A DNA stretch of 64,000 bases from Hyaloperonospora brassicae (lineage: Eukaryota; Oomycota; Peronosporomycetes; Peronosporales; Peronosporaceae), in the NCBI GenBank assembly GCA_947650285.1, contig CANTFL010000298.1, positions 92,909 through 156,908 of the forward strand, read 5' to 3'. Position 1 is the stretch's first letter. Every line of letters begins with the position of its first letter. The notes below the pieces were generated by a model, which made no database searches, was not told the DNA's origin, and worked only from the letters and a program-made list of their open reading frames with translations. Both the position numbers and the translations under genes were made by a program. Shown here piece after piece: positions 1 through 64,000 of this stretch.

Positions 1-1
1 A

Positions 2-3000
2 CGTCGCCCCGCGTACGGATCGAAGATACAACATATAACGGCGAAGGACCAACACGTGGTGATCCCGGTCGGAGAGTCAAGGGAAGTGAAGGTCGGGATC
101 GGAGGGGCTAAGATGAAGTTGTGGATCGCTAGAGGACCGGATTGGGTTCCCACTGTGATCTCGGGGTTGGGTAAGACGAAGTACCTGCAGATGACCAACA
201 TTAGCGACCATGAGATCATACTGCCCACCCACACTATATTAGGCTTGTGGACCGAAGGCGATATGGTACCACGAACTCAAGGTTTCGTGACGGTCGGATC
301 GGGGAAGTACAAGGAGTGGCAAACTCTGGCGTATGAGGCTACAACGGATCGAGTGAATGAACCCCCAAAAGAACAGATCGGACCACTGGTAGATCGCCCT
401 ACGTATACCACTCCCAAATGCATCATGAAACGTCAGTCCGACGCGTCAAAGGACATACCTCCAGCGATTTCCATGATAACGCAGCAAGCTGGCGATGATG
501 AATCGCAAAAGACAGATGTTGGGGTTGCGAGGGAAGTAATGGTCAACGGAGCCGAACTAGCGCGGGTGGATAGCGATCAAGAAATCGGAGCCCAACAGGC
601 TACGAAGGGAGATCGCGATACAGATCCCGACTGGCTACGTGACAGATCGTCTCTATCGAAGGCCGAACCGACTGATAAACTGCTGAATTTGGACCAGCCG
701 GGAGAGACGAAAGAGCCCAAGGAAGAAGCAATGTTAAAGACTGAAGATGCCGAGATCGCGGTAACACCAGTTTACTACCACGAGAGCGGAGATTTGTTTG
801 CTGAAGATATCGAGCAGCACATGGCAGTACTACCAGAAATGTCGGCGACTACAGAAGAAGTGACGATTGAAGACATTCAGATCGGAGATCCAAATGTGCC
901 TCTCACCACGGATCAACAGCGGCTCAGATTGCTGATCTGGAAGAGCCGTCACCTCCTCATGGGTAAAGGTAACGCCCTACCCCCAGCAGCACGGGGCGCG
1001 ATCTGTGATATTGATGTCGGTGGGGCAGCACCGATAGCGCAAAGAGTACGTCCGGTCGCACCTAAATATCGGGAGAAGCTGTCAGATCTTATCAAAGGGC
1101 TGTTAGCGGCCAAGATCGTTCAGCCATCCACGTCACCTTGGGCGTCTCCGATAGTGGTGATCATCAAGAAGAACGGAGTGGACATTCGCCTTTGTATAGA
1201 TTATCGGAGAGTGAATCAGCTGACACGCCTGATGGTGTATCCCATGCCGTTGATCAGCGATCTGCTGGAAGACCTGGATAAAGCCCTATGGTACTGTTCG
1301 TTAGACATGGCTAGTGGATTCTGGGTCGTAGAAATGACCGAACGAGCAAAATTGATCTCAGCGTTTGTTACGCCGTTTGGTCTTTTCGAGTGGTTGCGAA
1401 TGCCTTTTGGGCTTAAGAACGCGCCCCAGATCTACCAACGTCTAGTTGACAATGCGCTGTATGGATATCTCAAGATCGGCCAGAGATCAACCTCGGAGGG
1501 CCCGATCGACGTGTTCAAGGACGGCGAACCTGAGACAGATCGGCGATCTTCTATACTGGGACGCCGATCTTACATCGACGACATCCTCATACCAGCCACC
1601 TCATGGGAATCTCTGTACGCGAAAGTAGAGCGATTGCTGGAAGCATGTGATAAGTGGAATCTGTCTATCAGTCTCACAAAGAGTTTTTGGGGGTGCCGTA
1701 AAGTCGATTATTTGGGACATCGAGTGTCTGTGGATGGTCTGGAGGCTCAGCCCAAGAACTTGGAGTCGTTGATCAACATCCCGTTCCCTAGCACGCTACG
1801 AGCTATGCAATCTTTTCTCGGGAGCTTGAACTACTACCGTCGCTTCATTGAGGATTTCGCGTTGTATGCCGCGGTATTGTATGAGTTAAGAGAATCGGAT
1901 TTCTTCGAGATCGGCCGATCTCAGCTTGCAGCAGGTGACGAATGGTCGACCGAGGGTCGATGGACGGAGGCCAAGGTTGCTTTCACTATGCTAAAGGCTA
2001 AGATAGCTACAGCTCCCATGCTCAAACACTTCGACCCAGATCGCCCTCCCGTGATCGTGGTCTATGCTAGCAAGTGGGCTGTTTCAGCGGCCCTGATACA
2101 AGAGTACGATGGCGTGTATCATCCGGTGACGTTTACAAGCCGCACGTTGAAGCCAAATGAGCTTAACTACGGAACGGTGGAAAAAGAAGTGCTGGCGCTA
2201 CTTCGTGTCTTGGATGTATGCTATACTACGCTTGCCTCGCGGGAGATCACTGTGCTGACCCGACATTCTACGTTAGCGTGGTTGATGCAATCTCGAGGAC
2301 TCAACGGGAGATTAGGACGGTGGGCTGCTTTGTTGTCAAACTGGACTATGGAGGTGAAGAAATGTGAGCGAGGAGAAGAAGAAATCCTGGGCATGTTGGC
2401 AGCGAGTATCACCCCAAGAGACGAAATAGAAGAGATGCTGATCGCGATCTCCCCACGTAAAGACTGCCGACTCAAGATATCAACACCACCACCAACGGTG
2501 GAAGCAGATGAGGAGTTGCTGGTGGCCAGCTTCGATGGATCGGCGAGGATAAAAAAGAAAGGAGGGTCGTACAGTGCGGTGATATGGAGGTTACCCGAAT
2601 GGACGATCGTGGCAGCAGAATCGAGATATGCTCACAATCTGACTGTGAATGAAGCGGAGTATAATGGCTTGCTACTGTGCTTTGAGTTACTCGCCGATCT
2701 GAACAGGGGGCGAGTAATTCTGTGCGGAGATTCTAATTTGGTGATTCGACAGATGCGCGGTGAGATCGACTGCAAGGCACCGGGCCTTCAACTCCTGAGA
2801 CAAAAAGCGTTGGTGAAGCTGCGATCATGGCCTAGTCACGAGTTTCTGCATATGAAGCGAGAGTGGAACCAGAGCGCAGATCGACTAGCCAGCACAGCAT
2901 TGCAGAACGAAAAGGGAAGAATTGTTGTAGCTGAAGAAGATCGGCAAGATCTGATGACTCTGAACCGGCTCGATGAATTGTTGAAGCCCAAGCAAGATGG

Positions 3001-4723
3001 TCAGTTGGTGCGGATAGCTGCGATCACGAGATCAGCCGGGAGGATACGTCATGAACCTGAAGTGGTACAGGAGGAGATAGTACAGAGGATTAGGGTACAA
3101 CGAATTGTCCAAGCTCAAGATGAAGAGTGTTGGATTGTCAATCTCAAGAAGTATCTAAGTGGCGATGTATCAACCTTGGACGCGGGAGAGGTGAAGATGT
3201 GTGCAAAACTGGCGCCAGAATACGAGATCGATGAGAACGATCTGCTATTTTTCTGCCCCATGGCGAAAAGAGAGTCAGAAGATCGCGATGGTTTGATGCG
3301 GTTGGTGATCCCTGAGATGTTGCAACAGGATTTTTTGCATCACTATCATACGAGTCTGGAAGGAGGCCATCAGGGTATCGGTAGAACTTATCAGAGGATC
3401 AGATCGCGATTCCATTGGAGAGGACTATATCGGAGTGTGCAACGATATGTGGGCGAATGTACCGACTGTGAAACGGGAAAAGGAAGCCCGACGATTCATG
3501 GGAGATCCCCGGGCAACTTACACGCAACCTATCCATTTCAGATCATCGCAATGGATCATATACCGTCGTTGCCCAAGTCTATCAAGGGGAATACCGAACT
3601 GCTTATTTGGGTGGATCTCTTCTCGGGATATGTGATTGCAAAGGCTAGCTCATCACGAGCAGCACAAACAATAGCTGAGAATTACGAAGAATGTGTGTTT
3701 CGGCGTTTCGGAGCTAGCGAGGCTATCAGACACGATCGAGAACCGGGATTTATGTCCGATTTTTTCCGAGCCTTCAGTCGGATCGTAGGACAGAAACAGC
3801 GTGCTACCATGGCCTACAGGCCACAAGCAAATGGAACAGCCGAACGAATGGTGCAAACCTTGACGCATTCGCTCAAGATGTACGTGGCTGAAGTGGACCA
3901 ACGGGACTGGGATGAGTATGCTGAGCGACTCACATTTGCAATTAACACCGCACAAGATCGGATCCGGGGGGACACCCCATTCTATCTGATTCATGGGTGG
4001 GATCCACGATCGACGTTGGAAGCTACGTTATCAGTGGGGAACACGAGAACAAGAGATCGCGATCCGAAGCGGTGGAGATATAGTATCCAAAGACAATACC
4101 AGCGAGCTCGATCCGCAGTGAACGATCAACTACGAGCTGCGATCCAAGAGAGGGCAGATCGACATAATGAAGATTTGGAGCAACATGAGATCGAAGTGGG
4201 AACGCAAGTTTGGTTATACCTGGATCGAGTCAAAGAGGGATATGCGAAGAAGCTAGCGCATATGTGGCATGGTCCATTCCGAGTTGCGGACATTTGTGGA
4301 GATCACGCTGTGAAATTGGAGATCGCCGGAACTCCGTATCGGTTATTTCCGATTGTACATTTATCGAAGCTAAAAAAGGTAAAAACGTTCCCTGAACGGC
4401 CGAAGGATCAGCTGACGATAGACGAAGCAGAGCGCTTGGATTTTGATGAGGCTCTGCTGCCAGAAGATAGTTGGGAGAGTGAGCTTGAGGAAGGAGAGTA
4501 CGAAGTAGAAGAAATATTGGATGTGCGATCTGGTAGGAAAACCCGTTATGGGCGAGTACACCGACAGTTTCTGGTGAAGTGGAAGGCACATCCCGATCTA
4601 AGTTGGGTGGATGAGGCCGATCTGAGTTGTGGGGCGATCTTGCAGGAGTTTGAGCGGAACCGAGTGAGTCGAAACCGTTTCGAAGCGATGCAGTCTCACG
4701 AAGGCAAGTCGGACGAACCTTAA
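2..4723 (+). CDS. pol: Gypsy pol polyprotein (RT, dual RNase H, integrase, chromodomain), 5' partial
   Basis: The frame is open from base 2, so the first candidate start (GTG at 56) is only an artefact of the window edge. Numbering from base 56: reverse transcriptase about 320-600 with catalytic YIDD at 506-509; a first RNase H about 660-790 in which the usual catalytic Asp positions read Tyr670 (YAS for DAS) and Arg736 (TRH for TDH); a second RNase H about 820-945 with a full set D827, E868, D892, D942; integrase zinc finger (H..H, CTDC) about 1110-1150; integrase core D1167, D1227, E1263 with 35 residues between the last two (D35E); chromodomain about 1480-1545 ending near the TAA at 4721-4723. 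Function: copying element RNA to DNA and integrating it. The dual RNase H is known in oomycete and plant Gypsy elements. No internal stop or frameshift, so probably functional. Confidence 0.93.
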   Translation, partial: RRPAYGSKIQHITAKDQHVVIPVGESREVKVGIGGAKMKLWIARGPDWVPTVISGLGKTKYLQMTNISDHEIILPTHTILGLWTEGDMVPRTQGFVTVGSGKYKEWQTLAYEATTDRVNEPPKEQIGPLVDRPTYTTPKCIMKRQSDASKDIPPAISMITQQAGDDESQKTDVGVAREVMVNGAELARVDSDQEIGAQQATKGDRDTDPDWLRDRSSLSKAEPTDKLLNLDQPGETKEPKEEAMLKTEDAEIAVTPVYYHESGDLFAEDIEQHMAVLPEMSATTEEVTIEDIQIGDPNVPLTTDQQRLRLLIWKSRHLLMGKGNALPPAARGAICDIDVGGAAPIAQRVRPVAPKYREKLSDLIKGLLAAKIVQPSTSPWASPIVVIIKKNGVDIRLCIDYRRVNQLTRLMVYPMPLISDLLEDLDKALWYCSLDMASGFWVVEMTERAKLISAFVTPFGLFEWLRMPFGLKNAPQIYQRLVDNALYGYLKIGQRSTSEGPIDVFKDGEPETDRRSSILGRRSYIDDILIPATSWESLYAKVERLLEACDKWNLSISLTKSFWGCRKVDYLGHRVSVDGLEAQPKNLESLINIPFPSTLRAMQSFLGSLNYYRRFIEDFALYAAVLYELRESDFFEIGRSQLAAGDEWSTEGRWTEAKVAFTMLKAKIATAPMLKHFDPDRPPVIVVYASKWAVSAALIQEYDGVYHPVTFTSRTLKPNELNYGTVEKEVLALLRVLDVCYTTLASREITVLTRHSTLAWLMQSRGLNGRLGRWAALLSNWTMEVKKCERGEEEILGMLAASITPRDEIEEMLIAISPRKDCRLKISTPPPTVEADEELLVASFDGSARIKKKGGSYSAVIWRLPEWTIVAAESRYAHNLTVNEAEYNGLLLCFELLADLNRGRVILCGDSNLVIRQMRGEIDCKAPGLQLLRQKALVKLRSWPSHEFLHMKREWNQSADRLASTALQNEKGRIVVAEEDRQDLMTLNRLDELLKPKQDGQLVRIAAITRSAGRIRHEPEVVQEEIVQRIRVQRIVQAQDEECWIVNLKKYLSGDVSTLDAGEVKMCAKLAPEYEIDENDLLFFCPMAKRESEDRDGLMRLVIPEMLQQDFLHHYHTSLEGGHQGIGRTYQRIRSRFHWRGLYRSVQRYVGECTDCETGKGSPTIHGRSPGNLHATYPFQIIAMDHIPSLPKSIKGNTELLIWVDLFSGYVIAKASSSRAAQTIAENYEECVFRRFGASEAIRHDREPGFMSDFFRAFSRIVGQKQRATMAYRPQANGTAERMVQTLTHSLKMYVAEVDQRDWDEYAERLTFAINTAQDRIRGDTPFYLIHGWDPRSTLEATLSVGNTRTRDRDPKRWRYSIQRQYQRARSAVNDQLRAAIQERADRHNEDLEQHEIEVGTQVWLYLDRVKEGYAKKLAHMWHGPFRVADICGDHAVKLEIAGTPYRLFPIVHLSKLKKVKTFPERPKDQLTIDEAERLDFDEALLPEDSWESELEEGEYEVEEILDVRSGRKTRYGRVHRQFLVKWKAHPDLSWVDEADLSCGAILQEFERNRVSRNRFEAMQSHEGKSDEP

Positions 4724-4984
4724 CAGTTCGAACAAGTGTGCTAGGCGGTAGCACATGCTGGTGGATGAGGTTGCAAGATGTGCTGGGAGGTAGCACAGGC
4801 TGATGGATGGTGTTTTTGTGTATGAGTATGGAGATAGTCACGTGAATTACCTTACTGAATGATGTGGAGCGAGAAGGATCGAGGTCGTGGAAGTTGCAAA
4901 GAATGAAGTACCTAAGAAAAGAGACGATGATCGAATGACTTACACGATTATGAAAGACGATCGGGCTCGGGCACCGATCTTGAA

Positions 4985-7762
4985 CTAAGACGATGGAGCA
5001 GGCTTGAACTTGTCCTGTAGACGGGGAATCTGCGATCCGGGGTGATCCCAATAGGCGTTGCGGAACTGGTTGCGCCAAGGATCCTCTTGGTCGGCCATGT
5101 CCAACGCCTCTAGCAAGTCAGCTGGGTCGTTAGAGTGTCCTAACCCTGGATACCAAACTCGTTCTTCATGTGGGCGCGGATAGTGGAGGAAGAAGGGATC
5201 CAGCAAGATGTCGAGATCACAGTGGCCAGAGATCATGCCGTTGAGTATCTTCTTCAAGAAGTTCTTCCAACGTGCTCCAAAGCGAGATCGGCGCTGCTTT
5301 CGTTGACGCCAGAAAGTTTGCATAAACCGTTCGGATCGTCGCTGGGCCGGAGAGATCGGGAAAGCATGAGTAGATTCCCATAGAGCTTGCCGATGAGTGG
5401 ACTCAAGCTCCAGGTAATGATGACTCATGTCTCGATACCATCCAGTCATGGTGAACGATATCGGGTTGACGGGGACCACAATATTGTCCCAGGGGGCCGT
5501 AGCGTAAAGAGCCTGGATGTGCTGCCGCGAAATCAGCCCAGAGGCCCAAGTCCCCGTCGGAGGAGCTCGCCCATGACTGTGGAAGGGGAACAGAAAATTC
5601 CTGGGCTTGGAGTAGTGGTGAAACAGCAGTTCAATGGTCATGGTCCTCACGCAAACCATCGCGATCCGCGAAACTGACCAGGGAGCGATCTCGGAAGCTA
5701 CCCGTCGGGAAGGCGCCAGATAATTGGGAATCCACCGATCCCGTGGCTGCTGGAGTGGTGGAAGATGGTCGAAATCAACGGAAGAGATGACTCGGTTAGC
5801 CACTTGGCGCGTCGGAAGGGTGATGCTGTTTTCGCTATCGGACAAATGGCGATCCGAAAGCGCAGTAGACCCCGGAGGCGGACTAGCGGAGCCAGTCTCG
5901 CTGTGTGTTTCCCCTGTCGGCGACACCTCCATATCTTCCACGTCTCCATCATCTTGAATTTCAATTACGGGGGCAGCCGCGACCGGAGAGGATGGGTACG
6001 AAAGATAACGGGGTTCCGGAGCGTCTGGAGAGAGCGACCGCGACAGTGCTTGAGCTGATGCGGTAGCTGCGGAAGAAGCGGAAGCGACCTGGGCAGCCGG
6101 AGAGGAGTCTAAAGTCGAAGATCGGGCATCCGACTTAGGCTGACGACGAGCGGTCGATCTCGAGCGGGACAACACGGAACGGGTCAAATCTCCCGAGCTA
6201 GAGTCTGACTCGGTTGGCTCCCCACTTCCCGATCCAGTCCTAGAAGACGTGGACGAGGGCGGCGAAGAAGAAAAATTGGGTGAAGGCTTGGGCGGGGCCG
6301 ATCTGGGGAGTTTCTTGGAAGATATTGAGGGATTCAACGACAATAGCCGGGAGGCCACACGGGTGGCAGAAGAATCTCTGAATCGTGACCGTGGTCGAAC
6401 CCGCTGACGCTTGGTAGGCGGGCCAGACGATCTCGATCTGGACCTACGGGCAAGCGATCTCGATCTCTGGGTGGCGGAAACAGGTGGCGATCCGGCCGGA
6501 GTAGCACTCTTGGGCGTCGGTCGAATGGTCAGTGCAGACGACCGGGACCCGAGTATAGCACTGTTCAGGGTGTCGAGGAGGGCACGGTGTTCTGCTATGG
6601 CCCGATCCCGATCGTGCTCCGCCACCTGCAGCTGGTCGTGCACCGTGAGGTGTTCCGCAAGCTGACGACGGAGGTTGGCGTTTTCCATCCGCGAAAGTGC
6701 CAACTGACCCTCCAGAGGAGTCAAGCCATCCACTTGTTGCACGAGATCGCTAATTGAAGCCAGTCCCTCTGCGATCTCCGCTTGAGACCGATCCAATTCC
6801 TCCTTCAAGTGCAAAACATCTATGTGAAGGAAAGACCTGTCGGTGGTCAACTGGTCACGCTGCTGTCGGAGAGAATTGATTTCGGCTTGGAGCGAAGTGA
6901 TTTGAGCCCTCAAAGCGTTCACCTGTCGTTCCAAGCTGCCTCGATCCTCATCGTTGGCACGTAGCAAAGCGCGTAGCCGGAGAATCTGCGCCGATTGGTC
7001 TCGATGTGTCCGCAGAGCTCGTTTACAATCGCTCAGAGAATGTACTGCGTCGACGTAGCGGCCTTGCATCAAATCATATCGACGCTGGACAAAAGAGACG
7101 AAAGGTGCGGCCGATCTGTACAGAGAATCAATCTCGTCTCGCAAGCGATCCCCCCGGGCGACCGCATCTCGGTATGACTGCTGAAGCGCATGAATTGTAT
7201 CGGTTTGGCTGCAGAAGGTAGCCTCTCGATCCCACAAATAAGAGATCGTAGCCAACGTAAGACGAACGTCGTCGGCAGAAACTCGCGGAACGAAGCCGGT
7301 GACGCCCGCAATTGGAGCAGACCCTGTACGAGACTCACTAGGGGCCAGAATGTCGGAGCTGAACGCACCCAGGGTCGCCGGAGGTGCAGGAAGTGAGGAC
7401 GGCTCAGAGGGACGATCTGGCGATCCCGTGACGATCGATGGCGACCCGACCGAACTGGAATCACTTGGAGACTCGTGTCGATCTGGAACAATTGGAGCAT
7501 ACATCCCGCGGTCCGGCGACCCAGACGGCAAGTTGCGGGCTGGGGACGAAGGTCTGGTCGGCTGTCGATCTGGCGATCTCGGGGCGATCGGTGGAGATCC
7601 GGCTGGACCTAGATGGCTTGGAGACGCATGTTGATCTGGGACGATTGGAGCATACCTCCCGCGATCCGGCGATCCAGACGACGGGTCGCGATCCGGAGAC
7701 AGAAACACGGTGGAGCCTTCTGACGAGATCGGCGAGGTGGGGAGATGCGCTGGAGAGGCCAT
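4985..7762 (-). CDS. Antisense ORF of family A Gypsy: coiled-coil, basic, unknown protein
   Basis: A 925-codon frame lies on the strand opposite to pol and converges on it. The frame opens at a GTG (7864) inside the 3' LTR after an in-frame stop; the first ATG is at 7762, which I take as the start. From that Met: Ser/Pro-rich disordered region with two 50-residue repeats containing SPDRG and YAPIVPD; long heptad-like coiled coil about 205-405; a strongly basic Arg/Ser stretch about 432-462 containing PTKRQRVRPRSR, nuclear-signal-like; Ser-rich region; hydrophobic-acidic motif VIEIQDDGDVEDMEV about 596-610; and a C-terminal domain about 680-925 rich in Trp, His and Arg. I do not recognise the family. 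An open frame of this length cannot be chance, so expression from the 3' LTR on the antisense strand is likely. A role in chromatin, or in controlling sense expression like other antisense retroelement proteins, is inference. Confidence 0.75.
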   Translation of the reverse strand: MASPAHLPTSPISSEGSTVFLSPDRDPSSGSPDRGRYAPIVPDQHASPSHLGPAGSPPIAPRSPDRQPTRPSSPARNLPSGSPDRGMYAPIVPDRHESPSDSSSVGSPSIVTGSPDRPSEPSSLPAPPATLGAFSSDILAPSESRTGSAPIAGVTGFVPRVSADDVRLTLATISYLWDREATFCSQTDTIHALQQSYRDAVARGDRLRDEIDSLYRSAAPFVSFVQRRYDLMQGRYVDAVHSLSDCKRALRTHRDQSAQILRLRALLRANDEDRGSLERQVNALRAQITSLQAEINSLRQQRDQLTTDRSFLHIDVLHLKEELDRSQAEIAEGLASISDLVQQVDGLTPLEGQLALSRMENANLRRQLAEHLTVHDQLQVAEHDRDRAIAEHRALLDTLNSAILGSRSSALTIRPTPKSATPAGSPPVSATQRSRSLARRSRSRSSGPPTKRQRVRPRSRFRDSSATRVASRLLSLNPSISSKKLPRSAPPKPSPNFSSSPPSSTSSRTGSGSGEPTESDSSSGDLTRSVLSRSRSTARRQPKSDARSSTLDSSPAAQVASASSAATASAQALSRSLSPDAPEPRYLSYPSSPVAAAPVIEIQDDGDVEDMEVSPTGETHSETGSASPPPGSTALSDRHLSDSENSITLPTRQVANRVISSVDFDHLPPLQQPRDRWIPNYLAPSRRVASEIAPWSVSRIAMVCVRTMTIELLFHHYSKPRNFLFPFHSHGRAPPTGTWASGLISRQHIQALYATAPWDNIVVPVNPISFTMTGWYRDMSHHYLELESTHRQALWESTHAFPISPAQRRSERFMQTFWRQRKQRRSRFGARWKNFLKKILNGMISGHCDLDILLDPFFLHYPRPHEERVWYPGLGHSNDPADLLEALDMADQEDPWRNQFRNAYWDHPGSQIPRLQDKFKPAPSS
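7391..7690. repeat. Tandem duplication, 2 x 150 bp, inside antisense ORF
   Basis: Two consecutive 150-bp units (about 7391-7540 and 7541-7690) match clearly: the string gattggagcatac recurs 150 bp apart, as do the flanking GATC-rich stretches. The period is a multiple of three, so it encodes the 50-residue repeat in the antisense protein. Confidence 0.75.
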
Positions 7763-7839
7763 AAGACGGACTTGAGTGGTTGGAGCGAAGTTGATGAGTG
7801 ACTGCACTGAGGTCAATTGCTGTACAATGGACTTCAGTA

Positions 7840-7849
7840 CAGGGGGCGG
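7840..7849 (+). other. Polypurine tract of family A
   Basis: The run cagggggcgg sits one base before the 3' LTR start at 7851, where the plus-strand DNA primer of LTR retrotransposons is made. Confidence 0.7.
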
Positions 7850-7850
7850 T

Positions 7851-9633
7851 TGTGGTGAAGTCACTCATCAAATTTTGTACGAGGATCGGTGGCTACACAT
7901 TTGGGACGCCACTCACTGGTGGAAAAAGAGGCCATGGGACTTGGCGATCCAATAAGGAAACAGGATCGGCGATCCGATCCAACTGTCGTCAGAATGATGG
8001 GTATGGAACGATCTGAGACGGGGTGATCCGGGACAAGACGACAGTTAGGACGATTTCCATGGAGTGATCTGGGACAAGGATCTGAGATCGGGCGATGTGA
8101 TGTGACTATGTGACGAAGGTGTAACATCCTGCAGACCGGTGACACTCTCTACGGGTCTCCCAAAGGGAGTACTGATTTAGGTTAATTATGGACCGATCTG
8201 GAAGTGGGGTTGTTTGTGGGGGTCCGTGGGACCGTTGTGAGAATTGTGGATGGTCCCATTGTGCGGATAAACCGTTGAGTATAGTATCGGAGTATGCACA
8301 ATGAACGGAAAAGGCATATAGGGCCGGATCGCACTGTGTCGATCCTCAACGATCTCGAATTGGACATCAGATCGGTCATGTTCCCTGCTGGTTATGGATA
8401 TATCGATGATGGAGCTATTGTATGATGATGTACATGCTTGTTGGAGATCCATGAGTGATGTCCCAAAAGTTCAGACCGAAAGAGCCAGTGGAAGCCGGTC
8501 GAATTGACGTCGCAAAATGGATTTAGACACGTTCCACATCTTGGATACTATTTTGGACTTTTCGGTACCAAAATTGGGTATTTGGTACCATATTTGGAAT
8601 TTGGTCCTTTTTTGGTGTCTAGGTACGATATCGGGAGTATTGGCGCTATCTTTGGAGTACAGGTCACGAAATTTCGACACGTGTTCAAGGGGGCGGTCAA
8701 GCTTAAAGGTGATATCGACTTGGAGAGTGACCTACGGTTGGGAATAGGCTTAATGATAGGTCGGATATTAATTTGGTTGGTTAATAAACAGACTTGAACT
8801 CTACTTCTTCTGCTCACGACGCACGTTCTCCTCCCCTCTTCTCCGGGCAAGATTGATTTGGCTTCCCCGGCGGGTCAAGGCACGCGTGTTACAGGGACAC
8901 AGAAGACCGATCTTGGATTGTTGGCCAAGATCGAGAAGAGCGATCTCGGGATATCTGGCCCGGATCGATCAAGTACTCACACTCAACTCAACTGCTAGGG
9001 TAGCAGCCACACAACAAAGGAAAAGGAAAAGGATTTTGGACACAAGATCGCGAGACGGCTCAAGTGGTCAGAAGATCTGGACAAGGCGTTCAAGACAAGA
9101 CCGAGCAAGATCGAAGCGATCTACTGGACATATCGGCGTGTTTCATTTTGGCGAAACCAAGAACCGATCTGTCCATATTGCGCACTTCCGGCAAGATCGG
9201 CCGATCCCGAGACCAGATCGGACCGATCCCAACGCAAGATCGACGCAAGACTATTATTTGCTGAGTGAAGATTTCCGCACAGCGAAGACCCCGATCCCGA
9301 AGACAAATCGAGATCGGTGTGATTCAAGATCGAGATCGCGACATCTCCAAATAGAGATCGCCGCGACTCAAGATCAGGATCGCAGAACCCCCGTTCGTGG
9401 TGTGAAGATTTCCGCACCGGAAGCGAACGCTCAACCCCAAACCCTCAGCGAGATCGACATCTCCCAAGGCCATTACGAAGAGCTCAAGCCAGCCCAACCG
9501 ACGGGTACACAAGGTGAGCACAAGGTTATACAGCAAGGCACGGATCGGAGTACCCCCTCCGTGAGTCGGCAAGTCTGGGCAAGTGGAAGATCGACACTCA
9601 CTAAAGTAATTTTGTGAGATCGACTTCACCACA
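7851..9633 (+). repeat. 3' LTR of family A (1783 bp)
   Basis: Starts TGTGGTGAAGTC and ends GACTTCACCACA, a perfect 12-bp terminal inverted repeat around the required TG..CA. It follows a polypurine tract. A diverged full-length relative is the solo LTR at 32304-34252, and the U5 part is recognisable in LTR relics ending or starting at 24091, 42061, 51327, 57050 and 59983. A conserved U5 core near 9500 reads ccgacgggtacacaaggt. The 8850-9400 part is dense in GATC. Expected to hold promoter and polyadenylation signals for the sense transcript and perhaps an antisense promoter. Confidence 0.88.
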
Positions 9634-9638
9634 TTCTT

Positions 9639-10609
9639 CCCACTAGGTGGATCGACTCGATTGTCGCTATGGGTTTGAATTGAAGCCGCATATTTGCAGA
9701 TCTCATAACAATAACACCTTGCTAAACAGCCAGCTGTTGTTGCTAATTAAGCGGATTTGTGATGAGGGCATCGTCAAAATCGGTGTTTGACGCTGCGCCA
9801 ACGGGTCGTTGGCTTCGCCCCGTTTTTCGAATGTATTTGGTGCCGTATGAGTCTTTGCCTCATACACAGATGTGTTAGACAGTGTCACTTCTTCATGGGG
9901 GGACACTGTTATCGCTACCACAATCGACCTCCTCTTCGTGATTGAGCTAAGAGAAGATTGTCGGAGACTCGAGAGGCAGCGATACCATGGTGTTTGGTGC
10001 TTTGAGCAACCGCGAGGTCAAGCGCGCACAATCCGACCACTTCGAGGAAAGAATTCGATTAACGTTTTGTGGTACCGCCAGTCTGGTGGGGGTAGTTGTA
10101 ACGGGGTTACACGTTGGCTAGTAGCCGACAATTTGTATAATTTACGACAGGGATGGTATCCCGTTTAAATGACATTCGAACAACAGGTCAGTTGTTGAGG
10201 GATGACGTGTGTCAGCCACCAAAAAACGAGATCTTGTGAGAGGTATTGATTAAAAACATTAGTGTCTAGATCAAGTACATTTAGTCTGATGTGTTCTTTT
10301 AGATAACAACAAGTAAAGTTCGGTTTTCCTGTGACCTGTATCATACACGTGTTTTTCCAATGCGTCTTAGATCGTCAAGAGTTCAGCAAACGATTTGTTA
10401 AGGCAGCTACTCTTGAGCACTCTGTGGTGTAATTCCTTGAATCGTTTGCCACCCTAAAACATGAATTGTAAGCTCTCGATCTTGTTGACTATCCGAGTCG
10501 GGTTCTTTGAACTAACGTTTGTTCACTGAGCGTTATGTCTTCCTCTAACTGAAGGAGCTGCGTAGCTCCGCTACAAAATCAGCAACAATTGGGGTCGTGT
10601 CCTAGGGGG
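9639..10609. other. Non-coding; hairpin-rich retroelement relic plus unidentified sequence
   Basis: About 9700-10150 carries closely spaced inverted repeats of the kind that fill family B (for example gtatgag/ctcatac near 9846-9866) and a tgtaacggggttaca string near 10095, like a family B LTR terminus, so it is probably a fragment of a related element. No convincing coding frame. About 10200-10600 may be the far, unrecognisable end of the RPAP1 relic. Confidence 0.35.
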
Positions 10610-12503
10610 TTGTGCTAAATGCGAGGCCTTCCACCCACATGTCACCAAACAGTGCCACAGCTTCTTCGTCATTTTTATCAGTGGACATTTTTTCGAGAGC
10701 TAGGACACCTTTCGTACTGTGAATAACACCGTTCGCTATGAGTGCAGAAGCTACGCTGCGTTATCCCTGACAAAGGCCTCGCACCAGCTGTAAGACCTTC
10801 AACGACAGCTGCAGCGACCGTGCCTTACCCTCTTGGAAAGTCTACACTTCTCCGTTTTCAACGCCCCGCTGCTATAGCTATCACAACAGTCAGGCGTTTG
10901 GGCTGAGTTCGTGAGCTGCACCCGTAGAATGGCGAGCTACCGTGGTCAGAATCTCCAGCATTTTCTCTGCGGCGTTTGGCTCGGCAGCTCAATCCTCTCG
11001 AGAATGTAGCATAGCCGCGTGCCTAGATCCATGTTTAAAAGAGCTTGGACCGATCCAGCGCTGCGATATCCTCGTCGCTGATGCTCGATCCATCATCAGT
11101 CTCGCTTGTGTCAATGTACACCACCTCTTTAGCGTCGTATGAGTCACAGCCCTCGCTGTTCGTTTGAGCGCCATGTCCGTTGCGGTGGAGGTGAACACTT
11201 GGCGGCAGTACAACGGTGCCATGCTTGAGCTCAGGATACAAGCGCTTGTCAAGAAGACAATCGTCAGTTTCCACAGGAACGACAAACGCATGAGGGGCAG
11301 ACACAGCAGTACCTAGCGCCGTATAGTTCTGGTCGTCCAGCACAATTCGAAGCGTCATTGCCATGTCACGAGGGAATGTTCGTGGTACAAGAGGACGAGA
11401 AGCGTTTGCCAGCAACTGTCGTCGATGTAAAATTTTGGCCACGACTTGGAGCGCCATGGTGCGCTGGCTCGCCACAGTGCTACGTGCGAGGTGCAACAGC
11501 TCCGGTACAGTGTACCCCGCAGCTTCTGGGTCGTCGCCGTGGTGGAACAAACCGGAATGCATGGACAACTCGGCGTCCGTCGCTTCGAGCAGGTTCCCGT
11601 CCAAGTCAAAGCGCTCGAGCGTCGCGTCGCGTCTGCATAGCAACGCGCTTGATGCTGTCCACTCCGTCTTCTGTCTTTGACCGTCCCGCTCTGGCGCTGC
11701 GTCCATTCGAGCTTCGCACACTCTTCCAGTGGCAAGAGCTCGACTTGCGCCTGGAGCTCCTCGTCCGTCTTGACTGCTGCCAGCTGTTGCATCATGTGCG
11801 TCGTGCGCATCTCCCGTGTCATGCCTTCCTCCCGATCGTCTCCATCTTTCCCATCTCCTCCATCTTTTCCATCTGCTGCTTCTCCTTTTTCTTCTCCTGT
11901 CAACACACGCGCGCGCTCGGTCGAGTGAATGCTCGCTCTGACTTTCACAGGTTGGCGTCGACTCCGCAATTTGGCAATCAGTTGCGCGTCCAGCGTCTGC
12001 ACGCGCTCTTGCTGCGCTTCCTGTACCTCCTGCGCGCTCATGTCCCGCACGCGCGCGCGGCTCATCGCGTCGATTGCGCGCATTTCCACCGTGTCAGACG
12101 TCTTTTTGTCCGCATGCTGCTGCGCTGCGCACCGTCGTCGCCCAAAACGAGAGGTTTTCGTACGACCACGACGATCGTCCTTCTTGTCCCCTAGCCCCTG
12201 CCGTCGAGCGGCACTTGGAAACTCCAGTGGGTTTTTTGGATTTGACCCACGGAGCACCAACCGCTCGTTAAGACCCACCAATACCGTCGCGTGGCGCTCC
12301 ACGACATTCTTCAGCACTTGACCAGCGCCGTGTCCAGGCGCGAGATCCACGAGCTCTGGATGCGGGTGCCCGTTTGATGCCCGCTCGGGAGTAGTGCCAC
12401 ACCGAGTGACAGTTGCCGACGGACGCTTTCGCTGCTGGAGGAAGAGCTCTTGTTCGCGCCCGAGCTGCGCCAACTCGGCGTTCATGTCGATGCTCGATGT
12501 CAT
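10610..12503 (-). pseudogene. RPAP1: RPAP1 (RNA polymerase II-associated protein 1) pseudogene, truncated and frameshifted
   Basis: Reading leftwards from ATG 12503, the product begins MTSSIDMNAELAQL. It shows the conserved N-terminal RPAP1 block near 11950-12070 (IDAMSRARVRDMSAQEVQEA and onward) and the C-terminal-type block near 11450-11620 (ERFDLDGNLLEATDAELS, then HHGDDPEAAGYTVPELLHLA). The frame changes between these blocks at about 11645-11690. The second frame runs to a stop at 11035, after which further matching segments appear in shifting frames (EKMLEILTTVARHS near 10940-10985; LQLSLKVLQLVRGLCQ near 10770-10830; then EEAVALFGDMWVEGLA near 10630). Intact RPAP1 is usually over 1000 residues and helps assemble and import RNA polymerase II. 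This copy has several breaks, so it is a pseudogene unless another copy exists elsewhere. An alternative start at 12617 would pass through a tandem repeat and is less likely. Confidence 0.82.
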
Positions 12504-12530
12504 TGTCGGTCGCTCGCGTTGGCGTCGTCG

Positions 12531-12577
12531 CGTAATGCCGGTGGTGGTCGTCGCGTAATGCCGGTGGTGGTCGTCGT
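12531..12577. repeat. 2 x 23-bp tandem repeat upstream of RPAP1 relic
   Basis: The unit cgtcgcgtaatgccggtggt plus three bases occurs twice in direct succession, just upstream of the chosen RPAP1 start; probably 5' leader sequence. Confidence 0.7.
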
Positions 12578-12799
12578 AACTCGTATGTGACGTGCGCCAA
12601 ACGCGGATGGGTTGCAAAAGGCGGAGGCGAAGTTTACGTGTGGTACGTGAGTTTAGGCCTTGTTTTGGGAAGAACCCTCATACCTGCAGCAGTACGAACC
12701 GCTTGTAGTTACTGTATACACTACAGGAACTGGAGCTGCTGTACCGTAGAGATGCTGTAACAGCGTTGTCGCTACTGAGGTATATTCATTCAGTAAGTG

Positions 12800-12804
12800 T
12801 TGCG
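12800..12804. other. Target-site duplication TTGCG (left)
   Basis: The same 5 bases follow the 3' LTR at 20782-20786. A 5-bp duplication is usual for Ty3/Gypsy integrase. Confidence 0.92.
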
Positions 12805-13194
12805 TGTAACGGGGCAGCCCGTTACATAATATTGTCACTTAAGGAAAGTGACAATAAAGAATATAAAGATGGATATTCTTTAAACAATATCACCGAAGCG
12901 GTGATATTGAAGGGTCGACCAGAAGGGTCTGTTCATTGGTTGATATCGTGATGATATCAACCCACCAATCGCCGCAAGACGCGCGCAATGAGTGGTGACG
13001 AGACGTCACCATACATGCAGTTATATTAGTATAATTGAATTAAGTCAAACGAAGAGACAGTAGTTTAAAGACTTAATTTATTAATATAACAGTTCTACTT
13101 TTACCCTACCTACGCTTCCTCGCTCGCCACGTGTACGTCCGTCGGGGCACCCAAATCCCTTGCGTTAAGTTACGCAAGGGTGTGCCCCGTTACA
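12805..13194 (+). repeat. 5' LTR of family B (390 bp)
   Basis: Begins tgtaacggggcagcccgtta and ends gtgccccgttaca. It matches 20392-20781 at every base I compared. It contains at least five long hairpins, for example attgtcactt/aagtgacaat at 12831-12855 and cccttgcgt/acgcaaggg near its 3' end. Confidence 0.95.
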
Positions 13195-13196
13195 CC

Positions 13197-13205
13197 TGGT
13201 AGCAC
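13197..13205 (+). other. Primer-binding site, family B
   Basis: TGGTAGCAC begins 2 nt after the 5' LTR and starts with TGG, complementary to the CCA end of a tRNA. The tRNA was not identified. Confidence 0.6.
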
Positions 13206-13238
13206 TTTGTAGTCCTTCCAAGGACCACATCATCCAAC

Positions 13239-14393
13239 ATGAACATGTTGGATGAAGAAGACACCTTTCACGCCACGCGTGAAGGGTTTACCCATTTGAG
13301 TGACATCGAATGGGGTGCGGTAGAACGAATGAGTTCTACCGTAGGCGAACTCGTCGTCAGCACCATGTTGGAGTCTCTAGACAGAGACCAACAACATGCT
13401 GCTATCGCCAAGTTCATTCACAATGAACTTGCTCTCGAGAGGGAGAAAGTAGCCTTGCTTCACCAGCAAGGCTCTCAACAGGCCGAGCAGTTGAGAGAAC
13501 TCGGTGCTCAACAGACGGAGCTGTTGAGACAGCAGCAATTCCATGCTGCTGTGGGCGGGACGGCGCATGCGCGTCGTCCCGAAGTGATGAAAGTCGACAT
13601 CTCCAAGTACAGTGGAGTCCCGGAGGACTCCCTGTTACTATGGTTTGTCGAACTCGACAGAGCCCTAAGGGCTCGTCGCGTCGAAGATGAGCAAATGAAA
13701 CTCACATTTGCTCAGACCCACTTGGCAGGGCGTGCCAAAACTTGGTCCCTGGGACTCGAGAGTAGCGACCCAAATGTGTTTAGGTCGCTAGATGACTTCA
13801 AGTCCCGGCTCAGACAAACGTTTGAGCCGCCACGTGCTGAGTTCAGGGCTCGTTCAGAGCTCCTGAAACTCAAGCAGGGTAAGCGTGATGTGCACGCTTA
13901 CGCACAACATATACGACTCCTTGCGAGTAGTATAACTGCAAACCCAGTTCATGAACACACGTTGATTACGGTGTTCATGCAAGGGCTCGCAGAAGGGCCC
14001 GTCAGGAGCCACCTGTTCCGCCTTGAGCTGAATACGCTTGAAGAAGCGATATCAGCCGCGGAACAGGAAGACTTTAGCATGAGACAGGCTCATGCTAGCT
14101 CAAACTCTTACCGTCCACCGAGACGACAAGAGATCGGAGGTCCAGAACCAATGGACCTCTGTTATGTTGAGAGCGAGAGACCTCGCTCTACAAGCAACAA
14201 GCGATTGCAGAGGTGCAATCGCTGTCAGAAGTTAGGGCACTACGCATACGAGTGTAGTGCTCCGCGCCCAGTACCAAACAGTACTGAGCGAAATGGACGA
14301 CCATTCGCCAGAAAGGGCAATGGGCGTGGGTCCAGCGCTGTTGCGAAGCCGCAACAGCGAGACGGGCCATCAAAAAATGGTCGGGGTCAGTAG
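13239..14393 (+). CDS. gag: Gag (capsid and nucleocapsid) of family B
   Basis: A 384-residue protein starting at the ATG 44 nt after the LTR. Glu/Gln-rich helical segment about 60-105; retrotransposon capsid region about 120-300 (LLLWFVELDRALRAR, then AQTHLAGRAKTW, then FEPPRAEFRARSELLKLKQG) of the Ty1/Ty3 Gag type; one CCHC zinc knuckle CNRCQKLGHYAYEC with C326, C329, H334, C339; basic, Gly-rich tail. It packages element RNA into virus-like particles. The stop TAG (14391-14393) lies inside the hairpin of the frameshift signal, so pol is expected as a gag-pol fusion. Confidence 0.93.
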   Translation: MNMLDEEDTFHATREGFTHLSDIEWGAVERMSSTVGELVVSTMLESLDRDQQHAAIAKFIHNELALEREKVALLHQQGSQQAEQLRELGAQQTELLRQQQFHAAVGGTAHARRPEVMKVDISKYSGVPEDSLLLWFVELDRALRARRVEDEQMKLTFAQTHLAGRAKTWSLGLESSDPNVFRSLDDFKSRLRQTFEPPRAEFRARSELLKLKQGKRDVHAYAQHIRLLASSITANPVHEHTLITVFMQGLAEGPVRSHLFRLELNTLEEAISAAEQEDFSMRQAHASSNSYRPPRRQEIGGPEPMDLCYVESERPRSTSNKRLQRCNRCQKLGHYAYECSAPRPVPNSTERNGRPFARKGNGRGSSAVAKPQQRDGPSKNGRGQ

Positions 14394-14412
14394 GGGCGGA
14401 GCGCCCTACTGA
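14372..14412 (+). promoter_or_regulatory. -1 ribosomal frameshift signal at gag-pol junction
   Basis: Slippery heptamer A AAA AAT (14372-14378, in gag frame), 8-nt spacer (14379-14386), then a perfect 9-bp hairpin: tcagtaggg (14387-14395), 8-nt loop, ccctactga (14404-14412). A -1 shift here enters the pol frame, which is open across the junction and has no ATG before the protease. The same heptamer, spacer length and stem are kept in the decayed copy at 30917-30957, with changes only in the loop and spacer. Confidence 0.85.
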
Positions 14413-17400
14413 TCCAGCAACCTCAAGAGAATTTGCAAACCTCTTGACGAAAGTTGCTCCAGATACACAATCATTGTGTGTCTCTGCACCTGGTGATGAT
14501 GTTTCGCTCATCACCTTGAAGTTGGAAGCGACAAATGACTTGTCGCTTCGTGCCCTAGTAGACTGTGGGGCGTCGAACAACTTTGTTCGTCGCCAGTCAC
14601 TAGAGGGTCGTAGGCTCAAGTTCGTTGAGCGCGACATTCCCCTCACAAGGATGACGGTGCGCCTTGCAACAGGCGCATCGATAACCGTTGAGAAACGTGT
14701 AGTAGGAATCCACTACACGTTAGAGGGCGAGCAGTACGATGATGATTTCATCGTACTAGATCTGGATGACAAATTTGATGTCATCCTGGGATTACCTTGG
14801 CTCAGAAAATACGAGCCAAGGGTGAGCTGGCAGCATCGATCCGTGAAGATGCCTGCTGCTTGTTCATCAGATGGCCATCTGATGAACATCTTGGAGCGTC
14901 CACAAGCGTGTGGATGTTCTGCGAGTGAGTGCGATGGCCTCACTTGCGGTACGGTCGTTAGCACGACTGCACAAGGTCACAGTGTAGTTGATCACTACAC
15001 TGTGGAGCAAGCTCCCGGCGGCTGTACAGAAGTACAGGCTGCGCCGAAGGTCCACCACTCGAATAAGTCGAGTGGACCGGGACATGGATGCATGCCTAGC
15101 GGGCAGCATCTTAGAAGAAATAAATCTGTTGCCCCCAAGGGGCAACATGAAAATCCTAGGTCGACTGGAGAGTCGACCGTAGAGGATCGGTTCCTGACTG
15201 TGGTTGCACAGCCACAGTCGGAAGACGTCGAGGGAATAAGTCCCCACGTACTTGAGGAAGGAGTTCCTCAAGAGTTGCTTGCTGAGGGATCAGGCCCTCA
15301 GCAGCCTGTGGAAGCAAGATCCCAGGAAGAAACCGAGACGTTGAACGTCTTGGTTAATGACGGATCAAGCGTAGGCGCTTATACGCTTGATCTGATTGTG
15401 CCTCCGAAGTTGACTTCGGAGATAACTCAGTTGCCAACGCTAGAACCGAAACGGTTCTTGCGTGATCTGCGTAGTGGCAAAGTCAAGCAGATCTGCGTAC
15501 TCGTCACAGAGGACGAGTATGTGACCGACATTCGGTCGGCAACAGTATTTGCTGAGAACGAACGGGTTCTCAGCAGCTCATCGATGGACGAAAGTGTCCT
15601 CGATGAGAAGACTCGGATTGAGCGATACGCGTCCCAATCCTGGGAGTCACTTCAGGCAAATCCTTTGTATAAGGATTTGATCGAATTCAGGGATGTGTTC
15701 CCTGAATCCGTACCTTGCGAGTTGCCTAAGGACAAAGGCACTCGACACGAGATCGAGCTCAAACCGGGCTCGAAATACTGTGTCATGAAGCAGTGGCCAC
15801 TGCCTCGTGAACAAGTGATAGCGATCGACAAGTTCTTTGCCGATCGCTTAGCAGCGGGCCATGTGAGGGAATCAACATCCCCTCACAGCTCTCCGACCTT
15901 CTGTGTGCGAAAGGCCACAGGAGGGTGGCGGATAGTGCACGCATTCAACAAGTTGAATGCTGCAACGGTACCGGCTCAGACGCCGATACCGAGGAAGGAC
16001 GTAATCATAGATGGTATGTCAAAGAGTACCATCTTTTCGTCCATGGATCTGATGGATGGATTCTATCAGATCCTGATGCGTGAACGGGACGTCCCGTTCA
16101 CAGCAGTGAGTACCCCCAGCGGGATGCTGTGGGAGTGGCTAGTAATGCCACAGGGGCTGAGTAATGCCCCTGCAACATTCAACAGATGTGTAACAAATCT
16201 GTTGAGACCGGTGCGAGACTTCGCACCGAGTTACTTCGACGATGTGTTCGTCCATAGCCGGGCTATGGACGGGAAGACGGACGTTGAAGTTCACAGAACT
16301 CACGTTCGTCAGGTTCTTCAACTTATGCGCAAGCATAAGTTGTACGCCAACCTCAAGAAGTGTATATTCGCGGCTAGCGAAATACCACTTCTTGGGTGCA
16401 TCGTGGGAAAACACGGCGTACGCCCTGATCCCGAAAAGATCAAGGCGATCACCGACTGGCCAGTGCCAGTCGATGTCAAGGGACTAAGGAAGTTCCTTGG
16501 TCTTGCGGCGTACTTGCACAAGTACTCGCGCAACTACGCCGAGATGACTGTTCATCTTTCTTGCTTGCTCAAGAAAAATGTCAAGTGGTCATGGAACGCT
16601 GAGTGTCAGCGTTCCTTTGAAGGTATCAAGCAAAGCTTGATGCAATCGCCGATCTTGGCGATTGCAGATCAGGACAGACCATTTCATGTGGTCTGTGACG
16701 CCAGCGATTTCGCAATCGGCTGTGCGTTAATGCAGTTTGATGCAGATGGCGCGGAGCGCGTCATCTGTTATCAATCGCGTCAGCTGCAAGCAGCTGAGCG
16801 TAATTACCCAGTGCATGACAAGGAACTCCTTGCCATGAAATACGCACTGGCTAAATTTCGCGTCTATCTCTTGGGAGATAGACCGTTTGTTGTCTACACG
16901 GACCATGCGTCATTACGCACGGCCGTAAACAGCCCACACCTCTCGCAAAGAATGGCGAGGTGGCTGTCTTTCTTCGCGGAGTATAACTTCTCCGTGGAGT
17001 ATAAACCGGGACGACTCAATGTCGTCGCGGATGCTCTTTCGCGCCGGCCCGATTTCGAGCCGGACGCGCAATCCAACAGTGAGGACAAGCCCACTGTTGC
17101 GACACTGTCAGTCAGTGTCCCGTCGTCAAGTTTACTTGACGACGTACGAAAGGCATACGCGGAAGATAAGGATCTTCTGCGATTGATGGATCATCTGGTG
17201 AATCCATCCAGTAAATCCATGAGGGATTTACCGGCTTTGTACCGATCCTCATCGGATCGGTATAGTACACGCAACGGATTGCTGTACTATACAGCTGTTG
17301 CCGACGACACGCCTCGTGTCGTCGTACCCGCTCATCATGATTTGCGATTGCGCATCATGTATGAGTGTCACGATGCCCCAACAAGCGGCCATCGTGGTAG

Positions 17401-18069
17401 AGAAAAGACTTACCTCACGGTAAGTCGCGACTTTTACTGGCCCCGCCAGTATCAGTTTGTTCGCAAGTACATCCGTGCTTGCGAAGTATGTCAACGGGTG
17501 AAGCCTAGTCCTTCATCCCGTGCGCCATTGCAGCCTCTGCCTGTTCCGACAGAGTGCTGGCAGTCCGTTTCAATGGACTTCGTCTTCGGGTTTCCCGAAG
17601 ACGCTCACAAGAATAATGGTATTCTTGTGTTTGTGGACCGATTCAGCAAGATGGTCCATCTTGCTGCTGTCCCTGAGTCAATCAAGGCTCAAGGTTGTGC
17701 TCGTGTCTTTCTAGACACGGTCTTTAGACTCCACGGGTTACCCCGTGAACTCGTATCCGACCGTGACCCTCGGTTCACGGCGGAATTTTGGAAAACCGTG
17801 TTCCGTACTCTCGGAACACGATTGAAGATGTCCACTTCTGACCATCCAGAAACAGATGGTCAGACGGAACGTGCGAACCGTGTCCTCGAAGAGATTCTTC
17901 GAGGATATGTCCACTCGTTTCCGAGTTGGAGCGAATTCCTACCCATGGTGGAATTCGCCATCAATAATTCGGTGCATGCTTCAACACAGCACACACCGTT
18001 TTACGTGAATGGCCTACGCCATCCACGTGTGCCCACCCTTCTAGAGTGTGACTCTTGGATAAGGGGGGA
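14393..18069 (+). CDS. pol: Pol of family B: protease, RT, RNase H, integrase
   Basis: The frame is open from the gag stop; there is no early ATG, which fits synthesis by -1 frameshift. Numbering from TTG 14444: aspartic protease with DCGAS at 40-44 and DVILGLPWL about 113-121; a linker of about 250 residues; reverse transcriptase about 430-690 with YFDD at 597-600; RNase H about 740-860 with DAS, KELLA and TDH catalytic motifs all present (unlike family A); integrase zinc finger (H..H, CEVC) about 965-1015; integrase core D1045, D1106, E1142 (35 residues between the last two). At the G-run 18062-18067 the frame is lost: one more G would continue into the frame-1 segment at 18070-18834. The apparent downstream extension to 18307 in this frame is low-complexity junk. 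Confidence 0.93.
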
Positions 18070-18834
18070 GGGACTCGCTCGAGCGAAAACCGTTTTGGCT
18101 CTTGCTCATCACGTGTCGACGCAAACGTCGTCACGTATGATGCCGATGTCGATCAAGTCGACATCGATGAAGAAGATCATCTCAATAATAGCGGCGACGC
18201 TATTACTGACTCGGATGATGATGACGATGCTGGTATATTCAGCATCGCCAACGATTATGCCAGCGAGGAAGAAGACAACCTCGCTGAAGAAGAGAGCAAT
18301 CTCTTAGCAGTGCGCACGCAGCGCACTGCTAAACAAAACAAAGAGTCAGCAGAGAACTTCCTGCTGACTCGAGAAGCGGTAGTCCGTTTCGTTCAGGACT
18401 CCATCGCAAATGCGGTGGACCGTCAGAAACGGAACGCAGACAAGAATGGAAGAGCAAATGTTCTTTCATTTAAGGTTAATGACCTAGTACTACTGTCAAC
18501 GGTAAACCTACCTGGACATGCAGTCACTAGTGTCGGCAGTAGTAAACTACTGCCGAAATACATTGGGCCATTTCGAGTGTTGCATCGCAAGGGCAATGCA
18601 TACACACTCGAATTGCCACGTAGGATGCGCACGCATCCTACGTTTTACGTGGGGAGGCTTAGGTCGTACTGTCAGTACGAGCCTTCTTCTTCCGATGAAG
18701 ATAGCCCCCACGTTCAAGAACATCCATCAAGTTCTTGCGTTCGCGCTCCAGACGATCCGTCTGGTCGCGCAGATATGATACCTCGGTATTCAACCGAGTT
18801 ATCTCTCCGCGAGCTGTCGCCAGCTCGCCGAAAA
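18070..18834 (+). CDS. Pol C-terminal part (acidic linker and integrase C-terminal domain), shifted frame
   Basis: Continues pol after the G-run break, in the -1 frame. It begins with an acidic stretch (VDQVDIDEEDH, then DSDDDDDAG). It then has the integrase C-terminal SH3-like region near 18460-18670 (NDLVLLSTVNLP, SSKLLPKYIGPFRVLHRKG, THPTFYVGRLR), typical of Gypsy pol just before the chromodomain. The decayed copy at 36150-36480 reads through the G-run without the shift, which supports a missing base here. The frame is lost again near 18829-18836. Confidence 0.85.
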
Positions 18835-20262
18835 GGAGCGGACATCCCGCTCGACCTGAAGCTGCGCCGTGGCATAATCGGCGCGATCCCTCGCCCGATC
18901 AGCCTCGTGATCCTTGCGGTTCTTCCGCACGGTGTCGGTCAAAGCATAGCGTCGGTCGCGCTCGTGCTTCAAGTCATCGCGCAATTCATCGATTGCGCGA
19001 TCCATCTCGTAAGGGTCGAGATGGTGGGCCTGGGGTTCTGGAGGAGGTCTTTCCTCCTCCACCACATCCTTTGGTGGATGCTCACGGTGATCAACGCTTT
19101 CTAGTGGAGCGTATCTTGAATCACCGTGACGATTCAGGATCAAGGACGAGCTACCTCGTCCAGTGGCGGGGGTATCCACCCTCTTGGAACAGCTGGGAGC
19201 CCCGCTCTCAGCTGTTGATGGATGTTGAAGGTCTCGTCCACCAATATGACGAGACCCATCCGATGAGTCCTGTGGCCCATCGGTAAACACGCGCCCTAGG
19301 CGCTTGTAGACGGATTGCAAGTTTGCAATCGCGTCACGCATCTCCTCCGAGAGATGTGCCCTTCCCCAGGGCGAACTTAGGGAGTACACATCCCTATGTG
19401 CACGCTGCGAGTTGTCAACACAACTCGCACAAGGGTCTCCCCATGTGAGGCAAGGAATGCCTGCCTCACTCGATAAACAATGCAACCGGTACCTAGCACC
19501 GGTTGGCGTTCGCCGTTCGAACCTGAGGCGTGTTGCCTCAAGTTTCTTGAGCCACCCCTCTCGTCCAAAATTCTTGACGTTTTGGACGAACGCGTTCCAC
19601 GCAGCCAAAAGCGATGTTTTGTCACGCTTTTGGTTGCTATTGTACCATCGATGTCTAAGGAAGACATCGAGATAAAAGTCTTCTTCAGCGCGAAAGTTCT
19701 TCGCGCTGGGACTCAAGCCGTGAAGCTCGGTTGCATCGAATAAGGGTATTCGATGGTGTTGGCCTGTCTCGTGAGACAGGCTATTGATGAGCCGTTCGGG
19801 CAAACGCCACGGCTTCAGCTCATCACGCTTCACAGTGGTACCTTTGTTGGTACCACGGCTGTCAGTATGACGATGGGTTGCACCATCGTCAAGTCGCTCG
19901 TGCGAAGGAGCACGAGCTGATTGCGGTGATGAGCAAACATACTCATCATCAGATTCGTCATCACTGCCGAACAGACTGTGTTGCAACTCACGAGTCCGTT
20001 CGTTCGGCAGTGGCCTTGGCGAATACTGAGGCGTCGCCGGTGAGCGAGACGCCTCTGGAGCATTGCCCGAGTCAGACACGTCTGACTCGCCAGAGTAGAT
20101 GACCTCCACATCGGGGTCATCGTACGCACGCGGCGTGATACCGCGTGCACCTGCAGCACCTGTTGCTGCAGGCGAAGAAGGGGCGGCAGACGACGAAGCG
20201 TCTGCCGCAGAGGCTTGCACAGCACCAGGCTGTGTGGGTCTTGAGTCACCTCGCATAGACAT
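18799..20262 (-). CDS. Antisense ORF of family B Gypsy (coiled-coil protein, unknown), C-terminus frameshifted
   Basis: A 487-codon frame from ATG 20262 converges on pol and overlaps its chromodomain region. Layout: Ala/Ser-rich N-terminus; hydrophobic-acidic motif [17 protein letters not shown] about 48-64; acidic DDESDDEYV; a conserved-looking domain about 150-260 ([49 protein letters not shown]); then a charged coiled coil about 418-479. The stop at 18799 is premature: in the neighbouring antisense frame the heptads continue to a TAA at 18659-18661. The decayed copy (36667-37089) reads straight through this point with one extra base. The original gene was therefore about 18659-20262. Function unknown; the domain is not one I recognise. 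It is probably transcribed from the 3' LTR, whose edge is 130 bp from the start. Confidence 0.75.
18835..19286 (+). CDS. Pol chromodomain segment of family B, shifted frame
   Basis: After a second apparent one-base loss the pol frame continues through a basic Pro-rich linker to a chromodomain at about 19088-19262: [20 protein letters not shown], then [15 protein letters not shown], then DETHP, ending TGA-side at 19286. Chromodomains of this type steer Gypsy integration toward particular chromatin marks. The whole segment is also coding, on the other strand, for the antisense protein. Confidence 0.88.
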
Positions 20263-20380
20263 GTTAGCTATGCGAGGTCAAGCGGAAAGTGAGTGGAACG
20301 GACCAAACAAGTACTCCCTGTCCCAATGGTGGCCAACGGGTGGCCTCCATATTTCGATAGTCACACGGTGACTATCAGTT

Positions 20381-20390
20381 AAGGGGGGTG
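20381..20390 (+). other. Polypurine tract of family B
   Basis: aaggggggtg directly precedes the 3' LTR (one base between), the normal place of the plus-strand primer. Confidence 0.8.
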
Positions 20391-20391
20391 A

Positions 20392-20781
20392 TGTAACGGG
20401 GCAGCCCGTTACATAATATTGTCACTTAAGGAAAGTGACAATAAAGAATATAAAGATGGATATTCTTTAAACAATATCACCGAAGCGGTGATATTGAAGG
20501 GTCGACCAGAAGGGTCTGTTCATTGGTTGATATCGTGATGATATCAACCCACCAATCGCCGCAAGACGCGCGCAATGAGTGGTGACGAGACGTCACCATA
20601 CATGCAGTTATATTAGTATAATTGAATTAAGTCAAACGAAGAGACAGTAGTTTAAAGACTTAATTTATTAATATAACAGTTCTACTTTTACCCTACCTAC
20701 GCTTCCTCGCTCGCCACGTGTACGTCCGTCGGGGCACCCAAATCCCTTGCGTTAAGTTACGCAAGGGTGTGCCCCGTTACA
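20392..20781 (+). repeat. 3' LTR of family B (390 bp)
   Basis: Identical on reading to the 5' LTR (12805-13194), followed by TTGCG at 20782-20786, the right target duplication. Confidence 0.95.
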
Positions 20782-20786
20782 TTGCG

Positions 20787-21954
20787 CCTTTATGGTCGAC
20801 CATTGCTCCCTTCTATTCCTTTTCGCATGATTGTAGAGCAAGTGCTTGTTTGCACCAAAAACGTATTGACGTCGTGCTTGTAAACAGTATCGATATAAAC
20901 AGCGGTCGCACGTATCGCCAAGGCGCTCTTCTGCCTCTGTTGCATCAGGTAGTGGTGGCATCAACTTCGCTTACCAATGCACTAGTAAACCATGGGGCGG
21001 CACAACATCCACGTGTTCTTTGCCAATGAACCTCCGCCAATTGCCTGTTGAAGCTCAGATGTATCGACTACTGCGATGCAGCTGCGACGAACAGCGTGCA
21101 CTGACGATGCGTGCGACTGCGATGGCAGAGGCCGCTCCGATCTACTCCAAGAGGCCAAACGTCGACGCCTTATCCGGGCTTTGCTACGACTCCATGATAC
21201 CGGACAGCAGACTGGGACAGTCCTTGCTGTACACGCACCCAGCCTCACAATCGCCGCTACAATCATCTCGCAATTGCGACTCTGCAATTATTGACTGACG
21301 CAGAAAGCTATGCGTATGTACAAGTATGGTCCTAATGAAACGTTGACAGGTGGCAATCGATATCAGGACTAACTTGCGCACTTGCGGCGCGGCTGCTATG
21401 AATGCTATTCGGTGCGCATGGAAACCAATGAAATCCACATTCCTTCAGTCCATACCTGTTTGGCGACATTGATTGGTTTCAGAAGGATGGCGTCTGCAGT
21501 TGACGGGCAAGGCACAACTGTATACATGACACTGCGGGAGACTTCGGATGGCAGGCTTTCTCGGCGGGAAGGACGATCAGCCTCATACGATTGGTACTTG
21601 GCATTGTGCACTGCGACTCTCGAGGACCAGTCGATACGCTCATACATACCTGAAGTGTAGTAATGCCCGCAGGTCCGCTTTCAAATCTGACGGGATTGCA
21701 AAAAATCAGTCGCGCCCGTTGCTGCATTACCCCGAGTGGCGATCATGAGACCAACACCACATAGGTGGTACCGTAAGAGAAGCGTGTGGAAGGGCATTAA
21801 GATCTTGTCATCAGTTTCGATTATTTCGTTTCCAGAACACGTGGTTCTGCCGCAGACCACACCCCGGTCCACTTGCTCCTCTGACCTAGTGGTGTCGATT
21901 CCATTTCGTGCGCACAACGCATTCCCGTCCGTATCGCGCGCCCGACCCAAGATT
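20787..21954. other. Right flank of family B insertion; no recognised gene
   Basis: This was joined to the RPAP1 upstream region before the insertion. Short frames overlap on both strands; one on the plus strand (about 20991-21294) has an Arg-rich stretch, but an in-frame stop follows its first 19 codons. None is supported by a recognisable domain. Probably intergenic or decayed gene sequence. Confidence 0.3.
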
Positions 21955-22299
21955 ATGCGTCTGTTGCTCTTGTTTCTGCTCTCGGCGTTAGCCAGCGTTG
22001 GGTCAAGCGCTGGACCAGTGGCTTCTACGGCTGCCACTTCCGATGCGACTTCAGCTGTTCACGCTCGCGAAGACAACATCAAGCACCCGAAGGGTCTGCG
22101 TGGAGTAGTAATCACCTTGCACGGTAAACAGCCTACCAGCGTCGATGAGAACGAAGAACGATTTACTCCGGTGATAGACGCTATAAAGTTTGTGGTAGAG
22201 GCGCTCAAGAAAGCCGGGCGATATGTGGATACGGCTCCACCACTATATGAACGTTATTTGGGACAAAAATCGAAGACAAGACAGCGTTTAATGCTGTAA
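21955..22299 (+). CDS. Candidate secreted RXLR-like/EER effector protein (114 aa)
   Basis: I choose the internal ATG at 21955 because it starts a clear signal peptide (MRLLLLFLLSALASVGSSA); an upstream in-frame ATG at 21736 would bury it. After the predicted cleavage near 19-20 comes a Ser/Thr/Ala-rich stretch, then KGLR at 46-49, a degenerate form of the RXLR host-delivery motif, and DENEER with EER at 67-69. A helical C-terminus follows (VIDAIKFVVEALKKAG, then TAPPLYERYLG) and a basic tail. Size, order and spacing fit oomycete RXLR-EER effectors, which act inside plant cells. The C-terminal function cannot be told, and no WY repeat is obvious. It sits between retroelements, as effector genes often do. 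Alternatives: an ordinary small secreted protein or a truncated effector pseudogene. Confidence 0.6.
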   Translation: MRLLLLFLLSALASVGSSAGPVASTAATSDATSAVHAREDNIKHPKGLRGVVITLHGKQPTSVDENEERFTPVIDAIKFVVEALKKAGRYVDTAPPLYERYLGQKSKTRQRLML

Positions 22300-22746
22300 A
22301 AAGATAAAAATTTCACAACCAAGTTCAACACAACCTTAGGCACATTCACGCGACTACCCGTCGCTAGACGAACGGTGATCGAATCACCTTTTACGCTTTG
22401 AGAGCTTCAGCGTATAGCCGACTTCTTTTAAGGGGAATACGTCGAGCATAATTGCATGACGGGATACAATCGAATAGGACCGACCAATGCTTCTTAATGC
22501 CTATAATTTTCGCCTCGATGACTAACAATCTGGCTTGTATCCACGCTCTGTGCTGGCGGGCACAGAGAACAGTGGGGCTACACCCTCTTTTTCTCTACCT
22601 CGTAGAGAAGTGACAGAACTCAGTTCTACATTAGTAGGGCGCCCCTCACCTACTTGGTGTCGACGTTTCCCCGTACCATACCAGGTTTCTGGTTGAAGCT
22701 GGGGTTTCGACCCATATGAGTCGGTTGATGCTTACACAAAATACAT
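22300..22746. other. Non-coding, partly hairpin-rich relic
   Basis: 22530-22690 has close inverted repeats (ctctgtgc/gcacagag, tctctac/gtagaga) like family B and may be a fragment of such an element. No coding frame is supported. Confidence 0.3.
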
Positions 22747-22979
22747 GTGGGACGCAAAATGTTTAGTGCTTCCGCACATATAACAGCGTTTCACTTCCTG
22801 TCGTTGCTCTGCACATTAAAGCCCCGCTTCACCTTTATCGTCAGCAAGGCTAAGATCCATCGGTTCTGGCTTACAGGAAGCCGAGGTGCTCGCAGAGGTT
22901 GCTTCTGCAAATCTTGGGTTGTACATGTGGTAATGCGACTATGGAAATTCGCTATAGAGGAACTAATCGCATTCCCGTT

Positions 22980-24091
22980 ATGTCCGAGCCAGGTAACGGT
23001 TACCGGCCTGGTCCCACATCTGGTGAGATCGCGTCCATTGAACAGTCAGACTAAAATGGATATCAGATCGGGCAGGTTGGGACCTGCGATCTTGGATCAA
23101 GGTATGAGGCGGAAGGTAATGTTGGCGATCAGTCGATCAAAAAGGGAACCGCAATCAGCAAGGCAATCTAGATCAAGGCGGCAATCGAGATCAAGGAGTC
23201 AATCGAGATCAAGGAGTCAATCGAGATCGTGATCAATGATCAGATACACGATCCAGATCAGGTGTATGATCGAAATCAGATTGTTGTGGAGCACACCATG
23301 TGATTCGCGATCAGCAAGGCGATCACGATCAGGAAGCGATCGAGATCGTGATCAGTGACCAGGTATGTGATCGCGATCAGATAAGTATATTAGGTGTGGG
23401 CCACGCAAGTACAAGATCGCCACCGTCTAGAGAGAGCGTCATGTGGCAAACGAAGTCCAAAAAATGAGGATAAGGATAGGGTTGTTGGGTTTGATTGGTT
23501 AACATTAAACATAGTTCAATTTGCTTCAACACGTGTCGACTTCTCCTCCGGGTGGATCATTGGCCACCCGACGTCAAGGAAAGGTTTACATACTTTAATC
23601 AAGTGATATCCCTGAATTGTTTGGCCAGGGATCTGGATCTCTTAAACAACACCTCAACTGCGACTGGACACAGGGAACCATTTGTGGTTGAGGACCTAAT
23701 ATCGCGAGACGGCTCGAGTGGTCAGAAGGCTCGCGAATCAAGGTCTACATTTGGACAAGGCGATCTGTTACAGATCAGGGTGACTCATATCGAGCACCCC
23801 ACAAGCATACAAGTGATCGCGTGACGAATTCCACGTGATCACACCGACCCCGATCGTGGTGTGAAGATTTCCACCCCGTGATCGAACCTCGACCCCATCG
23901 AAAACACGGTAAAGTTTTCCATTGACACGAGTCTACCTGGAAGAGTTCAACTTGCCCTACCGACGGGTACACAAGGTAAGGAAGGCAATCACGAACACGG
24001 AATCGGAGTACCCCCTCCGTTAGTCGGTCGTTCGGGCGCCAGTGGAGAGTTGGAATCGACTCCTCATAAGAGCGATTACCACTCCACCACA
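22980..24091 (+). repeat. Decayed 5' LTR, family-A-like; left boundary uncertain
   Basis: The right end ccactccaccaca at 24091 matches the family A LTR end. Three blocks are shared with 9040-9633: tcgcgagacggctc then gtggtcagaag (23702-23729), gtggtgtgaagatttcc (23855-23871), and ccgacgggtacacaaggt followed by tcggagtaccccctccgt (about 23960-24021). A primer site follows at once, so this is a 5' LTR. I cannot see where it starts. Confidence 0.75.
23122..23386. repeat. GATC cluster with 18-bp tandem repeats in LTR relic
   Basis: I count 19 GATC tetramers in about 265 bp. About 3.7 copies of an 18-bp unit (aggagtcaatcgagatca) lie at 23158-23228; the rest are GATC sites spaced irregularly, about 14 bp apart on average. 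Confidence 0.85.
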
Positions 24092-24092
24092 A

Positions 24093-24117
24093 TGGAGCGC
24101 GTGCCCGGATTCAAACC
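24093..24117 (+). other. Long primer-binding site of family-A-like copy
   Basis: After a 1-nt spacer, TGGAGCGCGTGCCCGGATTC and five more bases form the exact complement of a plausible tRNA 3' half: CCA end, discriminator U, 7-nt acceptor strand, 5-nt T-stem and a T-loop reading TTTGAAT. The match therefore covers about 25 nt, longer than the usual 12-18. Confidence 0.8.
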
Positions 24118-27100
24118 AGGGATTTTAACGTGAGTCCCTGAGTGAAGATGTGAAGTTAAAATCTGAACCTGGGTTAGAAGCGTCGAAGGCCAAGGAATAG
24201 CCACAGACGCGTGAGTCTGAAAGATTTCCAGTTCATCAGAGTTCTGGGAGAGGCTTTCATGACAAGAAAATAGAAGAGGAAAATTGATCGCTCGATTCTA
24301 AAAGAAAAACCTCGACCCCCTTATGCGATCAGTCGGGGACCACCGCGGATCGTGCTACAAAGCATATTTCGCAGGGTAAAAACCCATCAGTTAAAACCGA
24401 GCAGAAGTTGCCCCAGTTCACACCCGCGATCTCGAAAAAAGATCGATAAAGGACGGTGAGGGTCTAAGAAACAACGACCAAGCCCGATCAACGTGATCAA
24501 GTTGAGAACAAGATCTCGAAGCCGTTCAAGTTTGTAAAAGACGAGATCAAGATGAAAGGGTGGCAATATGAATAATCGGTTAATGCGCACGAGCGGAAGA
24601 TGCCCAAGGACCTACTTTCAAGTGACCCAGTACTCCAAGTGCTGAAGCTAAAGTTGATCGACGAGATTCAAGGTCCGGTATCAGCCCCGGCTAATGTATC
24701 GAACAAGCCGGAAGGAATCTATGGGATTATGCGACTTTAGCATGAAGCTGAATTCGTGGCGGAGATGATCGGTGTGAAAAGGTTGTTGGATCATGATCAA
24801 AATCAAATTACCTGCGCAAGTCGATCGTTGTACAAGATGCTGATCCCTCTCACAGGCAAAACCAAGATTGAAGGTCAAGCGGGTACCACGATCGCGGACA
24901 TGACGAAGTAATACCACACCGTATCGTCTCAGTATGACTCAGCGGAGCCCAAGATCGACTCGAAACCTCGATCGGCATTCAAAAAGAGTCACTAGGCCCC
25001 AGTGGATCCGCCCATCTGCATGATTGCGCCAAAGGAATCGGGGCTGAGCCGCGATCTACAGCTATACGCGCGACCGGAGGTGACGCAGCGGCCTTACAAG
25101 ACATCTACCGTCATATATCGACAACGCAATGGATCGATTCGAAAAGAAACAGCGGATTCAAGCCTGTCAAGCGATCTATTCAAGTCAAGTCATCAAGAAG
25201 TCAAGAGCTCGAGAGCCATGCTTTACGGATGTTAAGATGAACTCGATCGAATCGCATCAAGGTCAATCAAACTTTGGTGATCCCGGAGAACATAACCCGT
25301 ACGAATTGGAGCAGGAAGACCCGAGGCGGCCATATATAGCGCTTACAGAATTGTCAATGAATCAAGGTCCATCTCCCCAGCGTATCCGTTTCTCGGTGAT
25401 CGGCTAGCTGAAAGAATTCAATGGTAGAGACCGGGAGGAAGATCGCGCGAGAAGCTGGATCAGCAAGGTCAAGTCGGGTTTTCTCAAGGACCAAATACCA
25501 GATGAAGAGAAACGCCTGGTGTTCGGTGATCTACTGACGGCACCGGCACAGAAATGGCACAGTCACCCGAATCGTACTACTCGTCGTACGTGAATACATC
25601 TGCTGGAAGAATTCATGGTGCAATATGAAAAGTACGGCGTGTCAAATGCCAGACAGTATTAACACGCACGCAAACGACCGGATGACACCCCGCTAAAGAA
25701 TTCACACCGATTGAATGGGGCAGCGATCCGAGCCAAGGCCGCTATTCGAGAAGGAAGACACGCTACGCGGCGTGAACATGTGGAACATTTTATTTTTACG
25801 CTTGACGATCGCGATTAGCGAAACACTTGACTCTACTGCGATTGTGGGACGCCGAAGACATGGAAGAAACGTTGCGTGCGTATCAGCAGATGTAAAAACG
25901 GTACAAGAATGCGTCGATGAGGTCGAAAAAGTTTCATCATCGATCAAATGTTAACTCTGATCAGGTTCCGTCAAAATTAACCGAAGCCGTACGAGAGATC
26001 AGGGTGGAAAGCGAAAGCAGTAGTTCGGGGTCGGATCCAAGCAGAGAGGAAGATGACGTGGACCGGCGCACATTTTGTGCAACTACCGTCCCCACTCCAG
26101 TGCAATCAAATCAAGATCATCGTATGCTGCATGAGGAAGCAAATCGGGTGGAGTTACTCGATCACGGAGAGCGATCGAAACCGTGCACTCACTGTGGATC
26201 GATTCAGCATAATGATCGTGGCTACTGGAAGAGATTGACTTGCCAGAAGTGTGGAGGTAAAGAACATCCATCGGACAAGTGTTTTACGCGTGTGCACCTA
26301 GTGGAAACTGCATGAGAGTGGCAAGTGCCCTTTGAAAAAGTAATACAATCTGATGCGCCAATGGTATGTGCCTATTAAGCACGCAGGAATGTTTCCGTCC
26401 AAGGCGGAGGAGATGTTAAACGAGGACGCTCGCCAGGATGGAACCTGGTACGAGCCGAGAGTTCTAGGCTATGCATATATGCATTCGTTAAAAGACAAGT
26501 ATTGGATCAAGAAGTTAACGATCATGCCTAGCCGATCGCTAATATACGTATATATTCAACTTGTGTCCCGGCGATTGCAATTGTGCAACATATTGATGAA
26601 TACACTCGATCATCCGTGAAGATTGAGCTCGATCTCGCACCAGGAGAATCACGGGGCATTGGAAATATCATACTCCTGGAAAATAGTTTAAGCAGTCTAA
26701 AGCGTTTGGCAAGATCAACAATGAAAAAGACACGATGCTGTTAGTTCCGGTGCTGAAGTGTCAATCATCGACACCATCTTTGCTCGTAAGGTAGGTTGCA
26801 TGATCGACAATATACAGACTCAAGAATGTGTCCGCATAAGGGAAAACGCATACATGATAATTCAGCGCACGAAGATCAGAATTACATTGGACAGCTCACT
26901 AGTGTTTTTTCGACGTATGGGTCGGTGATCAAGTCGGTCAAGAAGCTATACTGGGTATGGAATTCATGGTTCCATCGGGGATTCGCTTGGATCTAGCGGA
27001 CGAAACGCCATGTCTCCCTGATGAAGTCCGCATTGGTCTAGCGTGACGTAAGCCACTTGATAGACCGACCATCCAAGCGATCAACCTGAATGATTAACAC

Positions 27101-28290
27101 GTGGTGATGCCGATTGGCAAACCAAAAGAAGTGAGAATAGGTATCGCGCCATCAAGAGATAAACTGTGGGTAAGACGAGACGTGGAGTGGGTACCAACTG
27201 TGACTACCGGGCCTGGTAAGATCAACTATCTACAGCTCACAAACCTATGTGATCGCGAGATGATTTTACGCTGAGTAAATCCATTAGGGAAGTGGGTGGT
27301 AGCGGACACGATACCCCGATCGCAGTGGTACGTGTATGTGGGGTCGCGACGTTTTAACGAGTGGCAGACATTAGTGTTCGAGGCTACAACCGATCGAAAG
27401 GAAGCCTCGCCCGCAACGTATGAAGGGCCATTGGTTGATCAGCGATCTACCCTACGCCGAGAAATATTTTAAAACGCCAATAAGTAAAGACAGAAAAAGA
27501 GGCGAACGACTGCAGTGCTGGCAAGTTACAACCTGACCAAAACGTGATCGACGAGGATTTGATGCACTACATAGACGAGAGTGAACGCGATGATCGCGGT
27601 ATGAAGAACGATCAGAGATCGATCAAGTTACTTGTGACGGAACATACCAATGATGAGACGCAAGACGATGAGCGTGTGAAACCATGTCAAAGGAATCTAG
27701 CAGAGTGGTGAAGCTGACCGTGACAAGGAGGATCGATTGCGAGGAGCCTGATCGGGGGCATTGGAGATCCATCCATCAGCCAGGCGCGATCACTACCATG
27801 GATTGTGATGGATCAAAATATTTTAGAAATCAGTCTGACGATATCGCGAGTGACAAAGAAGATCGGTGTTTGCAGCCCGAGCAAGCTGTTTATATACCAA
27901 CGAAAGTTTCTTCGTCGATCTCTACGACCCAAGGGTACAGGAGGGGTGATCATTCACAAGATAGGCATGAGGAGTGAAACCCTGAAGTAAAGATGTTCGA
28001 CGCAAAAGATATCGGGCGAGGTATCAGCAATTTGCTGCAAGGAGAATCCCGCTCTCAGGTAGACGGGAGTGCGATCAAAGATTGTGATTTACCGGAAAAG
28101 TCCGATAGACTGATGGAATTGAAAGGCATAGGAGTGATCGGTGAGGAACGTACGGAGGCAGAAAGCGTCGGAAGCGGTAGATTTGATGCTATATATATGA
28201 TATTGCGTGTTGCGAAGCTGCTATTCCGCTCCCATGCCGGAAGATCGAATACCTGTAATATAAACAATACCGCCGCAGCATTATGACATA
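24118..28290 (+). pseudogene. Decayed gag, protease and linker of family-A-like Gypsy copy
   Basis: Many stops and indels, but clear landmarks in order. A capsid-like region lies at 24600-25900 (REHVEH near 25770). Tandem zinc knuckles lie at 26166-26290 (CTHCGSIQHNDRGY with its last Cys lost, then CQKCGGKEHPSDKC). VPIKHAGMFPSKAEEML follows at 26362-26412, then protease remains at 26738-27060 (GAEVSII with the catalytic Asp replaced, then GMEFMVPSGIRLDLADET). From 27099 to about 27470 it matches the left edge of the window (HVVMPIGKPKEVRIGIA compared with HVVIPVGESREVKVGIG). Reverse transcriptase and everything downstream are missing; the copy ends near 28290 against unrelated sequence. It shows what the missing 5' part of the family A element looks like. 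Confidence 0.8.
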
Positions 28291-28439
28291 TAAAATCAAG
28301 ACGCGGTACTCTATAGTGCTCGCCATGTGACTTGTCATCGCTAACCGCCGCTAAAATATACGAATGCGTGCTGCCCAGTTTACATCTGTAAGACTCGCCG
28401 TTTTACCTGCGTCCTCAAATACCTCGTCGTGTCACCGTG

Positions 28440-29050
28440 CACTATCATTTGCATACTAATGAAGGTATCCTTGTGAGCAGATACAATGAAATATCAATTT
28501 TGCTTTTACTTGGTTAAATCCTTTAGTTAGGCAATTGACCTCACCGATACACTTTGGTCAACACGTGCAACAACTGGCGTGCATCATGCATAGAATCGTA
28601 TGGTCATCGACGTGTGCCTAATTCTTTGACGTGCCCCTCCACTCGAGGTACGCTGAGGCTCACCTCTTGTAAATCGTCATTCGTCGCCTACGACAGCACT
28701 TATACCCATATAGCAAAAAGCAGCAGATCCATCGGGAAACCTTGCCTAATGCCTGACAGGACATTCGCGGCCTTAACATCTCGCCCTTTGACGACAAAAT
28801 TGAGCTACAGGACCATCATGTATGTTGCGTGTCATGGCCACAAACGCCTCTGAGAAACCAAATTGTTGAACCGCTAGTGATAAAATAGTAAAAGTCAGCC
28901 GTATCAAACACTTTCTGAGAATCGATCTAGATGATGGCTCTACTCTGCATCTACGCAACTGCTGGCTCAGGTTATGCCGTACACAAGACCGCCATCGACA
29001 TTATAACTGTTTCTCTCAGCTGACGTCCATGAGCAAAGCCTTTTTGTAAG
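28440..29050 (-). pseudogene. LINE-type reverse transcriptase relic
   Basis: Read on the minus strand, the landmarks of a non-LTR reverse transcriptase occur in order with stops between them: FAHGRQLRETV (about 29010-29043), FGFSEAFVAMTRNIHDG (about 28815-28870), VLSGIRQGFPMDLLLF (about 28720-28770, typical GIRQGCPLAPLLF) and the catalytic box as HVDD near 28600-28612. It lies directly left of the old family B copy and may have been cut by that insertion. Confidence 0.75.
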
Positions 29051-29138
29051 CACTTAGTGTACTTTAAAATTCTTGCACTCGTATAGCCACTTCTTTCAAA
29101 AAAAAATCGTGACCGGTTTTTAAGAAAAGATATAGGTC

Positions 29139-29143
29139 GGTAA
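29139..29143. other. Target-site duplication GGTAA (left)
   Basis: Matches GGTTA at 39191-39195 with one change; brackets the old family B copy. Confidence 0.6.
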
Positions 29144-29604
29144 TGTAACGGGGTGAGCCATTACATGTAAATTGATACGAGTGCATCATTTTTGAATATT
29201 ATCTATTTCGATAATGGTTAATCCACATTACTCGAGAAGAGGCGGTGTTGGCCGAATATTACCCAAGACGGCAATATTCTTGGGTGCTCGACTTATTGGC
29301 TGACGTATACGGTACATCAACCAATTTAATCACCCATCGCTTCTGGACGCGCGCAAGGAGTGGTGAGCAAGAATCCTAAATAGGAGATTGTAGTTGAATA
29401 TAGTTAGACCAAGACAAAAGATAATTTGCAAAGAAAATTTTCTATATTGAATAAAGTTCTTTTTTTCTCTAACAGAGCTTCCGATCTCTGTTTACTTCCT
29501 CGCGCTTCCTCACGACATAAGTACATGACGTCGGGACCACGCAGTCTTGTATTATGTTTAAACGAGGTCTTACCAGTTATCTGGTACGAGTAAGCCCCGC
29601 TACA
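29144..29604 (+). repeat. 5' LTR of old family B copy
   Basis: Starts tgtaacggggtgagccatta, ends ccccgctaca; aligns with 38729-39190. The central 310 bp (about 29211-29524) differ at one base only. Confidence 0.88.
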
Positions 29605-29649
29605 CCTAATAGCACTGTGTGGTCCGTTCAGCGATCACGACCACCTCAT

Positions 29650-30930
29650 TTAACATAGAGGTGTTAGATGATACAAACATTTTCACGCCACTCGTGAAGA
29701 CTTTATCCATTTGAATGACATTGAACGGAGTCCGGTAGAATGTACGAGTTAGACCGTAGGCGAAACCGCCATTAGCGCCATGTTGGAGTCTATTGACAGA
29801 GAATAACAACATGCCCATATATACAGGTTCATTCAATTTGAACATTTCGCCTAAAGAGAGAAAGTAGACTTGCTGTACCAGCAAAGTTATCAACATGCCG
29901 AGCAATTATAGAGAACTCGGGGCTCAACAGACAGAGCTGTTTAAACAGAAGCAATGCAATGCTGCTGAGGGTGGGACGACACAAACGCGTCGTCCTAGAA
30001 CCCTAAAGATATTAATCCACAAGTACACGGGAGTCGAGGAAGAGTCCTTGTTGTTATGGTTCGTCGAAATCGACAGAGTTGAAAAAGCACGTCGCATCGA
30101 CGATGAGGAAATGAAACTCACATTTGCTCAAACCCACTTGGCATAACGTGCCAAGACTTGGGCCTTAGGGGTGGAGATGAGCGACACATACGCTTTTGAG
30201 TCGCTAGAAGCCTTTAACACCGGGCTCAAACGAACGTTTGAGCCGTCAAGAGTTGAGTTCAGGGCTCGATCAGAGCCTTTGAAACTCAAACAAGTTATGC
30301 GTGATGTGCACCCATACGCTAAGAATATACGACACCTTGCGATTTGTATAACTGCAAACACGGTAAATGAACACACGTTGATTACTGTGTTCATACAACG
30401 GCTCGCAGAAGGATCCGTGAGGAACCACCTGTAACGCTTATAGTTGAATAAGCTTGAAGAATCTATCTCAGCTGCTAAGCAGAAAGTCTATAGCATGAGA
30501 CAGGCTCATGCTAGCTCGAGATCGAATCACCAGCCAAGACGACAAGAGAATCGACTTTTAGAACTTATGGACCTATGTTATATTAAGAGCAATAGACGTC
30601 TCTCTTTAAACAACAAGCGAATGAAGAAGTGCAGGAGCTGCCAGAAGTTGGGACAATAGGCTTATGATTGTAGTGCGTCACGCCCAGTACTAGACCCTAC
30701 TGAGCAAAATAATCGATTCTTTGCCAAAAATGGCAATGGGCGTAAATCCAACGCTGTTGCGAAACCGCAACAGCTAAGCTGACAATCAAACAAATAGTGT
30801 AGTGCGCCACGCCCGGTACGAGGCACTACTGAGCAAAATAATTGGTTCTTTGCCAAAAATGGCAATGAGCGTAAGTTTAACGCTGTTGCAAAACCGCAAC
30901 AGCTAAGCTGACCATCAAAAAATGGTCGAG
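29650..30930 (+). pseudogene. Decayed gag of old family B copy
   Basis: Segments matching gag of family B in three frames: capsid pieces at 29895-30146 (SLLLWFVEIDRVEKARRI), 30171-30434 (FEPSRVEFRARSEPLKLKQ) and 30444-30659. The zinc knuckle is damaged (CRSCQKLGQ then a stop where HYAYEC should be). Confidence 0.85.
30670..30927. repeat. 129-bp tandem duplication at end of decayed gag
   Basis: 30670-30798 and 30799-30927 are diverged direct copies (both start tgtagtgcg and carry caaaatggcaatg-like text). Each corresponds to gag sequence 14250-14378 just before the slippery site. Only the second copy keeps the intact heptamer. Confidence 0.8.
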
Positions 30931-30957
30931 GTCAGTAGGGGTGGAGCGCCCTACTGA
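30917..30957 (+). promoter_or_regulatory. Relic -1 frameshift signal, fully conserved
   Basis: aaaaaat at 30917-30923, 8-nt spacer, tcagtaggg (30932-30940), 8-nt loop, ccctactga (30949-30957). The heptamer and stem are unchanged compared with 14372-14412 although the surrounding copy is riddled with mutations. Confidence 0.8.
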
Positions 30958-32303
30958 TTCAGCAACCTCAAGAGAATTTGCAAATCTCTTGACGAAAGTT
31001 GCTCCAGATACACAATCTTTGTGTGTCTCCTCACCTGGTGATGAGATATCACTCATCAACTTAAAGTTGGAAGCGACAAAAGATTTTCCACTTCGTGCTC
31101 GCTTTGACTGTGAGGCTTCGAACAACTTTGTTCTTCACCAGTCACTAGAGGGTCGTAGGCTTAAGTTCGTTGAGCGCGACATTCCCCTCACGAAGATGAC
31201 GGTGCGCCTTGCAACAGGCTCATCTATAACGGCTGCAAAACGTGTTGTAGGGATGCACTGCACGTTAGAGGTAAAAATCCCGTTGCCGCCAAAGGGCAAC
31301 ACAGCCATCCCGGTCGACTGGAGAGCCGATCGTAGAGGATCGAGACCTGACAGTGGTTGCACAGCCATAGTCAGAAGATGTCGAGGGAATAAGTCATCAC
31401 GTACTTGGGAAGGACTTCCTTAAGAGTCTCATGCTGAGGGATAAGGTTCTCAGCATCCTGTGGAAATAAGTTCACAGGAAATAGCCGATGCGTTGAAAGT
31501 CTTGGTCGATGACGGATCAAGCGTAGGCGCCTATACGCTTCATCTGATTGTGCCTCCGAAGTTAACTTCGGCGATAGCTCAATTGCAAACGCTAGAACCG
31601 AAACGGTACTTGCGTGACCTGCGTAGTAGCAAAGCCGAGCTAATCTGCATACTCGTCACAAAGATGAGCATGAGACCGATATTCGGTCGGCAGTAGTATT
31701 TGCTGAGAACGAACGGGATCTCAGCAGCTCATCGATGGACGAAAGTGTCCTCGATGAGAAGACACGGATTGAACAATACGCGTCCCAATTCGGGGAGTCA
31801 CTTCAGGCAAATCCTTTGTATAAGGATTTGATCGAATTCAAGGACGTGTATCCTAAATCTTAACCTTACGAGATGCCTAAAGACAAAGGCACTCGACACG
31901 AGATCGAGCTCAAACCGGGCTCGAAGTACTGTGTCATGAAGTAGTGTCCACTGTCTCGTGAACAAGTACTAGCGATCGACAAAGTCTTTGCCGATCGCTT
32001 AGCAGCGGGCCATGTGAGGGAATCGAATTCTCCTCACAGCTCTCCGATATTCTGTTTGCGAAAGGCCACAGAACGATGGCGGATAGTGTACGCATTCAAC
32101 AAGTTGAATGCTGCAACGGTACCGTCTCAGAAGCCCAACCAAGGAAGGACATTATCATAGATGGCATGTCAAAGAGTACCATCTTTTTCTCCATGATCTA
32201 ATGGATGGATTGTATCAGATCATAATGCGTGAACGGGACATCCCGTGCGCAGAGGTGAGGTCTCCCAGCAGTATGATCTTTGATAATCTAGTGTAGCCAC
32301 AGG
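30941..32303 (+). pseudogene. Decayed protease and start of RT, old family B copy
   Basis: The protease active site is altered to DCEAS (Gly to Glu), and sequence equivalent to 14730-15120, including the second protease half, is deleted at about 31272. RT sequence (HEIELKPGSKYCVMK then a stop) runs to 32303, where the solo LTR interrupts it. Confidence 0.85.
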
Positions 32304-34257
32304 TGTGGTAAAGTCACTAATCGAAATTATGGAACGTGGGTCGGTGACCACCCAGTTAAGACGTCACTTACTGGCGTAAATGATACCAAGTGATCTAGCG
32401 ATCCAATAAGAGATGCAAGATGATAAAAACGGGGATCAGTGATCCGATCCAACTATCGCCAGAATGATGAAAATGGAACGACCGTAGACGAGGCGTAGAA
32501 AGGGATAATTTCCATGGAACGATCTGGGACAAGGGAAGGGGTAAAGTAAAGCGAAACACCTGAAGGTTGGTCAAGGACAAGGTTGTTGATGTTTAATCAG
32601 GTGGACACTGGGTCACAAATGTACACGCGAACGTCTCCTGATTTACGAACGTGTGGAACTTCATATTGACCGGTATCGGCAGCGATCGTGGATACCGTGG
32701 CATAATTACTCTGAGAAAGATGCATCTTGGACCAGGTGATACGATGTGATTCTGTAACGAAGGTGCAACATCCTGCAGATCGGTGATACGCTTTACCGGT
32801 CCCATAATGGTGGTACTGATTTTAGTTAATTATAGCTCGATCTGGAAGTGTGAATATTCATGGAACTCCAGAAAGATATTTCAAGACGTATAAATGGTCT
32901 CGTTTATTAGATAAACCATGAAGGATGTTATCGGAGCACGTGTAATGAACAGAAGAACATCTACTGCTAAATTGTATCGTGTCGATCCTCAACAATCTCG
33001 AATTGGGCATCTGATAGGTCATTTTTCGTGTTGATTATGGATATATCGCTGATGAGACTTCCGGATCATGAGAAAAAGAATCCCGATAGAGATCCCTGAG
33101 TGATGTCTTAAAAAGTTCAGACCAGAAGGGCCAGTGGAAGCTGGTTGAATTGACGTCGCAAAACGATTTAAGATACCTTTGGCAATTTTTGGATCATATA
33201 CTGGAACTATGGCGCTAAGAATGAGTATTTGGTACTAAATTTGAGATTTAGGCTATTTTGGTGTTTTAGGTACGATACCTGGGATACTGACGCTATCATT
33301 GAAGCACAAGTCACGAAATTTAGACACATATTCAAGTGGATGATCCGGTATAAGGGTAATACCGGTTTGGAGAACTACCTACTGTTACGAATAGGTGTAA
33401 TGATAGGTTGGCTAGTAATTTGGTTGGTTAATAAACAATCTTGAACTTTACTTCTTCTGCTCATGACGCGCCCCCCCCCCTCTTTTCCTGAAGAGGTTGT
33501 TTGGCTTTCTCGGCGGCTCAAGACACGCGTGTTCCAAGGACATTATAGACCGATCTTGGATTGTTGGCTAAGGTCGAGAAGAGAGATCCCAAAAAAATTT
33601 GATCCGGATCAATCAAGCACTCATACTCAACTCAGTTGCTAGGGTAGCAGCAACTACGGAAAAAGACTGGACACAAGATCGCAAGACGGCTCAAGTGATC
33701 AGAAGATCTGGACAAGAAGTTCAAGATAAGACCGAGCAAGATTAACGAGATCTGCAGGATCGATCGGCACGTGTCATTTTAGAGAAACGGGAAACCTATC
33801 TGGTCCAAGCTGCGTACTTCCGAAAGGATCGGACGATCTTAAGACCAGATCATACCGACCCCAAAAACAAGACTATCATTTGCTGACTGAAGATTTCCGC
33901 ATAGCGAAAACCCCTATCCAAAGACAAATCAAGATCGGTGCGATCCAAGATCAATATCGCGACGTGTCCAAATAGCGATCACCGCGACTCAAGACCAATA
34001 TCGCAGAACTCTGTTCGTGGTGTGAAGATTTCCGTACCGAATGCGAACTATCAACCTCAAACTTTAAGCAAGTTTGACATCTCCTAAGGCCATTATAAAG
34101 AGCTCAATCTAGTTTAACCTACAGGTACACTAGTCGAGCACAAGGCTATACTGCAAGGCACGAATCGGAGTACACCCTCCGTGAGTCGCTTAGTCTGGGC
34201 AAGTGGAAGGTCGACCCTCACACAAGCGATTTCGTGACGTTGACTCCACCAGACAGA
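32299..34257. other. Target-site duplication around solo LTR
   Basis: ACAGG (32299-32303) on the left and ACAGA (34253-34257) on the right of the LTR. The intact family B element reads acagg then ggctgag at the same point, which fixes the insertion site. Confidence 0.65.
32304..34252 (+). repeat. Solo LTR of family A inserted in RT of old family B copy
   Basis: Aligns end to end with 7851-9633: start tgtggtaaagtcac, middle blocks gtacgatac near 33268 and tctactgctcatgacgcg-like text near 33460, end tgactccaccag. It is clearly diverged and about 170 bp longer, and many GATC sites have been lost by single changes. No internal element sequence flanks it, so it arose by LTR-LTR recombination. 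Confidence 0.88.
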
Positions 34258-36480
34258 CACTGAGTAACGCCCTGCTCCTCTTAATAATTGTGTGACAAAT
34301 CTGCTGAGACCGGTGCGGGATTTCGCACCGAGTTACATGACTATTCGTTCGTCCATAGCCCAGCTATGGACGGAAAGTCAGATGTAGAAGCTTACAGAAC
34401 ACACGCTCGTCGGGTTTTTCAACTAATGCGTAAGCATAAGTTGTACGCCAACCTCAAGAAGTGTATATTCGTTGCTAGCGAGAAAAAATTTCTTGGGGGC
34501 ATTGCGGGTAAACACGGCGTACACTCATATCCCGAAGATATCAAGGCTCTCACCGACTGGCCTGTGTCGGACGATATCAAGGGACTTTGTAAGCTCCTTA
34601 GGCTAGCGGCATACTTGCACAAGTACTTGCGCAACAATGCTGCGATAAGTGTTCGTCCTTCTTGTTTACCCAATATAAATTGGGAGTGGTCATGATACGC
34701 TGCCTGTCAGCGTTCTATTTATGGTATTACGCAGAGCGTGACGAAATCGCTCATTCTGACGATTGCAGATCAGGACAGACCGTTCCATGTGGTCTTAACG
34801 CCAGCGATTTTGCGATCGGCTGTGCACTGACGCAAACTGATTAAGGTGGTGCCGAGTGCGTCATCTGCTATTAATCGTGTTAGCTGCAAGCAGCTGAGAG
34901 TAATTACTTCGTACATTACAAGGTACTCCTTGCCATGAAGTACGCACTGAATAAATTTCGAGTCTATCTCTTGGGAGATAGCCTATTCATCGTCTATACG
35001 AACCATGCGTAACAACGCACGGCCATAAAAATTTCACACCGGTTGCAAATAGTGGCGAAGTGGTTGTCTATCTTTGCGGAGAACAAGTTATCCGTCGGGT
35101 ATAAAATAGGATGACTGAACGTCGTCGCTGACGCCCTATCGCGCCGACCCGATTTCGAGTCGGGCGTGCAATCCAACAGTGAAGATAAGCCCAATGTTGC
35201 GACACTTACGTTCAGTGTCCCGTCGTCAACCTCACTTGGTGACTTAAGAAAGGCCTACGCAGCGATAAGCGTTTTCTGCGCTTGATGCATCCTCTGGTGA
35301 ATCCATCTCGTAAACCCTTGAAAAATTTACCAGCTTTGTACCAATCCACATGAGATAGTTACACAACACACAACGGGATGCTCTTTTACACAGCCGTTGC
35401 CGGCAACACGCATCGTGTAGTCTGGACCATTCATAACAAGTTGTGCTTGCGCATCTTGTATGAGTGTGACGATACCCCATCAGGTGGTCATCGTGGTCGT
35501 GAAAAGACTTACCTGATGGTAAGTCGTGGCTTTTACTGGCCCCGCCAGCATCATTGTGTCCACAAGTACATTCGTGCTTGCAAGGTTTGTCAACGGGTGA
35601 AGCCCAGTCCTTCATCCCGTGCACCCTTGCAGCCTCTACCTGTCCCGGCAGAGTTCTGATAGTCCGTTTCAATGTACTTCATCTTCGGGTTCCCCCAAAG
35701 ACGCTTACAAGAATAAAAGTATTCTTGTGTTCGTTGACCTCTTAATCACGATGATGCATTATGTTGCTGGTTCCGAGACGATCAAGGCACAAGACTGTGA
35801 TCGTGTCTTTATCGACACGATATTTCGCCGATACTGGTCCTTTGTATAATCGTGTTTGACCGTGACCCTCGGTTGATGGAGGAGTCTTTGCAATCCGTTT
35901 TCCAATTGCTCAAAACGTGTTTCGAGTTGTCAACATCAGACCATCCCACACAGATGATCGGTTGGAACTTGCTAACCGCGATCTCGAAGAGATCCTTTGA
36001 GAATACGTAAACCCGTTCTCGAGTTGGAGTGAATTCCTCCCGATTGAGAAATTCGCAATGAATAATTCGGTGCGTACATCAGCACAGTACGAATTATTCT
36101 TCGTGAATGGCTCACGCCATCCACGTATACCCACCCTTTGAAAATGTTATTATTGGTCGGGGGGAGGACCTCGCTCGAGCAAAGATCGTTCTGCCTCTTG
36201 CTCATCACGTGCCGACTCAAACGTCGCCACGTATGATGCCGATGTCGATCAAGTCGAAATCGATCAAGAAGATAATTTTAATCATAGCGATGATTCTATC
36301 ATTGATACAGATGATGATGACGATGCTGGTATTTTCAGCATCGCCAACGACTTTTCCAGCGAGGTTGTACACATCCTCGCCGATAAACAGAGAGATGAAA
36401 GGACTCTTTCTGCAGTTCGCACAGGGCGAACTGATCAAAACAATGCCGAGTCAGCAAAAAAAATTGATGCAGAATGGTAG
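34258..36480 (+). pseudogene. Decayed RT, RNase H and integrase of old family B copy
   Basis: Resumes exactly where the solo LTR cut. The catalytic YFDD is destroyed (reads YMTIR near 34334-34348). RNase H remains at 34780-35170. The integrase zinc finger is well kept at 35378-35659 (GGHRGREKTYL, RACKVCQRVKPSPSSRAPLQ); the core to 36100 has stops. The acidic linker (DTDDDDDAGIFSIAND) near 36300-36355 reads without the break seen at 18062-18067. Confidence 0.87.
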
Positions 36481-37340
36481 AGCAGTGGTCCTTTTCGTAC
36501 AGGTTTCCATTGCTTACGCGGTGGACCGTCCGAAACAGAACTCTGACAAAAATCGGAGGGCAAATATACATTCATATGTTAATGATGACTTAAACCTACA
36601 ATCTACGGTGAACTTACCTAGACACGTAGTGACAATGTGGGCAGCAGTAAACTACTGTCCATGTACTTAAACCCCTTTCGTGTGCTGTGCCGACAAGGCA
36701 ACGCATACACGATCATACTGCCACATAGGATGCGTACAAATTCTACGTTTACGTGGCTTGTCTCCGCCCGTACTGTCAGTACTAGATTTCTTCCGACGAT
36801 GAAGCCAACTCCCACGTTCAAGAACCTCCGTCATTCTCTTTCGTTTGCGCTCCAGACGATCAGTCAGGATGCGTAATGAAGAGATCTTTCCGTTCATACA
36901 ATAGATTTCCATGCGTGCAGTCCCCAGCTCCTTAACGAGGGAGCGGATATCGCACTTGACCTGCAGTTGCGCGACCGCGTACTCATCACGGTCATTCGCA
37001 CGATCAGCTTGAAAATCCTTGCGGTGCTGCCGCACAGTGTCGGTCGGATCATAAAGCCTGTCGCGCTTGTGCTCCAAATCTTCGAGCAATTCAACAATTG
37101 CGTGATCTATCTCCTTCAGGTCGTGATGGTGAGCAGAATTACTTGGAGAAGGTTTTCATTTCTCCACCGAATCCTTTGATTGACTCCCACGGTGGTCAAC
37201 GCTTCCTGGTGTAGCGTATGTTGAACGACCATGACGATTCAGGATGAAGCACTTTTTACCTTGTCTCGTGGCAGGGTATCCACCCTCGTAGGTGAGCGGG
37301 AAGCCCCGCTCTCAGCTGATGGTGGATGTGTCCTGTCTCG
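36481..37340 (+). pseudogene. Decayed pol C-terminus and chromodomain, old family B copy
   Basis: Integrase C-terminal region at 36540-36760, then sense stops near 36936, and a broken chromodomain at about 37190-37330 (HGGQRFLV, YLVSWQG) matching 19080-19200. Confidence 0.75.
36667..37089 (-). pseudogene. Antisense coiled-coil ORF remnant, old family B copy
   Basis: A 140-codon open frame matches the C-terminal coiled coil of the 18799-20262 antisense protein ([17 protein letters not shown] compared with EHKRDRLYDPTDTVRQH). It then continues past the point where that ORF is truncated (KELGTARMEIYCMN, then LTDRLERKRKRMTEVLERG). It stays open where the overlapping sense frame has stops. Confidence 0.7.
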
Positions 37341-38550
37341 GTGAGAATAACGACGAGACGCATCGTTTGACTATGGAGGCCCATGGCAAACGAACGCCCG
37401 GCGTGTTCGTTAAATGATTGTAGGTTCTTAATCCCTTGTTACATCTCAGACGAGATGGGCGCCCTCCAATAGGGTCGATTGGGGAGGAAGAACGCCTTAG
37501 GGGCGCAAACAGAGTTGTCAACACAACTATGATAGATCTCTCTCCACTAGGGCCAAGGTAAATCTGCCTCTCGAGACAATTGGTGAAATTTATATTGAGC
37601 ACCGTTTGGCGATATCTATTCGAACCTTTTGCGAGCTGCAATAGTTGTTCAGCCAAACGTCACGGACAACATTATACTGTTGCAGATAATAGCGTTCAAC
37701 GCTGATACAAAAAAAACAATCTCGGCTGCGCTTACCGTGGGTAATATCGATGTCACAAAAATTTATCGATGTTATGCTCGTGTTTAATGCGATGACCACT
37801 CACATCAATATCAAGACCATTCAACCTTGACAAATCGAAGCGTTAGACCTGATAACGATTTGTAGTATAATCGTACAACAGCTCCATGTTGCGTTGGAAA
37901 AGCATCCATAGTTTAATTCCAGGAGCATATCGTAACACGTTACGGTCCAGCTCCTCTTGCGCATGCCAACAAAAAGAAAGGGCACTGCTATCGCCGCAAT
38001 CGCTCCGATTGCTACGGATATGATGCATTGGTGAAGCGTTATCGGCATTATCCCGAAGCCTAACGTCTTCATGATGCGCACTCGCATCATATTAATTCGA
38101 GCGCGATCGGTTCGATCCCCGCGACGAGTACTTAGACTCGCCGGTTGATCCAAACACTTCATTACGAAGCGTTTTATCGTAGTTGCTACGAGCCACAGCA
38201 GTCGCCGTATCCGCAACCACAGCTTCACGACCGGGATTTGCGAGCAACATCGAGTCGGACGAGGGGTCCTACTCGCCCGTATAGACAACCTCTAATTCGG
38301 TGTCGACGTCCATCGAACCACCACCCGCAGCAGAAGCTGCGGATGAAGAGGCTGCATGTAGATGACCACGTGCACCGGCAACATTGGGTCTTGCAGGCTG
38401 CTTATTGGCAGCACCAGGTGATGAAACGCCCGCTGCCGTGTCATGACTTGCTTTCTATCCGGTTGTACGCATCCGTACAGAGGAATAAGTGATGGCCTTG
38501 TTAGCGCAGAGCATTGTGGTATATAATTAGTTAGAGTATGGAATACCTCG
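37090..38550 (-). pseudogene. Decayed N-terminal part of antisense ORF, old family B copy
   Basis: Aligns with 19040-20262 by position and short matches, with many frame breaks. Nothing in it reads as an intact domain. Confidence 0.55.
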
Positions 38551-38709
38551 TTTGTCAATTCTCTACACCACAGCATCGACAAACTCGTCATGCGCTAAAA
38601 GTTGGAAGAAAAAGTCAAAATTGACACGTGCTTCCTTTCCCACAAAGCGATTCGAGGTGGTCACAATTGCACCAACCTATTAATTAACTCACTGTAGTGA
38701 CTGATTAAT

Positions 38710-38724
38710 AAGGGTAGGGGGAGG
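38710..38724 (+). other. Polypurine tract, old family B copy
   Basis: aagggtagggggagg lies just before the 3' LTR, matching 20381-20390. Confidence 0.65.
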
Positions 38725-38728
38725 TCGA

Positions 38729-39190
38729 TGTAACGGGGTAAGCCCGTTACATGTAAATTGGTACGAATGTATCATTTTTGAATATTTTCTATTTCGATAA
38801 TGGTTAATCCACATTACTCGAGAAGAGGCGGTGTTGGCCGAATATTACCCAAGACGGCAATATTCTTGGGTGCTCGACTTATTGGCTGACGTATACGGTA
38901 CATCAACCAATTTAATCACCCATCGCTTCTGGACGCGCGCAAGGAGTGGTGAGCAAGAATCCTAAATAGGAGATTGTAGTTGAATATAGTTAGACCAAGA
39001 CAAAAGATAACTTGCAAAGAAAATTTTCTATATTGAATAAAGTTCTTTTTTTCTCTAACAGAGCTTCCGATCTCTGTTTACTTCCTCGCGCTTCCTCACG
39101 ACATAAGTACGTGACGTCGGGACCACACGGCCTTGTGTTCTGGTAACACAAGGTCTTACCAGTTATCTGGCAAGAGCGTGCTCTGTTACA
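38729..39190 (+). repeat. 3' LTR of old family B copy
   Basis: Starts tgtaacggggtaagcccgtt, ends gtgctctgttaca, followed by GGTTA. Ends differ from the 5' LTR; the core is nearly identical. Confidence 0.88.
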
Positions 39191-39404
39191 GGTTAGTATC
39201 CAGTCGTCAAAGCCTTTTTTTTCGAAGCGTGATGATTATATATTTGAGATTTTGTAGGCGGCTAGCCGACTCGGAACAGCTGATTATTCAATGAATACCA
39301 TTGCAGAAAAAAGAAATAACGTATTATTCTCTTAAAAATGTTGTTCGGGACATCTCCACATGCCGCTTTGTACATGGTTAAATCGTCAGAAGACTAGATT
39401 GATT

Positions 39405-39588
39405 CCTTTCAACGTCTTTGTCCATATCTCAACGGCTAGGGCGCGTCTCAAGTATAACGAACGAGCAGCTGCTATACGCAAGTTTGCTACAGGAGTAAAT
39501 CTAGGTAGCAAATTTGCGTAAACAGGCGTTCGTTGTTCGAAGTTGAGACGCGCCCTGGACGTTAGGATATGAGCAAAGACGTCAAAGG
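39405..39588. mobile_element. Fold-back (long inverted repeat) element, about 184 bp
   Basis: The left arm starts cctttcaacgtctttg and continues through agggcgcgtctcaa. The right arm carries the complement (ttgagacgcgccct, then caaagacgtcaaagg). An inner arm pair cgcaagtttgctac/gtagcaaatttgcg closes the loop. The arms are about 80 bp each with a few mismatches. It resembles a fold-back MITE; no obvious target duplication. Confidence 0.6.
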
Positions 39589-39869
39589 TGCAAGGACGAT
39601 AAGCAAACAGCATTCTACCATGGACTACGCCTAAAACGTAATGCCAAACCATCGCGAAAAGATCTGCAATTGACTAGTACCTCCCTAATGGATCTTTATT
39701 ACTGTGTCAAATTTTACTCCCCGCTTGGTAGCGTTCGTAATTAAACACCCTCTTCTATTTTCATTTTAGTTGGACCATAGTACGATACAGTCGTTGTCTC
39801 ACGTAAATTAAAGCCTCTTCTCGAGTTTCTTCAATCATGATCTTTTAGATCTGTGCGCGTCAAAGGTAA

Positions 39870-40216
39870 GCGTTACCCTGCGCACGGACCCAGCGAAATA
39901 CAAGGATATTCTATTTCCGCGAGCTCTTACGTACTCGCCGGATATGGCGTATTCACTTCTTGTCTATGCTATCCCAAGCAAAAGCCAGGACGTCATTGCC
40001 TACTTTCGCAGTGGTGAGTGCATCTAGTAACTCTAAAACAAGTCTCTAAGGATTAACAAGTTTTTAATGACCCGACGTCTTTGTCTCTGCCCAGTATTAC
40101 GACGCACTACGATGTATCGAAACTGAAAGTATCCGACTTGATGATCAGAAGGCACTGTTGGTTCTCCGACAAAACTTATCGTACAGCGGAAGTTCAGGAC
40201 TACGACACGTAAAATC
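39870..40216 (+). pseudogene. Relic of a spliced host gene, family not recognised
   Basis: One frame reads RTDPAKYKDILFPRALTYSP, then MAYSLLVYAIPSKSQDVIAYF. Then comes a canonical-looking 81-nt intron (gtgagt at 40014, tctctgcccag ending 40094), then YYDALRCIETESIRLDDQKA, LLVLRQNLSYSG and a stop. The exon phases do not join perfectly, so either the splice sites or the sequence have decayed. I do not recognise the protein. Confidence 0.35.
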
Positions 40217-41300
40217 TGTCAATTAAAATTACCGCTTCTGATCTCTAGTAAGTACACATGGCAATTGGATCAGCGACATCTGATTCGATCTCCACACTGT
40301 TGCATAAAGTGCACGCATCTTCTTCAAAAATGCTCGATAGTATGAAATGTAGTTCTCTGCTCTCCATTCTTTCCGATTTTTTTCTGCCGAATGGATCCAG
40401 GACTAAATATTCGCGCGCTACTAAAATTGTCAGTCACAATAATTAATGTTGGCTCAACCGCTACCGCTGCGGCTTAACAAAGAATATTAGCTCCGCGCGA
40501 AGCTTAAATGATTAGACTCACTATAAAAAAGACGCCAAGATCGACATCGAGACACCTGTTCGTTGGACTTTCACGTTGTTAAAATTTCGGTAAGTCCTCG
40601 ACCCCGGGAAATACAAATATCGCCACTTCTCCAAACGCTATTTACTTTCCTCCAGTGAGACAGCGGCAACCCATGTTGCCAGTGCGGCTTCTTCTAAAAA
40701 TTTAGCCCAATCATAAAAAAACAATTCACCTTATCGGGGGTAAGGACACGTGTTTTTCGTATAAGTCATGCCGCCGCTCATGCTTGTATAGGCGTCCATC
40801 GCTAGGCCGTCGGCCATTTGATCCTAGTATTGGGTATAAGCCCTTGGATAATTCTATTTTGTATAAGAATTTGAATAACTATTGCCCCCTCTACTATTCT
40901 TGCTGGACTTGCTTCTTCCAGCCTGGCTCATAACCACAATGGCGGCCATATGCGTCTGTGGTTCCCGTGGCCACTACAAGTCGTAGGCTCTAGATTCAAT
41001 TAGGGGGAGAATGAACGGTTTTTTCCACGCGATTGCCTCCGCAAAGATGCACGCGATCGTAATTCAATCCAGCTCTTTCGGTTAGGATGCATATGCCGGT
41101 TGTGGAATAAGTGCTCTTCGAAAGTATTGGATGTGGATGCCAACGGATTAAGAAAACAAATGACCGCACACCAAGGAAAGGGTTCCACATAGAAGTGATA
41201 TTACGCAAGTCAAGTGACCCTTCAAGGAGAAGTAGGATCCAACAAAGGGATATCATGTACAGTGTAGGTTATACATCGCGAAAACGAGTCAATTACGGTC
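40217..41300. other. Unassigned AT-rich sequence
   Basis: Only short overlapping frames on both strands. A purine run aattagggggagaatga near 40997-41013 could be a polypurine tract of a lost element, but no element body can be tied to it. Confidence 0.3.
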
Positions 41301-41304
41301 CCTA

Positions 41305-42061
41305 ATCAGAAGGCCGGGTCCCTCATTGTTGACCTCGATCCATTCTTGGTGGACTTGTTCCCTCATCGATAGATCTCGGTCCCCCAAGGTCACATGACAC
41401 CTAATTAGTCAAAAAAACCGTCAGAGCTTAAGGAAAGGATAAAGTAAAAATCCTGGAGGATCGAACTACTTTGATTATCGCAATGTACTGTCCACGTGGC
41501 AAGTAGTAGTCGAGCTTAAAGAAACGTTTTAGGGCTGTTCACCCATTTTAAGGAAGGTATAGTTGGGCCTTCTGCTCAATACAGTCGCGACGCAAGACCA
41601 GAGGCAGACAGAAATCCAGCAGGTCTTTGTATAGCGGTTTTGTCTGAAGTGACACCGTTTCTGAGGTCCAGTATCGGAACCGGTCTGCTCGGCCCTGTAA
41701 TTAGGGACTTGAAATATCATCCAGGTGGTTATGAACCCTAATTAACCAGTGAAAAGCTCAGAAGCAAAATTTTCCCCAAATAATTTGCTTATAATTCCAC
41801 TATCGACTAAATCGATCGATTGACCACCTATAAGACCGCAAAGTACAGCATATCAGCTTGACCACAGGTATTTTTCATTCGAAGTTGACATGTGTATCTT
41901 CACCTCAAGTCTCCCAAGAATTGCGAGTTACTAGCCGACGGGTACAAAGAGTGAGTCAAGGTCCATAAGCGGCGTTAGCGTGACTCGTCTGACAGTCGGC
42001 AGTCTATAATAGTGAGAGGTTTGGGGTATCATCACACAGTTCGAAACTTCACTCTACTACA
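41305..42061 (+). repeat. Decayed LTR, family-A-like subfamily C; left edge uncertain
   Basis: The right end actctactaca at 42061 precedes a primer site, so this is a 5' LTR. The U5 core agccgacgggtacaaagagt at about 41934 matches the other family A LTRs. Near its left side are four 20-bp minisatellite units (41310-41390). Confidence 0.6.
41310..41390. repeat. 20-bp minisatellite, about 4 units
   Basis: Units such as ggtccctcattgttgacct and gttccctcatcgatagatct; reverse complement of the minisatellite at 52007-52232. Confidence 0.6.
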
Positions 42062-42062
42062 A

Positions 42063-42085
42063 CGGTGATAGTACCCGAATTTTTG
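42063..42085 (+). other. Primer-binding site of subfamily C copy
   Basis: cggtgatagtacccgaattt, one base after the LTR, has the layout of a tRNA 3'-end complement (CGG for TGG). It implies a different primer tRNA from 24093-24117. Confidence 0.5.
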
Positions 42086-45000
42086 GCTAATGCGGAATAG
42101 CACCGCAAATCCCTGAAAGATGTAGGAGTTAAAATCAAGCCAAGATTAAGCCAACGACCGAAGATGCACTGGAAGGCCAATCGCCAGTGGAAAAGACACA
42201 TGGAAAAGAAGCACAAACCGGACCTTAAGCTTAAACCGGTCAACACAGTCAGGATGAAAAAAATTGAAGAAAAAATCTAAATAAAATCCATTGTTTTCGT
42301 AGAGGATACCTTATGTAATTATATCGATCTTGCGTCAGGCGACCATCAGCGAAATATGTAGCTTGAAGGGCTAAGGTCCCCGAAATAAAACACAACATTT
42401 TTGCCCCACCTGCATTAAGACAACTAAGAATGAAAGCACAATTGTCACCCATGTGGTCGCCTTCAAAGCGTCAAAACAGCTTATCTGGCTAGACGTGGAT
42501 ACAGCGATGATTTAACGTCGGCACAAGCTTGGTATCTTTCCGGAGAGTGACCTTATTACGATATACCCTCGAGATACGGTTGCTTTACCAACTCGGTGGA
42601 CTGGACTCAACAATACTAAATCTTCGGACGACACGAGACGCAAATACCGCCGTCATTGAACCCTTTCGAGAAGCATTCATAGTATTAGGCGGTTTCGATC
42701 AGTAAAACTGATTTGCTTTGTTTTTTGACCCCATCTAAACAATGTTAGTAAAAATCACAAGTATATGGGAATATTCGTCGGAGCAAGCCTACATATTGCG
42801 ACTTAAATTATTAGTAGTATGCAAAGAAATCCTGCAGACATATGTTGACGCGGAGATAAAAATATTCCCTTACGAACAATTTGTAGCACATACACTAAAT
42901 AACCCGATTAAACCAGAGGGATATAGACTTTGCGAATGACGAAGGCTGGAGAAGGCCCTAGTTCAGGTGTCAATTATTTAAGATTCCGTACAATGCTGAA
43001 TGTAGAAATGGAATCGGTCAGCTCACTCGAGTATTACCCAGATGACATGGAACTTGACCAACCTCTGGATAGGATGTCGAATGCTACACTGGGAAGGAAC
43101 CGAAGTAACTCTTAGCCTGAAACGCTCAGCAAACTTGGATCTTACAAAGGATTATACGGGACAAATTAAGACGAGGAACGAGCACGCAGCTCACTGACCA
43201 CCTTCAAGGCTACATTTACGAATGAATAGGAGCCAGACGGCAAAAAATGTCTCGTTGTCAAGGAACTGTTGACTTATTTGGCGAAGGACTAATACCGACA
43301 ATTTGGTTCATCCATCTAAAGAAGCCAAATAATCTTTTGTAAGATTTCTAAATTCAATTCTATTGTTTATGGATATCAGTTGCTCGCCAGTACTAACATT
43401 CGAAGAAGAAGCCAGATGGATTTATGCAAGACAATCTATACCGCCTGAATGTGATCAGACTAAGGGCAAATTTGTAGATCGAAGACAGATCACTTAAGAT
43501 TAGAAAAGAACAGATGGAGAACTACATTAGATTTTGTATGAACCAATGCTACCAAAGCAGTTGAATGTGCTACGTCTGTCGGATGTGAAATGTTTGGAAA
43601 TAGTGCCGAAGTCGCGTCAGCAAACGAAGGCACGAAAAGGTATTATACTGTCAGGATCGATCAGGTTATTTTAAAAGTCACCTGCCCTCCCTTTTAACGA
43701 CCAAGGGACATGATACGTCGACTGGTTCATGTGGTTTGGATGGCCCCGAATCAATCGAGTTATATCAACTCAGACTCGGACAACTCGGACAACGAAGAAA
43801 GATTACGTCGAGTGCGCCTACTGAAAACATTGTACAAAAGTACTAGGTAAAAGAAAGTCGAGGGACTGGCCTGGCCACCATCAACACCAGGCAGGGTACT
43901 CGAGACCCCGCACATCTTGGGCCGCTTTAAATACGAGTTGTTCTCGCTGCGTGTCCAGGAAGCATGGTGATTTGAGATGCTCATAGTGGATGACTGTGAC
44001 CACTATGTGAAGAAAGTCCACCCATCGAATTTTTGTATGTAAGTTGGACAAGTGTGTAGAAAGTCCCATGAAGTTGAGAGGTGCCAGATAAAATTAATGG
44101 ACTATATGATGTGTTGGTGGTTTGAACCAACCAAGAACGCCTGAATGTTGCCGGAAAAAGCCGGAATAAAACACATTAAGACGCTCGCCAGATTTTAAAC
44201 TGGTACGAGTCGATTGTTATATAATTTGTATTTTTTGCGTATGTGAAAAGACAGCCATGAAAGAGAGGGGTACTCCTACAAAGAAGATTCAATGTGTATG
44301 TCGAATATTGATAAAACGATGGTCGATATTGTGTCTATAGATGATCCTATGGATTTTGCTCAAGAAAATATATTGAAGGAGTTGAACCTGTTGGCGGGAG
44401 AATTAAGGGGGTATAAAAATACTATGCATCCAATAAATATTTAGACAATCAAAAGTCCCTGGGAGGATCAACAGTGATCGCGTAAATTTTTGATCAATAG
44501 GGATGCCGAAATATTTTACCTATATTTAGCTTTTTATTCTTTAGTAGGCTCTTAAATTGACGAAATAAAATGACAAAATTGCGTTAGTATTGATATAACG
44601 TTGTCTATTACGGCAAGGTGTGCTCGCATCAAGATCACTTAATAGTAGACTACAGTGGACATCGTTAATGTATTTTGTAAGATAAATGGTGTGCTAAGAC
44701 GTGATCTCGGGCATTAATTTCTTGTTATCTGCTGCAGATTTCGGAAAGACATGGTGAAAAGAACGCTTTGTCTTCCCTATGAAGTTTGCGTGCAACTATC
44801 TGGAAGTAGAAATGTTGATGATAACTGAGTACCAGACGGAAGTTAGCTCAGCAAGCACGTATTCGTGCTAGTGGGTATGTAGAGATATTCCCGGGAAGTC
44901 GATCTTTACTATATAAACCGTGGGCCACACGAGAAGAACGGTAGGTCATGATTATGACGCGGGGGTGGGACGTCGACAGTTGTTGAAGGTAACAAACGTA

Positions 45001-46450
45001 AGCGCCATTCCTATAATATTGGACGATTGCACGAGTTTAGGTTGTTGGACCACATACAAAATATAAAGAGCGCAAGATTTTCTTTCGGTGGAATCTTAAA
45101 CATGCGCTGAATGGATAGATGAACGTATTAGGCCTCCACTGATCCGGTCAGCCCTTAGGTATACCTAATAAATAGTACGAGAGGCCTTAACGAAATAAAG
45201 CACCGTATAATACCCCGTCGTGCAGTTTGCAGGGTCCAATGGCACCGATTCCAAATAATGCACATGTTACACCGACAGATGCCCTAGAAATACAGCGATA
45301 GTGTAAAGAAGAGGTGCATCTGCGGATAATGGCCGCTTAAGGACAAATCGTACTCGAAGATAAATCACCTGTTGAAGCCACAGACAATGAGGAGAAACCA
45401 AAGATGGGTGGATCAGCACACGCAGATGGTCAAGTATGCTATTTTGAGAGTGGAAACCTTAAAATCACAAAACAAATTTAGGATAAATTACCGTACCAAA
45501 GGTAAACACCTCGGTTAAAACTATTGGGTTGTAGTTGTTACAGATTACAGAACCAAATCGATTTTTTTTTCGAAGAGGAGGTACGACTGCGACAGATAAT
45601 ATAAAATAAAAACGAAATCTATAGATAGAAAAATGTAAGCCTTAGCACCCGCCACCCGAGGGGTATATGCAATATTAATGTGGTAAATGCAAAGCTTATT
45701 ACGCAACGCACACGAAAGGAAGCCCCTTAAATAATAGAGTAGATGGACGACTTATTCAAAGGGTTGCTATCTACAAGATGCATTTATGCCCTCAAAATAT
45801 TTATAGTCCAGTACAATTGTGATTATTGTGAAGAAGAATGGCAAGTAAATCAGACTGTGGGTCGACCACCGATTGGTAAATGTCTTGATACAACTCACGA
45901 TCTACTTTATGACTCTGATTACTGAGTAATTGAAGGATCCGTATGGTATATTGGGATACATTTCTTTTAACATGGCGAGCAGTTTTTGAGTGGTCAGTAT
46001 GACCGAGAGGGTAATACTGATCTCTGCTTTCGCCAATCCTCTAAGCTGTATAAATGGCTCCGGATACCACTAAGGCTTAATTATGCGTCTCAGATATAAC
46101 AGCGACGATTATATTAACGGTTTATATAAACTTTTACAAATTCATTGAGTGCTGACCAGACCATACAAAACATCTTTTCGCGACGGGGAACAAGATGTAC
46201 AGTTGGGTTACTCGATATTGTACCGACGGTCATATACATATATATATATATCGATGATATGATCATTCCAGCCGAAATATGGGATATTTTATATATGAAG
46301 GTAGATGTTCAATGTGTGCGACGAATAGAAATTGCTAGTCAGCGTAGCCAAGGGCTCGTGAGCGTGTCGAGACGTCAACTTGCTCAGAAATCGGTCATCT
46401 TAAAGGGGGCTAACGGCTTATTTGAAGGACCTTCAATCGTTGACTAATCT
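42086..46450 (+). pseudogene. Decayed gag, protease and RT of subfamily C copy
   Basis: Heavily mutated, recognised from islands in order. Protease end near 44760-44815 (TLCLPYEVCVQLSGSRN, matching the LADETLCLPDEVRIQLSG type). RT start at 45743-45800 (DDLFKGLLSTR) and 45820-45850 (VIIVKKNGK). RT box near 45990-46030 (VVSMTERVILISAFANP compared with VVEMTERAKLISAFVTP in family A). Catalytic YIDDMIIPAEIWDILYMKV at about 46245-46305 (family A: YIDDILIPATSWESLYAKV). Gag between 42100 and 44700 has no clear domain left. Confidence 0.7.
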
Positions 46451-49400
46451 ACCTTGATGAAAATAATTATGACTATGCAATTGCTTCTTGAAATTGTTTA
46501 CAAATGTAATAGGTTTATAAAAAACAGTGCTCAATGCGCGTCAAATTTAACTAATTGGGTTAGTTGAAATTTCATGCAGGGCGGTGAAAGATTAAGAAAA
46601 GCGATGCTGCAACTACCAGGAGGATAGGACAGAAAACATAGTCTTAATTGCAGGGAGATTTCGCCATACCCAAAATAAAATTGATACAGCACCCATTCCA
46701 ACTTGGCCAAAGTAGCCGTAATCATCGTCTCTGCCAGTGATCGTACTATCTAGGCGTCCATAGTATAGGATCGTAAAGGCTCGATCATGACGGTGTCATT
46801 ACGAGCCAGACAGTTACGGAGAATAAACAAATATAAATTACTGGGAAAAAGAAGTGTTGGCCTAACTGCGGATACTAGTAATTAAGATATACTAGGTTTG
46901 TATCCGTCCCCTCATAGACCTGACGAGGAATTCAAAGGGGAAAATCTTTCAGGAAGCAGGGGCGCCTGAAAAACTGGGACGCCTTGTTGAGCCTGTGGAT
47001 CGTTGATATCGTGAAGTAAAGTCAATCAACAAAGATGATGGTGTATCTATACGATTTATCGGCGAAGTGCCTAGACACTTCGACTAAGAAATGCGGAGCT
47101 CTTAGTTTGATATGACGAGTAGGCCTTCAGTGAAATATCTCACATCAAGATGATAATTATATACGCGGTATCTCGCCGTCGCACTTGTTCTAATATTCAG
47201 AAATATCTCTGAGATAGAATAATGCCCCACAGATCTATTATCATTTCATATATACTGATTTGCATAATTATACTAAAGATCGATGACGACTCTAATATGA
47301 TCGCTACTGATTCGCTATAGCTGATCGATGTGTTTCCAAGAGCTGAAACGAATACTAACCAGCAATTATCGGTGTAGAGTGGAAGGTACAATGGTGATGG
47401 TAGCTTGAAATTTGGCTCATTTAAGACCTATACCTAACATTAAAACCAGTTGTTGGACGCGTGTGATCAGTATATGTTGTTCATCATCCGGTATCAAATT
47501 GTTTTTGGAAGCCTAAAGGTATATAATATGGTTCGTCAAGTGTTTGCGGCCTAATTGGAAGCTCACCTGCCGGGATTGGAATTGAAAAATGATATTTCGT
47601 CCTAACCGACATTTGTGCGACGCATTATATTCGGTAGCCTGTTTTATTCCAGCCCATTATCAATAACTTCGCATTCTACAACCCGTGCATTACGAGTTGC
47701 AGGGTCCTAGACTTCCATTAGATCAACCTTGCTGTTGTAGAAAGCTAGTTTTTATACAATACGTCTCTTTAGCGATGCACAGATGTCTTTATTAAATTGT
47801 CAGAAGTATCTGAGATCGCCTTGATTGATAATAGGGTGATTAGCGTCTAGCTCTTAAGGAAATAGGCGATTGCGATTTGTCTCCATATCTGGGGATGTAA
47901 AAAGAAGTTTGGTTATAAAAGCGTGATTACGTATACTTTGTTAAATACCTAGGTATCTGGAATGCTCGTGTTCAGTAAATTCGTCTTTGGCTAGACACAC
48001 GTGGTTGTAGTCTGAGACACTCCATGCGCCATAACGGAAGCTTTAATGGAAGCGAACGGTGGTATCTTATCGTCCATTTTTATATTTAGTCACGCGTTGG
48101 AGTCGAACGAGAAGTTATTAATGGTGGTTTGAGATTTGAAGAAGGACAAGCCCTTCTTTACAATCTTTCATAATTTAAATACTTAGTTGTCTTCTCGAAA
48201 GTAAATTTACTTACAACAATAAATGCATGCACGGCTGATACAATAATCTAGTCTTATCGGAATGTCAGTGATTGGGGTGCTACTACTTTCCTTTAAACGC
48301 TAAAGATCAGGAAATGCGAACAGAAAAGATAGACTCCATAATTTGTACAATAAGCCAAGCCATTTACCCCTTTTATAGAAGTGGAAGAATTGCTAGTTGC
48401 AATTGATCCGCAGTAACAACTAAGACAGACCCCAATTACGTCACAACCTACGGGGAAGTAGATAAATACTTCAGACAGCCAGCTTATTAAAATTGTCAAC
48501 TGTATAAATGGAGAATAGAACAAATCGTGCGAATACATGATATTATTCTGGATTGTACGGCCATATCAGGTGCAGCCGAATACGCGGCAGTTTGAACAGT
48601 GCACAAAGCACATCTTCTAGTGCTGTCACATATCCCTATATTCTGGTCGATCATAATTTAGAGTGGATCACTATTGTCGGCTTTGAAATTATTTGATCCG
48701 GTGGAAGCGTCGGAGATCATGAATGCCGCACATCGGCTCCTTGCTATTTCTCGCAAGGCGCTCGTTTTAAATTTACTTTAGATGAAAGATAAAAAAACTT
48801 TAATTAAAGCTGACTCATGTGTTTCTTCATATGAGGCGACTATGGATGTCTAAACCTTTGTTTAGCGGTTAATCCTTTTTAAATATGATCCAGTAATTGA
48901 GTCTTTCCGTTTAAAATCGCAAAAAAAGATATATGAATAATCGGCCCCGCATATTCCTTGCAGCATTGCATAGTTGATGTTATGGTGAAGATGAACGAAA
49001 TCGCTCGGTCGGTATTACTACCACGTCGTCGGAGCGAGGTCTTACAAAAAAAGATCGTTAAACAAATATGGATATAGCGCATAACACAATCAACGAAATA
49101 AGATAAATCTCAGGCTTTGACGCGTATCTCATCTCGAATGTATCCAAATGAAGTAACAAGACGTTAAAATATGTGCCCTCGACGCGTCTGACTACGAAGT
49201 AGACCAGGATGATGGTTATATGTTTGTCCCTAATCAGCTATGAAAATTGGGGACCTTGTACAACCATTTTGATTGCAAGTAGTGCAGTTGTTGTAACAAG
49301 ATATTACGCGTCATCACTATACCATTTTAAAAGGATGTAACCAAAGGATTGGTAAGATATGATTCAGAGCAATGTTTACTGGTATGGTTCTTAAATCTGT

Positions 49401-50898
49401 GTGAATTGTTTCTGTACTCGATAAAATTAGTTGACTGTTAAGAGGGCAGTGTTACCCGCAATACATGCTTCACCTTCCTAAAATTCGAAGGCAACATATT
49501 CCTGCACGCTTTGCTGTAATAAACCACATAATTTCTCAACGATAATCGCTGAAAGAGTAGTACTCGTGTTGTGGATCGAATAAATTTCGAAATATGTGAT
49601 CACTACAACAAGATCGCCTGAAAAACACAGAAGCTCATAAAAAGTTACAAAGAACTTATTTTGAAAATTTGGCGCTAAGAGGGTGAACCAAAACAACCGA
49701 GTGCCGAAATTTACGCCCGACTTTCGACCCTTCAATAGGATTGCAGGACACAGAGGCGTGTTGATTTAGTACATCAAGTTATACTAATTTTAAATCGGCA
49801 GATCATTGAATATAAAATATAACCCAAGCGCTCATGATGCATTTTGCAGACGTAACTGAAACTAAGATAAATTTGAAGAACGAATGAGATAATCGATCAA
49901 AACTGTGCAGTTTGTATAAATTTTTTCCACCTAACTTATGGTTTAAGATTGTCATTTACGTTCAAATTATATGATAGACCCATAAAGATCACTCTAGTAA
50001 GCAAACAAAATCTACGACCTCATCCAGCCTGCTTAATAACTTTATTGACCTAAGGTTATTAATTGATACAAGATGTGATAAAGATCGAGCTTAAAAATCA
50101 TTTTGATCCAACGCCGCATGGATAAGAGCGTAGATTGCAACTTTGGTCATATTTGGATCGTCATAAAAAGATGGATACGCGTTTAACGTAGCTTATATGC
50201 GCCAATATTTATTTAGTGTGGCATCAATATGGGGAGATCACTCAGAATTTATAGTTACTGGTGCGCCTTACCACTCTTGCCGATTTTATTGTCTCCAATT
50301 TAAATGGATCAAGCAATTTCCGGATCGCATTGTTAGGTGTGGACTTTGATGAAGCAACCCTGACGAACGACATATTGAAAGACGATGTTGATAGTAATTA
50401 GCTGATAGTTGAAAGGATATTGGACGTATTTTAATAAAGTAAACACGTTTTAGTCTTGTAAATAATAACTAACTCACATTGAATTGATATAGACACGTTG
50501 TAGTCATGAACACAATAATTACTTAATCTACAGGGACATATTGACCCGACGTAGGTCAACGAGGAAGATTTAGACTGATCTGCTTTGTTACAAAGGTTTA
50601 ACCGAATTTAGGCAGAACGAAAAAGCTTCGTAGCGATGAAATAGCACGAATCAAAAACAAGTTTTTCACGGTGATCATCTGTTTTTGTAAAATGATTGAA
50701 AATTGTCCAAGTAGTTTTTAAAAGATACATGAATGGAGTGAGACTGAGTAAGAAGAACAAACAAGAGGCTTAAAATGTGTTTTAATGATGAGAAGGGCGA
50801 TAAAATACCCGGAACAATAGATAACGACAGCCAATGAAAAAAGTGATTCATTTATCAATCCATAATGTAGAAAAGCTAGAAATAATTAAAGATTATCT
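46451..50898. other. AT-rich, no supported gene; probably decayed retroelement
   Basis: No frame above about 85 codons and no domain I can defend. One weak RNase H-like string (LVDHNLEWI near 48643-48670, compare TDHSxLxWL) suggests the 3' half of the subfamily C pol continues here. Composition is clearly more AT-rich than the first 30 kb. Confidence 0.35.
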
Positions 50899-51070
50899 GT
50901 GAAACACTTAATTATTGATGATATAAACGACCACACGGGGTATAAACAATCCCAGGTTGATTTTGAACGAAGCACGGTATTGGTTACGCCGAAGATTGGT
51001 AAAATTTCACATCGACTAAGCAATGCAAGATCCTGTTATTTTGGTATATTTAAATTGAAGCCGCTATATA
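50899..51070 (+). pseudogene. Fragment of another Gypsy reverse transcriptase
   Basis: IIDDINDHTGYKQSQVDFER, then VTPKIGKISHRLSNARS follows the spacing of the Ty3/Gypsy RT block (D..sGYhQi.v...., fvTP.G.y.....glsNAp). It is not the family A or B version, so it represents a third Gypsy lineage. Confidence 0.55.
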
Positions 51071-51326
51071 CACCAGATCTTTTAATCCGCTGTTTTTGAG
51101 GGTAAAAAATTTATCAAAAATATATTTTGATAATAGTGACGTCGATAATACTTTAAGGACAAATTGAAGAGTTTTATTAGCGGGACCAAAACGAGATTGC
51201 CGTGTCTTTCGTGAAATACAGTAGGCCGACGAGTCCGGATCACTGTCTCGCTTGGCCAAGGTGATGTAAGTTTAGTTATAACACTTAAAAGTTTTGACTT
51301 AAGGGCAATATTACAGCGCTTAATAC

Positions 51327-52245
51327 TTTGGTGGGTAGGGTCTCAAGACTGCGTGAAGAGCCCCCTAAACACGCACTATGCTGGTCTGCCGACTTACTGG
51401 AGGGGTACCCTGATGTCGCGTATTGACCTTGCCTCACCTTGTGTACCCGCCGGCTGGCGGGTTGCACTCTTCGGTAAACTTGGACGGAGACAGCGATGTG
51501 TTGCCTTGATAGAGGAACATCTTCGTATCCAAGTGGATATAATGTACTAAGTGGGCCGGTCGATGATCGTTCGATAGATTCGACCGAGGGCGGGCTTACC
51601 ACCATATCCCTCCGATAAATTAACGCTTCTGCCTTTACGTGTGATCACAGGGCTGGTAATCTCCTGGCCTTTTCGCTCTCCCTAACCGGTGGGCTAGTAG
51701 GCCGCTTATGATAGCAAAGAATGAGGGAAAAGATTTGATTTTCGACGAATTCACATGCCAAATACTTATTGAAGTCCTACTTGCCTTTATCTCTCCACGC
51801 AACTGTCTTCAACGGAAGAGACTAAAGTTTGATCCCTTCCTCGAACCAGGCGTGCAGACTTAACAAGTCATCTCTTTATGCAAGACGACGAGCCACGTAT
51901 ATCACAAATTGAGAATTATCCAATACAATCATATCCTTAAAGTTCTCTACTCTATCTTTGCCCGTTTCATTTACTTTTCTATAAACTCGTCAGGAGTAGC
52001 CGGGTGATGACGGACCATGTCTACCAATTATAAACCCAGGTCTACCAAGGTGGGACAGGTTCTACCAATGACGGACCCAGATATAACGATGAGGGACCGG
52101 GTCTACCAGCGAGGGGCCAAGTTTTACCGAGGAGGGACCAGGTCTATCGGTGAGAGACTTAGATCTAACGATGAGGGACCGGGTTCACCCATGAGGGCCC
52201 CAGGTCTACAGGGGATAGACCGGGTCTACCAATGAGATACCGCGG
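51327..52245 (-). repeat. Decayed LTR of minus-strand family-A-like copy (3' LTR side)
   Basis: The left edge tttggtggg is the reverse complement of the family A LTR end. The U5 core appears as accttgtgtacccgccggct at about 51436. A long 20-bp minisatellite fills the far (U3) end, 52007-52232. The right edge is not exactly visible. Confidence 0.65.
52007..52232. repeat. 20-21-bp minisatellite, about 11 degenerate units
   Basis: Consensus close to gagggaccgggtctaccaat. Units include gagggaccgggtctaccagc and agggaccaggtctatcggtg. It occupies the U3 end of a minus-strand LTR; the plus-strand LTR at 41.3 kb has the same unit. Confidence 0.8.
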
Positions 52246-52255
52246 TCGGCTTCTG

Positions 52256-55200
52256 TCAGTACCGCTTGACCTGTACTTTGGCAACGGTCTTCGCCTTGAA
52301 TGGACCTGCGGGCCCCTCTACCATGAAGTCTCGACCTCTTCTGATGCCCTTTTTTCTTCGGACACCCACCTTCCTAAATGTGACTTCTTGTCCCTTCACC
52401 GGGCCTACCTCGAGGTTTATTGCTCTTGGAACACATTTTACCACAGGTACATCATCAATTTCGTAAGCTGATAAAACGTCGGTAGTACATACATTATCGA
52501 ATGTATATATCAACCTTCTTTTAAATATCTCTATCGAGGGATCTAATGGTGACTCCGACGACGAATTGGTCTTTGCTGACATCAATCCTGAGACCAAATT
52601 TAATAATTTCCCACGAAATATATTGTGACTGGTCTCACTCGTTTTGCGATCGGGTTAGATCCTCCTACATCAATCTTGCATAAATCTCCACTTGCTGCGG
52701 ACGGTAATGCGTTCCCTATACCCATTAAGAACCGTATTTTCTTTCAAGTTAGTTGTCGTAAGTTTTTCTATCGTCCAAAAAGGCACTTCTGGATCGCCGA
52801 CTTGAATATCATCTATGGTGACTTCGGCAGTAGACGTAGTTAACATAGAGCATCACAGCCATGCGTCGATCTACGTCTTCTACGTACGATTCTCCGCTTA
52901 CGTGATAATGCACGCAAACCTTGTCTGTTCTTCCTACTACACTTCGTTGTTAGTTACCGCCTAACCAGTCTTTTCGGTCATTACATCAAACTGTTCATGA
53001 TCTTTAAAGCCGCACATCTTGATCTCGTCGTCACATTCGTGGCTAATATGATCTCGGTTGAATTCGCTTTCATTGAAATTATCACAATCGATCACTGTTT
53101 GATTCACCTCGATCGTCGAGCTAGCCGCTTGATTGTGCAGCAAGGTCGCAACTGTTCGTTATATCAATGGCGCTGAACGTAGTCGGTAACGGCACGTCGC
53201 AATCCCCGTATCGGATCGGATCCGTGAGTTGTCGTCTTTGCCGGATCCCCCTCTTGGCTATAAAACGTCCCATCTAGAGTCCGCATCACGTCAGACTGAT
53301 GGCTGAACGTTATAATCCGGGAAATAGCATCCTCACCGACCACTTCACGGGCCTTGATCGTCTCTTGATCCTGCTTAAACATCATATTTAGTTAATCTCG
53401 CACAAATGTCGTTGTCTTCAATCATGTGAATCTATTATTTTTTTAGCTCGACCGGTGACGATAACGGTAACCGTTCTCGATTTTCTTTATCAATTGCCTT
53501 GATTATTCTATCGACCGCTTGGTCTAGTCATGATCTTTGTGTGAATCTTGTAGATCAAATAATCCACTCAAGGTCCTGCGCATCCTTCAAATTTATTCAT
53601 TCTGTTTGACCAATATTCGCTTTGTAAGTCAACAATTGCCACTGATGGTATCGACGTGAGCCCACCGAACCATAACCGGAAGATCGCAGTACTATGTATT
53701 TTATCAATATTAATACCAGTGGTGAGAAAAACCTTAGATTTAAGTCGTGATCGACAATAATTGGTGAGCTGTAAGTACTTCGAAATAACGGGCCCTTTAG
53801 TTAGCGTTGGCACCCAAGTATTGTCCTTTTGTAGCCAGAAGTTGTCTTTTAGAAAATTAACACCTATTCTCACCTCCTTTGGCTCCTCCAACAGATATAA
53901 AAGCAAGCTGATACTTATCATTGATCGCTTGAAGATGGATCTGTACGGCAAGTTTCGCCCCACCAAGCTAATTTGAATTTTATTTGGCAGACATAGAGTT
54001 TCGTCTGCCGGATCCAAACGAATCCCTGCCGGTACCATGAAATCATATTGCCTCTTGACCACCTTGATCTCCGACTCATACTTCGAATTAATACACTAAG
54101 GATCCGTTCAATGTGATCTTGATCTTAATTCGTCAATTTGTCATACACGTGCTCACATCAACCCTATACATATTTGAGTCTGACTTTTGTTTGATTAAAA
54201 ATATTACGAGCAAAAGTTGTGTCGATGGTCAAAAGTTAAGCGCTCGAGTTAAACAGCAAGAAGACCATCTCCTTGTTAATATTGCCAATAGCTTTTGGCT
54301 TCTTCAACCACTTTCCTGGTGTGTGCTACTTACAGTACTCTCGCAACACGTCCGGCACAAGATCGTACTTCATCCTTTTGGACAATCTGGCGTACGCATC
54401 AGCTCGTTCCATGCTACAAATCGAAAAAAACTGAGGGGAATTCTGTATTTTTGGAAATCGGTGTAATATGATCGTTAACGTTATGAGATTCCTTTTTCTT
54501 TTCCACGTATGCATAAATCCAAAGGATACAATGCTCAGCTTGTGACAAATTCCATCCCGGCAAGCGTTCTAGTTTATGGTCTTTTTGAACATGGGCGGAA
54601 ATATTTCAGCATTCTTGGTAGGTACATAACACTTGCGAATCAAATCGCTAACGTTATCCATGAGGCATTTGCCATTCTCATGTATCTCCTCGCATGCGGC
54701 GCACCCAAAAAAATTATCCAATGGATTTTCCTTCTACTTGCACTAATGACACGTCAGTCCTTTAAAAGTTACGATGGTCATACTTCGTCGTCCGAAGCGG
54801 AGGTACGACTTCGAAAGGTCACCACGAGTTCGATCTTTATGATCTGATCTTGTGTTTGATTGACATATTTCGACTCTCATTGGTGACCATATCTATAACG
54901 TCCAAGAGGTCAATCTCCACAATCTTGTTCGTTTTCAGGATCTTTATTATCATGTCGAACTTATTAGGCGTACGCTAACTTTGCCCGATCTCGGTGTCCG
55001 GCCGCACAGACTCGGCGTCGATATACACCCAAATTTGATCCACTGTACTCTGAGACCCGATCCGCTTCTTATATTTTGTTCCCCTCATATCTCTTTCACA
55101 GCTCAGATAGGTTTCTACAATTTTGGGTTCGAACTCAAACCCGATGTTGGTCAAAACTATCTTGATCTCACCGGCGCCTTATTAGTACACACTTTCATGC

Positions 55201-57048
55201 GCTTGATAGGCGCGCAAAGTTAGTTCCATGTTGTGAGCATCCGTCACTCGTAACAAAGTCGACTTCTTGGCCAGATCACAATCTTCCAGCGTTTCGCTGT
55301 AGTATTCCACAATTTCACGTCTTATAGCCGGCGCCTCTTCTCGGATAGAGGTCTTCGCCCGGATCGCCGTCACGTTCAACCGATACAGAGACTCTAGTGG
55401 AGTCTCATCCGGTAATTTCCTTGCGTGGTAGCATTTGTGAGTTGTTGTTTAGCCATGTCGCCTGTATAAGATTATGAAACCTTAAAATAGGTGATTTCAA
55501 TTACGGCGAGTCGATCGGACTATCTGAATGTATCAGTTTCGAGCCGGTCCGTAAGCATATCGCTGGACACTTGGCAATTTTCAGCATCTGGGACTTGGTC
55601 ACGCAAGAGTGCGAACTCAAATTTACTAGTTCAGATCCTAGCTCGATCCTTGTCTCAGCCACATTTTTACGCTCTTATAGATCGCTGATCGCCGATACTA
55701 GTATCCTCTGCGAAATAATCTTGCCGCTTGGCGTGGCTCGGCAGCGGTCATCATAAGTAGTCTAAAATCTACCTCATTAAGATCTTGATGATCATAGTTG
55801 TAATTTCGACAATAATGTAACTCCCTCACCGGCCCTAATTTCACATCTGGAAAATGAGTATCTGAGGTCGTAACGTTTACCGTCAATCGAGCAGCATTAT
55901 TAATATTCATATTGTTCCGGTTTCTTCGTACTTCTTCATGACTGCTTCATAGTACGACCGCAGATGTCCAGCGGGCAACTAGTGCGCATCGGTCGATCTC
56001 GCTTCCATCGGGTTTATACTATCGCGGAACGATGCAGCTCCCGACAGTCCCAATAACATCCGTTGACTATTTATCGAATCGGCTGAATCCAAGTACTAGA
56101 TTACTGATGTATACAACGACGTTCCGGTATCATAACTTCTTGTTGTGTCTGCGATAGGCGTGATCGCTTGATATGATACCCCGTAACCAATAAATTCCTC
56201 CATCGATGGCCGATTTTATCTTATTGTCTGCTAATCGCCACTCCTGATCAACTTGGTCAGCCTTTTACACAACGATTTTTTCGCATCGATCTTTCGATCA
56301 TCATCGCATTCCAATAGCTTCTGCGCATCAATATAAGTTCCAGCTGTAGATCCCGCGTCTTGTTGCAGCTACATAAGACTGCGAATCGCATCCAACTGGT
56401 TTCTCGGGTGAGCCATGTGTTGATGTAGGCATTCATAGCAGACCAATTAGCTGTACATTTAAGATCTTTAGCACTTAATCACTGGTAAACTGTTTCTATA
56501 ACTCCTTCCAGTGATATTCTTTCTCCAGCAGCTCGAACTGCCAGTCTTTAAGTCAGCTCATTATCTTGTCTCCATCGTCCACTTACTTGATCGACCGCAT
56601 GAATGTTTACATAGTGCGATCCTGTTGATCGAATCCAGTCTTGCGATCGTGTAAATCCCATCCGGCTACTTCTTCCTTCCTTCTCTTAGCCTTCACGATC
56701 TTCTTATTCGACGCTCCTTGAAGGGTCTTATAGTGTTTAGCGTTTGCTATAGATTAGTTGTCGAGCGAATTATGTTGTCAATATGGTCGACGGTGGTGCT
56801 CGGAGACAGTTTAGCAGGGAGTCGACATTTATCTTCCAGATCGACAAGTTCATATTCCTCTTTTTATTTATCGATTATAAAGCCCCACCAAAAACCTTGA
56901 AAATCTGGGGATATTTTAAAATCGCGCTTCTACGGCTATCCTTTAAATTTCCGACGCTTCGATACCAGGTTCTTTCTTTATCTTCACATCTTCGCTCAGG
57001 GAATCGCAAAGCTTCCTGAGTCACTAAAAGATCTAGACACGCCCACCA
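52256..57048 (-). pseudogene. Decayed internal region (gag, protease, RT start) of minus-strand family-A-like copy
   Basis: Landmarks read on the minus strand from right to left. Third zinc knuckle CAACEEIHENGKC at about 54655-54700. Protease tail and following region 53568-54062 (YDFMVPAGIRLDPADETLCL, EPKEVRIGV, DNTWVPTLTKGPVISKYLQL), closely matching the left edge of the window. Linker at about 52680-52900 (EVTIDDIQVGDPEVP, then GNALPSAASGDLCKIDVGG, as in family A). RT start at about 52540-52620 (GKLLNLVSGLMSAKT). After that the copy jumps to its LTR, so the rest of RT, RNase H, integrase and antisense region are deleted. Confidence 0.75.
57030..57048 (-). other. Primer-binding site, minus-strand copy
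   Basis: On the plus strand gatctagacacgcccacca reads like a tRNA 3' end with CCA, then one spacer base, then LTR tgtggtgg at 57050; same geometry as 24092-24117. Confidence 0.7.
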
Positions 57049-57049
57049 T

Positions 57050-57880
57050 TGTGGTGGAGCGGGGTTTACAAAATTTGATGATCTGATCCTGCCTACCTAC
57101 TGGGGCCCAGACGACCAACTATTAGATGGGGTATCCGTTTCCGTGTGTCTTGTTTTCTTCCTCACGTTTTTTGCCTGTCGGTAGTGCAGGTTGCACTCTT
57201 CTATATTGGACGCTTGTCGATCCTAAACTTGACCGAGGTTGAGGTGATATGGTACACGTAAAACTGTTCACGCGGTCACAGGTTACTTGATAGGGACTCC
57301 ATATATGCTACCTCCATATCAAATAGATTGCCTTGTCCAATATGATTATATTGATCTGCCTGACCTCCTGACCACTTTCGCCATCTCGCGATTTAAACTA
57401 TCATTACTTTCTTGCTGTGCCATATCTCCGTTGTCTTGATACTGGTGAAAGTTCTAAGCGCACCTATCCAAACTATTTAGGTGCGATAATTGTATAAACG
57501 AGCGTCGAAACTATCTATTTTGTCGTAGGGGGCAAATATCTAGCCCGGAGTAGACGACGCGTGTCTTTTGACGTAAATGGAACTCAGTTCAATGTTATTC
57601 AAGCATCTTACAAAACCTACGGCCTAGTCTATATATACCGAAAAACACACGCCACGTGTCATCCAATACATCACTCTGTGTCTCGTGTTAATAAAGTGAA
57701 GATTAAGTGAAGGTACCAACAAAATGCGCTAGAGGGTTGGCTCCCTGCCAGTGGTCTCAGCAGTGCCGTCATCAAAATACAAGTGTGAACTACCCAACCT
57801 ATATTGTTGTAGTGCCTCATACAACACTTGGAACCCTGAAGAACCTTCTATATATAACCTAGCGTACGCTGAATATCTGG
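57050..57880 (-). repeat. Decayed 5' LTR of minus-strand copy; right edge uncertain
   Basis: The left edge tgtggtggagcgg is the complement of the family A LTR end and abuts the primer site. A U5-like stretch lies near 57160-57215 (tcacgttttttgcctgtcgg then tgcactcttc). I could not locate the U3 end. Confidence 0.6.
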
Positions 57881-59982
57881 AGTCTATTTAAGCAAAACTT
57901 TCACTTCCAACATCTCGTACATCAAAGGCCCGCTGGTCAATCTCCTACCCTTTGCCCGGATCGGATTCCCCTGAAATCGTATCTCCTCCGCAGATCGGAG
58001 CTCTTCTTGGATCGAATCCTTGTTCAATCCGGTATCCACTTGGATCATATCCAATCTTAAATAGGAACTTCCTCTCGAATCGGAACTCCCTCTCAGTTTG
58101 GATCCACTCTCTGATCGGATGCGATTATTCGTAGTCAACCCATTCAGACATTTTACCTAGTCCGGTTGCCAGGGTGATGCTTCTTCGGCATATGTGTTTC
58201 ACAATTCTTCGATCCATTTTCATCATTCGCCTTGAAGATTCTACAACGCTTGTATGTGCGCAACGTTTCATACGCTGATTCCACGTCTTTCAAATCCAGT
58301 AGCTGTCAGCTATTTTGCCATCTCACGATCATCCAACATATTAATGAATTTTTTACATGATCGCGGCGACCGATGGCATTAATATCTCTCTTGTAAACCA
58401 TCATAATCCACGTTCAGTCCGTAGATCCCATTCACGCATTTCCACGCGTGATTGTACTGCTTATTAGTAGAAGTTTTGCGACCACAGTCATTCCCGTGAA
58501 AGGATTCCGGAAAAGTGTTCCACTTGCTGCGGGTAAGCCGGACGAGCTAAATTTACCAGTTGGGAGCACGGCACAGTACGATATTCGAGAAGACTGGAAA
58601 CATCTCACAAGACGGAGCTTGGTTACATATAAGAACTGAATTCATCTGGTACACCTAGATTCTAGCGTGGGTATCAATATGGCCGCGTCCCAAAAATTAC
58701 TTTTAGTCAGCGATCGCCGACATGCGGATTTCTTACGCAGTAAACCTATTTTCTGTATAAGCCCCTATAGCGACCTACTAGAGTCACCGCAGGTCATCCA
58801 AGTCATGATCGTCTAAGTCATATTCGTTACCGTGAGTGTGATGCAAAACGGCCGGCTCCATTTCTGAGTCCGGTATGGATGTCTCCAACCTATAATCTAA
58901 AGTTGGGGTTGGACAAACTACATCGATCGGTGTCGCGCACCATTTTGGTCTTGCAAAACTAATTCTCTACGGCTCCCGGAATGTAGATCTGTATTTATTC
59001 AAAATTAGCTAATAGTAGGGACCCTCGCAGGATGTAGATGAGTCTCGCGCATGGCGTACGAGGTATGATATTTGGCAGACGCAAAAGCGCTGCGCCACAG
59101 GGTCCCCAAGACATAAAAGCCAGCTAAATATGGTCAGATTCGTCCGCATCGGACTCATTCAAAGTATTACACGACGACCCGACAGGAGAACGATTCATCG
59201 TCTCTCTGATCACGTTGATCGTGGAATAGCGTTCGGCTGATTTCGAATTACCGGGTATGCGGTGCCAACATATTGAAAACTGATCCAATCGCCGTGATAA
59301 ACTGATCAGGGTTAAAGTCGAGCAACACCTGCGCGTAAAACGCTACCGGGACATACCTCGCGTCTTGAAAAAACTGGAAGAGACGGCGCATCGTCTCTAG
59401 CTTGATCGTCGAGGATTTTATATGCATCATGGGACTACGAACCTGGTCGATCAGCTCCAGCTGTATTATTCTAAAATAACGGATTTGTGGTTAGTAGCGC
59501 ACGAAGCTGGTTCCAGTAAACACGTCTCTGCCACATATCGAGCTGTCATCCATCCATCTTTCCCTCTTCTGATGCGACTTTTTCTTGATCGTCACCTGGC
59601 GATTTAGCCACCCATAGCTTCAGGATTGTAGCATTCATCTTCTTTTCCTAGTAAATTGTGTTTGCCGAAACATTTTTTGCTTTCACTAGACGTGTCTCAT
59701 CTAGAGGGACATTCTTCGCAGTGCGAACCTCAGTGATTCCCGAAGGTACCTTAGGAGTGTATAGAGGGTTTTGTCACTGATCATCTAAGTGATCTTCCTC
59801 TATAATTGTAATCGATAGAGTCTCTCCTAGAATCCTGACGAACCGAGGTTCATTGCTTATCACTTCTCTGCAATGATTTTTTTTGCCGACACCTCTATAC
59901 CCAATTGAATAATACCTTGACATCGTCACTCAGGGATTAATGGTGAGATTCTAAGTCTTCTGAAGGTTCGAACATGCGGACA
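57881..59982 (-). pseudogene. Decayed gag-side region of a second minus-strand copy
   Basis: Bounded on the right by a primer-site-like string (ggttcgaacatgcggaca, 59965-59982) and an LTR. Short frames remain (57884-58138, Ser/Gly/Arg-rich; 59248-59430, with FFQDARYVPVAFYAQVLLDF) that fit a gag-like position, but no domain is certain. Confidence 0.45.
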
Positions 59983-60826
59983 TGGTAAGGGAGTAATTAT
60001 CGCCGAGATTCCGATGCTTACTCAAACGATCCCTGTTGCCCGGACAAATGACTGACGTAGAGGGTGACCGGACCGTGTGTAATACAAGTTTCTCCCTCTC
60101 TCGTGTACCCGTCGTCGGGTGGGCCGCACTCTTCTGGACGAATTGAGGTCGTTGTCTGTCTTGAACCATTTTATTACAAGCCTGATGTGGTCGCGTTAAC
60201 ACTCTTCACGTGACCAACAGCAACACAAAAGCTCTTGTAGCATCACCCTAACCTTCCTTAAGGTCACCTTGCCCGAATTGAGATACTTAATCCAATTATA
60301 CTTCTGATCATATCAGCCATCTAAAGACCATGCCGTTACATGCTGGCGCATCTGATCGCAAGCAAACTTGAATGAATATTATTGTCCCCAGCAAAGCATT
60401 AAATCGCCAAACACGTACAAAGCACGTGTACAACAAACCTTATACGTAGGGTGGTCACTACTATCATATCCCGGAGGAATGCTGACGCGTGTGATTTTTA
60501 GTATTTCAACACTGTTTGTTTTAGCCGATTATCGGCTAGAACGACTATTATGCCTGTCGATATCTCCAGTTGTATGACGTACTTTGCCTCATATCTTAAT
60601 TGCTTAAAAAAACGTGTGAATTGCCGCTGGTCGTGATCTTTAACCTCCATGCTGAAAGTAACTACTATTCACCATTGATGACCGTGACTGCTGGTCACCA
60701 CTGATGGCAGGGACCGCTAAACACCCCTGCTGACCGTGATCAAGGGTATCAACCGATGGCCGTGACCGTTTACCTATGCCTCGATCGCGTTAGAGCTCTT
60801 CAAAAGGTGAGTCACATATAAGTTGG
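59983..60826 (-). repeat. Decayed LTR of second minus-strand copy, with 26-bp U3 repeats
   Basis: The left edge tggtaaggg follows the primer-site relic. The U5 core ctcgtgtacccgtcgtcggg lies at about 60101. Near the right end four 26-bp units (60670-60773) each carry a variant of gaccgtgac. The right edge is taken near gagtcaca and is uncertain. Confidence 0.55.
60670..60773. repeat. 26-bp minisatellite, 4 units
   Basis: Four consecutive 26-bp units beginning caccattgatg, caccactgatgg, cacccctgctg and atcaaccgatgg, each with gaccg or ggaccg about 11-17 bases in. Confidence 0.7.
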
Positions 60827-62854
60827 TTCTATTAGATAGTCCCAAAGCGTACGTGACCGGTTTCAGTCTTGTTATATCGTAGCGATAGCGATTCATTATA
60901 ATGTCACCAATCACTCCACCACACTTTTGCTACTCGAAAATGCTTGTGTCATTAGTTTTCTCGTGACGAGCTGACATTAAATCGTTAAAATATCCAATCT
61001 ATACTTTATGGCTTTTTTCTACAAGAATGAAATTTAATAACCAAAAGCTTTTCTCTCAAGAACATGACGAGACATGTTCAGCAAGGTGACTTCTTTCACG
61101 GTTTGAAGCAATTCTGTACTGAAATTAATAATACATGTGCACAACGTAAAATTTGGGACGCGTACACACCCATCATTTCATTCCAATTGTATGTGCGAGC
61201 CTCGACCTCGAAACTACGATATAGATCGTTATCGTTGGATATCACTCTGATACTACGCACGTTAGAAATATACGTGCTTAGGTTTAGTTTTAATACTTGT
61301 AGGAATTTTTTGAACTCATGTCGTAAAAATCGCAACATAAAAACGAAGAAAAGCGCTAGTTTGGAAAAGTAGCCTGTATATACGGGTTCCCACATCGATA
61401 ATTAATATATTAGGTCCCAAAGAACACGAAGAAAGCGACCTAACTACTTTTGATGCATGCATCCCACACCCATTAGCCTTGGTCCCATGACCTTATCAAG
61501 TTTATATATTGGAATCTTGAAATTGAGTGATATGATGACCATCATACCCAAAATATCTGGATCATCACGATGACTGCATATCATGGTACCACGATTAATG
61601 ATAACTCCAATTAGATTCTTAGAGTACAAGATTGTAATACCACCAAAAACATTAGCATCAACCTCAACATCGACTTAACGCGAGAACAATGTGTTTTCTA
61701 TATTCTAAAAAAGGAATGGACTTCTCTTGATTATTAGAAAGACGTTTTTCCATTTTTATATGTCACCTTTTCTATATTTCCAATCTACCGCTTCCGTTAA
61801 AAAAAATTAAAAGAAAAAAATATACTGTTGTGTGTGTCAGCAGAATTTATACCTATAATTATCCAGTATATATGTCCTGTAAATTTTGTGGAATGAAGAG
61901 ATTACCGTTGTCATCTAGGAATTCATAAATCTTGCTTATCGTGTCGGGGTCGAAGCAGAGATTTTTGCGTCGTTTTTAATCATCGCATGGGATTTCTTTT
62001 TACTATTTCTGGGTTCTTCTTCTACGAAGACAGATCAGTAGCATTTATATACTGTGCGTCGAGATTAACGTCTGCAGTTAATTAAATAGAGGCATATAGG
62101 CTAGTTAAATCAGTTATAATTTGGTTGGTTTGGTGAAGTATATTCGTATACGCGAACGACCCACTATATTCGGTATATTTTAACCATGGTTATTAGTGAG
62201 GTAGTGGCAGATTTTTCAGCTACTGTGGGATTCGTACTGCGATTGTCACCCTCAGGGATTATTGTGCTCAGTAAAAGGATTAAACCGGCAGCCATCGTCT
62301 TAAAGATTAGTCTACTGCACCTCTACCTTAAGAAAACCATAGGTATAGATCCGAAATTTTTATACTTACATATCAGTCACACTCAACTAAGGAAGAGATG
62401 TATGAGTATTCGACGCGTGCACCATTTTTTGTATGCCGAGTTCCGCTATTTGCAAGATTTAATTCACCTTTAAAGCGAGTGAACGCAATTTTTATTAAAG
62501 ATTTGATGACACGTATTGTATAGCGATCTGTTTCCAATGTAGGAATTGGACACCTTTAATCGCGATTAATCGAATGAACACGATTTATGATAACGTACGA
62601 CGTATATCGAAGGTATTGATCGAGTATGAGTTCAAAGATAAGCCTTTTAAAAGGATAAGGATTTAAAGATGCAGACACGAGCACGAATCTTGGCTGCCAT
62701 CGAACCTGAAACACCGACAAGAATAACCGTCTGATGAAACGATCAGCAGGCTCAAGATTTCTCTCGTAATCGCCTTTCAGAAAACCGATACAAACTATAT
62801 GGAACGGACTTCAATAAATATGCCTGAACCAGTGGAGGCTGCAATGGTGCACTC
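60827..62854. other. AT-rich, no recognised gene
   Basis: Small overlapping frames on both strands (largest about 100 codons at 61064-61372 plus and 61096-61395 minus) with no domain I recognise. Probably decayed retroelement. Confidence 0.3.
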
Positions 62855-63005
62855 TATGAAGAAATAGGCTTCTTCAATTGTCAAATTGCAAGTAATAACA
62901 CTCTTGTGTACAAAATTAAATTAGAATGGACAGGATACTACCCTCCTAACTGTAGTTTTACGTCCAAGATGACTATTTATGGCGCATCGTAACAATTAAG
63001 TATGA
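62855..63005 (+). pseudogene. Possible Gypsy chromodomain relic
   Basis: A frame reads NNTLVYKIKLEWTGYYPPNC then SFTSK, close to the chromodomain core (LVYKVKWxGYPP..stWEP). No integrase can be recognised upstream, so the assignment rests on this motif alone. Confidence 0.45.
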
Positions 63006-64000
63006 ATGTTATGACTGTGAATGAAGAAAGGTGGTTCATCACCAGCGACTTCTAGACGTATAGTAGGCCGTTTCAAGATCTACTGTGGGCACGTTGAATA
63101 CCGATGTGCCATTGGCATATTTTACTGACCTTGCTGGAATTGATTGATAGTTGTAAATGTCAAGCTCAAAAGTTTTTATATCGCGTTCACCTTTGTAACA
63201 TGTCGTCAGGTATACTACACAACGGGTCGCTGCGAAGTTGCGTTAAAAAGGTGGGCTTGTCCCCATTGTTCGAACGCGTATTTGACTAGAAAAAACGGTT
63301 GGCGCAAAAGTGCATCTACGATAACGTTCAGTCGTTCTGTACCATGCTTTGTTAATAGCTTATGCTGGCAAAGAACGAACGCTATATCGTCATCAATTTG
63401 CGAAATGTGGCTGCTACCGACGGTCGTGCTTGATCACAAATAGTTTATAAACGATAAATGTCGATATTCGAAAGTATGGAAGATAATAAGCCGACGCATA
63501 CTTCATGTCAAGCTACTTTTCTTGATATAATATACGTACCTAGACTCCCATGGTTTGCGTCAAGCCCGAATGACACCAAATCTAGTGCTTTGCATCTTCT
63601 GTATAGTATTGCATCAACGCGTTCCCGAATTTATTAATTTCTGGCGTTACATACCATATGGAATGGTCTGGTTCGGTTTTATATTTCTGACAAAGGCAAA
63701 TAAATTGATATATTTATAATACTTTGCCCAGAGTACTGATGTTCAGCATTATAACATTTATCTTTTTGATGCATTTTGCGAGTTATAAGTAAAGCGGTCA
63801 GTTTGTCGCAGTTAAGGAGAAATCTTGCAAGTGCGCCTACTTGCCGAAAAAGTGTATTAAACTCAACATCATTTGCCACTGACGAGATGGTGATCATCGT
63901 AATCGCTTAATCAGGGAGTACGTCATTTCTACCGAAGCTACACCAAAAAAGGGTTGAACTTATATTAAAGATTTATTCAATATATGTGCACGGACCTAGC
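63006..64000. other. AT-rich right edge, nothing recognised
   Basis: Short frames only; one (63144-63443) contains a CPHC pair but no complete zinc finger. Confidence 0.3.

What the first reader, a model, noticed from the sequence alone, without database searches (positions are those of the whole stretch)
4985..20262. Two different Gypsy families both carry a long antisense gene between pol and the 3' LTR
Family A has a 925-codon ORF (4985-7762, minus) and family B a roughly 530-codon one (originally about 18659-20262, minus). Both converge on pol and start close to the 3' LTR. They share no obvious sequence but share layout: Ser/Pro or Ala/Ser-rich disorder, a short hydrophobic-acidic motif, a long charged coiled coil and a conserved-looking domain. 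Antisense genes in LTR elements are known (HTLV-1 HBZ; extra antisense ORFs in some plant Gypsy elements), but I know of no described protein of this kind in oomycetes. Independent or ancient fixation in two lineages suggests a real function, perhaps control of sense transcription, chromatin tethering or defence evasion.
Basis: partly seen in the sequence, partly recalled or inferred. Interest (0 to 1): 0.88.

Follow-up and report, generated by a model that had tools for sequence, protein, structure and literature searches.

The report
Antisense accessory genes in oomycete retrotransposons
Two unrelated jumping-gene families in a downy-mildew-like oomycete each carry a real, selectively preserved protein gene on the opposite strand between their polymerase gene and their end repeat, and one of the two families is also written almost end to end as a chain of tiny DNA hairpins.

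Summary
Confirmed and extended. Two chromodomain Gypsy elements each carry a long gene on the minus strand between pol and the 3' LTR. Family A (4985-7762): 16 of 30 copies examined are stop-free over >800 codons; between clades dN/dS is 0.23-0.25 overall and 0.06-0.07 in the C-terminal domain, while four of the five other frames give 1.0-1.3. Its domain has relatives in Phytophthora, Nothophytophthora and Peronospora, and a second Gypsy family here has the same layout. Family B (18799-20262; longer in 51 of 88 scored copies): dN/dS 0.29-0.39 in the part not overlapping pol. The two proteins are unrelated beyond coiled coil and share ingredients (disorder, SUMO-interaction-like motif, basic stretches, coiled coil) in different order. 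Best reading: nuclear accessory proteins working for the element, like plant Retand/Grande antisense proteins but of other families. Transcription and function are untested. In passing: all of family B is carpeted with 130 perfect short hairpins (57 in pol against 2.7 in synonymous shuffles), with compensatory changes in close relatives, equal G.T and A.C mismatches, and positions not shared at 56-62% pol identity. I found no description of this in the searches made.

The parts
56..4723 (+). Family A pol (RT, RNase H, integrase, chromodomain)
4985..7762 (-). Family A antisense gene, 925 codons
   Evidence: open; purifying selection; homologues
4988..5800 (-). Family A antisense protein, conserved C-terminal domain (residues 655-925)
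   Evidence: dN/dS 0.06-0.07; alignment A2; AlphaFold2 pLDDT 83, pTM 0.82
5942..5968 (-). Family A SIM-like motif VIEIQDDGD (residues 599-607)
   Evidence: SIM-like pattern in 15 of 17 scored sequences, 4.1 expected from shuffles; SIM consensus recalled
6563..7192 (-). Family A coiled coil, about residues 191-400 (291-400 is the constrained part measured)
   Evidence: coiled-coil matches; dN/dS of 291-400 0.08-0.11; of 201-300 0.30-0.40 (window comparisons)
7851..9633 (+). Family A 3' LTR (1783 bp); 5' LTR is outside the window at L039:3028-4809
12805..13194 (+). Family B 5' LTR
   Evidence: 100% identical to 3' LTR
13239..14393 (+). Family B gag
   Evidence: Retrotrans_gag, zinc knuckle
14444..18307 (+). 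Family B pol, main frame (protease, RT, RNase H, integrase)
18055..19286 (+). Family B pol C-terminus in two further frames in this copy (SH3-like; chromodomain at about 19101-19253)
18799..20262 (-). Family B antisense gene, 487 codons in this copy (short form)
19291..19830 (-). Family B antisense protein, conserved domain (residues 145-324)
   Evidence: alignment A1; dN/dS 0.18-0.32 against L040-L042; weak AlphaFold2 model
20080..20109 (-). Family B SIM-like motif VEVIYSGESD (residues 52-61)
20392..20781 (+). Family B 3' LTR
12805..20781 (.). Hairpin carpet over the whole of family B: 130 non-overlapping perfect hairpins, 38% of bases

Best explanation
Each element carries an antisense accessory gene whose protein works for the element rather than for the host. 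Shown: the genes are coding, conserved by purifying selection, lie head-on to pol and begin 88 (A) and 129 (B) nt inside the 3' LTR. Inferred: they are transcribed from a promoter in or next to the 3' LTR, the proteins enter the nucleus (basic stretches of the type K[KR]x[KR]), oligomerise through the coiled coil, and through SIM-like motifs and their own conserved domain dock on chromatin or silencing factors. There they adjust the element's own transcription or the handling of its cDNA, as proposed for plant Retand/Grande antisense proteins and as HBZ does in HTLV-1. The two families acquired their genes separately.
For: A: dN/dS of the window copy against 13 intact copies of the other clades 0.21-0.29; bootstrap 95% intervals for two pairs 0.18-0.30 and 0.20-0.32 overall, domain 0.03-0.12, coiled coil 0.03-0.26, central disorder 0.27-0.63, the pattern of a folded protein with flexible linkers. 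Four of the five other frames give 1.03-1.33; the fifth gives 0.31-0.33, its third positions coinciding with those of the antisense frame, and like the rest it is full of stops. pol ends in the same loci: 0.02-0.05 in the 11 of 29 comparisons that are stop-free and at least 390 codons long, 0.02-0.57 over all 29. Domain relatives at 33-48% in Phytophthora and Nothophytophthora. A second Gypsy family (pol 73% identical) has a converging 887-aa antisense gene whose domain is 49% identical. Copies with an intact antisense gene also tend to have stop-free pol ends: 13 of 15 against 6 of 14, p=0.02, as expected if both serve the same element. B: codons 1-323, dN/dS 0.36, 0.39, 0.29 against L040, L041, L042; domain 0.18, 0.23, 0.32; relatives at 32-84%. 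SIM-like motif in 15 of 17 scored A sequences, 4.1 expected. Nine B sequences that reach the C-terminus end in a basic tail. Literature precedent: passages of PMC11963269 and PMC7264820.
Confidence: 0.6

Rival explanations
1. The antisense proteins act mainly against the host's silencing (for example by binding SUMO-modified silencing factors) rather than on the element's own promoter.
For: SIM-like motifs in both unrelated proteins, in flexible acidic/serine-rich stretches; strong constraint on the A domain and on residues 291-400 of its coiled coil.
Against: The motif is short, altered in some B subfamilies and was judged against a recalled consensus; no target known.
Confidence: 0.15
2. They are structural or packaging proteins of the particle, an env-like or gag-like third gene read from the other strand.
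For: Coiled coils and low-complexity regions; location where env lies in retroviruses; no match to a regulatory domain.
Against: No gag match for the antisense proteins in Pfam (one relative, P0030, matched the retroviral GP41 coiled-coil model below its cut-off); a particle protein on the opposite strand would need a separate transcript; basic K[KR]x[KR] stretches hint at the nucleus. Transmembrane segments were not predicted with a tool.
Confidence: 0.1
3. They are captured host genes or host-domesticated proteins that happen to sit in the elements.
For: Relatives are annotated as ordinary uncharacterised proteins in Peronospora and Phytophthora.
Against: A pol-end match lies in the fetched flank of each of the 29 A loci; tens of copies per family; a second Gypsy family has the same layout.
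Confidence: 0.05
4. The frames are open by chance or as by-products of sense-strand composition or, in B, of the hairpin symmetry.
For: Hairpins make both strands locally alike in B.
Against: No sense ORF of 150 codons or more overlaps the A gene or B codons 1-323; dN/dS 0.2-0.4 in the antisense frame; protein relatives at 32-54%; A has no hairpin excess.
Confidence: 0.01

Closest known systems
Antisense ORFs of plant Retand-lineage Gypsy elements (TRP28 proteins; Grande gene 23, RIRE2, Retand)
   Same: [quoted passage not shown] nuclear or DNA-binding role proposed (PMC11963269 and PMC7264820, passages and one section read).
   Different: No TRP28 (PF04195) match in this genome at E<=1 (none of the 14 control genomes passed the cut-off either, so there was no positive control) and none shown in the proteins scanned; hosts are oomycetes; these elements carry chromodomains whereas Retand is described as non-chromovirus; B overlaps pol.
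Boty of Botrytis cinerea (antisense ORF between pol and 3' LTR)
   Same: Non-plant precedent for the same position and strand (named in PMC7264820 section 5).
   Different: Fungal; its protein was not compared here.
HTLV-1 HBZ and other antisense retroviral proteins
   Same: Antisense gene at the 3' side of the element; nuclear regulator (HBZ: passages; promoter in the 3' LTR: passages; coiled-coil leucine zipper recalled).
   Different: No bZIP match among the Pfam rows shown; far longer proteins; no sequence comparison made.

Membership tests
Antisense accessory ORF of LTR elements (aORF-3R) | ORF antisense to gag-pol lying between pol and 3' LTR | tested here: met
   L050 antisense to pol (its LTR not mapped); B additionally overlaps the pol end
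Antisense accessory ORF of LTR elements (aORF-3R) | Present and conserved as protein in many copies | tested here: met
Antisense accessory ORF of LTR elements (aORF-3R) | Own antisense transcript or promoter | not testable with these tools
   no RNA data; promoter pattern at chance
Antisense accessory ORF of LTR elements (aORF-3R) | Nuclear localisation of the protein | not testable with these tools
   only sequence hints: K[KR]x[KR] before the domain in 14 of 17 scored A sequences, tail in nine B sequences
Retand TRP28 proteins | Transposase_28 domain PF04195 | tested here: not met
   no match in the whole genome at E<=1 (no positive control); A domain alone 0 Pfam families at E<=0.1; for full A 25 of 34 matching families were shown, none TRP28
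Retand lineage | Non-chromovirus element | tested here: not met
   chromodomain in A pol and B
Chromovirus-type Gypsy elements | RT-RNase H-integrase-chromodomain order between LTRs | tested here: met
   in this B copy the end of pol lies in other frames
HBZ-like bZIP regulators | bZIP domain | tested here: inconclusive
   A matched 34 Pfam families of which 25 were shown, none bZIP; B none
SUMO-interacting proteins | Functional SUMO-interacting motif | tested here: inconclusive
   pattern in 15 of 17 scored A sequences, altered in some B; binding not testable
Known protein fold | Structural match of the A or B domain to a solved structure | tested here: inconclusive
   [not shown]

The most novel reading that the evidence does not exclude
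Family B is a retrotransposon whose entire body, both its sense genes and its antisense gene, is kept as a dense chain of 8-10 bp hairpins that fold identically on either strand. The carpet is renewed as positions turn over, by arm-to-arm copying during reverse transcription and/or by selection acting on both strands. It gives sense and antisense transcripts (or cDNA) the same self-folding armour, which would let a bidirectionally transcribed element limit sense-antisense duplexes and hence silencing. This would be a kind of nucleic-acid organisation not described for LTR elements.
Probability: 0.25. Interest if true: 0.92.

Novelty: new variant of a known kind. Interest (0 to 1): 0.72.

Why it matters
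Antisense accessory genes have been discussed for plant (and at least one fungal) LTR elements and for a few retroviruses. Here two unrelated ones turn up in one oomycete genome, one with relatives in Peronospora, Phytophthora and Nothophytophthora, with clear measures of selection. That makes 'why do LTR elements keep a gene on the wrong strand' a comparative question with several independent cases and testable proteins without a recognised fold. The hairpin carpet in family B raises a separate question: what makes, or needs, about 16 perfect hairpins per kilobase through coding sequence.

Tried and rejected

Literature: ten searches of the held open library. Among the rows listed, judged by title and start of abstract, I saw no paper on antisense ORFs in oomycete LTR elements (11, 10 and 2 papers, all listed) and none on a hairpin-carpeted retrotransposon (4, 0 and 9 papers, all listed; 15 of 28 listed). 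Most subscription papers are not held. Seen beyond listings: passages of PMC11963269, PMC7264820 (and its section 5), PMC2774666, PMC3599244.

Full report
What is in the window. Two Gypsy elements lie one after the other. Element A has pol at 56-4723 with RT, RNase H, integrase and chromodomain; its gag and 5' LTR lie just outside the window (L039). Its LTRs are 1783 bp and 99.55% identical, duplication TTCT. Element B is whole at 12805-20781: LTRs 390 bp and identical, duplication TTGCG, gag 13239-14393, pol from 14444. In this B copy pol runs through three frames at its 3' end, the last carrying a chromodomain. The genome is 100.6 Mb in 898 contigs and unnamed. Named database relatives of the A protein at 78-80%, 96% over the domain, are from Peronospora, so it is an oomycete near Peronospora (inference).

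The antisense genes are real: family A. A minus-strand frame of 925 codons. A protein search of the genome gave 63 matches, pieces included, from 49 scored of 2418 candidates, so counts are lower bounds ranked by score. I examined the window copy plus 29 fetched loci (L010-L038): 16 of 30 are free of stops over more than 2400 nt, 14 have 1-10 in-frame stops. The other five frames carry 14-38 stops each. Against the 13 intact copies of the other clades the window copy gives dN/dS 0.21-0.29 at dS 0.27-0.36; against the two intact copies of its own clade 0.29 and 0.57 (the latter at dS 0.01); copies with stops give 0.26-0.87. For two pairs, bootstrapped over codons: whole protein 0.23 (0.18-0.30) and 0.25 (0.20-0.32); C-terminal domain 0.06 and 0.07; residues 291-400 of the coiled coil 0.11 and 0.08; central disorder 0.43 and 0.38; N-terminal part 0.30 and 0.37. 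In the six-frame control four of the other five frames give 1.03-1.33; the fifth gives 0.31-0.33, as expected because its third positions coincide with those of the antisense frame, but it is full of stops like the rest. pol ends in the same loci give 0.02-0.05 in the 11 of 29 comparisons that are stop-free and at least 390 codons long; over all 29 the range is 0.02-0.57. So the antisense protein is less constrained than pol but clearly constrained. Intact antisense genes go with stop-free pol ends: 13 of 15 against 6 of 14, p=0.02.

The antisense genes are real: family B. 88 copies were scored of 3502 candidates; 83 of 88 have no stop inside the matched stretch. By hand count from that listing 37 of 88 share the window's short end and 51 of 88 have the longer frame. 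Relatives with the long coiled coil and basic tail suggest that the short form is derived; it is nevertheless found in copies nearly identical to each other. Codons 1-323, which do not overlap pol, give dN/dS 0.36, 0.39 and 0.29 against L040, L041 and L042, and the domain 0.18, 0.23 and 0.32; dS to L042 is saturated. The other frames give 0.85-1.41, except the one with coinciding third positions, 0.39-0.47. Weaker or contrary values: L040 against L041 0.64, close copies L043, L045, L046 0.44-0.69; codons 324-440, which overlap pol, 0.70-0.78 against L040-L042 and 0.6-0.9 over all pairs, so selection there is not separable from pol.

Origins. The A domain (residues 655-925) has 18 database matches at 32-96% among 457 candidates, the named ones from Phytophthora fragariaefolia, megakarya, ramorum, palmivora and rubi, Nothophytophthora and Peronospora. 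Seven columns are invariant in the alignment of 19 sequences. A second Gypsy family in this genome (L050), pol 73% identical to A, carries a converging antisense gene of 887 codons whose domain is 49% identical. The B protein has 16 relatives; the three with a named species are from Peronospora matthiolae. Profile comparison of A and B finds only coiled coil. So two unrelated genes occupy the same place. In B the gene is also a mosaic: L042 is 97% identical to the window at 19101-19200 and at most 72% from 19201 on, although its pol is 94.5% identical as protein, while L040/L041 are lowest (0.45-0.64) at 18701-19100 and mostly 0.8-0.9 on either side. Parts of the antisense gene are exchanged between lineages.

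Mechanism. I favour nuclear accessory proteins that regulate the element's own expression or the fate of its DNA, expressed from an antisense promoter at the 3' LTR. The coding status, selection, position and age are shown; transcription, nuclear entry, SUMO binding and function are inferred. [quoted passage not shown] Grande's protein is nuclear and its gene has its own promoter (PMC7264820, passages). TRP28 was not found here and these elements carry chromodomains, so I do not file them in that family.

The hairpin carpet. While reading B I found perfect short inverted repeats everywhere. With stem >=7 and loop 3-12, the element has 130 non-overlapping hairpins covering 38%; 2-kb windows hold up to 33 against about 1 in dinucleotide shuffles. 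Synonymous-codon shuffles (30 each) give means of 1.3, 2.7 and 1.1 for gag, pol and antisense codons, observed 19, 57 and 20; element A has no excess (0 against 1.5 and 2 against 2.4). In pol the stems form a separate class of 8-10 bp (45 of 58 stems >=7) with few longer. Hairpins in gag-pol avoid the codon phase in which third positions pair with third positions, 17 of 89, p=0.005; the excess comes from gag and the main pol frame, while the pol end goes the other way (5 of 9), and the antisense gene (10/5/5) is uninformative. In relatives at 83-86% DNA identity (L042, L041, L040), when both partners changed they still pair in 28 of 37, 16 of 24 and 16 of 22 cases, against 0.31, 0.23 and 0.28 for slid partners; stems change less than other sites. 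Centres are shared with close relatives but not at 56-62% pol identity, where density is 7.5, 4.0 and 1.0 per kb (L053, L055, L054). The other RT loci tested, picked by hand from the list (L001-L008, L052, L056-L059), are at 0-1.1 per kb, as are the A copies (0.3-1.4). G.T and A.C mismatches are equally common, so the pairing is not tuned to sense-RNA wobble. Either arms copy each other (template switching) or selection sees both strands. I could not decide, and saw no description in the listings.

Limits. No RNA data; counts from genome searches are lower bounds ranked by score; B copies at 97-99% are not independent, nor are the three relatives used for compensation; flanks of the Phytophthora relatives were not available; Foldseek proper did not complete.

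Noticed in passing
12805-20781: Whole family-B element is carpeted with 130 perfect short hairpins (stems mostly 8-10 bp), with compensatory changes in close relatives and turnover of positions in distant ones.
   Followed up: partly
29681-37639: Remnant of an older B-like element (gag, pol, antisense gene pieces; antisense pieces within 36937-37639) with a reduced hairpin excess.
   Followed up: partly
18701-20262 against L040, L041, L042: The antisense gene of family B is a mosaic: its segments are exchanged between lineages independently of pol.
   Followed up: partly
L053, L054, L055: Pol relatives at about 56-62% identity differ greatly in hairpin density (7.5, 1.0, 4.0 per kb), so the carpet is gained or lost within one lineage.
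   Followed up: partly
7413-7680: Two imperfect direct copies of about 115 bp inside the N-terminal part of the A antisense gene (81% identical).
   Followed up: no
18055-19286: In this B copy the pol C-terminus is spread over three frames although the LTRs are identical, so the copy may have been mobilised in trans.
   Followed up: no
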